A stretch of 64,000 nucleotides of DNA from a virus, in the IMG/VR virus record IMGVR_UViG_3300044640_001367, positions 1 through 64,000 of that record. One strand, written 5' to 3'. This document shows positions 1-64,000 of this stretch, piece after piece. A program made the translations under genes and the position numbers. The stretch's first letter is position 1. Every line of letters starts with the position of its first letter. The notes under the pieces are model-generated. The model was not told the DNA's origin and did not search any database. It was given only the letters and a program-made list of their open reading frames with translations.

Positions 1-229
1 TGTCTGAAATTTGTTGATTGTGTTTGTATATTTCTCTTAATGTTTTGCGGGTACCAACACTTAGTTTAAATTCTGCTAAATGTAGAGTGTTATTTTCTAT
101 ACATCCGTGTAGAATAGATAATTCATTTAACATTCGATTGAATGTAAATTCGGATTTTTTAAAATTATCAATCTCTCGTTTAGATAAATTCAGATTTAAC
201 CATTGATTTTCCCCCAATAAAGATATCAT
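1..229 (-). CDS. unknown protein, 3' part cut off by window edge
   Basis: An open minus-strand frame of 76 codons starts at an ATG at 229 and runs off the left edge without a stop. The product starts MISLLGENQWLNLNLSKREI and is polar and probably helical; I do not recognise it. The plus-strand frame over the same bases (18-206) has no start context and is treated as its shadow. An AT octamer in the gene's orientation, TATTTATT (plus-strand 234-241), ends four bases before the ATG, the same spacing as at many other genes here, which supports this start. It is divergently oriented from the gene at 381. What the gene does cannot be said from this fragment. Confidence 0.6.
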   Translation of the reverse strand, partial: MISLLGENQWLNLNLSKREIDNFKKSEFTFNRMLNELSILHGCIENNTLHLAEFKLSVGTRKTLREIYKHNQQISD

Positions 230-233
230 ATTT

Positions 234-241
234 AATAAATA
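234..241 (-). promoter_or_regulatory. late-promoter-like octamer (variant TATTTATT)
   Basis: Read on the minus strand this is TATTTATT, one base off the recurrent TATTTATA, and it ends four bases before the ATG at 229. The position matches the other copies in the window; function is inferred. Confidence 0.4.
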
Positions 242-274
242 TATAGATGTAAATAAATGTTGATTAAAATAAAG

Positions 275-303
275 TTGACATAGTTGTTATTTGTATGTAT
301 TAT
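275..303 (+). promoter_or_regulatory. sigma70-type promoter, TTGACA-N17-TATTAT
   Basis: TTGACA at 275-280 and TATTAT at 298-303 are separated by exactly 17 bases. This is a near-consensus host sigma70 promoter, as expected for early or middle phage genes. It lies about 78 bases upstream of the ATG at 381 and would read the two small genes up to the terminator at 828. The rest of the 230-380 gap shows no ORF or RNA gene. Confidence 0.7.
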
Positions 304-380
304 CAGATTATGTTCTGAGACTGGTAATCTTAGAACTCGTAAATATATTACCACGTTTAAATATTAAAGTATAAATTAGT

Positions 381-572
381 ATGACAGTTAAAAGTGACAG
401 TGTTATAGATAGCAATATTAAGTACGTAATTCTACGTGATGGCAGACGAGTTTCAGATTTGGAATATGTTTCCAAAGTCGAAGCTAAAACTGAATATGAA
501 CATTGGTCATCAATCCTTAATCGGTGGCCTGATGGATCTAAAATTGAAATTGTAGAAGTGAAAGGTAAATAA
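381..572 (+). CDS. small unknown protein (63 aa)
   Basis: A 63-residue mixed-charge protein starting MTVKSDSVIDSNIKYVILRD; no membrane segment or known motif is visible. It is the first gene behind the sigma70-type promoter at 275-303. Its TAA stop overlaps the next ATG (TAATG at 570-574), so the pair is probably translationally coupled. There is no clear Shine-Dalgarno sequence. The product is likely an early or host-takeover protein by promoter type, but that is an inference; function is unknown. Confidence 0.65.
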   Translation: MTVKSDSVIDSNIKYVILRDGRRVSDLEYVSKVEAKTEYEHWSSILNRWPDGSKIEIVEVKGK

Positions 573-805
573 TGAGTGGTAATATATTTGGCTTAAAACA
601 GAAGATTAACGCAGCTAGCACAGAAAAAGAAGTATTAGATTTATTACAGTTGAGCAAAACATTTGTAGATGCGTCTCCAGAAACAATTCGTTCTTGGAAA
701 AATTCATCCACAAAAAAATTACATCAGTTAAATTCAACTAAACCAGCAATAGAAAATGTTGAAACTGACAACAATAAACCCGTAAAGAAGAAAAAGAAAA
801 AGTAA
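572..805 (+). CDS. small unknown protein with lysine-rich tail (77 aa)
   Basis: A 77-residue protein whose last residues are almost all lysine (PVKKKKKK), a tail that could bind nucleic acid or simply be disordered. The central part (about residues 10-55) looks helical. It overlaps the stop codon of the upstream gene by one base and is followed 22 bases later by a strong hairpin terminator, so the two genes form a complete short transcription unit. I do not recognise a family. Confidence 0.65.
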   Translation: MSGNIFGLKQKINAASTEKEVLDLLQLSKTFVDASPETIRSWKNSSTKKLHQLNSTKPAIENVETDNNKPVKKKKKK

Positions 806-827
806 GAGGTGGTTAAATTGATTGTGA

Positions 828-860
828 AAAGACGTTACTTCGGTAACGTCTTTATTTTTT
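828..860 (+). terminator. rho-independent terminator with TTCG tetraloop
   Basis: An 11-bp perfect stem (AAAGACGTTAC / GTAACGTCTTT) closes a TTCG tetraloop at 839-842 and is followed by ATTTTTT. It ends the 381-805 unit, and the next late-promoter-like element begins seven bases after it. Confidence 0.9.
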
Positions 861-866
861 CTTATA

Positions 867-874
867 TACTTATA
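867..874 (+). promoter_or_regulatory. late-promoter-like octamer (variant TACTTATA)
   Basis: TACTTATA, one base from TATTTATA, lies between the terminator at 828-860 and the ATGs at 876/879. It ends four bases before the second ATG, the usual spacing, which favours 879 as the true start. Confidence 0.45.
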
Positions 875-875
875 T

Positions 876-1229
876 ATGATGATAGATAAATACTCTTCAT
901 TAACTTTGCCATCTGATTATAGTCAGATGGAGGGTTTGATTAAAGTCAATAAAATTAAGTTGATGGAACAAATTGTTTCGTCTATATGTTACGCGGTGAA
1001 GAACAATTTGAATGCGATAGAGGTCTTTAATTTTAAAGATTCTGATTTCATAGTAGTATTAGTCCGTGATTCATTTGAAAGTAATTTAAATAGTATTTAT
1101 AATTATTATATCTCATCTGAGACATATGAACATTGCGGACGTGTTTTAAATATTAAACAACAACTAAACCAAAAAAATGAACAAGAAAAAAGACACAAGT
1201 CCAAAGGTTCACCAAAACGAAAAAATTAA
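876..1229 (+). CDS. unknown protein (117 aa)
   Basis: The frame opens with two adjacent ATGs (876 and 879); promoter spacing favours the second, giving 116 residues. The product is mixed-charge, starting MIDKYSSLTLPSDYSQMEGL, with a lysine/glutamine-rich C-terminus; no known domain is visible. Its last 53 bases overlap the start of the PhoH gene in another frame, so the two are probably co-translated. It may be a small partner of PhoH, but only the overlap supports this. Confidence 0.6.
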   Translation: MMIDKYSSLTLPSDYSQMEGLIKVNKIKLMEQIVSSICYAVKNNLNAIEVFNFKDSDFIVVLVRDSFESNLNSIYNYYISSETYEHCGRVLNIKQQLNQKNEQEKRHKSKGSPKRKN

Positions 1230-1887
1230 AGAATCAGTTAGAATAGATGAACGACAACTTACATCTAAACAGATTGAATTATTAAATTTATTACAAAATA
1301 AAACAACCAAACTAGTCTTTATTTCTGGGCCAGCTGGAACTGCCAAAACATATACGTCAATATTAGCAGGTTTAACCTTATTGAATCATAAAAGGGTGAG
1401 TGAAATTATATATGTTAGAAGTATAGTTGAAAGCAGCGATAGTAAATTAGGATTTTTGCCTGGTGAAATGGATGAAAAAATGAGTCCATATATCCAACCA
1501 TTGATAGACAAATTAGAAGAATTGTTGCCAAAACACGATATTGATAAATTGAAAAAAGAGGAACGTATTCACGGATTCCCAATCAATTTTTTACGTGGTT
1601 TAAGTTGGAATGCTAAATGTATCGTAGCAGATGAAGCTCAGAATATGAGTAAAAAAGAACTAATAACATTGATCACACGTGTGGGTGAATTCAGTAAGTT
1701 ATTTATCTGTGGCGATCCAGATCAAAGTGATATCAACGGTAAAAGTGGATTTGTGCCAATGATGAATGTTTTCGACGATGAAGAAAGTAGAAATAATGGA
1801 ATTTATGTATTCAAATTTGATGAAGACGACATTGTTCGGAGTGGTTTAGTAAAATTTATATTAAAAAAACTAAAAAACGTTAGTTGA
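1177..1887 (+). CDS. phoH: PhoH-family ATPase
   Basis: A 236-residue P-loop protein of the PhoH family. Walker A is GPAGTAKT at residues 51-58 and the Walker B region reads VADEAQNMS near residue 152, the characteristic PhoH DEAQN. A further GDPDQ motif follows, as in PhoH and related helicase-like ATPases. The length fits the short phage versions without a PIN nuclease domain. PhoH is a common auxiliary gene in marine myoviruses; its role (phosphate stress or RNA metabolism) is unsettled. The chosen ATG overlaps the upstream gene by 53 bases; no in-frame ATG lies between it and the Walker A motif, so it is probably right. The gene is followed by the tail-fibre block. Confidence 0.9.
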   Translation: MNKKKDTSPKVHQNEKIKESVRIDERQLTSKQIELLNLLQNKTTKLVFISGPAGTAKTYTSILAGLTLLNHKRVSEIIYVRSIVESSDSKLGFLPGEMDEKMSPYIQPLIDKLEELLPKHDIDKLKKEERIHGFPINFLRGLSWNAKCIVADEAQNMSKKELITLITRVGEFSKLFICGDPDQSDINGKSGFVPMMNVFDDEESRNNGIYVFKFDEDDIVRSGLVKFILKKLKNVS

Positions 1888-1907
1888 TTAATAATTATTA
1901 ATATAAT

Positions 1908-4334
1908 ATGGCGATAGTATCCAATCAAGGTAGGACCGTTCCCGAATTACCAACATTAACATCTGGTAATATTGGCGACAATGATTATTTAATCATACAA
2001 AGTGTGAGTAGCAACTCAACTAAAAAATCTACTGTCAATAGTTTTGTACAAAAGACCGGCGATCTTTTAACGTCGTTTGATAGTTTAAATTTTACAGGTC
2101 CAAATAACAGATACATAGGTTCATTCAGAAGTTTTGAAGGTGATAACTATTCCGTCATAAGTCAAAATGTACCAAATGTATTTAAAAGAGCCATAGTAAG
2201 CGATTATCTTACTATTGGATATAATCCATCCGCGCCAACCTTTTTGGGAATCTATGCAAAGACAATAGATGTTAATCAAGCAACTGGCGGTGGTGGTAAT
2301 ATTACGTTTACTGGAAATTCTATAAATAGTCAAATAACAATGCTTGACTATTCAAATGGATTGGTTCTTGAAAATACACCTTTTAAACTTGAACAAATTA
2401 CAGCTAGTGCGGGTATAACAGGCAGTTTAAAAGGACGTTTATTAGGCAATGTAACGATTGGCACAGGTAAAAGTTCATTTAACAATGTAGACGTAAATAA
2501 TAATTTATATGCTGTAAATGCCGAGGTAAACAACGTTACTATAAGTTCTGGTGTAATTGAAAACGTTACTATTAACAATTCTACAATTGGAACAATTTTA
2601 CCGAGGATTATATCAGGGTCAAAGATATATTCCGTAAATGGATTTTCAGGAGTATTTTCTGGCAGTGGTAATATTTCAATGACGGGTAGTTTAAAAGGCA
2701 AATTAAGAGGCAATGTAACATCTACAACAGGCACAAGTGATTTTAACAATATATCAGCTGCTAGTATATATTCTAGTGTGTATATTGAATCCCCATTATT
2801 TGTAGGCACATCCAGTTATTCTTACAACGGATTGGGTGAGTTATCATCTTTATCAAGTAGCTATGCACAAACTTCAAGTATGTGTATGTCAACCACAGCA
2901 GATTCAGCTTCATATTTGAATTGGTCTAATTTAAGATCAAACGGCACAGCTAGTTATTCATATAATGGCAATTTAAAATATTCTTCTTTTTCAAGTAGTT
3001 ACGCACGTACTTCAAGTAAAGCTATAAGTGGTAGTTATTCTACTAGAACCACTAGCGCTTCATACGCATTGCGAGCTTCAACGGTTCTTGGAACAGTTGA
3101 TAATGCTTTATACGCCATAGCAGCTGATTCATCAACTACTTCATTAACATCCTCTTATTTATTAAAAGGATCTTTAAATAGTTCAAGTGCTGTACCATAT
3201 TTTTTCGGTAATAGATTAACAACATCCCCACTATTTTATAAAAATGAGTCTGGACAAATTAATTTTTATATATCAGCTTCCGCTAAATATGCACAATCTA
3301 ATTTGACAGTGGTCAATAGAGGATCTGGTATATATAGTTCAGCTGCGTTTGTATTACAAAATAAAAACAGATCAACCGGTTATCCAAACCAAGATCAATG
3401 GTTTATATCATCTGTTACTAGTGGTAGTTTGACATTGAGTATTACCACAGGATCCTATCATCTTAAAAATAGTACCATTACAACAAGAATATCGGATACA
3501 CCTTTATCGGGTGGTATATCAGGTGGCGGAAGTTGGAATGGTGTATCTGGCACAGCAGGTGTAATGGTTGCACTTAAACAAGTACGCAATGGTTTTTACT
3601 TCTGGCCATATATCCAGTCAGATTCAGCTGCGAGAGATGGTTCAGTTGGTATAGGCGTACAACCTCCAGCAGAGCCAACTGGTTCTATAGACAAGTATTT
3701 ACGTGCTAAGTTGCAAATTAGAATGTTTAGTGGTAGTAATCAAGCAGCGAACGTTGCTGGATCAGTATTAGCTGGTAAATTTGTTGGCGGAGCACCAGTT
3801 GGTGTAGAAAATAAACAAACCGCAATATTGGTACAATATGGATCAAGTAGTTTTGCAAATACATTTTATGTATCCAGTAGCGGTGATATGCGTGCGTATG
3901 GATCTATCAGTGGTAGCAAGATGTATTCATATGGAAGTATCAAAGTTGATAATGGTTCGTATATTTCCAAAACAGATAGTGCTATTATAACTGGATCTTT
4001 TAAAGGCAATTATCAAAAAGATTATACAACTGTAAGTGCTACTATTGCAGCTGCAACAACTAATTTGAGTTTTGATGATTATGATATGATTTATCTAACG
4101 GCTACAGCCGCTCAAACATTTAATGTAAATCTCACACAGAAGAAAGTGTGTTATTTATATTTCTATAATAATAGTGGCGGTACATCATTTATCTGGCAAA
4201 CCGGTACTACCAATTCTTTAAAGTGGCCAAGTGGTGCAGCGTCAAATCCATCAAATGGATCCAGAGATCTATATTCCATCATATTGATGGGCAGTGAAAT
4301 TCTTATAAATAAGATCGCAGCTTCTTACTCTTAA
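1908..4334 (+). CDS. large Ser/Gly-rich tail-fibre or adhesin-like virion protein
   Basis: 808 residues, very rich in Ser, Thr, Gly and Asn. The N-terminus (ITS-like segment, residues 1-50, with KKSTVNSF) resembles the opening module of the next two proteins, suggesting a shared virion attachment domain. The middle holds repeats of the type GSLKGxLxGNVT (near residues 170 and 265) and SSSYAxTSS/ASYAL (residues 300-420), typical of beta-rich fibre shafts. The C-terminal part has GS-rich strands and ends in an aromatic, probably globular domain (KKVCYLYFYNNS). No catalytic motif is seen. It heads a run of four structural genes. A tail-fibre role is inferred from composition, N-terminal similarity and neighbours, not from a recognised family. 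Confidence 0.7.
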   Translation: MAIVSNQGRTVPELPTLTSGNIGDNDYLIIQSVSSNSTKKSTVNSFVQKTGDLLTSFDSLNFTGPNNRYIGSFRSFEGDNYSVISQNVPNVFKRAIVSDYLTIGYNPSAPTFLGIYAKTIDVNQATGGGGNITFTGNSINSQITMLDYSNGLVLENTPFKLEQITASAGITGSLKGRLLGNVTIGTGKSSFNNVDVNNNLYAVNAEVNNVTISSGVIENVTINNSTIGTILPRIISGSKIYSVNGFSGVFSGSGNISMTGSLKGKLRGNVTSTTGTSDFNNISAASIYSSVYIESPLFVGTSSYSYNGLGELSSLSSSYAQTSSMCMSTTADSASYLNWSNLRSNGTASYSYNGNLKYSSFSSSYARTSSKAISGSYSTRTTSASYALRASTVLGTVDNALYAIAADSSTTSLTSSYLLKGSLNSSSAVPYFFGNRLTTSPLFYKNESGQINFYISASAKYAQSNLTVVNRGSGIYSSAAFVLQNKNRSTGYPNQDQWFISSVTSGSLTLSITTGSYHLKNSTITTRISDTPLSGGISGGGSWNGVSGTAGVMVALKQVRNGFYFWPYIQSDSAARDGSVGIGVQPPAEPTGSIDKYLRAKLQIRMFSGSNQAANVAGSVLAGKFVGGAPVGVENKQTAILVQYGSSSFANTFYVSSSGDMRAYGSISGSKMYSYGSIKVDNGSYISKTDSAIITGSFKGNYQKDYTTVSATIAAATTNLSFDDYDMIYLTATAAQTFNVNLTQKKVCYLYFYNNSGGTSFIWQTGTTNSLKWPSGAASNPSNGSRDLYSIILMGSEILINKIAASYS

Positions 4335-4341
4335 TACTTTA

Positions 4342-4349
4342 TATTTATA
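4342..4349 (+). promoter_or_regulatory. late-promoter-like octamer TATTTATA
   Basis: Exact TATTTATA, ending four bases before the ATG at 4354 in the short gap after the 808-residue fibre gene. Confidence 0.6.
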
Positions 4350-4353
4350 AAAT

Positions 4354-4896
4354 ATGTCAACGCCGTGTAACAGTTTAAATGTTCAATTAATAAAAGTCAG
4401 TGATCTTGCGAGCTATAATAATATAAAAGCCGCAGACCAATTGATGCTTATTGAAAATACAGGTGGTTCAAAATATTCTAGAAAATCCACTTTATCAGAT
4501 TTAAAAGATTATGTTAATTCAGATGGTATATCTGGTTATACAACGTCTTTATTTAACACCACAACAGACTTGAATAATATTTATACATATTCGTTGGGAA
4601 ATGTATTTTCTTTTTCGCATGGTTTTTCTTCAACACCATCTTTAGTAAGAGTAGTTTTACAATGCGCAGCTAATGATGGTAGATTTGTTATAAACCAAGA
4701 AGTTGATGTAACTTCATTTTTTAATAATGAAACAAAACCAATATGTAGTGTTGTTTCACGTTCAAGTAATATATTAGTAATAGTACCCACTTTCACTAGT
4801 ATTACCACATATGATTACAATAGTAGTACTAGTGTAATATCGCAATATAACATCGATACGTCAAAGTGGTATATTAAAATTTACGCCTGGAAGTAA
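4354..4896 (+). CDS. short tail-fibre-like protein (180 aa)
   Basis: 180 residues. The first 50 (IKVSDLASYN, then YSRKSTLSDL) closely match the start of the following 496-residue protein (IKVSDLVRYN, YSRKSTFGDI), so the two share an N-terminal module, probably for docking to the tail. The remaining part forms a separate beta-rich C-terminal domain with the pattern FSFSHGFSSTP, VVLQCAAND and a final WYIKIYAWK, resembling small receptor-binding or capping domains at fibre ends. It has no shaft repeats, so it looks like a short fibre or tip. It starts directly after a TATTTATA element and is followed at once by the next fibre gene. Confidence 0.65.
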   Translation: MSTPCNSLNVQLIKVSDLASYNNIKAADQLMLIENTGGSKYSRKSTLSDLKDYVNSDGISGYTTSLFNTTTDLNNIYTYSLGNVFSFSHGFSSTPSLVRVVLQCAANDGRFVINQEVDVTSFFNNETKPICSVVSRSSNILVIVPTFTSITTYDYNSSTSVISQYNIDTSKWYIKIYAWK

Positions 4897-4898
4897 TT

Positions 4899-6389
4899 AT
4901 GTCAACTACCTGCAATTTAATACAACAAATAAAAGTTAGTGATCTTGTAAGATACAACACATTAACAGCTAAGGATTTAATTTTAACAATTGAATCTGGA
5001 TCATCCAATAACTTGTACTCTCGAAAAAGTACATTTGGCGATATAGTTACATTTTTATCAGATGTTACGGGATCTTACACAGGAAGTTTTTCTGGATCCG
5101 CAAAAACATTAAAAGGTATTTTTACTGGTAGTTTTACAGGCAGTTTTAAAGGAAAACATTCAGGTAGTTTTAGTGGAAATTTTAATGGCCGTAATACAGG
5201 TAGTTTCACAGGCAGTTTTAAAGGATTAACTACAGGTAAATCCCAAACATCTGGATCGTTGAGTGGTAGTTTTAACGGTTACATATTAACTAAAAAAGCA
5301 AATGCTAGTGGTAGTTTTAGTGGAAGTTTGTATGGAACTATAATTAGTAAAAATTCAAAACTAACAGGTAGTTTCAGTGGAATTTCAAAAGGACAATTTT
5401 CAGGAAGTGTTTCAGCTAGTATAAAAGGTTACATCAGCGCTTCAAATCATTATAATGCCAATAGAAAAGTAGCATTTTATGGCACAGCTAGTTGTGCTAA
5501 AACCGCATCTTATTCTTTAAATTCAGGTGGAAATATAACAGGTACAGGTACTACAAATCAATTTTCATATTGGTCAGGAACAAGTGCATTGGGTTCTACT
5601 AATTATCTTGTAAGAAATAGTACTATTAATAATTTAGGTAGTATGGCAGCTGGCAGAGTAACTGCGAATAATCCTCTGCAATTTTCTACTGCTGGCGAAC
5701 AAATTATTCAACATTCGGCATCTGGACAATCGGTCTCTGGATTAGGATTACAAACTTCTAATAATTATTTAAGAACAACTGCTAATTTTGCAATTTATTA
5801 TTCAGGATCTCATATAAATACATCAGCGTTACCAGGCAAAGATGTAATTTGGCAGTCTGGTAAATCAGGATGGGGAATATTAGGCGCAAGACAAAGACTA
5901 TTAAGTGTGGGTAACATAGTAAGTTCTGATAATGTAAATGCTCAATTACATTTACATTTAAGTGGATCCACTGGTTGGCCAACAGGTTACAACCCAAATA
6001 CCAATGTATTTCTAATTACATCAGGTAGCAATCAAACAAAATTGTTACGTGTAAGTGGCAGTGGTCAATTGGACGTGAGAGGTGATATAGTTGCACTTTC
6101 AACATTCGCTTCGTCCGATATAAGACTCAAAGACAATATCAAAACTATAGAAAATGCTTTATCTAAAGTTAATCAAATACGTCCAATAGAATTTAATTGG
6201 AAGTCAAATGGAAAACAAGACTTTGGTGTTATTGCTCAACAAATTGAAGAATTGTATCCTGATTTAGTAACTGAAAATCTTGAAGGATATAAAGTTGTAA
6301 AATATAATCCACTTATCGCATTGTTATTAAAATCTATTCAAGAACTACACAAAGAAGTTCAAGAACTAAAAAATAAGATCGAATCTTAA
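4899..6389 (+). CDS. tail fibre with C-terminal S74 self-cleaving chaperone domain
   Basis: 496 residues in three parts. Residues 1-55 share the IKVSDL...YSRKST module with the neighbour. Residues 60-180 are about a dozen GSF(T/S)GSFxG repeats, a beta shaft. From residue 405 onward lies a peptidase S74 intramolecular chaperone: SSDIRLKDNI holds the catalytic serine and lysine (Ser405/406, Lys411), followed by the F-G-V-I-A-Q-Q segment and a C-terminal coiled coil. In this family the chaperone drives trimerisation of fibres or spikes and then cuts itself off, so the mature fibre should end near residue 405. Only two bases separate it from the upstream gene. Confidence 0.9.
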   Translation: MSTTCNLIQQIKVSDLVRYNTLTAKDLILTIESGSSNNLYSRKSTFGDIVTFLSDVTGSYTGSFSGSAKTLKGIFTGSFTGSFKGKHSGSFSGNFNGRNTGSFTGSFKGLTTGKSQTSGSLSGSFNGYILTKKANASGSFSGSLYGTIISKNSKLTGSFSGISKGQFSGSVSASIKGYISASNHYNANRKVAFYGTASCAKTASYSLNSGGNITGTGTTNQFSYWSGTSALGSTNYLVRNSTINNLGSMAAGRVTANNPLQFSTAGEQIIQHSASGQSVSGLGLQTSNNYLRTTANFAIYYSGSHINTSALPGKDVIWQSGKSGWGILGARQRLLSVGNIVSSDNVNAQLHLHLSGSTGWPTGYNPNTNVFLITSGSNQTKLLRVSGSGQLDVRGDIVALSTFASSDIRLKDNIKTIENALSKVNQIRPIEFNWKSNGKQDFGVIAQQIEELYPDLVTENLEGYKVVKYNPLIALLLKSIQELHKEVQELKNKIES

Positions 6390-6403
6390 TATATATAGGA
6401 TAT

Positions 6404-8350
6404 ATGCCTGTCAATATATTAAACAGATCTGGTCCATTGAGTTTCAAAAGTGAAACAAATAATAGCGAAAATCTTTCGATCAACAGTTTATTAAGCAACG
6501 TTTATAATCCAGGCTCAAATAATTTTTCTATATCGCAAAGTTATTACCAATTGCAAAATAGAATTGGCAATTCAAACTCTGATTCAAGTACGATTAATAT
6601 TACAAAACCTTTAGGAGTTGGATTCATAAATAAAGACAATCGGCGACCAATAAAGTTTAGTGAATTTTATGGTGCTTCTTATATAAGTAGTTCTTTCAGT
6701 GTAGCTGCTTCTACTGGTGTCGCTACTGTTAAAATTTACTCGCCAAGTGTAGTACAAAATAATAACTTTTTGACTAATAATATACAAGACAAAGTTTATC
6801 AATACACACTATATTCTAAGTCAGATGTCGTTACACCTATTGTAGATTCTGGGTGGAATAAGATGTTTTCTTACGCTAAATCAGGTGATAACATTGAATC
6901 ATTTTATAATTTAGTTAATACAAACGCATATAAATTGGTTTGTAAGGATTGTTTGTCAAATGCGTTTACATCTAGTATGTTTATAGGCACTTGTACAAGT
7001 ACGGTTATTGATAATACAACCTATACATACACAATATCCGATGTAGATTTACCTACAGCAAGTTCTTTGTTGTTCCAGAAAATAAATAATGATAAAACTA
7101 CCAATGGGTATACGAATACAAAGATAACAGATTTGTCTACCACATTGAATAACTTAAATAGTTTATTGCCGAATCCAAACATTACAACTTATAAATCGAG
7201 TGGACAACTTTTGCCAGTTATATCATATAAAGACAATTTAGGATATACTAGAACGTTGACCTTCGCTGGATTGATTTTACAAAAATCAACCACCCCTGAT
7301 GGTCCACTTGGATATTTTTATACTGGATTGGTAACAGCTACTAGCTTAGGCGGAACAAATCCTACATACCAATACTCGTTTGAAAATACATCAACATTTG
7401 GTCAAATTACACTTTACATTTTAGGTGATCAAGATTCAACTACCTCAACGTGTACGGCACTACCAACACTAGTTGGTAATTTTCCAACCAATATTTCATT
7501 TACAGGCCCAAGATGTGGTTACTTGGATTGCGGAGATGGTTATACTCAACCAGTTTGTAATCCAACTACAACTACACAAATAAAACACAGTGGTAGTTTC
7601 ATAATGACAAATAATAACAATGCGGAGTTATTAGCTACTATCAGTCCTACTTGGACTAACTTAGATGGAACTGCTTTAAATTCGTTAATTAGTACCGTTG
7701 ATTTTACTCCAACTGGGATGTTTTCTATTTCAGCTAACAGTACACGTAAAATTAACATTGGTTTTGGGATTTCTAATTATCAAAATACACTTCAGCCAAA
7801 AACCTTTACTGCTAAAGGTTCGGTTAGTCTAACCTTACCACCAGGATATTCACCGCAATCACAGAATTGTGAAATTATAGCTAGTTTTGATAAAAATTCA
7901 TGCGTTATTTCTCCGGTAACACCCACTGTAGTTACGCCTGTAACAAGTAATTTAGGATGTGTAAATTACAATTCCAATATGTTGGAAAGTTGGACGCAGA
8001 TAAAATCTGGTACCGTGGTAATAATTGCCTATAAAACTGGTACATCGGCTGATAAAACTTTTGCGAAGGCGGTTGTCAATGCTTTACCAAATACAGAATG
8101 TACATTACCTACAACTATATCCCAAGATGGATATACCATTAATATTTCTTGGACAGTAGATCCAGCTGGCGATCAGTCATATGATTGTACATCTGGACAA
8201 TTTTCAGGCACTTATACAGTTGTAACAAGCAATGCTATATTAGGAAATGCAAAGTTTTATATCTTATTTTTGAGAAGAAATAATAATAATCCAAATGCTG
8301 AAAATTACATCAATTTATGCCAAACAGGCGGAGTTTCGTCTGTTGGATAA
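6404..8350 (+). CDS. unknown virion protein (648 aa), last gene of the fibre block
   Basis: 648 residues, rich in Ser, Thr and Asn and predicted beta-rich. The N-terminal 100 residues end in RRPIKFSEFYGASY, a segment type seen near the start of many phage fibre or appendage proteins. Cysteines cluster around residues 365-390. No enzymatic motif is visible. The gene follows the S74 fibre after 14 bases and is the last of the block; behind it comes a host-type promoter for hsp20. A role as an adhesin or fibre partner is inferred from position and composition. Confidence 0.6.
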   Translation: MPVNILNRSGPLSFKSETNNSENLSINSLLSNVYNPGSNNFSISQSYYQLQNRIGNSNSDSSTINITKPLGVGFINKDNRRPIKFSEFYGASYISSSFSVAASTGVATVKIYSPSVVQNNNFLTNNIQDKVYQYTLYSKSDVVTPIVDSGWNKMFSYAKSGDNIESFYNLVNTNAYKLVCKDCLSNAFTSSMFIGTCTSTVIDNTTYTYTISDVDLPTASSLLFQKINNDKTTNGYTNTKITDLSTTLNNLNSLLPNPNITTYKSSGQLLPVISYKDNLGYTRTLTFAGLILQKSTTPDGPLGYFYTGLVTATSLGGTNPTYQYSFENTSTFGQITLYILGDQDSTTSTCTALPTLVGNFPTNISFTGPRCGYLDCGDGYTQPVCNPTTTTQIKHSGSFIMTNNNNAELLATISPTWTNLDGTALNSLISTVDFTPTGMFSISANSTRKINIGFGISNYQNTLQPKTFTAKGSVSLTLPPGYSPQSQNCEIIASFDKNSCVISPVTPTVVTPVTSNLGCVNYNSNMLESWTQIKSGTVVIIAYKTGTSADKTFAKAVVNALPNTECTLPTTISQDGYTINISWTVDPAGDQSYDCTSGQFSGTYTVVTSNAILGNAKFYILFLRRNNNNPNAENYINLCQTGGVSSVG

Positions 8351-8356
8351 AAAATA

Positions 8357-8385
8357 TTGACATTTTTCAGAAGTTCGTTTATATA
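8357..8385 (+). promoter_or_regulatory. sigma70-type promoter for hsp20, TTGACA-N17-TATATA
   Basis: TTGACA at 8357-8362 and TATATA at 8380-8385 are 17 bases apart. The leader that follows (about 90 bases) holds a hairpin (roughly 8392-8415, TAGATAGTA / TATTATCTA), an AT-rich inverted repeat (8440-8467) and a good Shine-Dalgarno AAGAAAGG before the ATG at 8483. This suggests Hsp20 is expressed by the host polymerase early or throughout infection. Confidence 0.7.
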
Positions 8386-8482
8386 TATTTTTAGATAGTA
8401 CGTGTGTATTATCTACTATAGTGCTCGAGTGAGGCTATTAGGTTAATAAGTTCAATTGAATTATTAAAAGAAAGGTAAATAT

Positions 8483-8965
8483 ATGTCAGTAATTAAATAT
8501 AGTCCGTTTGCATTACGTCACGTTGATCGTGATGAGTTTTTAACGCCATTTGACCGTGTATTCGATGAAGTATTCGCGGCACATTTCCCAGAATTAAATA
8601 AAGAATTGGGAGTTGGTTTCTTTGAAAAACAAAGTTATCCACGTGTAGACGTTGTTGATTACAATGATCGAGTGGAAATTCTAGCAGAGATTCCTGGTCT
8701 CTCTAAAGAAGATGTTTCAGTTGATGTACAAGAAAATGTTCTTACTATTAGTGGTCAAAAGATTAAAAAGATTGATGATAGGGAATTTACAGGAAAGTAT
8801 ATTCGTAGAGAATTAAAACATAGCAATTTCAAACGAAGTTTTACATTAGGTGATCAAATTGATCGCAGAAATCCATCCGCAAAATTTGAAAATGGGTTGT
8901 TAAAGGTTACATTGTCAAAGATCAAACCTACAATTCCAGAAACCAAAAAAATAAAGATTGAGTAA
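8483..8965 (+). CDS. hsp20: small heat-shock protein, Hsp20/alpha-crystallin family
   Basis: 160 residues with a full alpha-crystallin domain at about 47-140: PRVDVVDYNDRVEILAEIPG opens it, followed by LSKEDVSVDV and VLTISGQK, and FENGLLKVTL closes the beta-sandwich. The C-terminal tail holds IPE/IKI elements like the I-x-I oligomer contact. It is an ATP-independent holdase that keeps unfolded proteins soluble, probably helping virion assembly. Phage-encoded Hsp20 is frequent in marine T4-like myoviruses. Its start has one of the few strong ribosome binding sites in the window, and a hairpin terminator follows 27 bases downstream, so it is a single-gene unit. Confidence 0.95.
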   Translation: MSVIKYSPFALRHVDRDEFLTPFDRVFDEVFAAHFPELNKELGVGFFEKQSYPRVDVVDYNDRVEILAEIPGLSKEDVSVDVQENVLTISGQKIKKIDDREFTGKYIRRELKHSNFKRSFTLGDQIDRRNPSAKFENGLLKVTLSKIKPTIPETKKIKIE

Positions 8966-8991
8966 TATTCATATTCAATCAAGGTTATATT

Positions 8992-9024
8992 AAACCCCGT
9001 TCATTTAATTGGATGGGGTTTTTA
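8992..9024 (+). terminator. rho-independent terminator after hsp20
   Basis: Stem AAACCCC(GTTC) with (GGAT)GGGGTTT, the inner part including G-T pairs, followed by a T-run. It is followed ten bases later by a TATTTATA element. Confidence 0.8.
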
Positions 9025-9033
9025 TTTTGTAGA

Positions 9034-9041
9034 TATTTATA
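9034..9041 (+). promoter_or_regulatory. late-promoter-like octamer TATTTATA
   Basis: Exact TATTTATA between the hsp20 terminator and the ATG at 9045, ending three bases before the start codon. The position right behind a terminator argues for a promoter. Confidence 0.65.
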
Positions 9042-9044
9042 GAT

Positions 9045-10079
9045 ATGATACAGTTTAAACATTTGGTAATATTCACATCACTTTTAATCGCTGGATGTGC
9101 TGCTTATTTTAGCGTATATGGTATAGGATTATTATTTTCAGGCGCAACGATTGCTGTTATGATAATGGCATCCTCTTTAGAACTGGGTAAATTGGTAACA
9201 ACATCTTGGTTATTTAGATATTGGAACTATGCTAATATTCTAATGAAAATTTATATGATAACTGCAGTATTCGCATTGATGGCTATAACATCATTGGGTA
9301 TATTTGGGTTTTTAACGGCGGCTTTTCAAAAATCATCTTTGGAAACTGAATTGTCATTGAATAAAATTTCAACATTAGAATCTCAAAAAAAAGAAGAGAT
9401 TGGTAAAATTGAGTCTACAAAAAAATCTATAGAAAAATTGTATACGTTAAGAAGTAGTCAAGAAAATAGATTAAATGAAGTGCTTACAAATGTACTAATT
9501 GCTCGTAATCCAATTCAATTACAAAATATTCAAAATCAAATCAACGATCAAATTACAGATCTCAATAAACAGTTAGAAAACGAAAATGATAAAATCAAAA
9601 CCTATAGTGCTAAATCAACAGCTGTGGATGATGATATTTTCAAGTTAAAGGTAGATAACAGTCAGAAGAAAGATATTATAACGTTTAAATTTGTTGCTGA
9701 TCAATTTGATACAACGATCCAAAACGTAGTAAAGTGGTTTATTGTAGTACTTATTACGGTATTTGATCCACTTGCTGTTGTATTATTATTGGCATATAAT
9801 ATAAGCACAAATAAAGTTTATTCAGAAAATGACAAAAATTATGAATTATACAAAAAACAAGAAAAACCCACAGATGAGTCCGCCGACAAACCAACACATT
9901 CAACAGTTGAGCGCATAGTTGAAAAGCCTGTTGAGGTTGAAAAAATAGTTGAACGTATAGTGGAAAAGCCTGTTGAGGTTGAAAAAATAGTTGAACGTAT
10001 AGTGGAAAAGCCTGTTGAGGTTGAAAAAATAGTTGAGCGAAAAGGTAAAACAGGATTAAGAGGTATGTTTAGTTTTTAA
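9045..10079 (+). CDS. membrane-anchored coiled-coil protein with VEKPVEVEKI repeats
   Basis: 344 residues. Two or three hydrophobic segments lie within residues 5-95 (for example around 5-50 and 70-93), then a long charged coiled coil (about 97-205), then another membrane segment near 228-250 (IVVLITVFDPLAVVLLLAYN), then an acidic tail with three 14-residue repeats VERIVEKPVEVEKI at 288-329. It thus looks like an inner-membrane protein with a large soluble coiled coil. It has no known enzymatic motif. Its promoter element suggests late expression. Possible roles include a membrane-remodelling or lysis-control protein, but nothing in the sequence decides this. Confidence 0.7.
   Translation: MIQFKHLVIFTSLLIAGCAAYFSVYGIGLLFSGATIAVMIMASSLELGKLVTTSWLFRYWNYANILMKIYMITAVFALMAITSLGIFGFLTAAFQKSSLETELSLNKISTLESQKKEEIGKIESTKKSIEKLYTLRSSQENRLNEVLTNVLIARNPIQLQNIQNQINDQITDLNKQLENENDKIKTYSAKSTAVDDDIFKLKVDNSQKKDIITFKFVADQFDTTIQNVVKWFIVVLITVFDPLAVVLLLAYNISTNKVYSENDKNYELYKKQEKPTDESADKPTHSTVERIVEKPVEVEKIVERIVEKPVEVEKIVERIVEKPVEVEKIVERKGKTGLRGMFSF
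9906..10031 (+). repeat. three 42-bp tandem repeats within the membrane protein gene
   Basis: Three in-frame 42-bp units encode VERIVEKPVEVEKI. The second and third are identical at DNA level and the first differs by three bases, all synonymous, indicating recent duplication. A partial fourth unit (VER) follows. Confidence 0.9.
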
Positions 10080-10136
10080 TATTAAAATAATTTTTTTATC
10101 AATTTGTCACGGTTACATATATATGTAATTATACGC

Positions 10137-10280
10137 ATGGATGAAACTGAACTTAAAGAATTGTATAGGCTGATCAAAAGATCATACGACGAATCGTGTT
10201 GGAAAACATTGAATGACGCTTTAGACTATATATCGGAATTTGTGGAAGTGGACGACGAACTACCTACAGACAATGATTGA
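10137..10280 (+). CDS. small acidic protein (47 aa)
   Basis: A short frame starting MDETELKELYRLIKRSYDES and ending DELPTDND, strongly acidic and probably helical. Its TGA at 10278-10280 overlaps the ATG of the next gene (10273), and this tight coupling plus the absence of another frame in the gap supports a real gene. A second in-frame ATG does not exist close by; another ATG at 10141 is out of frame. Function unknown. Confidence 0.6.
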   Translation: MDETELKELYRLIKRSYDESCWKTLNDALDYISEFVEVDDELPTDND

Positions 10281-10554
10281 AATTTTGTTATTAATATTAC
10301 TGTTTATATCAGTAGCAGTTAATGTGTTTTTATTAATCACATCGAAAAAGTTATTTAACCAGATTGACATTTTGGAAGACTGGATAATAAACTTTAAAAA
10401 ATCGGTAGAAAATACTTATAATAAATTGAAAGCTATTGATAACCGTGGTATCTTTGAAAAAGATGACGACGTTGGTTTTCTCTTTTCCGATTTAAAACAA
10501 ACAATGGAAACTTTGAATAAAAAAGTAAAAGAAGAAGAAACCGATAACGTTTGA
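10273..10554 (+). CDS. single-span membrane protein (93 aa)
   Basis: 93 residues from the ATG at 10273, starting MIEILLLILLFISVAVNVFL, one clear N-terminal membrane helix (residues 2-22) followed by a charged helical or coiled-coil domain that would face the cytoplasm or periplasm. The reading frame continues upstream to an ATG at 10240, but that would put 11 unrelated residues inside the preceding gene; the 10273 start overlaps its stop and is preferred. It sits directly before the late sigma factor. I do not recognise a family; a membrane anchor for a partner protein is possible. Confidence 0.65.
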   Translation: MIEILLLILLFISVAVNVFLLITSKKLFNQIDILEDWIINFKKSVENTYNKLKAIDNRGIFEKDDDVGFLFSDLKQTMETLNKKVKEEETDNV

Positions 10555-10567
10555 TATTATTACTTGA

Positions 10568-11578
10568 ATGAAACAAACAAAAAAAAGTAAAGTTGTAAAT
10601 AAAAAAACGACTAAAGTAGTAGCAGATAAAAAACGTAAAATTACTTCTATGGTAAATAGTGTTAACAAAAAAATCAAAAAACCAACCAAAATAACATCTT
10701 TTAAAAAAGTAGTTACACACCAACCGCCTAAAAAAAATAATAAAGTAAAATTAGATATTACATACGAATCTAAAAACTTATCTGAAATTAATGTTCCAAG
10801 AAATATTACCAGTAAAGATATAATAGTAATTAATGATCTAAACGCTATTAATAAAGAAGTAGAAGAATTAACAGATGTTAGAAAAAAACGACGTGGTAGA
10901 AACAAAAAAGAAAAGATTTATTTTTCTAAAAAGACTGAGGAAGCAATTATTGAGTATAATTTAGCAACAGATATGGTAATAAGAAACGAAATATATGAAA
11001 ATCGTATAAAGTATAGTTTTGATAAATTAGTTGAAAACATATTCAATACATTCAAATTTACTTATTTTGATAATAGTCCATTAGAAATTCAAAAAGAAAC
11101 TGTAACGCATTTAGTTTCTAATATGCATAAATTTGAAGCGGGTAAAGGCAAAGCTTTTAGTTATTTCAGTATTGTTGCTAAAAACTATTTGATATTTCAT
11201 AATAATAACAATTATAAACGATTCAATCAACATGTAGACATCAGTGACACGCCAGGTGACGACTGCGTTTGTTTGCAAACAGAAGATGCACATCATAAGA
11301 CTATTCAAACACAAGAGTTTATGAAATTGTTAATTAACTATTGGGAAAAAAATCTAACAAAGATATTTACCAAACAAAAAGATCTTAATATAGCATATGC
11401 AGTAATCGAATTATTTCGTAGTAGTGATAGAATAGAAAATTTTAATAAAAAAACACTGTACTTATATATAAGAGAATTAAGTAATTGCAAAACACAACAA
11501 ATTACTAAAATCATTAATAAGATGAAATCATATCAAAATGTAGTTATGAAAAATTACGCAGACAGCGGTAAAGTATAA
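10568..11578 (+). CDS. gp55: late-transcription sigma factor, T4 gp55-like
   Basis: 336 residues. The first 110 are lysine-rich and low in complexity, an extension absent from T4 gp55 (185 aa). The core at about 115-240 resembles sigma-70 region 2 as found in phage late sigma factors: a helical segment, then FEAGKGKAFSYFSIVAKNYL near residues 187-206, which matches the gp55-type F-(N)-x-x-x-(G)-x-A-x-x-Y-F-x-x-I-A-x-N motif, followed by the basic NNNNYKR. gp55 directs host RNA polymerase to short -10-like late promoters (TATAAATA in T4), so this is the likely reader of the TATTTATA elements listed here. A hairpin terminator follows 17 bases after the stop. I am fairly sure of the family but not of the exact promoter match. 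Confidence 0.75.
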   Translation: MKQTKKSKVVNKKTTKVVADKKRKITSMVNSVNKKIKKPTKITSFKKVVTHQPPKKNNKVKLDITYESKNLSEINVPRNITSKDIIVINDLNAINKEVEELTDVRKKRRGRNKKEKIYFSKKTEEAIIEYNLATDMVIRNEIYENRIKYSFDKLVENIFNTFKFTYFDNSPLEIQKETVTHLVSNMHKFEAGKGKAFSYFSIVAKNYLIFHNNNNYKRFNQHVDISDTPGDDCVCLQTEDAHHKTIQTQEFMKLLINYWEKNLTKIFTKQKDLNIAYAVIELFRSSDRIENFNKKTLYLYIRELSNCKTQQITKIINKMKSYQNVVMKNYADSGKV

Positions 11579-11595
11579 CACAAAACAAAACAAAT

Positions 11596-11625
11596 AAACC
11601 ACTCCAAATGGAGTGGTTTTTCTAT
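11596..11625 (+). terminator. rho-independent terminator after sigma factor gene
   Basis: A perfect 10-bp stem AAACCACTCC / GGAGTGGTTT with an AAAT loop and a TTTTTCT-type tail (11596-11622). The next TATTTATA starts inside its tail. Confidence 0.9.
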
Positions 11626-11630
11626 TTATA
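11623..11630 (+). promoter_or_regulatory. late-promoter-like octamer TATTTATA
   Basis: Exact TATTTATA directly behind the terminator, ending five bases before the ATG at 11636. It would drive the long tail/baseplate operon. Confidence 0.65.
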
Positions 11631-11635
11631 GATAT

Positions 11636-11977
11636 ATGGACTTAAATTTTGAAATTTACAAAGGAAAGAATTTTTCGGGTCTTTGTAAGGATATAGTGAA
11701 AAATTCAGAGAATAAAAAAGATCAAATCGATATATTAATATCGGAGTTACGGAGTTTGATCAAAACCATCAATGATGCTACCATCATAGTTCCTATGATT
11801 AAAGATTACTATGATGTAGGAATTAAAAACGATGAACAGTTAGTTAAGTTAGCGTCTGTTGTACAACGTTTGGTGGCTAAAGGTGAAGCTAGCGGCGAAG
11901 GTTCTTCTATGATATTAAGTGAAGACGAACGTAAACAATTGATGGAGGAAGTTATAACAATCAGTAAAGGCGAATAA
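11636..11977 (+). CDS. unknown protein at head of baseplate operon (113 aa)
   Basis: 113 residues, largely helical, starting MDLNFEIYKGKNFSGLCKDI with a central amphipathic stretch (residues 15-80) and an acidic end. No motif I can name. It is the first gene behind the terminator/promoter pair and its stop is separated from the spike gene by one base. Position suggests a small tail-assembly or structural protein, perhaps a chaperone for the hub, but this is inference only. Confidence 0.65.
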   Translation: MDLNFEIYKGKNFSGLCKDIVKNSENKKDQIDILISELRSLIKTINDATIIVPMIKDYYDVGIKNDEQLVKLASVVQRLVAKGEASGEGSSMILSEDERKQLMEEVITISKGE

Positions 11978-11978
11978 T

Positions 11979-13655
11979 ATGGTAAGCACAGACGTATCCA
12001 AATCAAATAAATCACCACAGTTAAATGATCAACAAATAAAAGATTTGGTTGATATTCGCTCACCCATACAACTTGCTGTCGTAGTCGATATAATTTTTGA
12101 CGAAACTCATATAAAATTACAAGATGCGTATAAACAAAAAATAAATCCGCAAACGGTTCCGCTTAATTATAAGAATGAACCAGCAAATGAAAACGATGTG
12201 GATTTTTCTTATATTGGACGTGCTAAAGTAAGAATATTATCACAAGAAAAAAAATCATCGGTTGAAAAATTACCTTGGGCTATACCACTTGAACAAACTA
12301 TAACACAATATCCACTGGTTAATGAATTGGTATTGGTGCAAAAGGTTGGAAACAATTATTATTATAGTAAACCATTAAACAAATTCAACTTCCCCAATAA
12401 TATTGATTATACAGTTGAAACAGTATATAGCGAAGATGGAACGCCGGCTGTCCCTTTTTATTTTGATGGTAATAGAGCCACTTATACATCCGCTCCAATT
12501 TATTCGAAGTATAATAATATAGGATATGTAGGACAATATTTCATTTCAAATCCATTTATACGATTGGTCAAGAAAAATGAAGGGGATACTATAATAGAAA
12601 GTAGATTTGGTCAGTCAATTAGATTTAGTGCATATGATGATAATAGACAAAATGATAAAGGTGTATATTCATCTTACGATTTGAATGGTAATTTATTGAA
12701 AGACTCAATCGGCGGTGGATATGGTAATCCTAAACTTACTATTAGAAATAGACAACGAAATATTGCTTTGGATGAACCACAACAATTACATCCTAAGTTG
12801 CCACCTATTCGTAAAATTACACCGGTTGAAAAGAATTTTGGCGGACAAATACCAGAAGATATTAACAACGACGGGTCCACTATTCAGCTAACAAGTGGCA
12901 AAACATCAAGTGAATGGAAAACTACAGTTTATAAAAGTATATTTGGTATAACGTCAAATGGAGAGTCAACAGAAGAACAAATAAGATTCAATCCAAAAGG
13001 TTCGACATCATTTAAGTTTCCAACTTTAAACAGCGATCAAATTGTAATAAATACAGATAGATTGGTACTAAGTAGTAGATTCGCAGAAACATTACATTTT
13101 AGTAAAAAACGGTATGCCATAACTACTGATAGTGAATATACAGTGGATGCTAATGATAATGTAGTTATAACTACAAATAATACCGCTTGTATTAATGCGC
13201 CACAAATATTTTTGGGACAATATGGAGAAACAAATGAACCAGCATTGTTAGGTCAAACAACTGTAGATTGGATGTATGATCTTTGTAATTGGTTATTGGA
13301 CCACGTTCATTGGTCTCATCATGTGCATCCACATCCACATACACATCCTAGATCAGGAAATGCAACTCCAGAGAATACAAGAGATGCTAATCCAGATCAA
13401 ACACAAATACCAGTACAACAAATTAAACTACAATTATTAAGAGATAATTTACACAAGACACTAAGTAGACGTGTATTTGTTACCGGAGGCGGATATGCGC
13501 CTGGTAGCAATGGAGTTAAACCAGCTGGTAGTGGCGGAGAGTGTAAAGATCCAATAAAAATTAATACTGTTACAGGTGCTGGAGTTGTGGGGGATTTCAA
13601 AGGTAGAAATCGTCGAGAAGGGCCAGTACAAGTCGAATTTGAATTTCAGAATTAA
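11979..13655 (+). CDS. gp5: baseplate hub/central spike protein, T4 gp5-like
   Basis: 558 residues. Around residues 75-130 lies an OB-fold-like segment (GRAKVRILSQEKKS, LVNELVLVQKVGNNYYYS), as at the start of gp5 and VgrG-type spikes. The middle (residues 190-310) has the pattern DTIIESRFGQSIRF, TIRNRQRN and EDINNDGSTIQLTS found in hub proteins of T4-like marine phages. Near residues 435-460 is a histidine cluster (HWSHHVHPHPHTHPRSG), reminiscent of metal-binding tips of P2-type spikes. No lysozyme domain is seen, unlike T4 gp5. It should form the puncturing device at the tail end. Position upstream of gp25 and gp6 fits. The family match is by pattern only. Confidence 0.7.
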   Translation: MVSTDVSKSNKSPQLNDQQIKDLVDIRSPIQLAVVVDIIFDETHIKLQDAYKQKINPQTVPLNYKNEPANENDVDFSYIGRAKVRILSQEKKSSVEKLPWAIPLEQTITQYPLVNELVLVQKVGNNYYYSKPLNKFNFPNNIDYTVETVYSEDGTPAVPFYFDGNRATYTSAPIYSKYNNIGYVGQYFISNPFIRLVKKNEGDTIIESRFGQSIRFSAYDDNRQNDKGVYSSYDLNGNLLKDSIGGGYGNPKLTIRNRQRNIALDEPQQLHPKLPPIRKITPVEKNFGGQIPEDINNDGSTIQLTSGKTSSEWKTTVYKSIFGITSNGESTEEQIRFNPKGSTSFKFPTLNSDQIVINTDRLVLSSRFAETLHFSKKRYAITTDSEYTVDANDNVVITTNNTACINAPQIFLGQYGETNEPALLGQTTVDWMYDLCNWLLDHVHWSHHVHPHPHTHPRSGNATPENTRDANPDQTQIPVQQIKLQLLRDNLHKTLSRRVFVTGGGYAPGSNGVKPAGSGGECKDPIKINTVTGAGVVGDFKGRNRREGPVQVEFEFQN

Positions 13656-13660
13656 ATACC

Positions 13661-14908
13661 ATGAGCAATTATTATGTATCTTATAAACAAGTAGTGTCTT
13701 GGAATGGCACGGTATTTAATGCTAATCAATATAGAAAAGCAATAAATGCTTTTTATTCTAAAATTGATTTAGTTAATCCAAATTTAAAAACTGATCAATC
13801 AGCTTCATCTGTATTTGATGTACCCATAAGAAATCTATCACCTGATGCATCTTTTCCAAGTGAATGGAGTTTTGATTTAAATGGAAACTTTTCAACAACA
13901 GTCCGAGATGAAGTATCTGGTCTTTTTAGAGCATTTTTAGTTTTGAGCGGAGATGTTAAAGTTCCAAGAATAACGTCAACTGGTAAAACTTTACGAGTAA
14001 TTATAGCTGCTGCCAATAAAAGTTTAATTGCTATAGGTAAAACTCCTGAAGAAGCTTTTAATTATGCATTTAAAGAAGCAAGAGAATCTCTTTTACGAAC
14101 ACTAGCAGATCAAATTAATGTGTCGGGTAGGGGAATTAAAGTAGAAATACAAGATCCATTTACCGATCCAGATCCAGCGTTGCCTGGTCCGCCTACACAA
14201 ACGATATCAGGAGTTGCCAATAAAGCTCCTTTGGTAGACAATCCTAACATAAAACTCCCCACCCAAGAAGCAAAGGGGTTAGACGCGAATGTAGCGCAAC
14301 AAGCAGCTTCAAAAACCCAGGGCGCTACAAGTAATACTACGTCTGAAGTTCAAGGTGCCGCCGATAAAGCACAAAGCGCATTTGGTAAACCGGATGGATT
14401 GGGTAAGGATTGGTCGCCTGATAAGTTTAGTCCTGAATCTATAGCTGGAAATGAAAAAATTGTAAATGCTAAAACAGGTATAATTGAATCCACGTCCAAA
14501 TTAGCTAAAGGGTTAAAAGGTGGATTGTTAGGTGGTGCTCTTGGTGCTGGAGTAGGGGCCTTAGCTGGAGGCGGTAAAGGAGCATTAATAGGCGGATTGA
14601 GTGGTACAGCACTTGGTGCCGGATTATCTGTTGGTGGTGTAACAGGAGCAGCATTAGCCGGTGGTGGATTAGGAGCCGGAATAGGTGGAATAGTTGGGGG
14701 TGGAAAAGGTGCTTTAATTGGAGCTGTATCAGGAGGAGCAGTTGGTGCAGCTGCTGCTAAATTAGCAAGTGTTAAAAAAGGAATGCCTAAACCAAATATA
14801 CCAAAACCACCCAGTACACCCCGTATCAAGACTATCAAGATACCCAGACCATCTGATACAAAAGGCGCACAAGCATTATTAAATTTACCTAAATCTCGTT
14901 TGGGTTAA
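13661..14908 (+). CDS. glycine-zipper baseplate-region protein
   Basis: 415 residues in three parts: a globular N-terminal domain (1-165); a low-complexity Pro/Gln/Ala linker (165-280); and residues 285-367, an 80-residue run of GxxxG-type glycine-zipper repeats (GGLLGGALGAGVGALAGG and similar), ending in a basic proline-rich tail (KPNIPKPP). Glycine zippers pack tightly in membranes or amyloid-like pores. Because the gene sits directly between the spike and gp25, the protein may travel in the tail and insert into a host membrane during DNA entry. This function is inferred; no homologue is recognised. Confidence 0.65.
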   Translation: MSNYYVSYKQVVSWNGTVFNANQYRKAINAFYSKIDLVNPNLKTDQSASSVFDVPIRNLSPDASFPSEWSFDLNGNFSTTVRDEVSGLFRAFLVLSGDVKVPRITSTGKTLRVIIAAANKSLIAIGKTPEEAFNYAFKEARESLLRTLADQINVSGRGIKVEIQDPFTDPDPALPGPPTQTISGVANKAPLVDNPNIKLPTQEAKGLDANVAQQAASKTQGATSNTTSEVQGAADKAQSAFGKPDGLGKDWSPDKFSPESIAGNEKIVNAKTGIIESTSKLAKGLKGGLLGGALGAGVGALAGGGKGALIGGLSGTALGAGLSVGGVTGAALAGGGLGAGIGGIVGGGKGALIGAVSGGAVGAAAAKLASVKKGMPKPNIPKPPSTPRIKTIKIPRPSDTKGAQALLNLPKSRLG

Positions 14909-14925
14909 TAATTATATATAATAAT

Positions 14926-15396
14926 ATGAAAATAGATATATTAAAAGAATTCATTAAGAAAACAGTACAACAAGAGGTACGAAACGTAGTACAATCTGAA
15001 CTTAAACTTCAATTGGCAGAAATATTCTCTAAAGAAGTTATTCAATCCAAGAAAAAATCATCTGATTCTGATTTAGAACAACAAATTCTAAAAGAATTGG
15101 ATGTGATGAATGAATCTGCGGTTGTTGAGGAACCAGTTAAACCCACGAAAAAGTTTGTAAAGTATACCAGTAACCCAATGTTGAATGATATTTTAAACCA
15201 AACCACCGGTGGTGTGCCACAAGAAGGCAGTATGGTTAGTATGATGGGTGGATATGGAAACAGTACACAAGAAGTTATTACAGAAACCAAAGTGCCTGAA
15301 AATGCTCCTGCTCCTGTAAAAGGCGTTTATTCAGCGATAAACAGAGATTATCGTGCTTTACTAAAAGCAGTGGATAGTAAAAAGTCTAAGGTTTAA
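14926..15396 (+). CDS. unknown virion-associated protein (156 aa)
   Basis: 156 residues. The N-terminal 55 form an amphipathic helix or coiled coil (MKIDILKEFIKKTVQQEVRN), followed by a flexible acidic section and a conserved-looking segment (NPMLNDILNQTTGG, about residues 84-97) typical of small proteins next to gp25 in T4-like marine phages. It lies three bases upstream of gp25. A structural or assembly role in the baseplate is likely from position. No enzyme motif is present. Confidence 0.6.
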   Translation: MKIDILKEFIKKTVQQEVRNVVQSELKLQLAEIFSKEVIQSKKKSSDSDLEQQILKELDVMNESAVVEEPVKPTKKFVKYTSNPMLNDILNQTTGGVPQEGSMVSMMGGYGNSTQEVITETKVPENAPAPVKGVYSAINRDYRALLKAVDSKKSKV

Positions 15397-15398
15397 TT

Positions 15399-15800
15399 AT
15401 GGCTAAAAAAGCACTAGGACTTAAAATACCGTTTAGATTGGGTCAAGATGGTTATTTTGAAACAAATACTGATACTATTTCACAAGTTTCTAGTAATATA
15501 CGGAATCTTTTATTAACCAAACCTGGAGAACGTAGGTTTAATAATGCATTTGGTTCTTCATTATATAAAGTGTTGTTTGATCAAAATGAATTGGGTGAAA
15601 TGTTGCCGATGTTAGTAAATCTTATTCAAAATGATGTAAATAGATTTATGAACGGTATAATAGTTGAAGACGTTAAAGTTCAATTATTGGAAAATGATGT
15701 TGTAAATAATAATTATAATAAAATATTTATAAAAGTAGCCTTTAGTTACAAAGAATTACAATCCACAACTGAAGTGATCATCACAAACAATAATATATAA
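15399..15800 (+). CDS. gp25: baseplate wedge protein, gp25/GPW family
   Basis: 133 residues, the normal size for T4 gp25 (132). It contains the family signature around residues 30-62: IRNLLLTKPGERRFNNAFGS, then LYKVLF. gp25 forms part of the wedge core next to the hub and starts sheath assembly; homologues exist in all contractile injection systems. Its stop overlaps the first base of the gp6 gene (TAATG), so the two are coupled, which matches their direct contact in the T4 wedge. Confidence 0.92.
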   Translation: MAKKALGLKIPFRLGQDGYFETNTDTISQVSSNIRNLLLTKPGERRFNNAFGSSLYKVLFDQNELGEMLPMLVNLIQNDVNRFMNGIIVEDVKVQLLENDVVNNNYNKIFIKVAFSYKELQSTTEVIITNNNI

Positions 15801-17785
15801 TGCAACAATTAATTAACAAAACCTTCAAGGCTAATACAAAAGACGTTTTGTATTTAAATCGTGATTTTACTTCTTTAAAACAACAACTAATTGATTTCAC
15901 TAAACAGTATTATCCACAAAGTTATAAAGATTTTAGTGAAAGTTCACCAGGCCAAATCTTTATCGAACAAGCGTCTTTTGTGGGAGATGTATTGTCATAT
16001 TACACTGATTATCAATTTAAAGAAAGTTTTATTCAATTCGCGGGTGAACGTAAAAATATTATAAACCAAGCTCAATTTTTGGGATATAAACCAAAGGTAT
16101 CTTCGGTATCATCCACTAATGTAGAATTGTTTCAATTGTTGCCCGCGACACGTACTTCGGGCGTTAATGGCGAATATGTACCTGATGAACGATACTGTTT
16201 GATTTTAAAACCATATACACAACTATCTAGTGTATCAGGTGTGTCATTTATAGTCGAAGAAAGTGTAGATTTTAGTCAAGATACTTTATTTTCACCAAGA
16301 CAAATAAGTGTTTACAATCGTGATAATACAGGAGCACCATTATTTTACCTGATAAAGAAATCCACACAATGTTATTCTGGTAGAATAACAACAAAAACAT
16401 TTAGTGTTGGCGATCCACAATCATTTTTAAAAATAAAGTTAGATGAAACTAATGTGGTTAAAATAATAAGTGTGGTGGATTCTAATGGCAACAATTACTA
16501 TGAAACACAGTATCTAGCACAAGATACAATTCCACTATTGATTGATAATGTACCTCTTACCAATCAAACGTTATCACCATATAGAAATGAAACTCCTAAG
16601 ATTTTAAAGTATCTAAGAACCGAACGTAGATTTATTACAACGGTAGATCAGAATAATTTTACTTATATTCAATTTGGGGCGAATACAGAAAATTACGAAA
16701 ATACAGTTATTATACCAAATCCAACTAATGTTGGTGTAGCTTTATCCAATTTAAAGAATCTAAATATATCTTTAGACGGTACAAATGTATTAAAGGCCAA
16801 TTCATACGGTGTGTCTCCATCAAATACAACATTGACAGTTAATTATGTTGTTGGTGGTGGTTTAGATTCAAATGTAAATTCCGATGAAATAAATAAGATT
16901 GCTAGTACGGATTATTTAAATGACGTGACCAGTTTAACTGATAGCGAAGTGATTCTATTAAACAATTTTAAAAATTCATTGAGAGTAAATAATCCACTTT
17001 CATCAACTGGTGGTAATGACGCGGATACAAATGAGGAAATACGACAAAATGCTATATTAAACTTTTCCGCTCAAAATAGAATGGTTACTTCCGATGATAT
17101 TCTACTAAGAGTATATTCATTGCCATCTTATTTAGGTAATATTTCAAAAGCATATGTTGAAAGCAATTCAAATAGACGAGTTCAATATAACCAATTAATA
17201 AAAGGCGTAATAACCGAAGACGGAAATGAAACATTAGATTTAAATCCATTAAATCCACTAGATAGAAGAAAGTTTTTGGAATCGAGTAATCCATTTACAA
17301 ACAATCTTTATTTGTTAGGGTATGATGTTAATAAAAATTTGACAACATTGAATCCAGCTACGTTACAAAATTTAATAAGTTATCTAAATAATTTCAAAAT
17401 ACTCACGGACAAAATCAATATTATTGATGGTTATATTATCAATTTAGGATTCGATTTTAAAATTACAGTATTCACTGGCTTTAATAAACGAGATGTATTA
17501 AACAATTGTATTCAATCTGTAAAAAACTATTTGAATATTGATAATATTAGTTTTAACCAACCGATAAATCTCAGTCAACTCAATTTTGAAATAATGAAAA
17601 ACGAAGGGGTCCAATCTGTAATTGAGTTGAAGATTAAGAATTTAACAATTGATGATGGTAATTATTCACCTATAGCATATAATGTAAGTATTGCTACACA
17701 AAATAATATTCTCTATCCATCAAAAGACCCATCAGTATTTGAAATTAAATATCCCGACAACGATATAAAAGGATTGGTAGTATAA
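15800..17785 (+). CDS. gp6: baseplate wedge protein, T4 gp6-like
   Basis: 661 residues (T4 gp6 has 660). The N-terminus has the gp6 pattern: YLNRDFTSLKQQLIDFTKQY, then FSESSPGQIFIEQASFVGDV around residues 50-70. A baseplate-J-like core follows, including GGNDADTNEEIRQNA near residues 404-418 and a region with RMVTSDDILLRV. gp6 dimers form the inner ring that holds wedges together and switch during contraction. Overlap with gp25 upstream and two-base spacing to the next gene indicate a wedge operon. Confidence 0.9.
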   Translation: MQQLINKTFKANTKDVLYLNRDFTSLKQQLIDFTKQYYPQSYKDFSESSPGQIFIEQASFVGDVLSYYTDYQFKESFIQFAGERKNIINQAQFLGYKPKVSSVSSTNVELFQLLPATRTSGVNGEYVPDERYCLILKPYTQLSSVSGVSFIVEESVDFSQDTLFSPRQISVYNRDNTGAPLFYLIKKSTQCYSGRITTKTFSVGDPQSFLKIKLDETNVVKIISVVDSNGNNYYETQYLAQDTIPLLIDNVPLTNQTLSPYRNETPKILKYLRTERRFITTVDQNNFTYIQFGANTENYENTVIIPNPTNVGVALSNLKNLNISLDGTNVLKANSYGVSPSNTTLTVNYVVGGGLDSNVNSDEINKIASTDYLNDVTSLTDSEVILLNNFKNSLRVNNPLSSTGGNDADTNEEIRQNAILNFSAQNRMVTSDDILLRVYSLPSYLGNISKAYVESNSNRRVQYNQLIKGVITEDGNETLDLNPLNPLDRRKFLESSNPFTNNLYLLGYDVNKNLTTLNPATLQNLISYLNNFKILTDKINIIDGYIINLGFDFKITVFTGFNKRDVLNNCIQSVKNYLNIDNISFNQPINLSQLNFEIMKNEGVQSVIELKIKNLTIDDGNYSPIAYNVSIATQNNILYPSKDPSVFEIKYPDNDIKGLVV

Positions 17786-17786
17786 T

Positions 17787-19679
17787 ATGCATATTTTCAT
17801 TTATCCATCTCAAGACACTTATATTAACAATTCCAACAAATTCCAAAACAAAAATTTTGGAATAGACGAGGTGTTAGAAGTATATGCGTCGAACACAGGC
17901 AAAAAAACTGTGTACACAGATCCAAATTGGCACACTGCACCTCTTACCGCCTCTTCATATGGTAATAATGGATGGTTGTCATACACCACGTCTTCACTGT
18001 TCATTTATTCTGGTAGTAAGTGGTATGCTTTTAATCTTACATCTTCTGTAATACCAAATACATCATTTATTGCTAATTTTACAGGTAGATTATCTAATGT
18101 AACTACTAACCCAAAAAAACCACTTTATATTTCTGGATCGGCAAATTATGCATCCGGATCATTTTCAGGTAGTATGAATATAACTAGTTACTCATTCTTT
18201 ACAGGAAGTTGGAGTACAGGTAGTTTTTCTGGCTCTGTGAGAGTTGGTAGTTTTTTTACAAAATTAAAAGTAAACAAACGGACATATACAACAAGTCCAT
18301 TAACTTCGTCTTTGACAGGTACAGGAAGCTTTAAAAATTTAAGAGGGAAACTATTAGGAAAATCAAACACAGGCATACCGTGTAGCTCCAGTTTTTATTC
18401 GCCGGTAAGAGCTTTTAATTCAGGATCATTTACAGGAAGTTTTAGTGGTTCTAATTCTAAGTTGTATATAGAAACTTTAACTTCCAGTAAATTGTATTAC
18501 ACAGATGTCACAAATTTTGCCGGTTATTTCAAAGGTAAATATAGTGGGTCTTTTAAAGCTCCTTCGACAGCTATATACTTAAACTATCCAGAGTTTAGTA
18601 GAACATTAATTAAGTTTGACTTAAACACATTAAGTCAGTCTATTTCTACGAATGAAATTAGCAGTTCAAAGTTAAAATTTACACTCAATTTAAAAGCATG
18701 CGGTATGAGAAATCTTCCGCTAAATTACTCTATATATGCTTATCCAATAAGTCAAAGTTGGGAAAATGGAAACGGTAGATATGCAGACGATGGTTCTCAA
18801 CTAGGAGCTACTTGGAACAATAGAAGTTACTCAGGTAGTAATTTATGGTATGGTAATAAAATAACAAATAGTTATCAACAAGTAAATTATCTATTAACAT
18901 CTTCATATTCAAGTGCTAGTTTTCAAAATCAAGGCGGTACTTGGTATTATAAAGTTCCAACTTCTTATACAAACAAACCAAAATGGATTTGCAACTCCAC
19001 TTCGTTTCCATCATTGGTCAACAACGGATTGATTTGTAGTCAGTCATTCAGTTATGGTAATCAAAGTGATATATCAATGGATATAACACAGATTGTCCGT
19101 TCTTGGCTATGTGGTTGTATTCCAAATCAGGGACTTATGTTATTGAGTTCATTTGAAATAAGTACGCCTCCTCTTCAACCAACCAATGGATTGTTACAGT
19201 TCTTCAGTAAAGATACCAATACTATTTATAGTCCATATATCGATGTCGGATGGAATGATACTGTATTTAGCACAGGCAGTTTAAAACCGGTGTCATCTTC
19301 TATACAAAATCTAATTACCTTGCAGTCATTAAACAGTGCATATAAAGCTGGTAGTGTTGCTAAAATATTTGTTTTTGCAAGAGATAAATATCCTTTAAAG
19401 ACATTTAATAAATCATATCAACAACCCGCGATGGTCACTCCTAAGTATTTACCAACTTCTTCCTATTATATGGTAAAAGATGCTGAATCCGAAGAGGTTT
19501 TAATTAATTTTGACGATTATACTAAATTAAGTTGCGATGCTTCATATGGTAATTATTTTAAATTAAATACTAGCGGATTACCGCAAGAACGTTATTTAAC
19601 AGTATTTATTAAGGTAGAGTACAAAGATGGAACAGTTGACATCGTTGATACTGGGAAAATATTTAAAATAACTCGTTAG
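17787..19679 (+). CDS. structural protein with DNRLRE-like domain, wedge region
   Basis: 630 residues. Starts with IYPSQDTYINNSNKFQNKNFG, and further on has LIKFDL (around 272) and SWENGNGRYADDGSQLGATW near residues 328-348, the pattern of DNRLRE-type beta-sandwich domains that bind carbohydrate or hold proteins on surfaces. Between them (residues 90-270) an insertion of GSFTGSFSGS repeats resembles the fibre shafts elsewhere in the window. The C-terminal 200 residues form another domain. It holds the position of T4 gp7/gp8 but shows no similarity I can see. Likely a baseplate periphery protein, perhaps with a glycan-binding function. Confidence 0.65.
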   Translation: MHIFIYPSQDTYINNSNKFQNKNFGIDEVLEVYASNTGKKTVYTDPNWHTAPLTASSYGNNGWLSYTTSSLFIYSGSKWYAFNLTSSVIPNTSFIANFTGRLSNVTTNPKKPLYISGSANYASGSFSGSMNITSYSFFTGSWSTGSFSGSVRVGSFFTKLKVNKRTYTTSPLTSSLTGTGSFKNLRGKLLGKSNTGIPCSSSFYSPVRAFNSGSFTGSFSGSNSKLYIETLTSSKLYYTDVTNFAGYFKGKYSGSFKAPSTAIYLNYPEFSRTLIKFDLNTLSQSISTNEISSSKLKFTLNLKACGMRNLPLNYSIYAYPISQSWENGNGRYADDGSQLGATWNNRSYSGSNLWYGNKITNSYQQVNYLLTSSYSSASFQNQGGTWYYKVPTSYTNKPKWICNSTSFPSLVNNGLICSQSFSYGNQSDISMDITQIVRSWLCGCIPNQGLMLLSSFEISTPPLQPTNGLLQFFSKDTNTIYSPYIDVGWNDTVFSTGSLKPVSSSIQNLITLQSLNSAYKAGSVAKIFVFARDKYPLKTFNKSYQQPAMVTPKYLPTSSYYMVKDAESEEVLINFDDYTKLSCDASYGNYFKLNTSGLPQERYLTVFIKVEYKDGTVDIVDTGKIFKITR

Positions 19680-19680
19680 T

Positions 19681-20157
19681 ATGGCAAATATACCATTAGT
19701 ATATAACGTATCATTAAGTGATATACAAACATTTAAAGACTTCGGTACATTTCAAAATAACTTTGATAATTTTGGAAATGACCAATTAGTTTACAATATA
19801 TCACAATCATTTGATGGTAAATTTAATTATATTAAATTGCCAATTAAAAGTTTTTTATATAATGAAAACAAAATTGCCGATACATCGACAGTAGAATTCA
19901 CTGAATTACAAACAACCGCTGTCGAAGAAAAGAGAAATTTGACAGATGTTATAATTCAATATAATAATCTGATCGAAGAAAATAGAATCTTAAATCAAAC
20001 GGTAAATAGCTTGGTGGAAAAATATGAAAATAACGATGACAAACAAGTTATTGCGGCTATGAAAAACGAAATTATTGGTTTGCGAATCAAATTGGGACAA
20101 GGAACTGTACTTTCCGATTTTGGCGACGACTATCCATTTTTACCATTAACTTCTTAA
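19681..20157 (+). CDS. coiled-coil baseplate-region protein (158 aa)
   Basis: 158 residues: a beta-like N-terminal part (residues 1-65) and a long coiled coil (about 70-140; EENRILNQTVNSLVEKYEN), then a short tail. It is squeezed between two large structural genes with one-base gaps on both sides. It may bridge or trimerise the neighbours, but no family is recognised. Confidence 0.65.
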   Translation: MANIPLVYNVSLSDIQTFKDFGTFQNNFDNFGNDQLVYNISQSFDGKFNYIKLPIKSFLYNENKIADTSTVEFTELQTTAVEEKRNLTDVIIQYNNLIEENRILNQTVNSLVEKYENNDDKQVIAAMKNEIIGLRIKLGQGTVLSDFGDDYPFLPLTS

Positions 20158-20158
20158 T

Positions 20159-23100
20159 ATGCCTTACGACTATTTGACAATAAACGATAATGATTTGAAT
20201 AAGGGTATTACAAGTGCATCTTATTTCAATGCCAATTTGCAGTCTTTGTACGAACAACAAGTTGTAAGTAATGATGTATTTTATGGAGAATCCGACGACG
20301 ACTTGTTTGAATTTACTCTTTATAATAATAATCAACAACTTGTAAGTTTTAACAGAGTAATTCCATCCGTTACATATTCCATATTACAAGGAAGTTATAG
20401 AGATATAAATAATGAGTTGAGATCGTATCAATTCGCAAATCCATTTACAAATATTGTATCTCACAAAAATGATATTTTATTACACCCACAATTTGATTTA
20501 AATGCTAGTGGAGTTGGTCCAGGTTTGTATTACTTGTTGTATAATCCAGTTAGAAATATAGCCGGCAATCCGACAAATAAATTGGTTATAAAAGAGATAT
20601 CTCCAAGTAGAACTGAAATACGGTTATCTTATGCATTTGACACAACTAAAAATGAATCATCTAGGTTAGATGCGGTTAAGATAAGATCATTTGCTGATAA
20701 AAAATATTTGTTATTGAGAATATATCAAGATTTAATTGATATTATTAAAAACAATCCAATCGAACAAGACTTTCTGTTAAATAAAAATAAGTATAATTAT
20801 ACAGATATTTGTTTGAAGTTAGGTCTAAAAAGTGAAGCTGAATTGCAGGAATTTATAACATCAACATACGTTGGATATAATTCTGTAATTAAATTAAATA
20901 GTGATACTGATACTACGATTTTACAGACAAGTAAATTTTCAGGTGTACAGGAACAAATTAACAATTTTATATACACATATAACAATGTAGAATTTACCAA
21001 TCAAGAAATATTAGAGTCTTTCAGAATCATCACATTAAAAGTATCACAAGATAGAGTATTACAAAAAAGTTCTATAAATGATATCGATTTACAAAATATA
21101 TTGGGATTATTTGAACAAACGATTTATACCGATTGGATATTGCCGAATGTAACTAATTTATTAGAAAATTATAGAACAAAATATTATGGTTATTATAAGA
21201 ACGCATTGAATTTTGACAATGGAAATTTAATAAAAATTCTAGATCATACAAATTATTTAAATTCAATAGATGATACTTTTAACATACAAGTAAAATTAGA
21301 TGCTCCATTACCTTTACAATATAATATAAAATCGACATGTTGGATATCAAACATATCAATTGCTCCAATTTATTTTAAAGTTAACTTATTTACTTCGAAG
21401 ATATCAAGAAAAGTATTTTTAAACGATATAAATTTTGATGTTCAAGTTAATACGTCGCATCCATCTACAGAAAGATATCAAAGTAATGACGCGTTTACTC
21501 TGGACAAAGCAACAGTAAGATTAAAAGAAAAGTATAATGATTTGTATATAGATTATACAGATTTCAACAATTTTATTAATTATTCATCAGCTGAATTACG
21601 TACTAAAATTGCTAAGAATAAAATCAAAGATTATAATCAACTTGAGTCCGTTAAGAAATCGACTATTAATTCCGCAACAAATACAAGTGCGACAATTTCA
21701 TCTTCTTATAGTCAGTTGGTTAATCAGAAGACATCTCAACAAATCACATTGCTGGATACATTTGATGAATACGAATCCTATTTGTTTTTTAATTCATCCA
21801 GTATAGACAACAAAATCGATGAGGCTATTACATATGATTCGGATAACTATAATAGTTTGGTATATCAACTTCCTGAATATGTAAAGGATGACTCCGATTC
21901 AGCGGATTACATAAAATTCACCGCAATGACCGGACATTTTTTTGATAATATATTAGTCTTTATCAAGAAGTTTCCTAAAACATATCCTATTTCTAACAAT
22001 GATTCAAGTTACTATCCAAAGAATTATATAGATGAATTATTGAACAGTTTTAATTGGAACGTTGACATTGACAAATTTTCTCAAAGTGATTTAAATCAAT
22101 TATATTTAAATAATCAAGAAATTTCAGGTTACAACTCCGCTTCTTATTTCGATTATACAAAATCAATTTTAAATCGATTTGCAAATAACATTTCATCTGT
22201 ATATAAATCCAAGGGTACTATCAATTCATTTGAAATGATACGTACTATGTTTGGCATTCCATCTGGATTAATATCTACCAGAGAGTATGGAAGTGCTGAC
22301 GCTTTTTCCAATCGTGATAATTACTTCGTATACGATGATATTATTTATATGACAGATTTCAAGGAAAATAATTTCTTGAATTTTCAACATACTAGTAGTG
22401 ATTTTATTTATACCACTAGTAGCTACTACGCATCTGGATCCAATATTAATACATTCACCAGTAGCACCGAATACACATCAAAATTTAATGGTATATCTAC
22501 AATTGAATTTTCTTTTAGATTTAAATCGACTAATTATAACTTCGACGACAAGATACAATTGATGTCGAAATATAGAAATAAAAAGTCTGATTGGAATTTA
22601 TTTATAAAAAAATCAAAGCAAGTTAACAGTGGTCAATTAGTATTTGAAATACATCCATATGAATTGGGTAACACCACGTCTAGTTTGATATTAAATGAAA
22701 TACCATTATTAAACGGCGGCATTTTCACTGCTATGTTAAAGCGTGAGCCTGTTCTTGGAGATTTCGATAAGTTGCGGGTTCGTTCAATTAAAACCACTAA
22801 TGAAGATACTCCTTTTATTATAGAAGACGACGGTGATTTTGTGATAGAAGACGATGGCGATTATGTCACATTAGCATCTCAAAAAACAATATTAACAGCT
22901 TCTTATTTTATTAATTCGACAAATGAATTTATTCCATACATATACAGTCTATCCATTAATCAATATGATGGAAGCGTTAAGAATTTCTCATCAACAAAGC
23001 GTAAACTTATAAATTATAATACAAACAAGAAGTTTTCATCGGGTAGTTATTATATAGGTAATTATTCGTCTTCTGTTTCTTTTATAGGAAATTTGGATAA

Positions 23101-24805
23101 AATCAAAATTTTAAAAGAACCACTTAATAATGAATATTTCGATGAACATTCTTATAATTTAGATTCGATATCAATACCAAATAAAGAAAATGTTTATTCT
23201 AATTTGTTTTATTTATGGAGTTTCGACACGCCTGTAGATTTGTATTCATCTACATCGATTAGTACAACCGTACATAATCAAAATATTTATTATAATACGC
23301 AATTCTTTGCTTATAATTTTGGACAAACAGAAAAGTATTATAGCTATCCAACTTGTTCGAATGTAATGATTACTCAGTTCCCATATCAATTTGATAAAAT
23401 CGATCTTAAACAAACTATAAACACCAATAACTTTGGACCAAATTTCAAAATTAATGGTAAAATAAACAAAATAACCGAAACAGCTTTGTCTAATTTAACG
23501 CCGTATGATTATTCGACGAGAATTCAAGACAGTTTAGGTGACGATTCTATCTTATCAGGATTTTTTATAAGTCCATATAACTATTTAAATCAAAAAATAG
23601 AGAATTTTATAGGTTTGGATGGTATAGCCGATATTATAGGTGAACCTCAAAATTTAAACAAACAAAATTATGATGGATTGACTAAATTACAACGTGAATT
23701 CGGCGAAATAAATGAAAAATATATATACCCACAAGAATTTTATAGTACATATAAATTCTACATTGATTTTTCTATATTTGATGTTGTAAAAAATTTAAAA
23801 CCGTCTAGATCTAATTTATTGACAGGCCTTGTATTAGAACCAAGCTTGTTTGAACGTAAAAAGTTTAACTACAGAGATGTGGAATTTTTAACAAATAACG
23901 AATTTGACATATACTTTAATAACAAGACAACATTTACATCTTCTTTATTAAATACGGTTGATATTGCAAACTTCGCTATAGTAACTAGTTCTAACGTTAA
24001 TAATATTACCAGAGATGAAAATACTTATAATTACTCTCGTCTAGAAATTAAAGACACAATCGACGACCGTGATTTTATTTATGCAAAGTATGGAAAATAT
24101 GTATATATTGATTCAAATGGATATAATGTACGAGACACAGTTAATGTAGGCAAAAAAGATTATTATCAATCTGTTAATAATGATGGATTTTTAGTAACAT
24201 TTACTTCTTCATTTGACGAAGTTCAAGTTATTGGTTCTGGGTCGGGATATTCTGTAGGTTCATCTGGCATCTCAGGTACATCCGGCATCTCAGGTACGTC
24301 CGGTACATCCGGTACATCCGGTACATCCGGCACATCCGGCACATCCGGCACGTCGGATTATATAGGATTTAATGTTCAAGTTACCGGAAGTAAGTACCTG
24401 AAAAACTACTATAAAGGCGTATTTAATACAGGATATTCTAATAGACATTTAAGTAAGTTTACATTTGTTGGAAGTCGAACCAAATATCAAGCGGTAAGTG
24501 GTTCTAAGACGCAACTTTTGAGTGGATTGAAGTTGAATACAAAAGGCGATATTGCATATTATACTTATATTAAAGGTAAAAATGATAAGAACAGTACTGT
24601 AAATAGAAAAGGCGTTACAAATGGAAGTTCGCCTGTTATTACCATACCAGGATTTTTAAGTTTGAATATCGAAACCAATAATGCTCCTTCATATGGTGAT
24701 ACAACTGGCTCAATTAGTAGTACTGACTCATTATTCATACAATTACCATTAACCGCTTCTTTACTAACCAGCGCGAGTTTGGAAAGATACATAATGAATT
24801 TATAA
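20159..24805 (+). CDS. giant tail/baseplate structural protein with LamG-like insert and GTS repeats
   Basis: 1548 residues, the largest product here. The N-terminal 700 residues are mixed alpha/beta, with wedge-like features but no clear similarity. At about 770-1010 there is a probable concanavalin/LamG-type beta-sandwich (TIEFSFRFKSTNYNF, then KIQLMSKYRNKK and SGSYYIGNYSS), as used in carbohydrate-binding modules. Residues 1369-1399 are ten (G-I/T-S) triplets. The final 150 residues form a separate domain. It probably forms an arm or peripheral plate of the baseplate, analogous in size to T4 gp7 (1032 aa) but extended. Glycan binding is an inference from the fold pattern. Confidence 0.65.
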   Translation: MPYDYLTINDNDLNKGITSASYFNANLQSLYEQQVVSNDVFYGESDDDLFEFTLYNNNQQLVSFNRVIPSVTYSILQGSYRDINNELRSYQFANPFTNIVSHKNDILLHPQFDLNASGVGPGLYYLLYNPVRNIAGNPTNKLVIKEISPSRTEIRLSYAFDTTKNESSRLDAVKIRSFADKKYLLLRIYQDLIDIIKNNPIEQDFLLNKNKYNYTDICLKLGLKSEAELQEFITSTYVGYNSVIKLNSDTDTTILQTSKFSGVQEQINNFIYTYNNVEFTNQEILESFRIITLKVSQDRVLQKSSINDIDLQNILGLFEQTIYTDWILPNVTNLLENYRTKYYGYYKNALNFDNGNLIKILDHTNYLNSIDDTFNIQVKLDAPLPLQYNIKSTCWISNISIAPIYFKVNLFTSKISRKVFLNDINFDVQVNTSHPSTERYQSNDAFTLDKATVRLKEKYNDLYIDYTDFNNFINYSSAELRTKIAKNKIKDYNQLESVKKSTINSATNTSATISSSYSQLVNQKTSQQITLLDTFDEYESYLFFNSSSIDNKIDEAITYDSDNYNSLVYQLPEYVKDDSDSADYIKFTAMTGHFFDNILVFIKKFPKTYPISNNDSSYYPKNYIDELLNSFNWNVDIDKFSQSDLNQLYLNNQEISGYNSASYFDYTKSILNRFANNISSVYKSKGTINSFEMIRTMFGIPSGLISTREYGSADAFSNRDNYFVYDDIIYMTDFKENNFLNFQHTSSDFIYTTSSYYASGSNINTFTSSTEYTSKFNGISTIEFSFRFKSTNYNFDDKIQLMSKYRNKKSDWNLFIKKSKQVNSGQLVFEIHPYELGNTTSSLILNEIPLLNGGIFTAMLKREPVLGDFDKLRVRSIKTTNEDTPFIIEDDGDFVIEDDGDYVTLASQKTILTASYFINSTNEFIPYIYSLSINQYDGSVKNFSSTKRKLINYNTNKKFSSGSYYIGNYSSSVSFIGNLDKIKILKEPLNNEYFDEHSYNLDSISIPNKENVYSNLFYLWSFDTPVDLYSSTSISTTVHNQNIYYNTQFFAYNFGQTEKYYSYPTCSNVMITQFPYQFDKIDLKQTINTNNFGPNFKINGKINKITETALSNLTPYDYSTRIQDSLGDDSILSGFFISPYNYLNQKIENFIGLDGIADIIGEPQNLNKQNYDGLTKLQREFGEINEKYIYPQEFYSTYKFYIDFSIFDVVKNLKPSRSNLLTGLVLEPSLFERKKFNYRDVEFLTNNEFDIYFNNKTTFTSSLLNTVDIANFAIVTSSNVNNITRDENTYNYSRLEIKDTIDDRDFIYAKYGKYVYIDSNGYNVRDTVNVGKKDYYQSVNNDGFLVTFTSSFDEVQVIGSGSGYSVGSSGISGTSGISGTSGTSGTSGTSGTSGTSGTSDYIGFNVQVTGSKYLKNYYKGVFNTGYSNRHLSKFTFVGSRTKYQAVSGSKTQLLSGLKLNTKGDIAYYTYIKGKNDKNSTVNRKGVTNGSSPVITIPGFLSLNIETNNAPSYGDTTGSISSTDSLFIQLPLTASLLTSASLERYIMNL
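24263..24355 (+). repeat. 9-bp tandem repeat encoding GTS triplets
   Basis: A run of 31 codons made of units like GGT-ACA-TCC, encoding S followed by ten G-(I/T)-S triplets. Codons vary mostly at third positions, so the array is partly degenerate. Collagen-like or flexible linker repeats of this type occur in phage appendage proteins. Confidence 0.85.
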
Positions 24806-24851
24806 TTCACATTTTTGAGTAAAAATTAAAACTTATCAATAATTATTATAT

Positions 24852-25493
24852 ATGGCATATTTAAATAACAACATTCTTACAGTGAATGCTGTATTGACTA
24901 AAAAAGGAAGAGAAATTCTTGCAAAAACGGGTGGGTTAAACATTACAGCGTTCGCTTTGGCTGACGATGAAATTGATTACACCCAGTTTAATCCAAATCA
25001 TCCATTGGGTAGCGCGTATTACGATATAGCTATTCGTAACACTCCTATTATGGAACCGATTACCGATGAATCACAGTCAATGAAATATAAGTTAGTGACT
25101 TTGAATGACGGAATAACATCTGTACCAACTATAAGTGTAGCTCAAAGTGTAATTACTGTAGATAGAGATTACACGGGGGAAATTTTAATTAGTCCTAGTA
25201 CAAACCCAACTTACAATGTTACGCTTGGATACACATCGATTTTGGCAAATAAAAATGTTGGGACATTGATTGTGACCGAAACAAATAGTTTGAATTCGAC
25301 CAGTGCTACAGTTCCTACTTTTTCAGGAGATTTAACTTCACAAACTTCGCAAGTAGTAATTGGTAATAAATTCAGATTTGTACCAAACGCTGGTTTGTCT
25401 AAAACAACAACCACTAATATTACAATTATTGGCAATGAAAGTGGTGGTAATACATCCATTACAGTGACAGTTAAAGTTCCAACAACAACATAA
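24852..25493 (+). CDS. virion structural protein with Ig-like C-terminus (213 aa)
   Basis: 213 residues. The N-terminal 85 are strongly patterned: LTVNAVLTKKGREILAKTGG followed by ITAFALADDEIDY and NPNHPLGSAYY, a sequence type familiar from structural proteins of T4-like marine phages. The rest is Thr/Val-rich and looks like one or two immunoglobulin-like beta-sandwiches (residues 90-213), which often decorate virion surfaces. It follows the giant protein after a 46-base gap and precedes another structural gene by two bases. Confidence 0.65.
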   Translation: MAYLNNNILTVNAVLTKKGREILAKTGGLNITAFALADDEIDYTQFNPNHPLGSAYYDIAIRNTPIMEPITDESQSMKYKLVTLNDGITSVPTISVAQSVITVDRDYTGEILISPSTNPTYNVTLGYTSILANKNVGTLIVTETNSLNSTSATVPTFSGDLTSQTSQVVIGNKFRFVPNAGLSKTTTTNITIIGNESGGNTSITVTVKVPTTT

Positions 25494-25495
25494 TT

Positions 25496-26614
25496 ATGAT
25501 ATTTAGTACATTTAATAATGACGACATTGTAGTCGGTAGAATAAATCAAGTATCTTCCGGTTTATTTGGAACTGGTAGTTTATTTGTTAGTCAATCTACC
25601 TTTGTAACACAATCAGGTGTTACTGGTCAAGCTAATCAACTTACTGGTTCTAGTCCATATGATGTGAGAAATGGTCAATATTATCTTGATATTTACTCAG
25701 GCGGAGATTTATATTTTGATGTAGCATATGGCGATTATGCAAACAGTGGTAGTTCACGATTCGATGTGACCACTTATTCAACCCCCGTATTGACAAATGA
25801 AACGAAAGTTATCTATTCTCAATATAGAAATACCCTTTTACAACCAGGCGATACTTTATTCAGTTTTGCATCTGGAAGTGTAGATAATATAGTTGACAGT
25901 GCAGCTATTTATGTAATAAATTATGCAGCTGACAAATTTAAAGATCAAATAGACGCGGGGCAAATACAGATTTCTTTTAGTGGTTCAGTTGGTCCTAAGA
26001 AATTCACATTTATTGACGATTCACAGGTAGTGAATAAACAACAAACTTCATATAACTTAATTTCAGGTTCCATTGTAAACGGCATTGCTACGCCTTATTT
26101 GAAAAATGGATCGCCGGTTTATGCCGGTATAGGTTTGGTATATCCATCAAACGGCACCATCGTATTTAACGCAATAAATTTAGACAAACACGTTGGTATT
26201 ACAGCAGGACAACAAATTTTAAATAGAGCTAATTATTCTAATAACGTAACTTCTACAAATCGAAGTGGATATTGGAAAGTATGGACAAGAGATTTTTATA
26301 ATGCTCTTAGAAGATCCAAATCAACGATGGGAGTCAGAAAGTCTGAATTTGTACCGTCTACAAATTACTTTATCCGTGTAAAAAATAAAGAATTTAATTA
26401 TAGCAACAATCCAACTTTTGTTTCCGATGGAACAGATGGTTTGACTAAAGGAACTATTATTTATCAAGATTTGATTAATAATCCAAGAACCTATATTACC
26501 TCGGTCGGTTTGTATAATGATAATAATGAACTATTGGCAATTGGTAAAATTAGTCAACCTACAATGAAATCTTTTGACAACGAATTATTGATTAAGGTGC
26601 GGATTGATTTCTAA
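25496..26614 (+). CDS. tail structural protein with shared C-terminal module (372 aa)
   Basis: 372 residues, beta-rich, with a long N-terminal domain and a distinct C-terminal end: ITSVGLYNDNNELLAIGKIS then QP and a final basic strand. Nearly the same ending (ITTVGLYSGCDLVAVAKLAH then P) occurs in the 858-residue protein three genes downstream, so the two probably dock to the same partner. No catalytic residues are visible. Position indicates a baseplate or tail accessory protein. Confidence 0.65.
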   Translation: MIFSTFNNDDIVVGRINQVSSGLFGTGSLFVSQSTFVTQSGVTGQANQLTGSSPYDVRNGQYYLDIYSGGDLYFDVAYGDYANSGSSRFDVTTYSTPVLTNETKVIYSQYRNTLLQPGDTLFSFASGSVDNIVDSAAIYVINYAADKFKDQIDAGQIQISFSGSVGPKKFTFIDDSQVVNKQQTSYNLISGSIVNGIATPYLKNGSPVYAGIGLVYPSNGTIVFNAINLDKHVGITAGQQILNRANYSNNVTSTNRSGYWKVWTRDFYNALRRSKSTMGVRKSEFVPSTNYFIRVKNKEFNYSNNPTFVSDGTDGLTKGTIIYQDLINNPRTYITSVGLYNDNNELLAIGKISQPTMKSFDNELLIKVRIDF

Positions 26615-26637
26615 TATATAATAGTTTGTTTTTATTC

Positions 26638-26645
26638 TATTTATA
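26638..26645 (+). promoter_or_regulatory. late-promoter-like octamer TATTTATA
   Basis: Exact TATTTATA ending five bases before the ATG at 26651. It lies in the centre of a short palindrome (TTCTATT-TAT-AATAGAA, 26634-26650), which may be a coincidence of AT-rich sequence or a regulatory hairpin. Confidence 0.55.
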
Positions 26646-26650
26646 ATAGA

Positions 26651-27349
26651 ATGATCAAATTTTTTAAAACACAAGACGTACTAGTAACCAGATTTACTGT
26701 TTCTAAGGAAAAGACGTTTAATAACGTTTTAAATAATCTTCTTTCTGGTATAGATGGTATCGACGATAGTATATTTCCTATACAATTGTCTTATATTGCG
26801 TGCGACAATAATAAATCAGGAAGTTGTGAAGAGATTTCATCAAATACTGCATATTTAGCAATTACACAATTTGAGGAATCCTCACAAATTGATTTTTCAG
26901 TGGGTAAATATGTAAATTCAAGTTCTGTTTTTTATCCATCATCAAGTGTTAATTGGAATCCAACGGTTAATCCTGTAAATGTTAATGGGACGTATAAAGG
27001 TCAAGTTTATAATACTGTAAATAAAATGTATTATAATAATTACAACAATAGTTACAATATATTTGGATTTGACGATTACGATCACCAACGTACTAAATTG
27101 GATTTGACTAATGATTTTTCGTTGTATAGATTATCAGTTCCACAAACTGGCGACGGCATTAAAAGAAATTCAGTTGTAATATACAATCAATCAGGAGACA
27201 TCGTTTCTAACATATTAGATGATGGCAATCACAATTTGATATTAGGCGGAACTTATTTTATTAATAGTTACGAATTTACGACGGATAATGAAGATACTGT
27301 AGAAAACCAAGGTAGTTATGGTTTGGGTTATTATTTATTGAATACATAG
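26651..27349 (+). CDS. unknown structural-region protein (232 aa)
   Basis: 232 residues, rich in Asn, Ser and Tyr, starting MIKFFKTQDVLVTRFTVSKE. Beta-strand patterns dominate and no motif is recognised. It begins after a TATTTATA element and is followed by one base and then the FG-GAP protein, so both are probably made together. A tail accessory or adhesin role is plausible only by neighbourhood. Confidence 0.6.
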   Translation: MIKFFKTQDVLVTRFTVSKEKTFNNVLNNLLSGIDGIDDSIFPIQLSYIACDNNKSGSCEEISSNTAYLAITQFEESSQIDFSVGKYVNSSSVFYPSSSVNWNPTVNPVNVNGTYKGQVYNTVNKMYYNNYNNSYNIFGFDDYDHQRTKLDLTNDFSLYRLSVPQTGDGIKRNSVVIYNQSGDIVSNILDDGNHNLILGGTYFINSYEFTTDNEDTVENQGSYGLGYYLLNT

Positions 27350-27350
27350 T

Positions 27351-29927
27351 ATGAGTTTAATTAACATATATAACGAACGATACGGATCCGCTGTTGCTAC
27401 TAATGGCAGTATAATAGCAATAGGAAACCCACCAACTAAAAACTGGGATTATTCAGAGGGGTTTTCTCGCAAAGGTCAAATATTTTTAATTCGTAAAAAT
27501 CAATTTCAATCAAATTATGAAGTAATTAAAACTTTAGTAAACGAAAATTTAAATTTGTTTACCCCATATTATACCGAACAAAGTAGTAGTATGGTAAATA
27601 CAAGTTCTTTAATCGCTAATAGCGGTAGTTTACCAAACATAGATTCATCCTGCAGTTATTTAACAATTGAAGATCAAAGTAGATTTGTTTATCAAAGCAA
27701 ATATGGAGAATCTTTAGATGTTAGTGATTATTTTCTCGCAGCGAGTGATATTTCACTAAGTCAAAGTCTTGATACTAGACATTTCTTCACACAAAATCAA
27801 GTAAATATATACGAAATAGACCCAAACTATATATATGAAAACGGACGTATAACAGATAAATCTAATGAGTTTACTAAAGAAACTACAAGTACTTATCAAA
27901 TAAGCTCAACTCCAATTGCTTATTTAACATCATCCATAAATTCTCAATTTGGCAAATCTGTTAGTATTTCAAACAATTATTTAGCGGTCGGCGCGCCTGG
28001 CTATAATAATGGTAGAGGATGCGTTTATGTTTTTAAGAATGTAAATAATAACTACGATTTGGTACAAAAATTAAGTAGTAGTATTATTTTAGACCCATAT
28101 CAATCGTCGTTTGGATTTAGTGTTTGTATAGACAAATATAGTGAAGATAAGTTGGTGGTTGGGTCTAACCAAGTATCAGCTAGCAAAGTATTTTTATTTA
28201 CATCTGGATCCGGCGGTTGGCATCTATCTCAGAGATTCCAAAATATAACAGGATCTGAATATTTGAAATTGGAAGGTTTTGAATTTGATTTATATCCATC
28301 TGGAAGTTTGTCGGCCGCTCAGAAAAAAAATAGATTTGGTTATTCTGTATCTTTACATAAAAATGTTTTAACCGTGGGTTCGCCCAATGATCTTTTATAC
28401 TATGAATATTCAGGATCTACGACACTGAGACAAAGAGGAGCGACTTATATTTATGAAAACGGACTGTGTCCAACAGGATCCAATCAGTATCTGTTTATTA
28501 AAAAACTTTACGGTGATGAAATAACTTTCAAAGATAATATGATGGGATATTCAGTTTCGACTCACAATAATAAAGTGTTAATTGGTTCGCCTAAACCATA
28601 TTTCCCATTTAGTTCGCTTTATATTTCTAGTTCAGTTAAATATTACGATAAATTCTATGATGTAAATGATTATGGAGAATCAAGTTATTGCGGTCAGTGT
28701 TTATATTACAATGTTAGCAATTCCGTCGTAACACCGATTACCACAGATCCTATTGCCAAACGAAAAGAGTATAATAAACCATTTAGCGCATTTGGATATT
28801 CAGTAGCTTTATCAGAACCAAATTTGATAGTTGGATCCCCAATTCCACTAAATAACGATTTGTATTTAAGCATTCCATTGATAACCGAATCGGGTAGTTA
28901 TAATGATCCAAGTTATATAAATACATCATCATTTAATCCTGAGAACTGTACTGAATCGGCTGATGTTGTATATTTTCAAATAGAAGATACGGTTTATGGT
29001 AGTGGTAGCATCAAAGCAAAAATTGCATTGCAGATGGAGTCTGATACATACACTGACATCGTTGGTAAAGCTTATATATACGATAGTTCTGACTTAAAGA
29101 CAAATTATCCAGTTGGCAATATTTTTTATAACAATAATAGTTTGATTTTGAATAATACAGGTAGCGTATTGAATCTATTAACAAGAGATCCTGTCGATCC
29201 AAATCAACCATCTTTGTATATGGATTACAGAACACTCATAACATCTTATGAGAAACAATATATTTGCACAATAATACCTGGTGAATTTAATATATCCACT
29301 AATCCTACATCTACAACTTCATCTCTTATAAATTATTGTGTATTTAACAAAAGCACATTTAACTTTGAAAATTTGGACATCATTTTAAGATATATAAACT
29401 ACAAGAATACTGTCCCAGGTTCTGAAAAGTGGTATTTGAATATGATATCCAATGATGTAGAACAGAATATCTTTGGGTTTTATACATCATCTTATTCAGA
29501 CTACAATACAAATCTATTAACCCCAACTTTAAAAAATCTATTAGCCGAAAAGAATTTGGACATAGACAGTAATGGTAGAGTGGATGTTAACGATGGTAAA
29601 ATGATGTGGAAGTATTTCATCGAAAAATTAAATTTCACTAACTATAAATCTTATTTGTCCACATTAAGTAATCGTAATAATTATGATGATATCATTAGAT
29701 TCTTAGACAATCAAACAGGTAAATCAATTAAGAATTATGTCAAACAACCATTTTTCAATTATCAATATAGTTCATCAATTGATCCAACGGGATCTTATTT
29801 AGCGCCATATATAACCACCGTCGGATTATACAGTGGATGTGATCTGGTCGCAGTAGCTAAATTAGCACACCCAATTAAAAATACGGGTGAAATTCCAATA
29901 AATATTTCTGTTAAATGGGATACTTAA
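27351..29927 (+). CDS. FG-GAP beta-propeller virion protein with dockerin-like segment
   Basis: 858 residues. At least four FG-GAP-type repeats are visible between about residues 195 and 515: FGKSVSISNNYLAVGAPG, FGFSVCIDKYSED, FGYSVSLHKNVLTVGSPN, MGYSVSTHNNKVLIGSP and FGYSVALSEPNLIVGSP. Such repeats build integrin-like beta-propellers used in adhesion. Near residues 735-755 a calcium-loop-like segment LDIDSNGRVDVNDGKMMW resembles one half of a dockerin or EF-hand. The C-terminus carries the GLY...LVAVAKL module shared with the 372-residue protein. Together this suggests a tail appendage that binds a cell-surface ligand. Confidence 0.75.
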   Translation: MSLINIYNERYGSAVATNGSIIAIGNPPTKNWDYSEGFSRKGQIFLIRKNQFQSNYEVIKTLVNENLNLFTPYYTEQSSSMVNTSSLIANSGSLPNIDSSCSYLTIEDQSRFVYQSKYGESLDVSDYFLAASDISLSQSLDTRHFFTQNQVNIYEIDPNYIYENGRITDKSNEFTKETTSTYQISSTPIAYLTSSINSQFGKSVSISNNYLAVGAPGYNNGRGCVYVFKNVNNNYDLVQKLSSSIILDPYQSSFGFSVCIDKYSEDKLVVGSNQVSASKVFLFTSGSGGWHLSQRFQNITGSEYLKLEGFEFDLYPSGSLSAAQKKNRFGYSVSLHKNVLTVGSPNDLLYYEYSGSTTLRQRGATYIYENGLCPTGSNQYLFIKKLYGDEITFKDNMMGYSVSTHNNKVLIGSPKPYFPFSSLYISSSVKYYDKFYDVNDYGESSYCGQCLYYNVSNSVVTPITTDPIAKRKEYNKPFSAFGYSVALSEPNLIVGSPIPLNNDLYLSIPLITESGSYNDPSYINTSSFNPENCTESADVVYFQIEDTVYGSGSIKAKIALQMESDTYTDIVGKAYIYDSSDLKTNYPVGNIFYNNNSLILNNTGSVLNLLTRDPVDPNQPSLYMDYRTLITSYEKQYICTIIPGEFNISTNPTSTTSSLINYCVFNKSTFNFENLDIILRYINYKNTVPGSEKWYLNMISNDVEQNIFGFYTSSYSDYNTNLLTPTLKNLLAEKNLDIDSNGRVDVNDGKMMWKYFIEKLNFTNYKSYLSTLSNRNNYDDIIRFLDNQTGKSIKNYVKQPFFNYQYSSSIDPTGSYLAPYITTVGLYSGCDLVAVAKLAHPIKNTGEIPINISVKWDT

Positions 29928-29930
29928 TTA

Positions 29931-29938
29931 TATTTATT
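29931..29938 (+). promoter_or_regulatory. late-promoter-like octamer (variant TATTTATT)
   Basis: TATTTATT 18 bases before the ATG at 29957, in the only gap between the FG-GAP gene and the next gene. Confidence 0.4.
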
Positions 29939-29956
29939 ATATAATAAAACAAATAT

Positions 29957-30265
29957 ATGGCAACATCACCAGACGCAAAAGTAATCGACCGTGAATCATT
30001 AAAGACCAGCTTGGAAGCTAGATTTCTAGCCAAACAAAAAGCTGGCGGTACGTTTAATGCATATAAAGCTACAAGATTTATACCAGGTGGTACTATGTTG
30101 GATGGATTACAAGGAGAAATGGGTTATTCACAAAAATCTCGCAAATATACAGTTAATCCAGGATTTCTTACATCAATCGACAATCAAGAAGTAAATTTTA
30201 ATAAAGAAGCGTTGAATTACGTTGACACCTTGCCAGGATTTAATACGAAACGATATTTCCGTTGA
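29957..30265 (+). CDS. small unknown protein (102 aa)
   Basis: 102 residues, basic, starting MATSPDAKVIDRESLKTSLE and ending in NTKRYFR. It is low in hydrophobic residues and has short Gly/Pro-rich segments (GGTFNAYK, PGGTMLDG), so it may be a small extended virion or linker protein. It ends the structural run and is followed by the nucleic-acid enzymes. No family recognised. Confidence 0.6.
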   Translation: MATSPDAKVIDRESLKTSLEARFLAKQKAGGTFNAYKATRFIPGGTMLDGLQGEMGYSQKSRKYTVNPGFLTSIDNQEVNFNKEALNYVDTLPGFNTKRYFR

Positions 30266-30277
30266 TATGTATTTTAA

Positions 30278-30790
30278 ATGGTTATATTAGGTTTAGATTC
30301 ATCTACATCAGTTACAGGGTGGGCATTTAGTAAAGACGGAAACGTCTTAGATGCTGGCTATATAGATACAAAAAAGTTTGAAACTACAAAAGAAAAAACT
30401 TACTTTGTTATATCCGAATTGGAAAAAAATCAGTTAATTAAAGATGTTACCGACATTAATTTAGAAGCTGCTCTTAGTGGTTTTGCCGGCGGATTTACAT
30501 CACAACAAGTTATTATCACATTAGCCCGTCACAATGCAGTGTTTGCTTACATTATCGAAGAACACTTCAAAATCAAAGTAAATTTATTGTCTGTTAACAC
30601 TATACGCAAACAGTTGTTTGGCAAGTGTAGAATTAAAGGGGTTAAATCAAAAGATTTTGTGAAAATAGAACTCGAAAAGATATTACCTGCTGTTACCAAA
30701 TTTACTGTATTAAATAAAAAAGGCAATTGGGATGCACGAAATGGTGATATGTACGATGGAATAGTTTGTTCTTTATATAAAAAGTTGTAA
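30278..30790 (+). CDS. RuvC-like Holliday junction resolvase
   Basis: 170 residues, the usual RuvC size (173). The RNase H-fold motifs are present: GLDSSTSVTGWA with Asp7, NLEAAL with Glu63, and GDMYDGIVC with Asp157 and Asp160, giving the four acidic metal ligands of RuvC-type nucleases. The enzyme cuts branched DNA; in a T4-like phage it would replace gp49 in resolving recombination junctions and debranching DNA before packaging. It begins an island with primase and the SbcD-SbcC fusion. Confidence 0.85.
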   Translation: MVILGLDSSTSVTGWAFSKDGNVLDAGYIDTKKFETTKEKTYFVISELEKNQLIKDVTDINLEAALSGFAGGFTSQQVIITLARHNAVFAYIIEEHFKIKVNLLSVNTIRKQLFGKCRIKGVKSKDFVKIELEKILPAVTKFTVLNKKGNWDARNGDMYDGIVCSLYKKL

Positions 30791-30819
30791 ATCGAAAAAT
30801 CTGTGTTATAGTGTTTAAA

Positions 30820-31731
30820 ATGACTGTGGTTGACACTTTATCAAGATTATTTAAACAAAAGGTTCGCGTCCAAAAGGGAGGTGAAGAAATTATTGTTTTT
30901 TGTCCCAACTGCAAACATCATAAACGGAAGTTAAATATAAACACCAAAACTGGGTTTTATCAATGTTGGGTCTGTAATTTTAGTGGGAAAAGTTTTTATA
31001 GTCTTCTTAAAAAAGTAAAAGCCTCTAAAGAATATTATGACATTTTGTGTAAAGATGCGCCAAAACGAAATGACTTTGTAGTAAAAGAAGAAAAAAAGAT
31101 ACTAAATTTACCCGATGAATTTAAACCTTTATGTAAATCAAATAGTGATATTGAATATAAACGTGCTTTAAGTTATTGTTTAAATCGAAACATAACTACA
31201 CTTGATATAGTTAGATATAATATTGGATATTGTAATAGTGGTGCATTTATTAATAGGGTTATTATACCATCATATGACTCAGTGGGAAAACTTAACTTTT
31301 ACTGCGGTAGATCATTTTGTGATGGTTATCTAAAATATAGATTATGTGATGGTAGCAAGGATATTATAGGATTTGAGTTATTTACAGATTTTAATCAACC
31401 GATTACATTGGTTGAAGGCGTATTTGATGCTATGTCCGTAAAATATAATGCGATACCCCTTTTTGGTAAAACTTTATCCAAAACACTCAGAATGAAGTTG
31501 ATAGAAAATAAACCACCCAGAGTAAATGTACTGTTGGATAACGACGCGTTAACATCGAGTCTGAGAATTTGTGATTTTTTACTTGAGAATAATATAGAAA
31601 CTTATTTGATTCGGCCTGATGGTAAGGATCCAAATGAATTAGGTCACGAAAAGACTTGGCAAACCATACACAGCGGTGTTAGAATGGATGAGAGTCTACT
31701 ATATAAATTTAAATTAATGGTTAAACTATGA
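30820..31731 (+). CDS. DNA primase, DnaG/T4 gp61-like
   Basis: 303 residues from the ATG at 30820; a GTG at 30811 in the same frame would add three residues and cannot be excluded. A zinc-binding domain lies near residues 28-52 (CPNCKHH and CWVCN), then a linker, then a TOPRIM domain: LVEGVFDAMSV with the catalytic glutamate near residue 203 and LLDNDA with the metal-binding aspartates around 235. It makes RNA primers for lagging-strand synthesis and would work with a phage helicase that is not in this window. The stop overlaps the next ATG (ATGA), indicating coupling. Confidence 0.85.
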   Translation: MTVVDTLSRLFKQKVRVQKGGEEIIVFCPNCKHHKRKLNINTKTGFYQCWVCNFSGKSFYSLLKKVKASKEYYDILCKDAPKRNDFVVKEEKKILNLPDEFKPLCKSNSDIEYKRALSYCLNRNITTLDIVRYNIGYCNSGAFINRVIIPSYDSVGKLNFYCGRSFCDGYLKYRLCDGSKDIIGFELFTDFNQPITLVEGVFDAMSVKYNAIPLFGKTLSKTLRMKLIENKPPRVNVLLDNDALTSSLRICDFLLENNIETYLIRPDGKDPNELGHEKTWQTIHSGVRMDESLLYKFKLMVKL

Positions 31732-34700
31732 TTGTATTAAAACGCACGGATAAAAAAATTAATTCAGTGATTCATATTGCTGATATTCATATTCGTTTAA
31801 CAAAACGTCACGATGAGTATACTTTGGTATTTGAGAAGCTCTATAAAGCGTTGGACAAAGCAAAAACATTAGACGCTATTCTGGTAATTGCTGGAGATTT
31901 GTTTCACAATAAATCCGATCTAAGTCCTGAGTGTGTCAAACTAGGAAGTGATTTTCTAAAAAGTTGTGCTGATAGAGTTCCTGTAATTTTGACAGCTGGA
32001 AATCACGATGCTACTCTTGCTAATAAATCCAGATTAGATTGTATTACACCAATTGTTGATGCGTTAAATCATCCCAATTTATATTATCTAAAAAAGACAG
32101 ATGTTTATCGTTACGAAAATATTTTGTTTAATAATCTCAGTGTTTTTGATTGGGATGCGCCTGAAAAATATATTAAATATACGGACATTCCAACTAAATA
32201 TCGTGACGAAACAGATCACCACATCGCTTTGTTTCACGGACCAGTATATAATGCTGTAACCGACATTGGTTATACGGTTAATAATAGATCCGTTACAAAT
32301 GAAACATTTAATGGACATCATATTGCTATGCTTGGTGATATTCATAAACATCAAATGTTACAAGAGTACAACGAAGATGAATCATTACCCGTTATTGTGT
32401 ATGCTGGATCTATGATTCAACAAAATCACGGTGAAGACCTCAAAGGACACGGATTACTTATATGGAATCTAAATCATAAGACTTATAAGCATTATGAACT
32501 TGTAAATGAATATGGGTATTATACGGTTGAAGTAGATAAAGGCAAGTTAATTACCGATATTTCTGATATTCCTAAAAAAGTTACTCTTCGAATCATTTGT
32601 CGTGAATCTATTCCGTCACAGGTAAAAGAGGTTGTAAATGATCTCAAGTGTAAATCTACTCTCATTGAAACTACATATGTTAGAGCAGATGATGCGTTAA
32701 ATGATATAAATTTAAATTCAGGTAAATCATTTGATATACATAATATTTTCGATGTTGATTATCAAAACAAGTTAATTGAAGATAATTTGATATCTAAAAA
32801 CATTGATAAATCTGTAATTGAGATGGTAAAGGATCTCAATAAGACTATCAATAAAGAAGTACCCAAAGATAAAGCTCCCAAGAACATTCGGTGGAAACCA
32901 AAGAAATTTGAGTTTGATAATATGTTCAGTTACGGCGAAGGAAATGTAATTGATTTTGCTAAATTGAATGGTACTATTGGACTATTTGCACCAAATGCTA
33001 GTGGTAAATCGAGTATTATGGATGCATTGGCGTTTTGTATATTTGACAAATTCAGCAAAGGGTACAAAGCTGTTCACGTATTAAATACTCAGAAAATGAG
33101 TTTTCGTTGTAAGTTTAATTTTGAAGTAAACGGAATTGATTATTTCATCCAACGTGAAGGTAAGGCTGATAAAAAAGGAAATGTTAAAGTAGAAGTTAAA
33201 TTCTATAAGATGGAGAATGGAAATGAATCTCCTTTGAACGGCGAAGCTCGGCGTAGTACTAATGACATCATTAGAGATTATGTTGGTACATATGAAGACT
33301 TTATTCTTACTGTACTGAGTATTCAAAACAGCAAAGTTGGATCATTTATCGACTTGGGTCAAACAGAACGCAAAGATCTTTTATGTCAGTTTATGGGATT
33401 GGATGTATTCGACCAACTTTATACAATTGCAAATGATAAGTTTAAGGAAACAAATATATTATTAAAGAATATTAGCAAAGATCAACTTATTCAGGAATTA
33501 GAAGTTGTATCTGGTAGTATAGATTATAATAATACTAAAATCACAGAGTATAATGAAGAAATAAAGAAACACGAATTGTTGAAAGAGTCCCATAACAATA
33601 TGTTACTGGAACTGTCTAATAATATCACCAAAACAGTAAGTTTTGATTTTAATATTTCAGACTTGGAAAGTGATAAGATTAAGATTGAAAGTCAGATTGA
33701 ACAGACTAATGTTAATGTCAAAAATCAAAAAGATAAATTGAAAGACATTGAAGTAAAGATTTCAGCATTATCTTTTTCACTATCAAACTGTGAAAACATT
33801 GATCAAGATTATGATAGTTACAAACAGGTCAAACAAAATTTTGATAATAAAACCAATGAATTGAATAATCTCAAGATCGTTGTAAAAAATAAAATGGACA
33901 AATTAAAAAAATTAGAGGATCATAAATACGATCCAAATTGTTCATATTGTGTTAATAACGTATTCGTAAAAGATGCAATTAAAGTTAAAGCTGAATTAGA
34001 TAATGATAAGTCTAAAGCCAAAATTATTTTTGATGAATACAATGCATTAAAGTTGGCTTTGGATGGGTGTGGTGACGTGGAATCCAAATTCAAAGAATGT
34101 CAGAAGATAAATCTAGAAAAAGTAAATTTTGACAAAACTAGAAGTATAATTTCAAATACAATTCTTAAATTAGAAAATGATCTAATTAAAATTCAAGCTA
34201 CGGTCAAAAGTGTAACTGATAATATTAATATTTTTTATACAAATAAAGATATTATTGAAAATAATAATACCACATTGAAAGAAATAGGGGTTCAAAAAGA
34301 TATAATTAAAAACCTAGACACAAATATTAAGTCTATTAATTCAAAGTTGTTTTCATCTTCCACTGAAAAAGGAAGACTTGAATTGCAATATAAAAATGTA
34401 ACCGATCAGTTACAAAAAGTAAAAGACCTTGAATCTAGTTATGAATCTTTTAAACATTACACAACTGTTGTTAGTCGTGACGGCATTCCATATGAAATCA
34501 TAACTAAAACTCTACCGGAAATTGAAAAAGAAGTTAATAACATTCTTCAACAGTTGGTCGAATTTACAATTACACTCCAAACTGATGGTAAGAACATTAT
34601 GACTAATATCGTATATGATGATCGTCAGTGGCCTCTTGAAATGGCTAGTGGTATGGAGAAGTTTGTGAGTGGTCTAGCCATTAGAGTCGCATTGATTAAT

Positions 34701-34919
34701 ATTAGCAATTTACCAAGACCAAATATCATTTGTATCGACGAAGGTTTCGGATGTGCTGACAGTGATCATTTGGGTCAAATGGGTGCGTTATTTAACTATT
34801 TAAAACATCAATTTGATTTTATTTGGGTAATCAGTCATTTGGATCAAATGCGTGATATGGTTGATAATCAAATAGAAATAAAAAAAGATAATGGGTTTAG
34901 TAAAGTAGTATATATTTAA
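31728..34919 (+). CDS. single-chain SbcD-SbcC (Mre11-Rad50) nuclease-ATPase, T4 gp47-gp46 fusion
   Basis: 1063 residues with two halves that are separate genes in T4. Residues 1-350 are a metallophosphoesterase: HIADIHIR (metal ligands), VIAGDLFHN and LTAGNHD. After a linker, residues 390-1063 are a Rad50/SbcC-type ATPase: Walker A APNASGKSS at 421-429, long coiled-coil arms (about 570-950), a zinc hook CSYC at 738-741, the signature-like ASGMEKFVSGLA, and Walker B ICIDEGFG around 1004, with a following histidine (SHLDQ). There is no stop or frame change between the halves. The complex processes DNA ends for recombination and host DNA breakdown. Upstream overlap with primase is four bases. 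Confidence 0.92.
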   Translation: MIVLKRTDKKINSVIHIADIHIRLTKRHDEYTLVFEKLYKALDKAKTLDAILVIAGDLFHNKSDLSPECVKLGSDFLKSCADRVPVILTAGNHDATLANKSRLDCITPIVDALNHPNLYYLKKTDVYRYENILFNNLSVFDWDAPEKYIKYTDIPTKYRDETDHHIALFHGPVYNAVTDIGYTVNNRSVTNETFNGHHIAMLGDIHKHQMLQEYNEDESLPVIVYAGSMIQQNHGEDLKGHGLLIWNLNHKTYKHYELVNEYGYYTVEVDKGKLITDISDIPKKVTLRIICRESIPSQVKEVVNDLKCKSTLIETTYVRADDALNDINLNSGKSFDIHNIFDVDYQNKLIEDNLISKNIDKSVIEMVKDLNKTINKEVPKDKAPKNIRWKPKKFEFDNMFSYGEGNVIDFAKLNGTIGLFAPNASGKSSIMDALAFCIFDKFSKGYKAVHVLNTQKMSFRCKFNFEVNGIDYFIQREGKADKKGNVKVEVKFYKMENGNESPLNGEARRSTNDIIRDYVGTYEDFILTVLSIQNSKVGSFIDLGQTERKDLLCQFMGLDVFDQLYTIANDKFKETNILLKNISKDQLIQELEVVSGSIDYNNTKITEYNEEIKKHELLKESHNNMLLELSNNITKTVSFDFNISDLESDKIKIESQIEQTNVNVKNQKDKLKDIEVKISALSFSLSNCENIDQDYDSYKQVKQNFDNKTNELNNLKIVVKNKMDKLKKLEDHKYDPNCSYCVNNVFVKDAIKVKAELDNDKSKAKIIFDEYNALKLALDGCGDVESKFKECQKINLEKVNFDKTRSIISNTILKLENDLIKIQATVKSVTDNINIFYTNKDIIENNNTTLKEIGVQKDIIKNLDTNIKSINSKLFSSSTEKGRLELQYKNVTDQLQKVKDLESSYESFKHYTTVVSRDGIPYEIITKTLPEIEKEVNNILQQLVEFTITLQTDGKNIMTNIVYDDRQWPLEMASGMEKFVSGLAIRVALINISNLPRPNIICIDEGFGCADSDHLGQMGALFNYLKHQFDFIWVISHLDQMRDMVDNQIEIKKDNGFSKVVYI

Positions 34920-34920
34920 T

Positions 34921-35883
34921 ATGTCATTATCAGATACAATTTATCTAGAAAAATTCGGAAATATAACTATTGAAATTTCGGAAGATGGATTATTTCAAAC
35001 TATAAGTGATATCAATACTAATTGCGAATTCTTAATAACAATTAGAAGTTTAGATTCCAATCTCATATCACATTTATTGTACCATCATTGCACAGTCGGT
35101 TATGATTTGTGGACGTATGAACGTCGTTTATTTTTCATAAAAGATGTATTTAATAAAACTCATCCTGGTTTTTCCATAGAAATAACCGACGTAAATAATA
35201 ATAATCTTTTGTTTAGTAAAAATTATCACGGATCTAAAAAGTTTAGATGTTTAGATTTAAAATCTAAAGATGGCGATGTTACATATCAACCATATCATAC
35301 TTTTTTTAATGATGATTATTTTTTAGATAATTTCAAAATAAAAGATAACGATATTGTTTATGATTTAGGAGCTAACATAGGATCATTCTCAATTGCGTGC
35401 TCTAATTATAATGTTAAAAAAATATATGCATTTGAACCACATCCAGAGATTTTTGGATATTTGAATTATAACTTAGATAAGTATGGAAAAAATGTAACGA
35501 CATTTAATAATGCAATCGATGGTACTTTTAAAAAAGTAAAATTTGGTACTACAGAATGGACGGTAGGATCCAAGATTAGTGATACAGGTACATTTGAAGT
35601 GGATGCTATTAATTTAGAAAAATTTGTAGCAAATAATAACTTGGAATTACCAACATATTTTAAAATTGATATTGAAGGAGCTGAATATACATTTTTTGAA
35701 AGTACGAGCAACGAATTTTTTAAAAATGTCCATAGTATATTTTTTGAATTTCATTACAACGATGGTATAAATGTTCCAAAGATAATTAATAGATTTAAAA
35801 ATTTAGGATATAAATTGATTCACAAAGAAAATGCTTTGGATCATAATCTATCACATATGAATGCGATCTATCTCAACAAGTAA
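34921..35883 (+). CDS. FkbM-family SAM-dependent methyltransferase
   Basis: 320 residues. An N-terminal 110-residue domain of unknown type precedes a class I methyltransferase fold: VYDLGANIGSFS at about 141-152 is the SAM-binding motif I, IYAFEPHPE follows, and FKIDIEGAE (near 242-250) is the FkbM-type motif. FkbM enzymes O-methylate sugars or polyketides. The two glycosyltransferase genes downstream suggest it methylates a sugar attached by them. One base separates it from the SbcD-SbcC gene. Its target is unknown. Confidence 0.85.
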   Translation: MSLSDTIYLEKFGNITIEISEDGLFQTISDINTNCEFLITIRSLDSNLISHLLYHHCTVGYDLWTYERRLFFIKDVFNKTHPGFSIEITDVNNNNLLFSKNYHGSKKFRCLDLKSKDGDVTYQPYHTFFNDDYFLDNFKIKDNDIVYDLGANIGSFSIACSNYNVKKIYAFEPHPEIFGYLNYNLDKYGKNVTTFNNAIDGTFKKVKFGTTEWTVGSKISDTGTFEVDAINLEKFVANNNLELPTYFKIDIEGAEYTFFESTSNEFFKNVHSIFFEFHYNDGINVPKIINRFKNLGYKLIHKENALDHNLSHMNAIYLNK

Positions 35884-35886
35884 ATT

Positions 35887-37899
35887 ATGAAAAAAATATT
35901 GTTTATAGCGCCACATCTTTCCACTGGCGGATTGCCTCAGTTTTTGTTAAAAAAGATACAATCATTGATAAATGATTATGAAATATATTGTGTGGAATAT
36001 GATGATATTACGGGAGGGGTTTTGGTTGTACAACGAAAACAACTTCAAAAAATATGCGGAGGAAGATTTTACACACTCTCGTCAAACAAGTTTGAATTAT
36101 TTAAACTAATAGATGACATAAAGCCTGATATTATTCATCTTGAAGAAATGCCAGAGTATTTTATGGATGTTAATTTAGCGACTAAATTGTATAATAAAGA
36201 TAGAGAATATCTGATCGTTGAAACATCACACGATAGCAGCTTTGATCCTAAGAAAAAAAGAGTTTTTCCAGATCAGTTTACTTTTGTAAGTAATTATCAA
36301 AAACAAAATCTTGAATCGTTAAATGTAAACACGGCGGTTATTGAGTATCCAATTGCAGTTAAACGTAGAAAAAATAGAACGGAGGGACTAAACTTTTTGG
36401 GATTGGATGAAACTAAAAAACATGTATTGCATGTCGGATTATTTACGCCACGGAAAAATCAAAAAGAATTTGTAGAATACGCTCGAGCAATGGAAAATGA
36501 AAACGTTCAATTTCATTGTTTGGGTAATATGGCCGACAACTTTAAAACATATTGGCAGCCTATATTAGAAAATTTACCATCCAACGTAAAAGTCTGGGGT
36601 GAAAGAAAAGATGTAGAGAACTTCTATAGTTGTATGGATTTGTTTTTATTCACTAGTAGAGGACACGCTACCGATAAAGAAACAGCTCCAATTGTAATTA
36701 AAGAAGCTATCTCTTATAATATACCATCGCTATTATATAATTTGCCTGTTTATCTCAACCGATATAATGTGTTTGAAAATATAAAGTATTTGGATGAAAC
36801 CAATTTTAACCGCAATGTAAAACTTATAAAAAATAAATTGGGGATGAATTCAGATTTGGAAGTGGTTAATTTAATTTCTAACAAAACATCAAGTAAAGAT
36901 ACAGTAGTTATTATATCAACGCATCCAAATTTTAAAGCTGTTGAAGATACGACACTAGAATCAATTAATCAAGCTAAAAAAGCTGGGTATAAAGTATTAT
37001 TGTCATCACATTATCCAGCTAGTGTGAATTTACAAAAAGCAGCTGATCACTATGTTTATGATGCAAATAATCCTATTTTAAAACACAACTTCTATAATAG
37101 GTGGACATACGATTTAAATAACACTAAAATTAGTTTATACTTTCCACCATCGGATTGTGACAACTATCATGGACTCGCTGTATTAATAAACTATTATAAC
37201 GGTATATCTCTAGCAAATAAAATTGGATATAAAAATGCAATTTGCTTTAATTATGATATGATTATTTCAGATTTAGATTTTTCAAAGTTATATGACGTTG
37301 ATGATATCCTGATTAATAAAAAAGCATTCTTTTTTTATGATAAAGCATTAGAGGGAGATACATTTAAGACAGTGTTCCATGGAATTAATACTCAATTCTT
37401 TTTGGAAAAATTCAAATATTATACGCCGGATGATTATATGGATTTTGTTACTAAAAAGAATATTTCAAATGGATTAGAACAATTTTATTATAACAAACTA
37501 ATTTCTTATAAAAATGATTTACACATAGATTATACAAACAACGAAGAAACTTATTTAAGTAATAGTAAGAATAATTTATTCTCGATGGTAGAATATCTAT
37601 CTGTACTGAGAATGAAGAATATAAATAAGTTTGGCGTTTTAACTTATATTAATAATAAAGTAGATGATAGAATAAATGAGATAATAATAAAAAAGAACGG
37701 AACAATGGAGAATTATCATACATACAATGTATCAGATAAAGTTTGCTTCTATTTAGCAAATGATTTTGAAAATGATAACTTTTACGAAATCGAAAACAAT
37801 CTATATGATCAAAATAAAATTTTGTTGAGGAGTTATAAAAAATCTTTTAGACGACTTGAGGATATAGATATTAACGGTTCTATTGATATTACACAATGA
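35887..37899 (+). CDS. two-domain glycosyltransferase (GT4-like plus second domain)
   Basis: 670 residues. The N-terminal half (1-330) is GT-B/GT4-like: IAPHLSTGGLPQFL at the start, HVGLFTPRKNQKEF (around 177-191) at the hinge of the second Rossmann domain, and the donor-site segment ETAPIVIKEA near 267. The second half (from about 340) starts with DTVVIISTHPNF and may be a second transferase domain of GT-A type, but I cannot identify its family. The last codons overlap the next gene by four bases (ATGA). It belongs with the methyltransferase and the heptosyltransferase in a sugar cassette inserted before the sheath gene. Confidence 0.75.
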   Translation: MKKILFIAPHLSTGGLPQFLLKKIQSLINDYEIYCVEYDDITGGVLVVQRKQLQKICGGRFYTLSSNKFELFKLIDDIKPDIIHLEEMPEYFMDVNLATKLYNKDREYLIVETSHDSSFDPKKKRVFPDQFTFVSNYQKQNLESLNVNTAVIEYPIAVKRRKNRTEGLNFLGLDETKKHVLHVGLFTPRKNQKEFVEYARAMENENVQFHCLGNMADNFKTYWQPILENLPSNVKVWGERKDVENFYSCMDLFLFTSRGHATDKETAPIVIKEAISYNIPSLLYNLPVYLNRYNVFENIKYLDETNFNRNVKLIKNKLGMNSDLEVVNLISNKTSSKDTVVIISTHPNFKAVEDTTLESINQAKKAGYKVLLSSHYPASVNLQKAADHYVYDANNPILKHNFYNRWTYDLNNTKISLYFPPSDCDNYHGLAVLINYYNGISLANKIGYKNAICFNYDMIISDLDFSKLYDVDDILINKKAFFFYDKALEGDTFKTVFHGINTQFFLEKFKYYTPDDYMDFVTKKNISNGLEQFYYNKLISYKNDLHIDYTNNEETYLSNSKNNLFSMVEYLSVLRMKNINKFGVLTYINNKVDDRINEIIIKKNGTMENYHTYNVSDKVCFYLANDFENDNFYEIENNLYDQNKILLRSYKKSFRRLEDIDINGSIDITQ

Positions 37900-40040
37900 A
37901 AATTATACAAGTTAATCTGGGTTTATTGCCTATTCCACCCAATGGATGGGGAGCGGTTGAAAAAATTATTTGGGATTACTACCAGCTTCTAAATAATAAA
38001 GGATTGGATTGTCAAATAAAATATTTGAATGAAATTCATTATGCGGATGACACAATTGTACACGTCCACGTAGCAAATCTTGCGAACGAATGTCATAAAC
38101 GTGGTATACCGTATATCTTTAGTTTACACGATCACCATTCTTATTTATATGGTAAAGAGTCAGATGTATATAAAGAAAACCTTCAAGCTATTGAGAACAG
38201 TGTACTATCAACATGTCCAGCCAAATATTTGGTTGATTATTTTGGCAGTAAGAAATTACGTTACTTTTCTCACGCGGTTAACACAGATGTATTCGTGTGC
38301 AAAAATAATAAAAACGATGTAAATAAATTGTTATGCGTTGCAAATAATGGTTATGCGAATAATCAATCTTATGACAGAAAGGGATTTGTATACGCAATTA
38401 AAGTTGCTAAAGAATTAGGATATCCAATTACAATTGCTGGTCCATCAAATAATAAAAAGTTCTTTGATCATTTAGATTCTGAATTAAATAATTACGATAA
38501 ATTAACCAAGCTATTTGATTTAACGGAGGAACAATTAATTAATTTATACAATGATCATTCTATATTTTTACACCCATCTGAATTAGAAGCCGGACATCCC
38601 AATTTAACTTTGTTAGAAGCAATGAGTTGTGGTTTACCTGTAGTAGGTACATTTGAAGAAAAATCATATAACGGTATGATTGTAGTTGATCGCAATGTAG
38701 AACAAATCAAGTCTGCTGTACAAACGATAACTAGTGATTATGACACGTATAAAAATAAAGCACTTCAATCCGCAAACGAAAATTCTTACTTCAATCGCGT
38801 GCATCAATTAATTGATTTATATGATCACTATACCGAAAGATTATTCGCCATTCGTCATATTAATGTTTATGAAAATATAAAAAAGAATGAACAAAGTATT
38901 AAAACAAAAGCTATATTTAAATATACGTTCAATGACGCAGCTAAGATAGAAGTAGACAATCCATTGGATACAGATCAAAGTTTCCACGTCACATTCTATA
39001 ATAGTGACGACGACACGATTAAGTACGAAACTGATTTAAAACATAATTGGTGGGGAAGTTGTAATTTTACATATTACATTCCTTATGAAATTCATATTAA
39101 AGATAATAAGACAAATGAATTGGTAGAAACTTATAAATTTAATTTAAAGAATAAAAAGGTATTGATTGAATATGAAAGTTTTTCTTTAGGCGATCAATTA
39201 GCTTGGATGCCTATCATAGAACAATTCAGAAAGAAACACGAATGCGATCTTTACGTAAAATTGCCTTTAAAAAATATTTTTGAGAAAAAATATCCTAAAA
39301 TTAAGTTTATTGACAATAACAAATTTGTATCGGATGTATTCGCTACTTACAAATTGGGATATTATGTTGACGAAAATGGAGCAAACAATGATAGATGTAA
39401 ATCTGATCCTAGAAAACAACCACTGCAAAAAATAGCAAGTGATTATTTGGGATTGCCATATGAACCAGAGTCGCCTTTGATTGATTTTAAAATCAAAGAA
39501 CGACCACTAAAGAAAAGATATGTTACTATCGCAACACAAAGTACCTGTCAAGCCAAATATTGGAATAATAAAGGCGGATGGGAAAAAGTAATCGAGTATC
39601 TTAAATCCAAAGATTTTGAAGTAATTTGTATCGATAAACATAAAGTATTTGGTAATGGCCGGGATTGTGTCAACAATATGCCATCAAATGCGTTAGATTA
39701 TACAGGAGATAAACCACTTGTGGATCGTATGAATCAGATACACCACAGCGAATTCTTTATTGGTTTACCATCTGGCTTATCTTGGTTAGCTTGGGCAGTT
39801 AAAAAGCCAGTTGTACTTATTAGTGGGTTTTCTTATCCATATGCTGAATTTGAAACTCCATATAGAGTGCAAAATCACTCAGTATGTACAGGATGTTGGA
39901 ATGATTCTTTATTTGATAAGGGAAATTGGAAATGGTGTCCAAAATCAGATAAAAAAGAAGAATTTGAATGTACCAAAGAAATAACCCCAAAGATGGTTAT
40001 TGATGTTATCGATCAATTATTAATAGAACAAAAAATTTAA
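37896..40040 (+). CDS. GT4 glycosyltransferase fused to TibC/BAHT-type O-heptosyltransferase
   Basis: 714 residues. The N-terminal part (1-320) is GT4: GWGAVEKIIWDYY, then HPSELEAGHPNLTLLEAMSC (around 227-246) with the E-x7-E donor motif. Residues 420-714 match autotransporter O-heptosyltransferases such as TibC: SLGDQLAWMP, IATQSTCQAKYWNNKGGW, FFIGLPSGLSWLAWAVKKPV and the four-cysteine site CTGCWND...CP...ECTK (Cys664, 667, 681, 692), which binds iron in TibC. Those enzymes add heptose from an ADP-linked donor to serines of strand-loop-strand repeats. Here the natural substrate could be the phage's own repetitive fibre proteins, an inference. Confidence 0.85.
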   Translation: MKIIQVNLGLLPIPPNGWGAVEKIIWDYYQLLNNKGLDCQIKYLNEIHYADDTIVHVHVANLANECHKRGIPYIFSLHDHHSYLYGKESDVYKENLQAIENSVLSTCPAKYLVDYFGSKKLRYFSHAVNTDVFVCKNNKNDVNKLLCVANNGYANNQSYDRKGFVYAIKVAKELGYPITIAGPSNNKKFFDHLDSELNNYDKLTKLFDLTEEQLINLYNDHSIFLHPSELEAGHPNLTLLEAMSCGLPVVGTFEEKSYNGMIVVDRNVEQIKSAVQTITSDYDTYKNKALQSANENSYFNRVHQLIDLYDHYTERLFAIRHINVYENIKKNEQSIKTKAIFKYTFNDAAKIEVDNPLDTDQSFHVTFYNSDDDTIKYETDLKHNWWGSCNFTYYIPYEIHIKDNKTNELVETYKFNLKNKKVLIEYESFSLGDQLAWMPIIEQFRKKHECDLYVKLPLKNIFEKKYPKIKFIDNNKFVSDVFATYKLGYYVDENGANNDRCKSDPRKQPLQKIASDYLGLPYEPESPLIDFKIKERPLKKRYVTIATQSTCQAKYWNNKGGWEKVIEYLKSKDFEVICIDKHKVFGNGRDCVNNMPSNALDYTGDKPLVDRMNQIHHSEFFIGLPSGLSWLAWAVKKPVVLISGFSYPYAEFETPYRVQNHSVCTGCWNDSLFDKGNWKWCPKSDKKEEFECTKEITPKMVIDVIDQLLIEQKI

Positions 40041-40078
40041 AGATATAATAAATAGTTAGTTCTTGGATTTTTCAGTTA

Positions 40079-40086
40079 TATTTATA
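40079..40086 (+). promoter_or_regulatory. late-promoter-like octamer TATTTATA before sheath gene
   Basis: Exact TATTTATA 33 bases upstream of the sheath ATG. Unlike most copies it leaves room for a leader, which contains the Shine-Dalgarno CGAAAGGA at 40102-40109. This spacing argues that the octamer is a promoter rather than a translation signal. Confidence 0.7.
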
Positions 40087-40119
40087 AATTAAATATAACT
40101 TCGAAAGGATATTAATATT

Positions 40120-43100
40120 ATGCCAATAACAGAAGGCGGAAGATTCGCCCCAACACAAAATATAGTAAGCCCAGGTGTATTCACACGTGAAAATGACCTC
40201 TCCGGTCTGGCTCAAGGAGTAGCAAACATTGGAGGAGCAATTATTGCTCCATTCGCTGACGGACCAGCGTTTTTTCCAAATACAATAACCAGCGTATCCG
40301 ACTTGGAAACAAGATTCGGTGTCGCTGATGGTGTGTATTATGGACCATACACAGCGAAAGAATATCTACTACAACAAGGTATAGTTACTATTGTTCGTGT
40401 AGGTGGTCTAACCGGTTACTGGCAAAAGAATCCATTGATTGTATATGCCCAACCAGGTATCTGGGACAGAAACGCTGATAAAGGAGCTATCACAACAGCT
40501 TCATTTATGTATATTGATACTACTGACTATGTATCAAACGTTAATTATCAACAAACTAGTACCGCTGTTAACATCACTGGTTCGGCTGAAATTAAGGGTT
40601 CAGTAGGCAGTGGTATAACAGGATCAGCTACATTTACGAGAGCAACAACTGCTGAAATTTCATCATATTTAGCTACAGTCGGAAGTGTTACTGGAATCAA
40701 TGCACTTTCAGCTTCTTTGGCAACTTCATCCAGTTTGGGTAAAGTATACAAAGTTGTTTCCACAAGACATTATGAATTGTTTAGCAGCTCTGTTGTTGCC
40801 AGAAACGGTAAAGTTGCAAAAGCGGGATCTTCAGTAGATCATTCTTTGGCCGCATTTGATTTTGATAAATCGCGTATAAGTGGTAGTGTTACTGTCGGAG
40901 GTGGTGGTTCAAGTAAGTTCAAACTAACATTTGATAGTTCAAACAATAATTACTTAACCGCATCATTTACTGCTCCAAATACATTTGGTTTGGTTTTTGC
41001 TAACTACGGTGCAAATTCATCATTATCATTTACAACTGCGAGTTTGAGTGGTGCTGGATTGAGTTCTTCAATTCAATTGGTACAACGCATTGATATTTCG
41101 ACGATGACAATCAGTGGATCGTTGAATGTAAAATTCGGATCCGCAGCTGTAACAAGTGGTGTAACTGCAGATGACGCTGACGGTGTAGGTAAGTTAAGTG
41201 GTAGTATCTTGTACGCTAATAAAACAGTTGATATCGGTACAGTTTCTTCTGGGTTATTAGTACGTAAATTTAGTACCGCTACTCTAGCAAATGGTAATGC
41301 AAAGCCAGTTGGTACTAAATTCTTCTTGTTGACATCAAGTTTACAAGGCGCAAATATAGATGCCGAAACATCCGTGGCCACAGCATTTGATGAAAGTACA
41401 ACAACCGTTGATCTAGTAAGTTCATCTTACTTCAATGGTAATATCGCTTACAATTTATCAAACTTCAATGTAGAAGCAGGCACAACACTAACACTACAAA
41501 GTGGTAGTTTCCATTCACTACGTGGTGTTGGAAGTTGTGTAGCCGGTCTACAAGTAATAGGTGTGATAAGTGGTGACTTCGGTAAGTATAGTGGCGCATT
41601 TACAAGTCAAGACAATGCAAGCCCAGATCAATGTAATCCAGTACTAACAGGTCGTCAAAAGTTGATCTTGTCAGTATTAGCAAATACCCAAAATGCTTCT
41701 ACACAATTTAGCAATGATTATGAAGTATACGGATTCAATACCTCAACATTGAGCCAATTGACAAGTAGTACATTCCCATATAAGAATGTAATCGACCCTA
41801 ATGCAAATGTTTACAACTTGGCATTAAAGTATAGTTATACAAATACAGCTGGTGGCACAAGTGCTGGTACATATGGTTACTACGACTTCAGTTTAAATGA
41901 AAACGATAATAACTATATCAAAGACGTATTTGGTATGGATCCAACCGTTGGCAATCCTAATAAACAAGTGGCTGGTCAAAAAGTTGAAGCTGCTTACAAC
42001 TACGTTCTATTCGAAGATAGCATCAAGAAGTTCGTAGCTGAAAAGACAAGTGCTTATGGATGGAAACTACAAGTAGGCACAAGCAATCTATCAGGAAGTT
42101 CAATTGTTGGCGAACCTCTAAAGTTTGTCGATCAATATAGTACTGATTTGAATAACGGCGATAGTCAATTTAGCATCACCAATGCTTCTACCCCTTGGAT
42201 CTACAGTCAAAAGATTGCTCCATTCAAAGGTAGTGCTGATGTAGCCGCTTCACCAACTAAGTTCAAGTTGTTCAAAGTTCACACTTTGAGCGATGGCACA
42301 CCAAGTAACACTAAGTTCAAGATTGAAATCAGCAACGTTAAGTTGTCTGGTACTGTCCCAGGCAGTGAATGGGGTAGTTTCACACTATCAGTACGTGCTT
42401 ATAGTGATACTGATAAGAAGCCAAAGTATTTGGAAATCTATCAAAACTTGAATTTGGATCCAGAATCCGCAAACTATGTTGCTCGTAGAATTGGTAACAG
42501 ATATGCATATATCACTTATGCTGGTAAAATAATTCAATTCGGTGATTTTACCACATTAAGTAAGTATATCAGAATTGAAGCCAGTGACGTTTCTTACCCA
42601 GTAAGTTGCGTACCATACGGATTTGAATCATATAGTACACCTATTGATAGTACTGCAAGTAGTTATGTACCTGCTATACAATACAGTAAGGCAAGTATCT
42701 ACGGTCTAGGGCCTGGTAAGTATCCATCAGGTACAGTATTTGGTAGTGTACCAGGTACTGACACTGAAATTCAAGCTCTATATCCAACATCTTCATTTGG
42801 TGTAGGTGTAGAAAATAACACTAAGCAATACTTCAAGCCATTGCCATACTATGGATCAACTGATAGTAATGGTGCAAATATCGACTTCGATTTAGAAGAT
42901 AAGGTATGGGGTACAACAAATAGTAAATTCTATGCTCAGGGTACATACGTGAGTACAGGATCATTACTATCTCCAACATTGAGTGGTAGTATTCCAAGTG
43001 TTTACGACGCTGTAAATGAATCTACATATGTCAGACTACGTAAGTTCGTACTTGGATTCCAAGGCGGATTTGAAGGTCAATGGCCAGCAATTCCAATCAA

Positions 43101-44034
43101 TGTGGGTGGTAATATTACAGCTGGTAATACACAAGGTTTAGATTGTACAAATATCAATAGTCCTGGTAGTATCGCTTATAAGCAATCTATTGCTGCAATC
43201 GGTAATCCAGATGAATTTGATATCAACTTGATTGTAACCCCAGGTATATTCCGTGAACAACACAGTTATGTAACTGAATTGGTTATCGATATGTGTGAAA
43301 CTCGTCAAGATTGTTTCTACATTATGGATAACGTAGTGTTCCCAGCAAGCAATCAAACCGTAGGATTGATTGATGCAGCTATCAACAGTGTAGCCACAAT
43401 CGACAGTAATTATGTAGGTACTTATTATCCTTGGGTTAAGATCCTAGATACTAACACCAACAAGATTATCAATGTTCCTCCTTCAGTGGTATTACCAGCA
43501 GTTTACGCTGCTAACGATAACTCCGCTGCTGAATGGTACGCTCCAGCAGGTCTAAACCGTGGTGGTATTGCAACCGCTGTACAAGTACTTGATCGTGTAA
43601 CCCACGGTGAACGTGATACGTTGTACGAAGGTCGTGTAAATCCAATCGCAGCATTCCCCGGTCAAGGTATCTGTGTATGGGGTCAAAAGACTCTACAAAT
43701 CGCCCCAAGCGCTTTGGATCGTATCAATGTACGTCGTTTGTTGATCAACTTGAAGAAGTTTATCGCAAGTTCAAGCAACTACTTGGTATTCGAACAAAAC
43801 GTTGCTTCTACAAGAAATCGTTTCTTGAGTATTGTAACTCCATACTTGGAATCAGTACAACAACGTAACGGTATCTACGCATTCCAAGTCAAAATGGACG
43901 ATGAAAACAATACTCCTGACTTGATTGATCGTAATGTTCTTTACGGACAAATCTTCATCCAACCAACTAGAACTGCTGAATTCATTATTCTTGATTTCAA
44001 CATTCTACCAACAGGTGCTAGTTTTAGTTCCTAA
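40120..44034 (+). CDS. gp18: tail sheath protein, T4 gp18-like, very long
   Basis: 1304 residues, about twice T4 gp18 (659). The N-terminus (residues 15-110) has the sheath pattern SPGVFTRENDLSG and a beta-hairpin domain (GYYGPYTAKEYLLQQG-like). The conserved C-terminal core at about 1020-1304 includes LIVTPGIF, FYIMDNV, YPWVKILD, AGLNRGGIATAV, INVRRLLINLKKFI and a final FQ...IFIQPTRTAEFI. The extra 500-650 residues in the middle are Ser/Thr/Gly-rich and probably form surface domains on the sheath. Codon choice is biased (AAG, CGT, GGT, AAC, CTA), especially in the last two thirds, as expected for very high expression. A strong ribosome binding site and a following terminator make it a single-gene unit. 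Confidence 0.93.
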   Translation: MPITEGGRFAPTQNIVSPGVFTRENDLSGLAQGVANIGGAIIAPFADGPAFFPNTITSVSDLETRFGVADGVYYGPYTAKEYLLQQGIVTIVRVGGLTGYWQKNPLIVYAQPGIWDRNADKGAITTASFMYIDTTDYVSNVNYQQTSTAVNITGSAEIKGSVGSGITGSATFTRATTAEISSYLATVGSVTGINALSASLATSSSLGKVYKVVSTRHYELFSSSVVARNGKVAKAGSSVDHSLAAFDFDKSRISGSVTVGGGGSSKFKLTFDSSNNNYLTASFTAPNTFGLVFANYGANSSLSFTTASLSGAGLSSSIQLVQRIDISTMTISGSLNVKFGSAAVTSGVTADDADGVGKLSGSILYANKTVDIGTVSSGLLVRKFSTATLANGNAKPVGTKFFLLTSSLQGANIDAETSVATAFDESTTTVDLVSSSYFNGNIAYNLSNFNVEAGTTLTLQSGSFHSLRGVGSCVAGLQVIGVISGDFGKYSGAFTSQDNASPDQCNPVLTGRQKLILSVLANTQNASTQFSNDYEVYGFNTSTLSQLTSSTFPYKNVIDPNANVYNLALKYSYTNTAGGTSAGTYGYYDFSLNENDNNYIKDVFGMDPTVGNPNKQVAGQKVEAAYNYVLFEDSIKKFVAEKTSAYGWKLQVGTSNLSGSSIVGEPLKFVDQYSTDLNNGDSQFSITNASTPWIYSQKIAPFKGSADVAASPTKFKLFKVHTLSDGTPSNTKFKIEISNVKLSGTVPGSEWGSFTLSVRAYSDTDKKPKYLEIYQNLNLDPESANYVARRIGNRYAYITYAGKIIQFGDFTTLSKYIRIEASDVSYPVSCVPYGFESYSTPIDSTASSYVPAIQYSKASIYGLGPGKYPSGTVFGSVPGTDTEIQALYPTSSFGVGVENNTKQYFKPLPYYGSTDSNGANIDFDLEDKVWGTTNSKFYAQGTYVSTGSLLSPTLSGSIPSVYDAVNESTYVRLRKFVLGFQGGFEGQWPAIPINVGGNITAGNTQGLDCTNINSPGSIAYKQSIAAIGNPDEFDINLIVTPGIFREQHSYVTELVIDMCETRQDCFYIMDNVVFPASNQTVGLIDAAINSVATIDSNYVGTYYPWVKILDTNTNKIINVPPSVVLPAVYAANDNSAAEWYAPAGLNRGGIATAVQVLDRVTHGERDTLYEGRVNPIAAFPGQGICVWGQKTLQIAPSALDRINVRRLLINLKKFIASSSNYLVFEQNVASTRNRFLSIVTPYLESVQQRNGIYAFQVKMDDENNTPDLIDRNVLYGQIFIQPTRTAEFIILDFNILPTGASFSS

Positions 44035-44055
44035 TCTAAAGTAAATATAATAACG

Positions 44056-44085
44056 AACCCCGCTTAGAAATAAGCGGGGTTTTTT
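44056..44085 (+). terminator. rho-independent terminator with GAAA tetraloop after sheath gene
   Basis: An 11-bp perfect stem AACCCCGCTTA / TAAGCGGGGTT with a GAAA loop at 44067-44070 and a T-run. The next TATTTATA begins 13 bases later. Confidence 0.92.
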
Positions 44086-44097
44086 ATTTGATGGGTA

Positions 44098-44105
44098 TAT
44101 TTATA
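44098..44105 (+). promoter_or_regulatory. late-promoter-like octamer TATTTATA
   Basis: Exact TATTTATA after the sheath terminator and four bases before the ATG at 44110. It would drive the overlapping genes from 44110 to the terminase. Confidence 0.65.
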
Positions 44106-44109
44106 TATT

Positions 44110-44400
44110 ATGATACGACTGACTAAAATCATTGAAGATTTAACCAAACCACAAGTTAAAGAATCAATTGATCCATCCCTATTAATATTAATCGACAGAG
44201 TTATCACTGATACCAATGTATTAGTGGTTAATAATTTGGAAATGGTAAAAAAAATGTTATCTGAAGGGACTATTGATAAAGCTAAATTGGATGTAGCATT
44301 AAGTAATTATAAGCGTTATTTTAATAGAGATAATGGTGGTACGCCTGAAGTTATACGTGGTATGACTATGCAATCTAAACTAGACCAATTAGCAAAATGA
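44110..44400 (+). CDS. unknown protein with capsid-targeting-like leader (96 aa)
   Basis: 96 residues starting MIRLTKIIED. The leader matches the (L/I)-x-E site of T4 prohead protease after Glu9 (I-I-E). The rest is helical and unremarkable. The stop overlaps the ATG of the next gene (ATGA), whose product has a similar leader. It may therefore be an internal head protein, cleaved during maturation. That is inferred from the leader only; function is unknown. Confidence 0.65.
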   Translation: MIRLTKIIEDLTKPQVKESIDPSLLILIDRVITDTNVLVVNNLEMVKKMLSEGTIDKAKLDVALSNYKRYFNRDNGGTPEVIRGMTMQSKLDQLAK

Positions 44401-45170
44401 TCAGTTTAACCGATTTATTATTAGAAGCCAAACTTCCTCAGAGCGAGCAAGATATGGATCTTTATGCTCGTAAATACAAAAAAACAATAGATTATTTACG
44501 TACCAAAAACAAAGTACTATTATTAACTACTAGTAATAGATGGAGTGGACATAAAGATGATATTGCTAAAAGTACACAACTTGCATTTAAAATACAAGAA
44601 TTACTTGGTAAAGAAAAAGTAACTTTGATTGATACAACCAAGTTAAACATATTTCCGTGTGAGGGTAACGTATCATCTAAATGGGGAAATCATTGTGGAA
44701 CAAAAGATTCTTCATTAAAAGATAAAGAGAAAAATCCTACAGGTGATCATCGTTGCTGGGCTAGTATAAATAATAAAAGTGATGAATTATGGAAAATAAG
44801 TAAAGAATTATTTGAAAGTGATGTCGTTTTATTTTTTGCTAGTGTGAGATGGGGACAAGCCAACGGTTTTTATCAGAAATTAATTGAGAGATTGACGTGG
44901 ATTGAGAACAGACATTCTACTTTGGGTGAAAGTAATATAGTAAAAGATATAGATTCAGGATTTATTGCTACTGGTCAAAATTGGAATGGAAAAGATGTTA
45001 CTCAAACACAAAAAGAAGTATTACAATTTTTTGGATTCAAAACGCCAAATGAATTATTTTGGAATTGGCAATTTACAGATAATGCTCTTGATGAAACAAA
45101 GAGTTCTTACAAAAAAGCAATTCCTGTATTTGATAAAACATTTTTAAAACCATATGATAAGACTAAATAA
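44397..45170 (+). CDS. flavodoxin-like NAD(P)H-dependent reductase with cargo-type leader
   Basis: 257 residues. After the leader MISLTDLLLE (fits L-L-E cleavage) a flavodoxin fold follows: LLLTTSNRWSGHKDDI (residues 41-56) is the phosphate-binding loop region, CWASINNKSDELWK near 119-132, and VVLFFASVRWGQANGFYQK near 142-160, as in NADPH-dependent FMN reductases. It would use FMN to reduce quinones or other small molecules. No partner redox gene is seen. It overlaps both neighbours (4 and 17 bases), so it is made with them. A reductase riding in the capsid would be unusual. Confidence 0.75.
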   Translation: MISLTDLLLEAKLPQSEQDMDLYARKYKKTIDYLRTKNKVLLLTTSNRWSGHKDDIAKSTQLAFKIQELLGKEKVTLIDTTKLNIFPCEGNVSSKWGNHCGTKDSSLKDKEKNPTGDHRCWASINNKSDELWKISKELFESDVVLFFASVRWGQANGFYQKLIERLTWIENRHSTLGESNIVKDIDSGFIATGQNWNGKDVTQTQKEVLQFFGFKTPNELFWNWQFTDNALDETKSSYKKAIPVFDKTFLKPYDKTK

Positions 45171-46188
45171 TATATTAAACGAAGTAATTAGTGAAGGCGG
45201 TGTTGGTGGACATATGGCACACCCATTTGATTTTGCCGATACAGGCGCTAAATTGGTAGATGTATTTGCAAAATCAGTTAAATCTTTAAAACAAGGAGCT
45301 GGCAGTGTAAAGATTGACGGTGTTAATGCAAGTATTCGTATGGTAAACGGTCAATTTGTAATGGATCGTGGATCAGCAAAACCGCTTGATATTAAAGGAA
45401 TGCGACCTGAGGACTTACAAACAAGATTTGGAGCTGGTCATGGATTTGTCAATATAGGGGCTAAAGTTATTAATATATTCGACGCAGCAATTTCATCTAC
45501 ACAAACTGAGTTAAAGACATTGGGTTTATTAGATAATCCTAATATACTATTCAACATTGAATATGTAGAGGGTCAAACAAATGTACTTGGATATGGAGAA
45601 ATTGGAAACTTTTTAGCTATTCACGGGTTAAAAGAAATTAAGCCAAAAACTTTTGGTAAAGATGGAAGTGTTAAATCAAGAGAAGCTGTTGAAATACCGT
45701 ATGATAAAACAGCTATGCAATCTTATATAAACAAATTAAATGTGGTTGCTATGAAGAGTGGTTTTAAGGTATTGGGTAGTGTTGATACTACTTTCAAATC
45801 AAAACCAAACCTAGCGAGTGTTTTGACGCAATCAGTTACGTTGTATCCCACAGGTGAAGCTGTAACTAAGTCTTTGAAAGACTGGTTAAAAGGATTACAG
45901 TTTAAAACGCCACTGATTACCCGTGAACAATTTTTAAAATCGGTTGATAGTAAAAATATCAGTCAAGATTTTGCCGGTCAAGATGTAAATAAAATAGTTA
46001 ATGATACTATTGTTTATTTAACCACAATTAAATTGGGAGACGAAATATTAAAAAATGCTACCAGTGAAATTGGCGATTTAGAAAAACACGAAGGTATAGT
46101 TGTGAGAGATTCAAGTATTTACAGTGATCCATTTAAAATTACAGGAAGTTTTATTATAAAAGGTCTTGGAAGTAAGTTTAAGAAATAA
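45154..46188 (+). CDS. ligase-superfamily-like protein with cargo-type leader
   Basis: 344 residues. Leader MIRLNNILNEV fits L-N-E cleavage after Glu10. The following parts resemble covalent nucleotidyltransferases (DNA/RNA ligases): SVKIDGVNAS near residues 51-60 as motif I (Lys nucleophile in K-x-D-G), LFNIEYVEG (131-139) as motif III, KHEGIVVRD (around 311-319) as motif IV and IIKGLGSKFKK at the end as motif V. The spacing is plausible for the family, but I have not aligned it and the similarity may be superficial. If real, it would be an RNA or DNA ligase-like enzyme or a capping-like one. It overlaps the upstream gene by 17 bases. Confidence 0.6.
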   Translation: MIRLNNILNEVISEGGVGGHMAHPFDFADTGAKLVDVFAKSVKSLKQGAGSVKIDGVNASIRMVNGQFVMDRGSAKPLDIKGMRPEDLQTRFGAGHGFVNIGAKVINIFDAAISSTQTELKTLGLLDNPNILFNIEYVEGQTNVLGYGEIGNFLAIHGLKEIKPKTFGKDGSVKSREAVEIPYDKTAMQSYINKLNVVAMKSGFKVLGSVDTTFKSKPNLASVLTQSVTLYPTGEAVTKSLKDWLKGLQFKTPLITREQFLKSVDSKNISQDFAGQDVNKIVNDTIVYLTTIKLGDEILKNATSEIGDLEKHEGIVVRDSSIYSDPFKITGSFIIKGLGSKFKK

Positions 46189-46206
46189 ATTAAATACGTA
46201 TTTGTT

Positions 46207-46854
46207 ATGAAGAAAGCATCAGGTAAAAGTAATCTAGGCATCGTTAAAGATTACCTAGAAGGCAATCGTCCATTCGTACAAGTTGGCTACGATGCCAATT
46301 TGGAGAACAATAAACGCAAAGAAGGTGAAGAATGGGAGGATAGTCAAGGACACAAATGGGTTTGGAAGAATAATAGTAAACGCAGAGTTTCAAAACGTGC
46401 CACGATTATTAATGAAAAACGTTGTAAAACGTGTAATATGGATGTTCGATGGGGCAATTATTTGGACGACCGAGTTTGGCCTAAAACTGGATATTGTTAC
46501 GACTGTTTTATTAATTTTCAAACTGAGTTAAAATTGATGGGTATGTTTGATGTCTATAATGAACTGCAGGATTTAAAAAATGAACGTAGTATTTTAGAAG
46601 ATTATAAGAAAAAGTTTGAAGAAAGTAAAAAGTTCTGTGAAGAAAATAAAGATAAAGATGTTACATTTCTTGAAGAAGATGGATCATTTGAAAAATGGGA
46701 TGGCAATATAGATTACAATAAAATATTTGAAGATTTAATTAAAGATATAGGGGTTATTGATATACGATTAGATGAACTGACCCCTAAGATAAAAGAATAC
46801 GAAGAAAAATATGAGTCAGCCAAATCTCAGAGAAATAATAAAACAAGAGTATAA
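46207..46854 (+). CDS. zinc-ribbon coiled-coil protein, possible small terminase
   Basis: 215 residues. Residues 28-45 (NNKRKEGEEWEDSQGHKW) are polar, then two CxxC pairs (CKTCNM near residue 77 and CYDC near 98) form a probable zinc ribbon. The C-terminal half (about 110-215) is a charged coiled coil. Its end overlaps the large terminase gene by 44 bases in another frame. T4 gp16, the small terminase, precedes gp17 in the same way and is also coiled-coil, so this may be a functional counterpart, but the zinc ribbon is not typical and no sequence similarity is seen. Confidence 0.55.
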   Translation: MKKASGKSNLGIVKDYLEGNRPFVQVGYDANLENNKRKEGEEWEDSQGHKWVWKNNSKRRVSKRATIINEKRCKTCNMDVRWGNYLDDRVWPKTGYCYDCFINFQTELKLMGMFDVYNELQDLKNERSILEDYKKKFEESKKFCEENKDKDVTFLEEDGSFEKWDGNIDYNKIFEDLIKDIGVIDIRLDELTPKIKEYEEKYESAKSQRNNKTRV

Positions 46855-48400
46855 GAAGTGTATAGAGGATCCTATATACTTTATGAAGAAGTATGTTAAG
46901 ATTCAACATCCTATTAGAGGCACGGTTGCATTTGAACTATATCCATTTCAAGAAGATGCTTTACAAAACTTTGTTGATAATCAATTAAACATTGTTCTTA
47001 AGAGTCGTCAGATGGGTATCAGTACCCTTACAGCCGCTTATAGTTTGTGGTTAATGACATTTCATAATGATAAGAACATTCTTTGTATTAGTATTACGCA
47101 AGAAACAGCGAAAGAAATTGTCACTAAGGTAAGATTTGCAAACGATAACCTTCCAAGTTGGTTAAAAGTTCCTTGTGTAGAAGATAATAGATTGTCATTA
47201 CGATTAAAAAATGGTTCACAAATCAAAGCAGTTTCATCCGCCGGCACAGCAGGTCGTTCATCAGCACTATCTTTACTAATTATCGACGAAGCCGCATTTA
47301 TCGATGGTATTGAAGAAATTTGGCTGTCTTCTCAATATACACTGTCTACTGGTGGTAGAGCTATTATACTAAGTACGCCAAACGGTGTTGGCAATTTCTT
47401 CCATAAAATTTGGGTTGAATCTGAAGAAGGCAAGAATAATTTTAAAACAATTAGATTACCTTGGCATTTACACCCAGAAAGAGATCAAACGTGGAGAGAT
47501 AAACAAACTGAGTTGTCAGGAGTAAAAGGTGCAGCACAAGAATGTGATTGCGACTTTAGTACATCTGGTAATCAAGTTGTAAGTGTAGATATTCTTGAGT
47601 TTTACAAACAAACACATCTAAAAGATCCTGTTGAAAAGCGAGGTAACAATCAAGACCTATGGATCTGGGATTATCCTAATTATAGTAAAAACTACATATT
47701 GACAGCTGACTGTGCTAGAGGAGACGGTGGTGATTTTAGTGCATTCCACGTTATAGATATAGAAACATTGGAACAAGTAGCTGAATATAAAGGTCAGTTA
47801 ACTACAAAAGATTATGGAAACTTATTGGTTAGTGTTGCTACTGAATATAACAATGCTTTATTGGTGGTAGAAAATAACACTATAGGGTGGGCTACATTAC
47901 AACAAATTATTGACCGAGACTATCAAAATACGTTTTATAGCGCAACTGATTTGACGGTGATTGATGTAGAAAAAACATATTCTAATAAATTAAATACAGC
48001 TGATAAAAAGTTAATTCCTGGATTTACAACAACTAGTAAAAATAGACCTTTAATCGTAAGTAATTTGGAGTTATTTTTTAGACAAAAACAAGTGATTATG
48101 AAGTCTAAAAGATTATATGAAGAACTGAATGTGTTCGTTTGGAACGGACCCAAAGCAGAAGCGATGAGGGGTTATAATGACGATTTAGTTATGGCAATTG
48201 GAATTGGATTGTGGATACGTGAAACAGCGTTGAAGCTTAGAAATGAACAAATAGCTTATAACCGTGCAATCATTTCAAAAATATCAAAAGTCTCAAGTCA
48301 AATTTCAATTCCGAAACAAGTAAGCGCGGTACCAGATCATCATAAAACTATGGATTTCACGGTAAATGACAAAAAAGAAAGTTTAACTTGGTTGATGTAA
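46811..48400 (+). CDS. gp17: terminase large subunit, T4 gp17-like
   Basis: 529 residues. ATPase domain: LKSRQMGIST (residues 63-72) is a modified Walker A of the large-terminase type, LLIIDEAAFI (around 155-164) is Walker B with the catalytic Glu, and LSTPNGVGNFF is the coupling motif. Nuclease domain: LTADCARGDGGDFSAF near 298-313 and NDDLVMA near 456-462 give the acidic RNase H-like residues. It packages DNA into the prohead through the portal and cuts concatemers. T4 gp17 has 610 residues, so this is a compact version. It lies directly before the portal gene. Confidence 0.95.
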   Translation: MSQPNLREIIKQEYKKCIEDPIYFMKKYVKIQHPIRGTVAFELYPFQEDALQNFVDNQLNIVLKSRQMGISTLTAAYSLWLMTFHNDKNILCISITQETAKEIVTKVRFANDNLPSWLKVPCVEDNRLSLRLKNGSQIKAVSSAGTAGRSSALSLLIIDEAAFIDGIEEIWLSSQYTLSTGGRAIILSTPNGVGNFFHKIWVESEEGKNNFKTIRLPWHLHPERDQTWRDKQTELSGVKGAAQECDCDFSTSGNQVVSVDILEFYKQTHLKDPVEKRGNNQDLWIWDYPNYSKNYILTADCARGDGGDFSAFHVIDIETLEQVAEYKGQLTTKDYGNLLVSVATEYNNALLVVENNTIGWATLQQIIDRDYQNTFYSATDLTVIDVEKTYSNKLNTADKKLIPGFTTTSKNRPLIVSNLELFFRQKQVIMKSKRLYEELNVFVWNGPKAEAMRGYNDDLVMAIGIGLWIRETALKLRNEQIAYNRAIISKISKVSSQISIPKQVSAVPDHHKTMDFTVNDKKESLTWLM

Positions 48401-48401
48401 A

Positions 48402-48409
48402 TACTTATA
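48402..48409 (+). promoter_or_regulatory. late-promoter-like octamer (variant TACTTATA)
   Basis: TACTTATA, the same variant as at 867-874, 17 bases before the portal ATG. Confidence 0.4.
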
Positions 48410-48426
48410 TATTATAGATAAATCAT

Positions 48427-50325
48427 ATGTCAGATAAATCTTTTCAAGAATTACGGAGTCGGTCTTTATTCGCTCGTTTGAAGCGTTTGTTTTCAAACGA
48501 CGTGATCGTTCGCAACATTGGTGGTAAAAAACTAAAAGTTATTGATACTGATGAAATTCAGTACGCTACAGATCGTAATAGTTTAAGAGACAGGTTTAAT
48601 AGATTACGTACTACTTCGTATAATCAATATACTAGAGATTTTAATTTATCATATCAAAGCAGTCGTGTAGAACTATTTCGTGATTATGATACAATGGATA
48701 TGGATCCAATTCTATCATCTGCGTTGGACATTTATGCAGATGAATGTACAACCCGAAATGAAATGGGTGAAGTAATTCATATCAAATCTTCCAACGATGA
48801 AATTAAAAACATTTTGCACAATCTATTCTATGATATTTTGAACATAGAGTTTAATTTATGGAGTTGGTCACGGTGTATGGTTAAATATGGTGATTTTTAT
48901 CTACGACTTCATATTAGCCCTGAATATGGTGTTTATTTGGTAGAACCATTGAGTACATATTATGTAACACGTGTAGAAAATGCACATTTGACCAATAAAA
49001 ACTTTGTTAAATTTCAAGTCAATTTGCCATATGGAAACAAGATGGAGGATTTGGAGAACTATCAAATTGCTCATTTTAGATTATTGAGCGATAGTAACTT
49101 TCTCCCATATGGAAAAAGTACTTTAGAAGGCGCCCGACGTGTTTGGAAACAATTGAGTTTGATGGAAGACGCAATGTTAATTCATCGTATTATGCGTGCG
49201 CCTGAAAAACGCATTTTCAAAGTTGATATTGGTAATATTCCACCAAATGAAGTTGACAATCATATGCAACGTATTATGGACCAAATGAAAAAGGTACCAT
49301 ATTTGGATCAAGAAACCGGAGATTATAATTTAAGATTCAATCTACAAAACATGGTAGAGGACTTTTTCTTGCCTGTTCGTGGTAGTGATAGTGGAACCAG
49401 TATTGAAAATTTATCTGGATTAGAGTGGACTGGTACCGATGACATTGAGTATCTTCGTAATAAAATGATGGCAGCACTTAAGATACCCAAAGCATTTTTG
49501 GGATATGATGAATCATTGAGTGGTAAAGCTACATTAGCAGCTGAAGACATAAGATTTGCTAGAACAGTAGAACGTATACAACGTATTATGGTTAGTGAAT
49601 TGAATAAAATTGCGGTTATTCATTTATATAGCCAAGGATATAGAGACGAATCATTAGTAGATTTTACACTGGAATTAACTAATCCGTCCACTATATTTGA
49701 AAAAGAAAAAATCGATGTATATAAGAGCAAAGTGGAACTTTGCAAAGATATGCAAGAACAAAAAGTATTTTCTAAGAAATGGATTTATGAAAATATCTTT
49801 GGTTTATCAGATCATGATATGATAACTCTGCAAAAACAACTAATCGACGACGCTAAAGGAAATTATAGATTTAAGCAGATTGAAGAAGAAGGCAATGATC
49901 CAGCTCTATCCTTTTTAAATAAAAAAGATAAGGAGGGTGAAAGCGGCGGTGGTGGCGGAGCTGAACCAGGTGGTAGTGAGCCTGGGACTGACACTGCTCC
50001 TGAAGGAGGAGATGATAGTGGTAAAGATACCGGCGCTGAAGCTGGTGGTGAACCATCAACTCCCCCAAAGTTATCAGAAAAACGTGATCAAACTGGTAGA
50101 AAAGATGCCAGTAAATATCCTTTTGGGGAAGATCCACTAGGCACATTAGAAAACAATAGACGCAGTGATTTATCAGTATCGCACAAATATAAAAATGGAT
50201 CGCCATTGTCTGTGGAGTCTATTAAGGGGCTGACAGATTTGTTAAAAACGTTGGATCAAGAAAAAGAAAGTTTGATGGAAGGAAACAAAAATTCTTTCAT
50301 GGACGAACAAAATATAAAAGAATAG
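48427..50325 (+). CDS. gp20: portal protein, T4 gp20-like
   Basis: 632 residues. The family pattern is clear: FRDYDTMDMDPILSSALDIY (around 78-97), a wing with SSNDEIKNILHNLFYDIL, WSRCMVKYGDFYLRL, RAPEKRIFKVDIGNIPP and GGLE-like NLSGLEWTGTDDIEYLRNKM before the central helix, then LAAEDIRFARTVERIQ. The portal dodecamer is the DNA gate and the nucleus for head assembly. A Gly/Glu/Pro-rich low-complexity segment (about 505-545) lies near the C-terminus and may be a disordered tail. It follows the large terminase by 26 bases and precedes the gp21 region. Confidence 0.95.
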   Translation: MSDKSFQELRSRSLFARLKRLFSNDVIVRNIGGKKLKVIDTDEIQYATDRNSLRDRFNRLRTTSYNQYTRDFNLSYQSSRVELFRDYDTMDMDPILSSALDIYADECTTRNEMGEVIHIKSSNDEIKNILHNLFYDILNIEFNLWSWSRCMVKYGDFYLRLHISPEYGVYLVEPLSTYYVTRVENAHLTNKNFVKFQVNLPYGNKMEDLENYQIAHFRLLSDSNFLPYGKSTLEGARRVWKQLSLMEDAMLIHRIMRAPEKRIFKVDIGNIPPNEVDNHMQRIMDQMKKVPYLDQETGDYNLRFNLQNMVEDFFLPVRGSDSGTSIENLSGLEWTGTDDIEYLRNKMMAALKIPKAFLGYDESLSGKATLAAEDIRFARTVERIQRIMVSELNKIAVIHLYSQGYRDESLVDFTLELTNPSTIFEKEKIDVYKSKVELCKDMQEQKVFSKKWIYENIFGLSDHDMITLQKQLIDDAKGNYRFKQIEEEGNDPALSFLNKKDKEGESGGGGGAEPGGSEPGTDTAPEGGDDSGKDTGAEAGGEPSTPPKLSEKRDQTGRKDASKYPFGEDPLGTLENNRRSDLSVSHKYKNGSPLSVESIKGLTDLLKTLDQEKESLMEGNKNSFMDEQNIKE

Positions 50326-50357
50326 TATAATTCCTATATATTTAACCACATTGATTA

Positions 50358-50365
50358 TATTTATA
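50358..50365 (+). promoter_or_regulatory. late-promoter-like octamer TATTTATA
   Basis: Exact TATTTATA, 16 bases before the ATG at 50382, after the portal gene. Confidence 0.6.
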
Positions 50366-50381
50366 AATAATAATAAATAAT

Positions 50382-51260
50382 ATGCACAAGAAAGCAAAAC
50401 ATTCAAAATTCAAGAATGCTGGAATATTGTTTGAACTACTCACTCGACAAATTACATCAGACATTCTAGCGGGAAAAGATGAATCATTTACTAAAAATTT
50501 AATGTTCAAGTACTTCCACGAAAGTAAAGAACTTGGAAAAGAGGTGCAGCTTTATAATTTTATTTTACAACAAAAAAGTAAAGATGTATCTTCGGCCGAA
50601 CGACTTTTGGGTGTTGTATTACAAACACGATCTAAACTTGACGAACGTGAATTAAATAAACAAAAGTATAGTATCATCAAAGAAATTAAAGAAAAATATA
50701 ACATTGATGATTTTTTAAAGAACAAAATCCCAAATTATAAGTTATATGCTTCCATTTATAAATTATTTGAAGACCAAGATAAAAGTGGGGTTAAGTTTGA
50801 AGTTACTGAGTTAATAGAATCCAGAGAGTACATCGTTGAAAATTTGACAAAAGAAAAGAAGTCGGATCAAGAATCGTTGGATGTTTATGGAAGTCAAACT
50901 GCAGACGTTAGATTGTTAGCATACAAGTTTTTAATTGAAAATTTCAATAGTAAATACAACGATTTATTGCCAGATCAAAAGAAACTATTGAAGGAATATA
51001 TTACCAATGTTTCAAATTCCAGTAAATTTACAAAATATGTCAATGAAGAATACAAAAGAATCAGCTTGGTATTAAAAGACCAAGTAAAAAATGTTACATC
51101 TGACGTAGTTAAAATTAAAATAAATGAAGTTATTAGTCAATTTTCTACTAAATCTTGTGCCGGTATAATTAAAGAAAATCAATTGACATCTTTATTGAAT
51201 GCGTATGAATTAGTAGAAGAAATTAAAAAGATTGATGTCAAAAATGAAACAAAATCTTAA
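50382..51260 (+). CDS. unknown head-cluster protein (292 aa)
   Basis: 292 residues, Lys/Glu-rich and almost entirely helical. It starts MHKKAKHSKFKNAGILFELL. No motif is recognised. It sits between portal and prohead protease, where T4 has the core proteins gp67 and gp68, so a role in head core assembly is possible. However, T4 gp67/gp68 are smaller and show no visible similarity. The last 26 bases overlap the following gene. Confidence 0.65.
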   Translation: MHKKAKHSKFKNAGILFELLTRQITSDILAGKDESFTKNLMFKYFHESKELGKEVQLYNFILQQKSKDVSSAERLLGVVLQTRSKLDERELNKQKYSIIKEIKEKYNIDDFLKNKIPNYKLYASIYKLFEDQDKSGVKFEVTELIESREYIVENLTKEKKSDQESLDVYGSQTADVRLLAYKFLIENFNSKYNDLLPDQKKLLKEYITNVSNSSKFTKYVNEEYKRISLVLKDQVKNVTSDVVKIKINEVISQFSTKSCAGIIKENQLTSLLNAYELVEEIKKIDVKNETKS

Positions 51261-52245
51261 AGAAAAGATTAAACGAATTTTAACCAAGTTAAAGGTTAAA
51301 AATGAAGCTAGTACAACAGGTACAGGTGCGGTCGCGTCTGGTCCTGTTTCAGTTGGAGGCGATGCTGCTAGAACACCATTTGCATTTAGCCGCCGTGGAC
51401 CAGGAAACATTAGAGCAGCGACACAATTGGGATATAAGTTAGCTAAAGCTATCAAAAGAAGTAATGGATATAAGTTGGAAAATCAAATGTATAGTGGTCC
51501 GGCTTACGCAACACCAGCACAATCAATTGAATTAGGCGATACATATACTGACGAAAATGGTTTGGTTCAACACAATGATCCTGATATGGATCCCAATTTA
51601 ATTGGATATAAACAAGGTGCTTTACCTATGTATGAGAGATTTGATACTCTTAAATACGAACAAGAAGATAAACCAGTTGCTGCCCCACAACCTGTTCAAC
51701 CTGCTCAACCTGCTCAACCTGCTCAACCTGCTCAACCTAAACAACCCGCTGCGGCGCCGTCAGTAGATTTAAAAACATACGATGTTCTTCCTGACTTTAC
51801 AGCATTTGATACAAAATTAAAAAGTTCGACTGAAGCATTAAAGAATAATCTTCAAAAGTCAATACAGGATAAAATTTTGGGTAAGAAGATTGTGGTTAGA
51901 GCTAGTAAAGGATACAAACAGCCTGAAACAGATTATACAATCAATGTAACAGGCGTTGCGATTGATTATTATTATGATAGATATGTCATCATAATTATTG
52001 GACGAGAGGAAAATAAACAAAAGGTGGCTAAATTCTTTGTTAAACCAGGATTTAAACTTAAAATTTTAGGCAATGCTGATAATTTGAAGCCAAAGGATCA
52101 ATATCAAGTTGCTAAATCAAAAGCATTAGTTGAACCAAACAGTCAACAAAATGTTGTTCCATCAAACAAAATAACCGCTGATAAAGAGGATGCGACTACT
52201 CAAGATCAAAACGCACAAACGGGAACAACACAACCTAAAGCTTAA
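51235..52245 (+). CDS. unknown head-cluster protein with QPA repeats (336 aa)
   Basis: 336 residues from ATG 51235; ATG 51244 is an equally good start and a TTG at 51232 is in frame. A basic N-terminus (QNLKEKIKRILTKLK) and an Ala/Gly-rich section precede a PQA repeat array (about 152-168), then a globular domain around 180-290 (DFTAFDTKLKSSTEALKNN; IIIIGREENKQKVAKFF) and a disordered Gln-rich end. Its place between portal and protease suggests a prohead component. The basic N-terminus could contact DNA. No family recognised. Confidence 0.6.
   Translation: MSKMKQNLKEKIKRILTKLKVKNEASTTGTGAVASGPVSVGGDAARTPFAFSRRGPGNIRAATQLGYKLAKAIKRSNGYKLENQMYSGPAYATPAQSIELGDTYTDENGLVQHNDPDMDPNLIGYKQGALPMYERFDTLKYEQEDKPVAAPQPVQPAQPAQPAQPAQPKQPAAAPSVDLKTYDVLPDFTAFDTKLKSSTEALKNNLQKSIQDKILGKKIVVRASKGYKQPETDYTINVTGVAIDYYYDRYVIIIIGREENKQKVAKFFVKPGFKLKILGNADNLKPKDQYQVAKSKALVEPNSQQNVVPSNKITADKEDATTQDQNAQTGTTQPKA
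51688..51738 (+). repeat. 9-bp tandem repeat encoding QPA triplets
   Basis: Five and two-thirds units of CAACCTGCT (first with GTT), encoding QPVQPAQPAQPAQPAQP. Units are nearly identical at DNA level, so copy number may vary between relatives. Confidence 0.9.
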
Positions 52246-52250
52246 TATAT

Positions 52251-52853
52251 ATGAAACAAGTACTGATAGATATTTTACCATTTGAATTTAAAAAAACATC
52301 TTTAAATGAATCTCTTAAAGATGGAAAATTATACGTAACCGGCGTATTACAACGTGCCGACGCAAAAAACCAAAACGGCCGTGTGTATCCAGTAGATGTG
52401 TTGAAGAGAGAAGCTGAGAAATATATGCAAAATTTCGTTAAACAACGTCGTGCTATGGGTGAATTAGATCACCCAGAATCATCTGTTGTTAACTTAAAAA
52501 ATGTAAGTCATAATATCGTAGATATGGGGTGGGAAAGTAAAGATTTAGTTGGTACAGTTGAAATTCTTCCTACGCCTAGCGGTAACATTTTAAGAGACTT
52601 GCTACAATCAGGTATTCTTTTGGGTATTAGTAGTCGCGGATTAGGAAGTGTTAAAAAAGATATGCGTGAAAATGCAGATGTTGTACAAGACGATTTTGAT
52701 TTAATTGCGTTTGATTTCGTAAGCAATCCAAGTACACAAGGAGCTTTTATGTATCCACAGGGAAAAATCAATGAAAGCGTTGAACAAAAAATAATAATTA
52801 ACCCATATAGTAATGTTGAAAGAATTATTCACAACATTCTATCAGAACTATAA
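52251..52853 (+). CDS. gp21: prohead protease, T4 gp21-like
   Basis: 200 residues (T4 gp21 has 212). Catalytic motifs of the herpes-type serine protease fold are visible: GELDHPE with His74, GISSRG with Ser127/Ser128, and FDFVSNPS near residues 154-161 as the conserved C-terminal element. In T4 this enzyme cuts scaffold, capsid protein and internal proteins after (L/I)-x-E and finally itself. Its own N-terminus has SLNE at 17-20, a candidate self-cleavage site. It is the enzyme expected to process the leaders described at 44110, 44397, 45154, 52866 and 61847. Confidence 0.92.
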   Translation: MKQVLIDILPFEFKKTSLNESLKDGKLYVTGVLQRADAKNQNGRVYPVDVLKREAEKYMQNFVKQRRAMGELDHPESSVVNLKNVSHNIVDMGWESKDLVGTVEILPTPSGNILRDLLQSGILLGISSRGLGSVKKDMRENADVVQDDFDLIAFDFVSNPSTQGAFMYPQGKINESVEQKIIINPYSNVERIIHNILSEL

Positions 52854-52861
52854 TATTTATA
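52854..52861 (+). promoter_or_regulatory. late-promoter-like octamer TATTTATA
   Basis: Exact TATTTATA between the protease stop and the ATG at 52866, ending four bases before it. Confidence 0.6.
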
Positions 52862-52865
52862 AAGT

Positions 52866-53288
52866 ATGAAATTAAAACATTTACTGGAAAACTCTACGGA
52901 ATCGACTTATGTCGCTTTGACCAAAGAAGAAAAATCAAAAATGGTCGGGGTTATTAAATCTTACAACGAATATCGTAAAGGATTAAAAGCTGATAGTGTC
53001 TATGAAACAGCACAAAAAATTATGGAAGCTGTTAATTTAGCAGAACGATATGCTATTAAAGAATGTAACGAATGGATGGAAGCTAAAATGGTGGAACGTG
53101 ATATGAAAGAAATCAAACGTGATGCCGCTAAGATGTACGAAGAAGCACAAAAGATGAAAGCTATTGAACAACAACTTGAAATGTTGTATGAACAAGTTGG
53201 TATGAGATTGGAACGTTATTTTGAGATCGCAGATTCAATGAATGAAAATCCACAAACAACCAATGTTAGTACTAACGCATCGGTATAG
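52866..53288 (+). CDS. helical protein with capsid-targeting-like leader (140 aa)
   Basis: 140 residues. Begins MKLKHLLENS, which fits L-L-E cleavage after Glu8. The body (residues 20-125) is a long charged helix or coiled coil (KRDAAKMYEEAQKMKAIEQQ) with a Thr/Asn-rich end. It lies between protease and scaffold genes, where prohead core or internal proteins are expected. Its last 17 bases overlap, tail to tail, the end of the minus-strand gene. Function unknown; packaging in the head is inferred from the leader. Confidence 0.65.
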   Translation: MKLKHLLENSTESTYVALTKEEKSKMVGVIKSYNEYRKGLKADSVYETAQKIMEAVNLAERYAIKECNEWMEAKMVERDMKEIKRDAAKMYEEAQKMKAIEQQLEMLYEQVGMRLERYFEIADSMNENPQTTNVSTNASV

Positions 53289-53730
53289 AATCGATAAATT
53301 CCAACATCGAGATAAACGATTCAAAAACATATTTTCTATTTGATTCTAATACATAACCTTCGTCTGTTTTATAGACGAAGGTTTTTCTCTTTTCATTAAC
53401 CATATCTAAAGAGGGAACTTCTACTTCAGAGAACATTCTGTACTCGTCATCTATACGAAAATCCATTTCGCCTAACAAATCTATCTCCATAAAATTCCAT
53501 CCATTTGGATTATCTATATCTTCAAGTTTGTACATTTTTTCTTCTTCAAAATTATCATTATTTATAAAGTTAATTAATTTTGGCGATTTGTACTTGTTAT
53601 AACTATTATTCATTTCACGTACATCGGGATTTGAATAAGCGTTTTCTTCGCCAGTTCTTTTTATGAACTTATAATTATCTTTTTTAGAATTCATATGTTT
53701 AGAAAAATTGGGATTAAAATTATAGGCCAT
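53272..53730 (-). CDS. unknown protein (152 aa)
   Basis: 152 residues, polar, starting MAYNFNPNFSKHMNSKKDNY, with an acidic middle part and a final FESFISMLEFIDSIPMR. No motif recognised. Its first 11 bases overlap the end of the preceding minus-strand gene, forming a two-gene minus-strand unit. It converges on the head gene ending at 53288 with 17 bases of overlap. Its orientation opposite to the surrounding head genes marks it as a possible later insertion. Confidence 0.6.
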   Translation of the reverse strand: MAYNFNPNFSKHMNSKKDNYKFIKRTGEENAYSNPDVREMNNSYNKYKSPKLINFINNDNFEEEKMYKLEDIDNPNGWNFMEIDLLGEMDFRIDDEYRMFSEVEVPSLDMVNEKRKTFVYKTDEGYVLESNRKYVFESFISMLEFIDSIPMR

Positions 53731-54313
53731 AAGAGTTAATTCTATCTATAAAGTCTGCTAACGAACTTGTTTGTTCACTATCTTTGTTTTTATCTACACC
53801 GGTACTCAACATACTAAATATTTCTTTTTCTGGTCGATCAGGATAGGTTCTTTGTACAAAACAAGCATAAACAATTAAATTTTCATTTTTTTGATCTATT
53901 AATTTTTTAAACACATACTTTTTTGTACTACCGTTACTGAATATTTCGGTTTGTATCTGTGTGTTTTCCGGCGCATTTGGAATAAAATTGGTTTTGCCAA
54001 ATCCGCTAAATCCATTTTGCTTATTTTGAAATATCAACATTTCTTTTTTGACAAATGGAACTCCTTCGTTTTCTTTCAACACTTGATTAAAAGATTTTCC
54101 TTTGATAATGTCAAAATCACTCAGTGAATACTCAGACTCTTTGAGACTTTTCAATATTTCTTTTAGTTTGGTAAAATCTTTAACGCTACTTGGTTTTATA
54201 GTACTAGCCATTGTACGTACTGTTGAAGATACTTTTCCAGGTTTAATTTTTCCTTTTTGTAAGGCTCGTACTAATCTGAATAGTCTCGCTTGCTTTTCAC
54301 TTTGTGCTGGCAT
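53720..54313 (-). CDS. unknown protein with small basic N-terminal domain (197 aa)
   Basis: 197 residues. The first 50 (MPAQSEKQARLFRLVRALQK and onward to SSVKDFTK) resemble the small basic phage domain typified by MPAKSxxQ...L...A...KGK, found free-standing in many marine phages. The rest (60-197) is a mixed domain with no recognised motif. An AT octamer of the late-promoter type (minus strand, 54319-54326) lies five bases before the ATG. It overlaps the next minus-strand gene by 11 bases. Function unknown. Confidence 0.65.
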   Translation of the reverse strand: MPAQSEKQARLFRLVRALQKGKIKPGKVSSTVRTMASTIKPSSVKDFTKLKEILKSLKESEYSLSDFDIIKGKSFNQVLKENEGVPFVKKEMLIFQNKQNGFSGFGKTNFIPNAPENTQIQTEIFSNGSTKKYVFKKLIDQKNENLIVYACFVQRTYPDRPEKEIFSMLSTGVDKNKDSEQTSSLADFIDRINSYGL

Positions 54314-54318
54314 ATATC

Positions 54319-54326
54319 AATAAATA
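54319..54326 (-). promoter_or_regulatory. late-promoter-like octamer (variant TATTTATT)
   Basis: TATTTATT on the minus strand, ending five bases before the ATG at 54313. It is divergent from the element at 54360. Confidence 0.45.
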
Positions 54327-54359
54327 TAAAATATTTTGATATATTTACGTTTTTAATTA

Positions 54360-54367
54360 TATTTATT
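54360..54367 (+). promoter_or_regulatory. late-promoter-like octamer (variant TATTTATT) for scaffold-capsid unit
   Basis: TATTTATT about 100 bases upstream of the scaffold ATG. The leader begins with a perfect hairpin ACATCA-TTCTT-TGATGT (54376-54392), which may protect the 5' end of this highly used message, and ends with AAGAAAGG at 54449-54456. No ORF is seen in the 156-base gap. Confidence 0.45.
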
Positions 54368-54468
54368 ATTCAAATACATCATTCTTTGATGTGACAGCGA
54401 TTTATCTTCTTTGGAGTTCTTCAATAGCTTCATAAACAAATAACAATAAGAAAGGCAGAAATATAATT

Positions 54469-55554
54469 ATGAGCGATCTATTAAAAGAAAGTATTGCGGA
54501 TGCAAAGGCTGTTCGTGAAACAGCATTGGCAAATGCAAAAACCTTCCTTGAAGAAAGTTTTGCAAACAGTATGAAAGAAATGTTTGCGGACAAACTCAAA
54601 GAAGAAATGGCAGAAGAATCAACCGAAGAAGAAGAAGGTAAGATTGAAGAAAAGCTTGCATCTTCTAACATTGGTAAAAATGATGGTTTAACAGCTAAGA
54701 CTTCTAAGCCAGCAAATCCATCTACACTCAAGTCTACATCTTCAAACGGTAAACAAGAATTTGATGTTAAACTTGAAGAAGAAGCTTCATCTGAAGAAGG
54801 CGATGAAGTAACTAGTGAAGAACTAGATGAAATTCTAGCTGAATTAGAAGGCGAAGTATCTGACGAAATGCACAGTCAAGGTTCTTCTGAAACACCCGAT
54901 ACAGGTGAAGAAATGGGCGAAGACATGGGTGATATTAATCTAGACGAACTTCTTGCTGAACTAGAAGCTGAAGATCCTTCTGCACTAGCTCCAGCTCCAG
55001 CTCCAGCTCCTGTTGCTCCTGATGCTCAAGCACCTGTAGATCAAGTACCTGCAGCTCCCGCTCCAGCACAAGTTCCATCTCCTTCTGAAGGAGGATATGC
55101 AGACGAAGTTTCCGCCGAAGAAATGGCAGAAGCTTTGGTCGCTATCAACGAAGAAAACGAATCTCTTAAGAAACATTTATCAGAAGCTCTAAGCACTGTT
55201 AAGTTTATGAAGGGCGTTCTATCTGAAACCAACCTATTGAATGCTAAGTTGCTTTATACCAACAAGTTGTTCAAAGGTAAGAGTTTAACCGAAGATCAAA
55301 AACTTAAGATCATTAACACTTTCGACTTGACCAGAAACATCCGTGAAGTCAAGTTGGCATATACAGTTTTAGCCGAATCATTTAATTCCGGTGCATCAGT
55401 TGTCAAGAAAAAAACCAATACAACTGCTCACACTATCACCGAAGGTTTGGCAAGCAAACAAGTATCATCAACTAAGCCAGTATCTACTATTGTAGAACCA
55501 CACGCTGACGAGATGACTTCAAGATTCCAAAAACTCGCAGGAATCAAGAAGTAA
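54469..55554 (+). CDS. gp22: prohead core scaffold protein, T4 gp22-like
   Basis: 361 residues, extremely acidic (many EE/EEE runs), with an Ala/Pro-rich section (residues 162-200) and a helical C-terminal half (about 205-360) that includes LAKLLYTNKLFKGKSL-like sequence and ends LAGIKK. Composition, helix content and place directly before the capsid gene identify the T4 gp22-type scaffold (269 aa in T4). The start MSDLLKESIADAK fits protease cleavage at L-K-E. It forms the prohead core and is degraded by gp21 during maturation. It shows the same biased codon use as capsid and sheath. Confidence 0.88.
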   Translation: MSDLLKESIADAKAVRETALANAKTFLEESFANSMKEMFADKLKEEMAEESTEEEEGKIEEKLASSNIGKNDGLTAKTSKPANPSTLKSTSSNGKQEFDVKLEEEASSEEGDEVTSEELDEILAELEGEVSDEMHSQGSSETPDTGEEMGEDMGDINLDELLAELEAEDPSALAPAPAPAPVAPDAQAPVDQVPAAPAPAQVPSPSEGGYADEVSAEEMAEALVAINEENESLKKHLSEALSTVKFMKGVLSETNLLNAKLLYTNKLFKGKSLTEDQKLKIINTFDLTRNIREVKLAYTVLAESFNSGASVVKKKTNTTAHTITEGLASKQVSSTKPVSTIVEPHADEMTSRFQKLAGIKK

Positions 55555-55607
55555 AATTAGTTTGCGAGTAAAAACCTAACAGTAATTAAATAAAGAAAGA
55601 TACAAAT

Positions 55608-57446
55608 ATGAGTATGGATATTAAAAGTCTATTGACAAACAATATGAATCCACAGGCCAAATTAATGGCAGAAACACGTGGACTACAAGGCAAATGGGAA
55701 AAGACAGGCCTCCTAGAAGGTTGCAAAGGTGTTGAAAAAGCACATATGTCAATCCTATTAGAAAATCAAGCAAAACAATTGCTTGACGAAGCAACCACAA
55801 CTGGTACATCTACCAGTTCAGAACAATGGGCTGGCGTAGCTCTTCCATTGGTTCGTCGTGTGTTTGCTGAAATCGCTGCGAAGGAATTCGTAAGCGTTCA
55901 ACCAATGAATCTACCATCTGGTCTAATCTTCTATCTAGACTTCAAGTATGGTACTAACGCTCCTGGTTCAGATTTGCGCAACTTGAACAACGGTAGTTCT
56001 GTAACTACCCGCGCCGGTAAGCAATTGAACGACAGTTTGTTTGGTGGTACAGGCAAGAAATTGGGTTCAACTGATAGCGCAGTACGTGGTTTATACGGCC
56101 AAGGTGCTTTTGCATATTCAGTTCGTCCAGTAAGTAGTTCCGCTATTACAATCACGTATTCATCAGGAGCAACCAATAACGGTGGTACAATTCAAACCGC
56201 TTCTTGGAATGACGTACAATTTGATGCTGAATTGAGTGGTTCCGTGGTAGCTAAGAAATTGTTTAAAGTAATCTTGAATCACGATGATAATAATACCCCT
56301 GTATCAAGTTACGGAAATCTATACAACGTTGACTTGAATGCAGTGCGTTCATTCAACTTGATCTCAGGTTCAGGTGCGACCAATCCAGGCGCACTCATTA
56401 AAAACGGTGTGGTGTTGAACACTTACAGCAAAGCGGTCAATACTGGTAGTTTGAGCAATCCATTCTATCAAACTGTATACATCGTATCCGCTTCACAGAG
56501 TACATTCGCTGGCGCCGCCTCCGGTCCAAGACTTAAATTGATCTATAGTCTACAACCTACGGACAACCTACGTGGTGACTTTGAAGCTGGTAAGACACCA
56601 GGTGAAGGTTCTGGTACAGCTGCTAACGTTGCTACTCAAAGCATCGACACTGATATCAGTATCCCAGAAGTTAACTTGGTACTAAACAGCGAACCAATCG
56701 TTGCTAAGACCCGTAAACTAAAGGCAGTCTGGACCCCAGAATTAGCGCAAGACTTGAACGCATATCACTCTATTGATGCAGAAGCAGAATTGACTGCTCT
56801 GTTGAGTGAATACGTATCTATGGAAATCGATCTAGAAATCCTAGAAATGTTGAACGGTGCCGTTCAAGGTATAACTACCGAAGCTTGGTCCGCCCAAATC
56901 GGTGTTGAATTCAGCAAGGGATTGAATGCAACTACTGGTGACGCAGTATTCACACGTAATGCAAATGCTTCTGCAAATCGTACAGCTTACGTTAAGAGCA
57001 CTTGGTTCCAAACTCTTGGTAACAAGATTCAAAAGGTATCTAACACAATCCAAAAATTGACCCTCCGTGGTGGTGCTAACTTCTTGGTCGTAAGTCCAGA
57101 CGTAGCAACCATCTTGGAATCAATTCCAGGATATGTAGTAAACACCGATGGTGACAGTGCTAAGTTCGCAATGGGCGTTGCACGTGTTGGTAGCTTCGCA
57201 AGTCGCTTCCAAGTTTACAAGAACCCATATATGACCGATAATATCGTATTGGTTGGTTTCCGTGGAAATAACTTCCTAGAAACAGGCGCAGTATATGCTC
57301 CTTATATCCCACTAATCCAAACTCCATTGGTCTATGATCCAGTGAACTTCACTCCACGTAGAGGTGTAATGACCCGCTACGCTAAGAAGGTCGTGCGCCC
57401 AGAGTTCTATGGAAAAGTTATTATCGGTGATCTCGATACCGTATAA
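55608..57446 (+). CDS. gp23: major capsid protein, T4 gp23-like
   Basis: 612 residues (T4 gp23: 521). The N-terminal 61 residues are a helical propeptide; QLLDEATTTG gives an (L/I)-x-E site with cleavage predicted after Glu61, matching T4 cleavage after residue 65. The HK97-type body starts with WAGVALPLVRRVFAEI and VSVQPMNLPSGLIFYLDF. The C-terminal part includes GGANFLVVSPDVATILES and a final ...PLVYDPVNFTPRRGVMTRYAKK. A 100-residue insertion around 165-300 may be the surface domain. Codons are strongly biased toward C-ending and AAG/CGT types, as for an abundant protein. A GAAA terminator follows. Confidence 0.96.
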   Translation: MSMDIKSLLTNNMNPQAKLMAETRGLQGKWEKTGLLEGCKGVEKAHMSILLENQAKQLLDEATTTGTSTSSEQWAGVALPLVRRVFAEIAAKEFVSVQPMNLPSGLIFYLDFKYGTNAPGSDLRNLNNGSSVTTRAGKQLNDSLFGGTGKKLGSTDSAVRGLYGQGAFAYSVRPVSSSAITITYSSGATNNGGTIQTASWNDVQFDAELSGSVVAKKLFKVILNHDDNNTPVSSYGNLYNVDLNAVRSFNLISGSGATNPGALIKNGVVLNTYSKAVNTGSLSNPFYQTVYIVSASQSTFAGAASGPRLKLIYSLQPTDNLRGDFEAGKTPGEGSGTAANVATQSIDTDISIPEVNLVLNSEPIVAKTRKLKAVWTPELAQDLNAYHSIDAEAELTALLSEYVSMEIDLEILEMLNGAVQGITTEAWSAQIGVEFSKGLNATTGDAVFTRNANASANRTAYVKSTWFQTLGNKIQKVSNTIQKLTLRGGANFLVVSPDVATILESIPGYVVNTDGDSAKFAMGVARVGSFASRFQVYKNPYMTDNIVLVGFRGNNFLETGAVYAPYIPLIQTPLVYDPVNFTPRRGVMTRYAKKVVRPEFYGKVIIGDLDTV

Positions 57447-57470
57447 TACTTAGTAGAAATAAAATAACTC

Positions 57471-57499
57471 AAAAACCCCAACGAAAGTTGGGGTTTTTT
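57471..57499. terminator. bidirectional terminator between capsid gene and minus-strand operon
   Basis: Perfect 12-bp stem AAAAACCCCAAC / GTTGGGGTTTTT around GAAA (57483-57486), with a T-run on the plus strand. Read from the minus strand it also ends in TTTTT (complement of 57471-57475), so it can stop both the capsid transcript and the converging minus-strand operon. Confidence 0.9.
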
Positions 57500-57505
57500 C
57501 TTGCA

Positions 57506-58279
57506 CTAATCGAAAAATTCGTTGGTATTTTCTACAACGATTTCTTGCACTTCTTCTTTGAACGAAGTATCTTTGGGATAAGGTAGAACTTTATGTTTAA
57601 GAGATTTAACCAGTTTCTTATTTTCTATCTTGTTGCTTATAAACTTGATATAACGATGTTTACCGCTTTCACGTTTGCGCCAAAATGTTCTACCAATACG
57701 TTCTTTTAGTTTATCTACACTGTGTGTTTTCCAACGTGCATATACACTTCTACTATGTATCCAATCATATTCAGTGGGGCCAATTAAACTAACACTATAG
57801 TTAGGCATCAGTGCAATATCCACATAGTTATCACCTTGATATACAAATCCAGTTGCTTGATATATTGTTCCAACGTGACCAGCTTCACTATCCGCGTAAC
57901 TAAGAATACATTTTATTTGTGGATAATCTGTGTTTAATAATCTAAAACTTTCAGCTATACAATAGCTTTCTATATTTTTACCATAACCATCTGCAATCCA
58001 CAGTCGTGTTAATTCCAACACATTGTTATTAGTAAGTAGAGGACATATGCTGGTACTTGCATTTCTACCCACGGCATTTCCATATACTAATACACCTATT
58101 AGGCGTTCGTTAAAACCACCAAAGAATGTGCTTTCAATATACTCTTTATAATAAACTCCATAAGCTACAGTACAAAGAGACCATTTGTGTGTATAATGGT
58201 TTTTTTCAATAAGAGTTTTTGCAACATTCTTATTGATACTTTTGAGATAAAGCAATGAGGTATCACAATATTCGGACAT
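57506..58279 (-). CDS. Mom-like GNAT acyltransferase (DNA base modification)
   Basis: 257 residues. The region 14-160 has the pattern of phage Mom-family proteins: IEKNHYTHKWS at the start, LIGVLVYGNAVGR, LELTRLWIADGYGKN, ESFRLLNTDYPQI, and the highly characteristic SYADSEAGHVGTIYQATGF with following YQG. Mu Mom converts adenine to a carbamoylmethyl-type modified base using a GNAT-like fold, which protects DNA from restriction. The remaining 95 residues are basic and may contact DNA. An SD-like GGGGGA stands right before the ATG. It is the last gene of the minus-strand operon and ends next to the bidirectional terminator. I am confident in the family pattern, less so in the exact chemistry. 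Confidence 0.8.
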   Translation of the reverse strand: MSEYCDTSLLYLKSINKNVAKTLIEKNHYTHKWSLCTVAYGVYYKEYIESTFFGGFNERLIGVLVYGNAVGRNASTSICPLLTNNNVLELTRLWIADGYGKNIESYCIAESFRLLNTDYPQIKCILSYADSEAGHVGTIYQATGFVYQGDNYVDIALMPNYSVSLIGPTEYDWIHSRSVYARWKTHSVDKLKERIGRTFWRKRESGKHRYIKFISNKIENKKLVKSLKHKVLPYPKDTSFKEEVQEIVVENTNEFFD

Positions 58280-58316
58280 TCCCCCATTATAAACCTATAA
58301 TAAAGAATGTCAACAT

Positions 58317-58529
58317 TTATATTAAATAAAACAAGCCTTTTGAATTATAAACTACAATTCTGATCTTGGTATCGTTATCTTTAATGATACCGAGTTTATC
58401 TGAAATTTGAAATGGACCTGGATGATTACTTGTACGTACACCCATTACTTTATCTTTTATTTTATATACATCCAAATCTGTATTAACAACACTTGCGTGA
58501 TATTGTCTTCCCAAAGGTATCATTTTCAT
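58317..58529 (-). CDS. small protein coupled to the cyclase gene (70 aa)
   Basis: 70 residues, starting MKMIPLGRQYHASVVNTDLD and probably a small beta-domain (VVNTDLDVYKIKDKVM...RIVVYNSKGLFYLI). Its ATG at 58529 overlaps the TGA of the cyclase gene (ATGA), the classic arrangement for translational coupling. A second in-frame ATG two codons later could also serve. No family is recognised. Coupling to the cyclase suggests a functional link, for example as a regulator or subunit. Confidence 0.7.
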   Translation of the reverse strand: MKMIPLGRQYHASVVNTDLDVYKIKDKVMGVRTSNHPGPFQISDKLGIIKDNDTKIRIVVYNSKGLFYLI

Positions 58530-60304
58530 AATGGTTTATTTGTTGTTGGTTCTGCTTTTTTTACTCTACTTGATGGAAATTCTTTGTTACCAAACTCGGT
58601 ACCGTGTAAACTGTACAAATGCATTATTACACCGTGTTTTACAATTACATCCCCCAAATCATTTACCAAAACGTATGCTGGTCTATCATATTTCAACATT
58701 ACAGCTGAACTAACTAATAAATGATTTGTTTCACCCGCATCCATTACTCTTTGAGCATAATTGATTCCATCACCGCTTATATTAAGATTTCCATTGATAT
58801 CTTCCATTGGAATTACAGGTCCACAGTGTACACCCATTCTCATTTGTAAGTCGGGTCTATCTTTTACTGCTTTAGCTATAGCAACGGCACAATTCATTGC
58901 ATCTTCTAGATACGTGAAAAATCCCATTACCATACCATCTCCGGTGGGTAATATAATCAACTTTTCAAGAGCATTAGCTGTTTTATATTGCATTGTAGAT
59001 TTAACTAGTGTACCCAAGTCTTTACAAGCCTTCTTTTGTTCATCTGTGGTTTTTTTACTGTAAGCCACAATATCCATAAAGAATATGAAACCTTCTTGTT
59101 CAGTATCTAATTGTAATCGTCCTGATTTGACTTCCACGTCGATCTTGTCAACTTTACGAACTATTTGTTTAACTGGTTTTGGTACTTCAACCTTTGGTTG
59201 TTCTTCTTTCTTTTCTACAACCGGCATATTCTTTAATTTTAAAAAGTCTTTCCAGTTAATCTTTTTTGTTGGTGCATCTTTCTTTTTTGGTTCTTTTGCA
59301 GTCTGTTCTGCTTCTAGTTTCTTTATTGCTTCTTCTTCACGATTGCGTTTTTCAATGAATAACGCAATTTGTTTCTTAACTTCATCTGTAATATAAATGT
59401 TTACATCTTTACCATTACCACCCGTATCGTGTTTCTTCTTTCTTAAAGCACCTTTGGCTTGTAAATAACTTTGCATTTCTACATTGCCTGTCTTGAATGC
59501 AATGTCTAACGGAGCAATTTCTCCCTTAAAATCTGCACCATTAACATTTGCACCCAAATGTACCAAAAACTCCGTCATATCAACATCGTTAGCATTAACG
59601 GCGTAATGTAATGGCATCCATCCATTCTTTTCATCTCTACCATTAATTTTACCGTCTTTATCAAAAAATGACTGTACACCTTCAAAATCACCGGTTTCAG
59701 CACAAAAATGAATATTAACACCACCAGCAGATTTAGCGCCATTTTTATTTAACAACTTAACAATTTCACCTCTATTAACATTGGATAACACATCTATTGG
59801 ATTGTTTTTACCTAAGAAATCTTTCTTGTTGACATCAGCACCTTTAACAATTAAATATTCAACCAAATGTTTTTGTCCATAATTAACCGCATAGTGTAGT
59901 GCTGTCCAACCTTTACCAGCGTCAACTTCATTGATATCTTGTTTTTTACTCAACATTTCTTCAATAGAAACAATATCACCATTCTTAGCAGCCAAATGAA
60001 AACTGCTACCACTACTATATTTTGCACCTCGACCTTGCAATAATTCTGAAATGTGTTTAAACCCTTTTTGTTCAGATATATCTAATGCAGTATTTTTGCT
60101 TGTCCAATCTTTTACATTTACATCGGCGCCACGATTTAATAACAATTTGACTATTTCTATTTGATTTTCTTCTACTGCAACAACCAATGGTGGATTGCCG
60201 GTATCGTCATCTCTCTGATTAACGTCTATTTTTTCTTTTTCGATGCAATTGTATACGTTATCATACAACCCTCGTTTAATGTGGGTAAAAATATTGATTG
60301 CCAT
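58526..60304 (-). CDS. ankyrin-repeat class III nucleotide cyclase
   Basis: 592 residues. Residues 30-285 hold about six ankyrin repeats in three larger units (PPLVVAVEENQIEIVKLLLN, WTALHYAVNYGQKHLVEYLI, WMPLHYAVNANDVDMTEFLV). A charged linker (310-400) leads to a class III adenylyl/guanylyl cyclase catalytic domain at 404-565: FFMDIVAYS with metal ligand Asp411, LPTGDGMVMGFF with Asp456, MRMGVHCGPV, and ISGDGINYAQRVMDAG with Asn515 and Arg519 for transition-state binding. All core residues are kept, so it should be active. The usual purine-specifying Lys/Asp appear as Leu and Asn, as in a bacterial subfamily with LPTGDG. Ankyrins likely bind a partner. A cyclase encoded in a phage structural region is very unusual. 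Confidence 0.9.
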   Translation of the reverse strand: MAINIFTHIKRGLYDNVYNCIEKEKIDVNQRDDDTGNPPLVVAVEENQIEIVKLLLNRGADVNVKDWTSKNTALDISEQKGFKHISELLQGRGAKYSSGSSFHLAAKNGDIVSIEEMLSKKQDINEVDAGKGWTALHYAVNYGQKHLVEYLIVKGADVNKKDFLGKNNPIDVLSNVNRGEIVKLLNKNGAKSAGGVNIHFCAETGDFEGVQSFFDKDGKINGRDEKNGWMPLHYAVNANDVDMTEFLVHLGANVNGADFKGEIAPLDIAFKTGNVEMQSYLQAKGALRKKKHDTGGNGKDVNIYITDEVKKQIALFIEKRNREEEAIKKLEAEQTAKEPKKKDAPTKKINWKDFLKLKNMPVVEKKEEQPKVEVPKPVKQIVRKVDKIDVEVKSGRLQLDTEQEGFIFFMDIVAYSKKTTDEQKKACKDLGTLVKSTMQYKTANALEKLIILPTGDGMVMGFFTYLEDAMNCAVAIAKAVKDRPDLQMRMGVHCGPVIPMEDINGNLNISGDGINYAQRVMDAGETNHLLVSSAVMLKYDRPAYVLVNDLGDVIVKHGVIMHLYSLHGTEFGNKEFPSSRVKKAEPTTNKPL

Positions 60305-60311
60305 AAGTAAA

Positions 60312-60701
60312 TTAGTCTTGTTTGTTTTCTTTTTTGAAACGAGCCAAATCCAACTGAGGTAGTGGTTTTTCTATATTTAGACCGGCCAATCTTTCATTTT
60401 GAATAACTAATTTACTGCCACCTACAACCTTACCATCTACTACATCATATATAAAGAATACCGTTTTGGTTAAACCTACACGTACAATTCTTCCTGGTTT
60501 ACCATCAACATATACAACGTCATCTTCTTTATAATCGGATCCAATAAACATAAAAAGCGCAGCTGCTAACTTTTCAATGCTTGATTTGAATATTAGAATT
60601 ACTAAACCGGCTAAGAACATCCAGACATATTTGCCTGTCATATCTTGCGCTGTTGATTCTAATACTTTTTCTGAAATTACTTGTACAGTATTTGTGTCCA
60701 T
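60312..60701 (-). CDS. minimal MscS-like membrane protein
   Basis: 129 residues. One membrane segment (about 26-43, VWMFLAGLVILIFKSSIEK) runs into ...EKLAAALFMFIGSDYKEDDV, VYVDGKPGRIVRVGLTKT and LVIQNERLAGLNIEK. This follows the order of MscS: TM3 with the LAAG-type kink, then the beta-domain with G-x-(A/P)-G-x-V and the (I/L)-x-N-x-x-(L/I) strand. The other MscS helices and the C-terminal basket are missing, so it is a reduced pore-like protein. The start is seven bases from the downstream cyclase gene's start, so both are made from one message. A membrane effector role for the cyclase is plausible but inferred. Confidence 0.7.
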   Translation of the reverse strand: MDTNTVQVISEKVLESTAQDMTGKYVWMFLAGLVILIFKSSIEKLAAALFMFIGSDYKEDDVVYVDGKPGRIVRVGLTKTVFFIYDVVDGKVVGGSKLVIQNERLAGLNIEKPLPQLDLARFKKENKQD

Positions 60702-60770
60702 ATTTGTTTTTGGTTATTTAAAACGAGTTTAACACCTAAAACAATTATATAATAAATATATTTAATTATC

Positions 60771-61736
60771 TCACTTCGTCCACTTTTGTTCTTTCAAGAT
60801 ATCATCAATCAAATCTTTTTCAGAGTTGTCCATTTCTTTGTCAAATCTCTTTAACACTTCGGTCAATGGATATACTCTGTCAGGAGATTCTTTTTGCTTT
60901 TCTTTGAGTTCTTGAATTACATCAACTATCTTAGTAAGTGGGGACTTATATTCATCAACTTTGTCTTTTGAAGCAAAGTTAGATATTTCAAATGCATGTG
61001 GAGTTAATACTTTTACCAAACTTAATAGTCCGGATCCGATCATATTGAATATACTAAATACTGCACCAGCTGCTGGATGTACTGTTGCTAATATTCTAAG
61101 TATAACGAATACTACAACAAATATGATAATTGCGGTTAAAGCACTAATAAAGAACTTTTTTAAACCCCAAAATACAGCATTTAATCCAAACATACCACTC
61201 ATTGTATCAAGTGTAGCCTTGCTTTGATCTGCTTCTTTTGCAATTTCTTTTGCTTTATCAGTCATTTGCCAAAGTTCATCATCATACTTTTCTTTTAAAG
61301 CAGACTTTTCTTTTTGTAATTTGTTTATGATTTCGTCCCGTTGTGATAATAATTGATCACCTTTTTTTCGTTCTTCAGCTACTTGAGAATTAAGCAGATC
61401 AACTGTAGCTTTAATTCTTTTAATTTCATCTATGTGTGGAGAACCAACGATAGAAATTACTCGTTCATTCAAAGATTTAGCTGTTTCTACTTGTATAGGC
61501 GCATTAGTTACTTGACTTAACGAATGTTGAATACCAATTGATAAAGAAGAAGTTTGTACTATTTTACCTTTTTCTACTTTTTCCAATTCTACCATTGTAT
61601 TGTCTACTTTGGCTTCTTGTTTTGCAACGGCATCTTGTGCCACACTAACTTGCTTTGCTGATTTAACCTCTGATGAAATACATCCAGTTAATATCAAAAT
61701 TACAATAGTATAAAACAGTTGCTTTTTAAAGTTCAT
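60771..61736 (-). CDS. lipoprotein with coiled coil and two membrane segments
   Basis: 321 residues. The N-terminus MNFKKQLFYTIVILILTGCI is a lipoprotein signal with lipobox L-T-G-C (Cys19). A coiled coil (about 25-185) follows, then two hydrophobic segments (about 192-216 and 222-245), then a cytoplasm-type charged helix ending LKEQKWTK. A lipid anchor plus internal membrane helices is an odd mix; it may span the periplasm. It opens the minus-strand operon behind a TATAAATA element (plus-strand view) and precedes the MscS-like gene by 69 bases. Possible roles are superinfection exclusion, lysis control, or sensing for the cyclase; none is proven. Confidence 0.75.
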   Translation of the reverse strand: MNFKKQLFYTIVILILTGCISSEVKSAKQVSVAQDAVAKQEAKVDNTMVELEKVEKGKIVQTSSLSIGIQHSLSQVTNAPIQVETAKSLNERVISIVGSPHIDEIKRIKATVDLLNSQVAEERKKGDQLLSQRDEIINKLQKEKSALKEKYDDELWQMTDKAKEIAKEADQSKATLDTMSGMFGLNAVFWGLKKFFISALTAIIIFVVVFVILRILATVHPAAGAVFSIFNMIGSGLLSLVKVLTPHAFEISNFASKDKVDEYKSPLTKIVDVIQELKEKQKESPDRVYPLTEVLKRFDKEMDNSEKDLIDDILKEQKWTK

Positions 61737-61740
61737 ATAA

Positions 61741-61748
61741 TATAAATA
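61741..61748 (-). promoter_or_regulatory. late-promoter-like octamer TATTTATA for minus-strand operon
   Basis: Plus-strand TATAAATA, i.e. TATTTATA on the minus strand, ending four bases before the ATG at 61736. It is the only such element for the five-gene operon. Confidence 0.6.
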
Positions 61749-61770
61749 TTACTTTTTATAATAAAACTGA

Positions 61771-61778
61771 TATTTATA
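61771..61778 (+). promoter_or_regulatory. late-promoter-like octamer TATTTATA
   Basis: Exact TATTTATA 68 bases before the ATG at 61847, divergent from the element at 61741. Confidence 0.5.
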
Positions 61779-61846
61779 CTCAAAGAAAAGTATAACCGTG
61801 TAATAAAAGGTAACGGCAGTTGAAAAGTAAGAATAACAAAACACAT

Positions 61847-63076
61847 ATGAAATTAATCGATTTGCTAACCGAAGTTAAAATGTATGAAAGTCTAGGATTA
61901 CCAGCATCGGCTGTACAGTCATTAGATTCATTTGTTGCACAAGAATTAGACGAAGCTGATATGTTAGGCGCTGGCACCACAGAATTGCCATCCGATGAAT
62001 TACAAGGATATTTAGACAGATCGGCCGGTCAACCTGCAGTTTATAAGAAAACTGGATTGCCTAAATTGGATAAAAAAGGTAAACAAAAGTATACTACTAC
62101 AAAAGATCCAACTGATAAATTCAAGTATCCATATGTACATCCAAAGCTTGCCAGAGAGATACAAATTGTAGATCCAAGTGGCCGTAGGTTTGATTTAAAC
62201 AAACTAAAAACCCATATCACCACACGTCCTGATAAGATTTTAAAACAAAATGAAAAAATTTCACACAGTGGCGGTGAAAGTACTCAGTTTTATAATATAG
62301 GATTGCCAGCTTTACAAGGACTTGGTTATGACGAAAAGAATCAAAAATTTGTTATCATAAATACGTGTCCAGGCGCAGGTGCATGCAAAGTTTATTGTTA
62401 TGCTAAAAAAGGCGGTTATGTACAATATGTACCAGTTAACACATCGCAAACAAGACAACTTAACTTTTTGTTGAACGATCCGGATGGTTATAAAAATATG
62501 TTATCAAACGAAATTCGTGCAGCAGTTGAAAAAAATTCAAAGAAAAATGTAAAAACTGTGATTAGATGGCATGATTCAGGCGATTTCTTTAGTCCTGATT
62601 ATGTAAACCTAGCATATAGTGTTGCAAAAACATTTCCCAACGTAGACTTTTATGCTTATACTAAAATGGCAGATGTGGCTAAAGGTGATAAACCAGTCAA
62701 TTTCAAGATGAATTTTAGTGCGGGTGCAAAACCTGATCAAGAAAAACAAGTCGATTTTAAAACAACTAAACATTCAACTGTAGTACCAAAGCAAATGTTT
62801 GCTGATTTAGTTGATAGAGAAGAAGTACCAGATCCAGATAAGCCAAATAAAACAATTAAAAAGTTGGTTTATAAATCCCCATCCGCTATTGATATTTTAA
62901 AGAAAAAGTTAGCATTAAAGTATAATGTTTCTGAAGACAGTGTCATTACCTACGATGAAATGATGAAAATTCCTGTGGGAGATAAACCAAAGTGGAATGT
63001 TATAGTTAAACCAGGTGACGGCGACGATAGTGCAAATAGAGCAGATGTAGTGGGTACTTGGTTATTAATCCACTAA
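61847..63076 (+). CDS. GP88-like cysteine-motif protein with cargo-type leader
   Basis: 409 residues from the ATG at 61847 (an upstream TTG at 61820 would add nine unlikely residues). The leader MKLIDLLTEV fits L-T-E cleavage after Glu9. The core has INTCPGAGACKVYCYAKKGG (about 171-190), SQTRQLNFLLND and VIRWHDSGDFFSPDYVNLAY (around 237-256), which resembles the phage GP88 family of unknown function. The C-x5-C-x3-C cluster could bind a metal or an iron-sulfur centre but does not match radical-SAM spacing. If the leader is used, the protein is packaged in the head and injected. Function unknown. Confidence 0.7.
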   Translation: MKLIDLLTEVKMYESLGLPASAVQSLDSFVAQELDEADMLGAGTTELPSDELQGYLDRSAGQPAVYKKTGLPKLDKKGKQKYTTTKDPTDKFKYPYVHPKLAREIQIVDPSGRRFDLNKLKTHITTRPDKILKQNEKISHSGGESTQFYNIGLPALQGLGYDEKNQKFVIINTCPGAGACKVYCYAKKGGYVQYVPVNTSQTRQLNFLLNDPDGYKNMLSNEIRAAVEKNSKKNVKTVIRWHDSGDFFSPDYVNLAYSVAKTFPNVDFYAYTKMADVAKGDKPVNFKMNFSAGAKPDQEKQVDFKTTKHSTVVPKQMFADLVDREEVPDPDKPNKTIKKLVYKSPSAIDILKKKLALKYNVSEDSVITYDEMMKIPVGDKPKWNVIVKPGDGDDSANRADVVGTWLLIH

Positions 63077-63103
63077 TTTAGTTGTATTATCTCACTCCAG
63101 AGA

Positions 63104-63111
63104 TATTTATA
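63104..63111 (+). promoter_or_regulatory. late-promoter-like octamer TATTTATA
   Basis: Exact TATTTATA ending four bases before the ATG at 63116. Confidence 0.6.
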
Positions 63112-63115
63112 ATCA

Positions 63116-64000
63116 ATGAGTGCTAATTTGGACCAAGATAGGGTAAGATGGCCCGGGAGTGGTAGTAGTGTTAATATAAACACTGTGCCATTTGGCTATT
63201 ATCTAAACGAAAGTTGCGTTGGAGCTGAAACCACATTTGCAAATGATTGTAGTAGCAGTGCGATGTGGGCAGCAAAACGGTTGGGGTATCCAATCGTTGA
63301 TATTGAAATGATCGACGTTAATTTCTACGCATGTTTTGAAGAATCTGTACTAGAATATAACCGTGTAGTTAATGAATTTAATATTGTTAACAACATGGTT
63401 GATTTACAGGGATTGCCTCAAAATAAATATAAAAATTTAACGGGGATGGGCGTAAAGAGTACTGGTTTACCTTTTATAGTTCAACTGAGCAAACAATATG
63501 GAGCCGAAGCACTTGTTGGCGGTGAATATGAAGTTAAGCGTAACTATGTAACTATTAGTGGTAGTATCAACCCTGGCAAAACACATCAGGTTTATGACTT
63601 GAATACCTTAATTGGTCGAGACATTGAACATTTAACTGGGTCACGAATTGAAGTAAAAAGAATATTTCATAATAGACCCCCAGCAATTGCTCGTATATAC
63701 GATCCATTTAGTATGACAGGAATGAGTTACAGTAACGTACTCGGTGAAATGGGATTTGGGGCTTATAGTCCTGCTACACAATTCTTGATGACTCCTATTT
63801 TTGAAGATTTGGAACGTGTACAGGCCATTGAATTCAATGATATGGTTCGTAAAAGCGCTTATAGTTTTGAAATTTTAGGTAATAACAAGTTGAGAATATT
63901 TCCAATACCATCTGAAAATTTCAAGGTATATATAGATTACATCGTTGAAAGTGAACGTGATATTACCAACTTTTATAGTGGATCTCGTTATGAATATATT
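63116..64000 (+). CDS. virion structural protein, 3' part cut off by window edge
   Basis: An open frame of 295 codons from the ATG at 63116 to the right edge with no stop. Starts MSANLDQDRVRWPGSGSSVN. Segments such as FYACFEESVLEYNRVVNEFN, PPAIARIYDPFSM and FEILGNNKLRIFPIP are familiar from a large structural protein of T4-like marine phages, possibly of the neck or tail-tip, but I cannot name the T4 counterpart. The promoter element and absence of overlap to the upstream gene suggest the start of a new late unit. Confidence 0.75.
   Translation, partial: MSANLDQDRVRWPGSGSSVNINTVPFGYYLNESCVGAETTFANDCSSSAMWAAKRLGYPIVDIEMIDVNFYACFEESVLEYNRVVNEFNIVNNMVDLQGLPQNKYKNLTGMGVKSTGLPFIVQLSKQYGAEALVGGEYEVKRNYVTISGSINPGKTHQVYDLNTLIGRDIEHLTGSRIEVKRIFHNRPPAIARIYDPFSMTGMSYSNVLGEMGFGAYSPATQFLMTPIFEDLERVQAIEFNDMVRKSAYSFEILGNNKLRIFPIPSENFKVYIDYIVESERDITNFYSGSRYEYI

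What the first reader, a model, noticed from the sequence alone, without database searches (positions are those of the whole stretch)
34921..40040. Sugar cassette with TibC/BAHT-type heptosyltransferase: possible glycosylation of the phage's own fibres
FkbM methyltransferase, a two-domain glycosyltransferase and a GT4-heptosyltransferase fusion lie together, the last two overlapping. The final domain has the signature segments and the four-Cys iron site of TibC-type enzymes, which glycosylate serines in repetitive beta strands of autotransporters. The window encodes several proteins with Ser-rich strand repeats (GSFTGSF type at 4899 and 17787), which look like natural substrates. An alternative target is a host surface protein or glycan. 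Virion-protein O-heptosylation by a phage enzyme would be new to my knowledge.
Basis: partly seen in the sequence, partly recalled or inferred. Interest (0 to 1): 0.8.

Follow-up and report, generated by a model that had tools for sequence, protein, structure and literature searches.

The report
Phage sugar-coating of collagen-like fibres
This phage carries a TibC-like enzyme that most likely attaches heptose sugars to the serines of its own giant collagen-like fibre, and the same enzyme branch sits next to collagen-like proteins in many other phages and in some bacteria, which points to an unrecognised virus and bacterial collagen-glycosylation system.

Summary
In detail: 34921-40040 encodes an FkbM methyltransferase, a two-domain GT4 glycosyltransferase and a GT4-BAHT fusion. 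The BAHT domain scores 347 bits against a cut-off of 200 for TIGR04414 (E 1.7e-74 to TibC). The catalytic base, the donor-site residues and all four iron-finger cysteines are kept. Such enzymes are common in phage contigs (at least 585 matches) and form a deep branch separate from autotransporter-associated BAHTs.

GSFTGSF repeats do not follow the enzyme; collagen-like (Gly-Ser/Thr-Ser/Thr)n repeats do. The window's own record encodes one 2.4 kb past the window end: at least 1,873 aa, 45% Ser, Pfam Collagen 748 bits. 34 of 50 BAHT-bearing phage records hold such repeats, against 2 of 48 controls. Some relatives also carry HldE-like ADP-heptose genes beside the enzyme.

Independent test: of 80 bacterial BAHT loci, exactly the five on the phage branch lie near collagen-like repeats (p=4e-8). 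In Methylococcales the phage-type enzyme lies next to exported collagen-like proteins (7 of 10), the classic type never (0 of 7; some have AIDA repeats instead).

Transfer, sugar identity and function are inferred, not shown.

The parts
34921..35883 (+). FkbM-family (O-)methyltransferase, 320 aa
   Evidence: TIGR01444 1.2e-20, PF05050 7.5e-16. FkbM is fused to the BAHT domain in other phages: L094 (GT4-BAHT-FkbM) and L101 (BAHT-FkbM-SDR)
35887..37899 (+). Two-domain glycosyltransferase, 670 aa: GT4 (about 1-320) plus C-terminal domains of unknown family (about 338-550, then a beta-rich part 565-655)
   Evidence: PF00534/PF13692; AlphaFold2 model pLDDT 86; Foldseek hits to GT4 enzymes such as HepE 4xsu, TM-score by target 0.68; homologues sit beside BAHT in many phage clades
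37896..40040 (+). GT4-BAHT fusion, 714 aa; BAHT (TibC-like O-heptosyltransferase) domain at residues 337-709 (about 38904-40022)
   Evidence: TIGR04414 347 bits, cut-off 200; TibC 4rap E 1.7e-74; model matches TibC 4rb4, TM-score by target 0.86; catalytic and iron-finger residues kept
40120..44034 (+). Tail sheath protein, 1304 aa, directly downstream; variable insert at about residues 100-500; weak alternative substrate
   Evidence: PF04984/PF17482, PHROG tail sheath; variable insert. Adjacency is conserved only within the window's own lineage
24293..24355 (+). In-window (GTS)7 collagen-like run inside the 1548-aa protein at 20159-24805: minor candidate acceptor. The main candidate acceptor lies OUTSIDE the window, at 66378-71996 (+) of the same record: collagen-like fibre of at least 1873 aa that runs off the contig end
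   Evidence: Only (G[STA][STA])3+ run in the window. Outside fibre: ORF in L561, PF01391 Collagen 748 bits, 98.8% of repeat triplets begin with G, mostly GSS and GTS
4899..6389 (+).
   Evidence: PF13884, PHROG tail fibre; GSx.GSx motif not shared among BAHT-bearing phages
17787..19679 (+).
   Evidence: 15.6% Ser, no family match; GSx.GSx motif not shared among BAHT-bearing phages

Best explanation
The cassette makes a glycan on the phage's own collagen-like fibre. The BAHT domain transfers a sugar, most likely D-glycero-D-manno-heptose from host ADP-heptose, to Ser (possibly Thr) of Gly-Ser-Ser/Gly-Thr-Ser repeats in the giant fibre encoded at record position 66378 onward, in the host cytoplasm before assembly. 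The fused GT4 domain and the neighbouring 670-aa glycosyltransferase probably extend the sugar, and FkbM probably O-methylates it. A dense glycan coat would stiffen and protect a long repeat fibre that contains almost no proline. Shown: domain identities, residue conservation, and genomic linkage of this enzyme branch to collagen-like repeats. Inferred: transfer activity, sugar identity, order of steps and benefit.
For: Enzyme identity. Candidate acceptor in the same record. Linkage in phages: 34 of 50 BAHT-bearing records hold (G[ST][ST])4 repeats with zero matches for the reversed pattern, against 0 of 33 Pro-collagen records and 2 of 15 BAHT-free T4-like relatives, Fisher p about 8e-12; by BAHT clade 9 of 12. 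Conversely 21 of 47 records with such repeats carry TIGR04414, against 0 of 33. Ser-rich fibre ORFs lie within a few genes of BAHT in several independent clades. Independent bacterial test: of 80 BAHT loci, exactly the five on the phage side of the tree have collagen-like repeats within about 0.1-2 kb (p 4e-8); Methylococcales repeat 7 of 10 against 0 of 7, the neighbours being Pfam Collagen versus Pfam AIDA. Donor: HldE-I-like (124-127 bits) and HldE-II-like (90-100 bits) genes directly downstream of BAHT in one phage clade. FkbM and GT4/GT2 fusions to BAHT.
Against: No biochemistry. In the window's genome the cassette and the fibre are 26 kb apart. 16 of 50 BAHT-bearing records lack the pattern (many are fragments), and LR756504 (636 kb) lacks it. 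Records within a clade are not independent. The control sets differ from the BAHT phages in lineage and G+C. Arg286, a TibC sugar-site residue, is replaced in 16 of 29 viral clade representatives (kept in the window), so the donor may differ in some lineages. The window's lineage shows no HldE of its own in the 134 kb held of a close relative. The HldE-like hits are below the equivalog cut-offs.
Confidence: 0.66

Rival explanations
1. Same target, different sugar: the phage-type branch glycosylates the collagen-like repeats but with a hexose or another nucleotide sugar rather than ADP-heptose.
For: Pro300 is Gly or Ser in 27 of 29 viral representatives and Arg286 is lost in 16 of 29; most phage loci show no HldE.
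Against: The window keeps all TibC donor-site residues including Pro300 and Arg286; HldE-like kinase and adenylyltransferase genes sit beside BAHT in one clade; family members AAH and TibC use ADP-heptose (PMC4358343).
Confidence: 0.2
2. One reading: the enzyme heptosylates GSFTGSF beta-strand repeats of the proteins at 4899 and 17787, or the Ser-rich insert of the adjacent sheath.
For: Those repeats exist and TibC acts on Ser of a beta-helical autotransporter (PMC4358343); the sheath is the next gene and has a variable insert.
Against: The GSx.GSx motif was found 0 times in the stretches examined of cluster B phages, Mel-JY01 and LR756501, and once in cluster C; no TIGR04415 match in the record; in more distant phages the gene next to BAHT is not the sheath; the sheath insert varies independently of the enzyme in L010.
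Confidence: 0.08
3. The cassette modifies host LPS or another surface glycan, for example to block superinfection, as proposed for rfaE and glycosyltransferases in pelagimyophages.
For: That is the published reading of such genes (PMC7029224); GT4 and FkbM enzymes also act on cell-surface glycans (own knowledge).
Against: BAHT is a protein Ser glycosyltransferase family with a characteristic iron finger, kept in 29 of 29 viral representatives; association with repeat proteins in phages and bacteria is not expected for an LPS enzyme.
Confidence: 0.06

Closest known systems
TibC/AAH bacterial autotransporter heptosyltransferases (BAHT, TIGR04414; PMC4358343)
   Same: Sequence family above cut-off, fold match, catalytic base, donor site and four-Cys iron finger
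   Different: Separate phage-side branch; fused to GT4 (and in relatives GT2, FkbM); no autotransporter or TIGR04415 target; associated with collagen-like repeats
Mycobacteriophage virion glycosylation (Che8, Corndog, Myrna; Freeman et al. 2023 as cited in PMC12363180)
   Same: Phage-encoded glycosyltransferases that modify the phage's own virion proteins
   Different: No BAHT enzyme is mentioned in the passages read; capsid and tail-tube targets, not collagen-like fibres
Mimivirus collagen glucosyltransferase (PMC9546862, listed; title and abstract only)
   Same: A virus that encodes both collagens and a collagen glycosyltransferase
   Different: Acts on galactosylhydroxylysine in a eukaryotic giant virus; different residue and, to my knowledge, unrelated enzyme
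Serine-rich repeat protein glycosylation (SRRP/Gtf, Firmicutes; own knowledge)
   Same: Low-complexity Ser repeats plus neighbouring cytoplasmic glycosyltransferases
   Different: Different enzyme families and first sugar

Membership tests
TIGR04414 hepto_Aah_TibC (BAHT enzyme family) | Profile score over curated cut-off (200 bits) | tested here: met
   347 bits
TIGR04414 hepto_Aah_TibC (BAHT enzyme family) | Catalytic base Asp110 and donor residues Thr226, Lys230, Arg286, Trp305 | tested here: met
   D433, T550, K554, R611, W630
TIGR04414 hepto_Aah_TibC (BAHT enzyme family) | Four-Cys iron finger | tested here: met
   C664, C667, C681, C692; 29 of 29 viral representatives
TIGR04414 hepto_Aah_TibC (BAHT enzyme family) | TibC fold with N-terminal beta-barrel | tested here: met
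   Foldseek 4rb4, TM-score by target 0.86 over 389 columns; strands at residues 340-414
TIGR04414 hepto_Aah_TibC (BAHT enzyme family) | Dodecameric ring and ADP-heptose transferase activity | not testable with these tools
   Needs biochemistry; the GT4 fusion might alter assembly
BAHT-autotransporter system (enzyme plus strand-loop-strand autotransporter) | Target with TIGR04415 repeats in the genome | tested here: not met
   No match at E<=10 in the 72 kb record, which is a fragment
Phage-side BAHT branch linked to collagen-like repeats (proposed here) | Position on the phage side of the BAHT tree | tested here: met
   IQ-TREE split 100/100
Phage-side BAHT branch linked to collagen-like repeats (proposed here) | Collagen-like G-[ST]-[ST] protein in the same genome | tested here: met
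   Record 66378-71996, PF01391 748 bits
FkbM methyltransferase family (TIGR01444) | Profile score over cut-off | tested here: met
   74.4 bits against 37.7
Mycobacteriophage-type virion glycosylation | Glycan present on virion proteins | not testable with these tools
   No virion available

The most novel reading that the evidence does not exclude
A dedicated collagen O-glycosylation system exists in prokaryotes and their phages: the phage-side BAHT branch attaches (methylated, extended) heptose to Ser/Thr of collagen-like repeats in giant phage fibres and in exported bacterial collagen-like proteins, and some phages bring their own ADP-heptose pathway.
Probability: 0.55. Interest if true: 0.87.

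Novelty: new variant of a known kind. Interest (0 to 1): 0.8.

Why it matters
It would give a function to a large and so far unexplained set of phage glycosyltransferases usually read as LPS-modifying 'auxiliary metabolic genes', explain how proline-poor collagen-like fibres of thousands of residues could be stabilised, and define a second substrate class for the BAHT family. It is testable with an isolated phage (Microcystis phage Mel-JY01) and with gene pairs from a cultured methanotroph (Methylobacter luteus).

Tried and rejected
Sheath as substrate because it is the next gene: rejected as a general rule, since the neighbour differs in more distant phages (the 1300-aa ORF there is not homologous to the sheath) and the variable sheath insert does not follow the enzyme type in L010. 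Autotransporter target repeat TIGR04415 in own record: none. GSFTGSF as the linked motif: not shared. A BAHT-free control among TerL relatives of the window in IMG/VR: none found, because every record long enough to span the slot upstream of the sheath carries a BAHT, so controls came from other phages. Structured RNA near the cassette: none. A search of 369 Gammaproteobacteria at E<=1e-50 gave only the two known genomes. No paper joining phages with BAHT enzymes was found in the library.

Full report
OBSERVATION. The window is positions 1-64000 of a 71,997-bp IMG/VR virus record. It carries T4-type packaging and head genes (large terminase 46811, portal 48427, major head protein 55608) and a contractile-tail sheath gene at 40120. 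The BAHT domain is not a marginal hit: TIGR04414 347 bits against a cut-off of 200, and TibC 4rap at E 1.7e-74. The model matches TibC (4rb4, TM-score by target 0.86). The residues that the TibC study found necessary, and its four iron cysteines, are all present. Pro625 matches Pro300, which makes TibC selective for D,D-heptose.

HOW COMMON. A protein search found 60 viral loci and an alignment search at least 585 viral and 524 bacterial stretches (80 of each kept). Phage BAHTs occur stand-alone (about 397 aa), fused to GT4, GT2 or FkbM, or as a tandem with a second, shorter BAHT. In the window's own lineage, relatives with a terminase about 91-92% identical and a sheath 65-75% identical over its length carry a different BAHT allele (about 42-45% identical) in the same slot before the sheath; every record spanning the slot has one. 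The function therefore seems to be kept while the enzyme is exchanged.

THE SUBSTRATE CLUE. In several distant clades a neighbour of BAHT is a very large Ser-rich repeat protein, e.g. L052 2,614 aa with 44% Ser, L059 2,810 aa with 41%, L135 3,117 aa with 42%. Most of these are collagen-like Gly-Ser-Ser/Gly-Thr-Ser repeats; the one in L045 also has an S74 fibre chaperone domain. Reading past the window end, the window's own record encodes one too: 66378-71996, at least 1,873 aa, 45% Ser, Pfam Collagen E 2e-231, cut off by the contig end. Inside the window there is only a (GTS)7 run, in the 1548-aa protein.

TESTS OF ASSOCIATION IN PHAGES. (a) 34 of 50 BAHT-bearing records contain (G[ST][ST])4; the reversed pattern occurs in none. 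By BAHT clade it is 9 of 12. (b) Controls: 0 of 33 records selected for Gly-Pro-X repeats and 2 of 15 BAHT-free terminase relatives, with 1 and 3 matches (BAHT absence). (c) Reverse: 21 of 47 records of at least 30 kb with (G[ST][ST])6 carry a BAHT, against 0 of 33. (d) BAHT is rare among deposited phages: 5 of 50,697 records match, one of them over the GT4 part only. The four with a BAHT domain are three phages, because LR756501 and LR756503 gave identical results. Two of the three have the repeats: Mel-JY01, where they lie next to BAHT, and LR756501, with 1,446 matches. Members of a clade are not independent, and the control sets are not perfectly matched.

INDEPENDENT TEST IN BACTERIA. A tree of BAHT domains separates 21 classic bacterial representatives from 29 viral clades with support 100/100; four bacterial representatives fall on the viral side. 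Among the 80 bacterial loci, (G[STA][STA])4+ repeats occur in five: exactly the four representatives and L171, which is 87% identical to one of them (p 4e-8). I first saw the pattern when reading L180, L171, L199, L201 and L208 because of the tree, so the count over all 80 loci was made after the idea. I then drew a fresh set from 301 Methylococcales genomes: 17 BAHT loci, 10 on the viral side and 7 classic (three of the ten are Methylobacter-like repeats of L180/L171, at 87-100% identity). Seven of the ten have the repeats in an adjacent protein (eight by eye, counting L590), none of the seven classic ones does, and at least L598 and L602 have Pfam AIDA repeats next door. The neighbours on the viral side begin with what look like signal peptides (judged by eye). 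Two branches of one enzyme family thus pair with two kinds of repeat protein within one bacterial order.

DONOR AND ACCESSORY STEPS. In one phage clade (L045, L048, L053-L055; the kinase-like gene also in L061) genes whose best families are the HldE kinase and adenylyltransferase domains follow BAHT directly. The scores are below the equivalog cut-offs, so 'HldE-like' is the fair name. FkbM domains are fused to BAHT in L094 and L101, which ties methylation to the same product. That GT4 extends the heptose is inference from repeated fusion.

LITERATURE. No paper joining phages and BAHT enzymes was found. In pelagimyophages rfaE and glycosyltransferases are read as LPS modification (PMC7029224); the present data suggest that part of such gene sets may serve fibre glycosylation instead. 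Virion glycosylation by phage enzymes is known in mycobacteriophages (PMC12363180), and a giant virus of amoebae encodes collagens and a collagen glucosyltransferase (PMC9546862, title and abstract).

VERDICT. Enzyme identity is certain at family level. That this branch acts on collagen-like repeats is well supported by comparative genomics. Heptose is likely but not shown. Biological role (stiffening, protection, adhesion or antigenic variation) is open; the exchange of alleles at one slot would fit variation of the sugar under selection, which is speculation.

Noticed in passing
window 40120-44034; L276, L280, L290: The tail sheath is 1304 aa with an insert at about residues 100-500 that is hypervariable (27-54% identity, or largely missing) while most of the rest is 77-97% identical between close relatives.
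   Followed up: partly
window slot 37896-40040; L273, L276, L280, L290, L291: Divergent BAHT alleles (714 aa; 711+281 aa tandem; 700 aa) replace each other at the same position upstream of the sheath in phages with about 91% identical terminases.
   Followed up: partly
L559 (Microcystis phage Mel-JY01, PP395634.1) 2-3052 and 9444-9986: Collagen-like reading frames on the + strand lie where the deposited annotation mostly puts hypothetical proteins on the - strand; the annotation probably missed them.
   Followed up: no
L045 11346-11732, L048 11349-11735: A small cupin (weakly like lyxose/mannose-phosphate isomerases) sits between BAHT and the HldE-like genes; it might supply the heptose-phosphate isomerase step.
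   Followed up: no
L077 2-1270, L076 1113-3329: Ser-rich proteins of another type, (SVSESDSVS)n and SPSASP repeats, in records with a stand-alone BAHT; resembles serine-rich repeat adhesins.
   Followed up: no
L097 11088-11933, L107, L130, L132: A tandem second BAHT of about 285 aa is too short for the N-terminal barrel but keeps the catalytic base and all iron cysteines; the barrel was needed in TibC, so it may act as a partner subunit.
   Followed up: partly
L028 8373-12293 and relatives: A 1300-aa protein with nucleotidyltransferase/ligase-like segments (judged by eye) follows BAHT in cluster B phages; function not examined.
   Followed up: no
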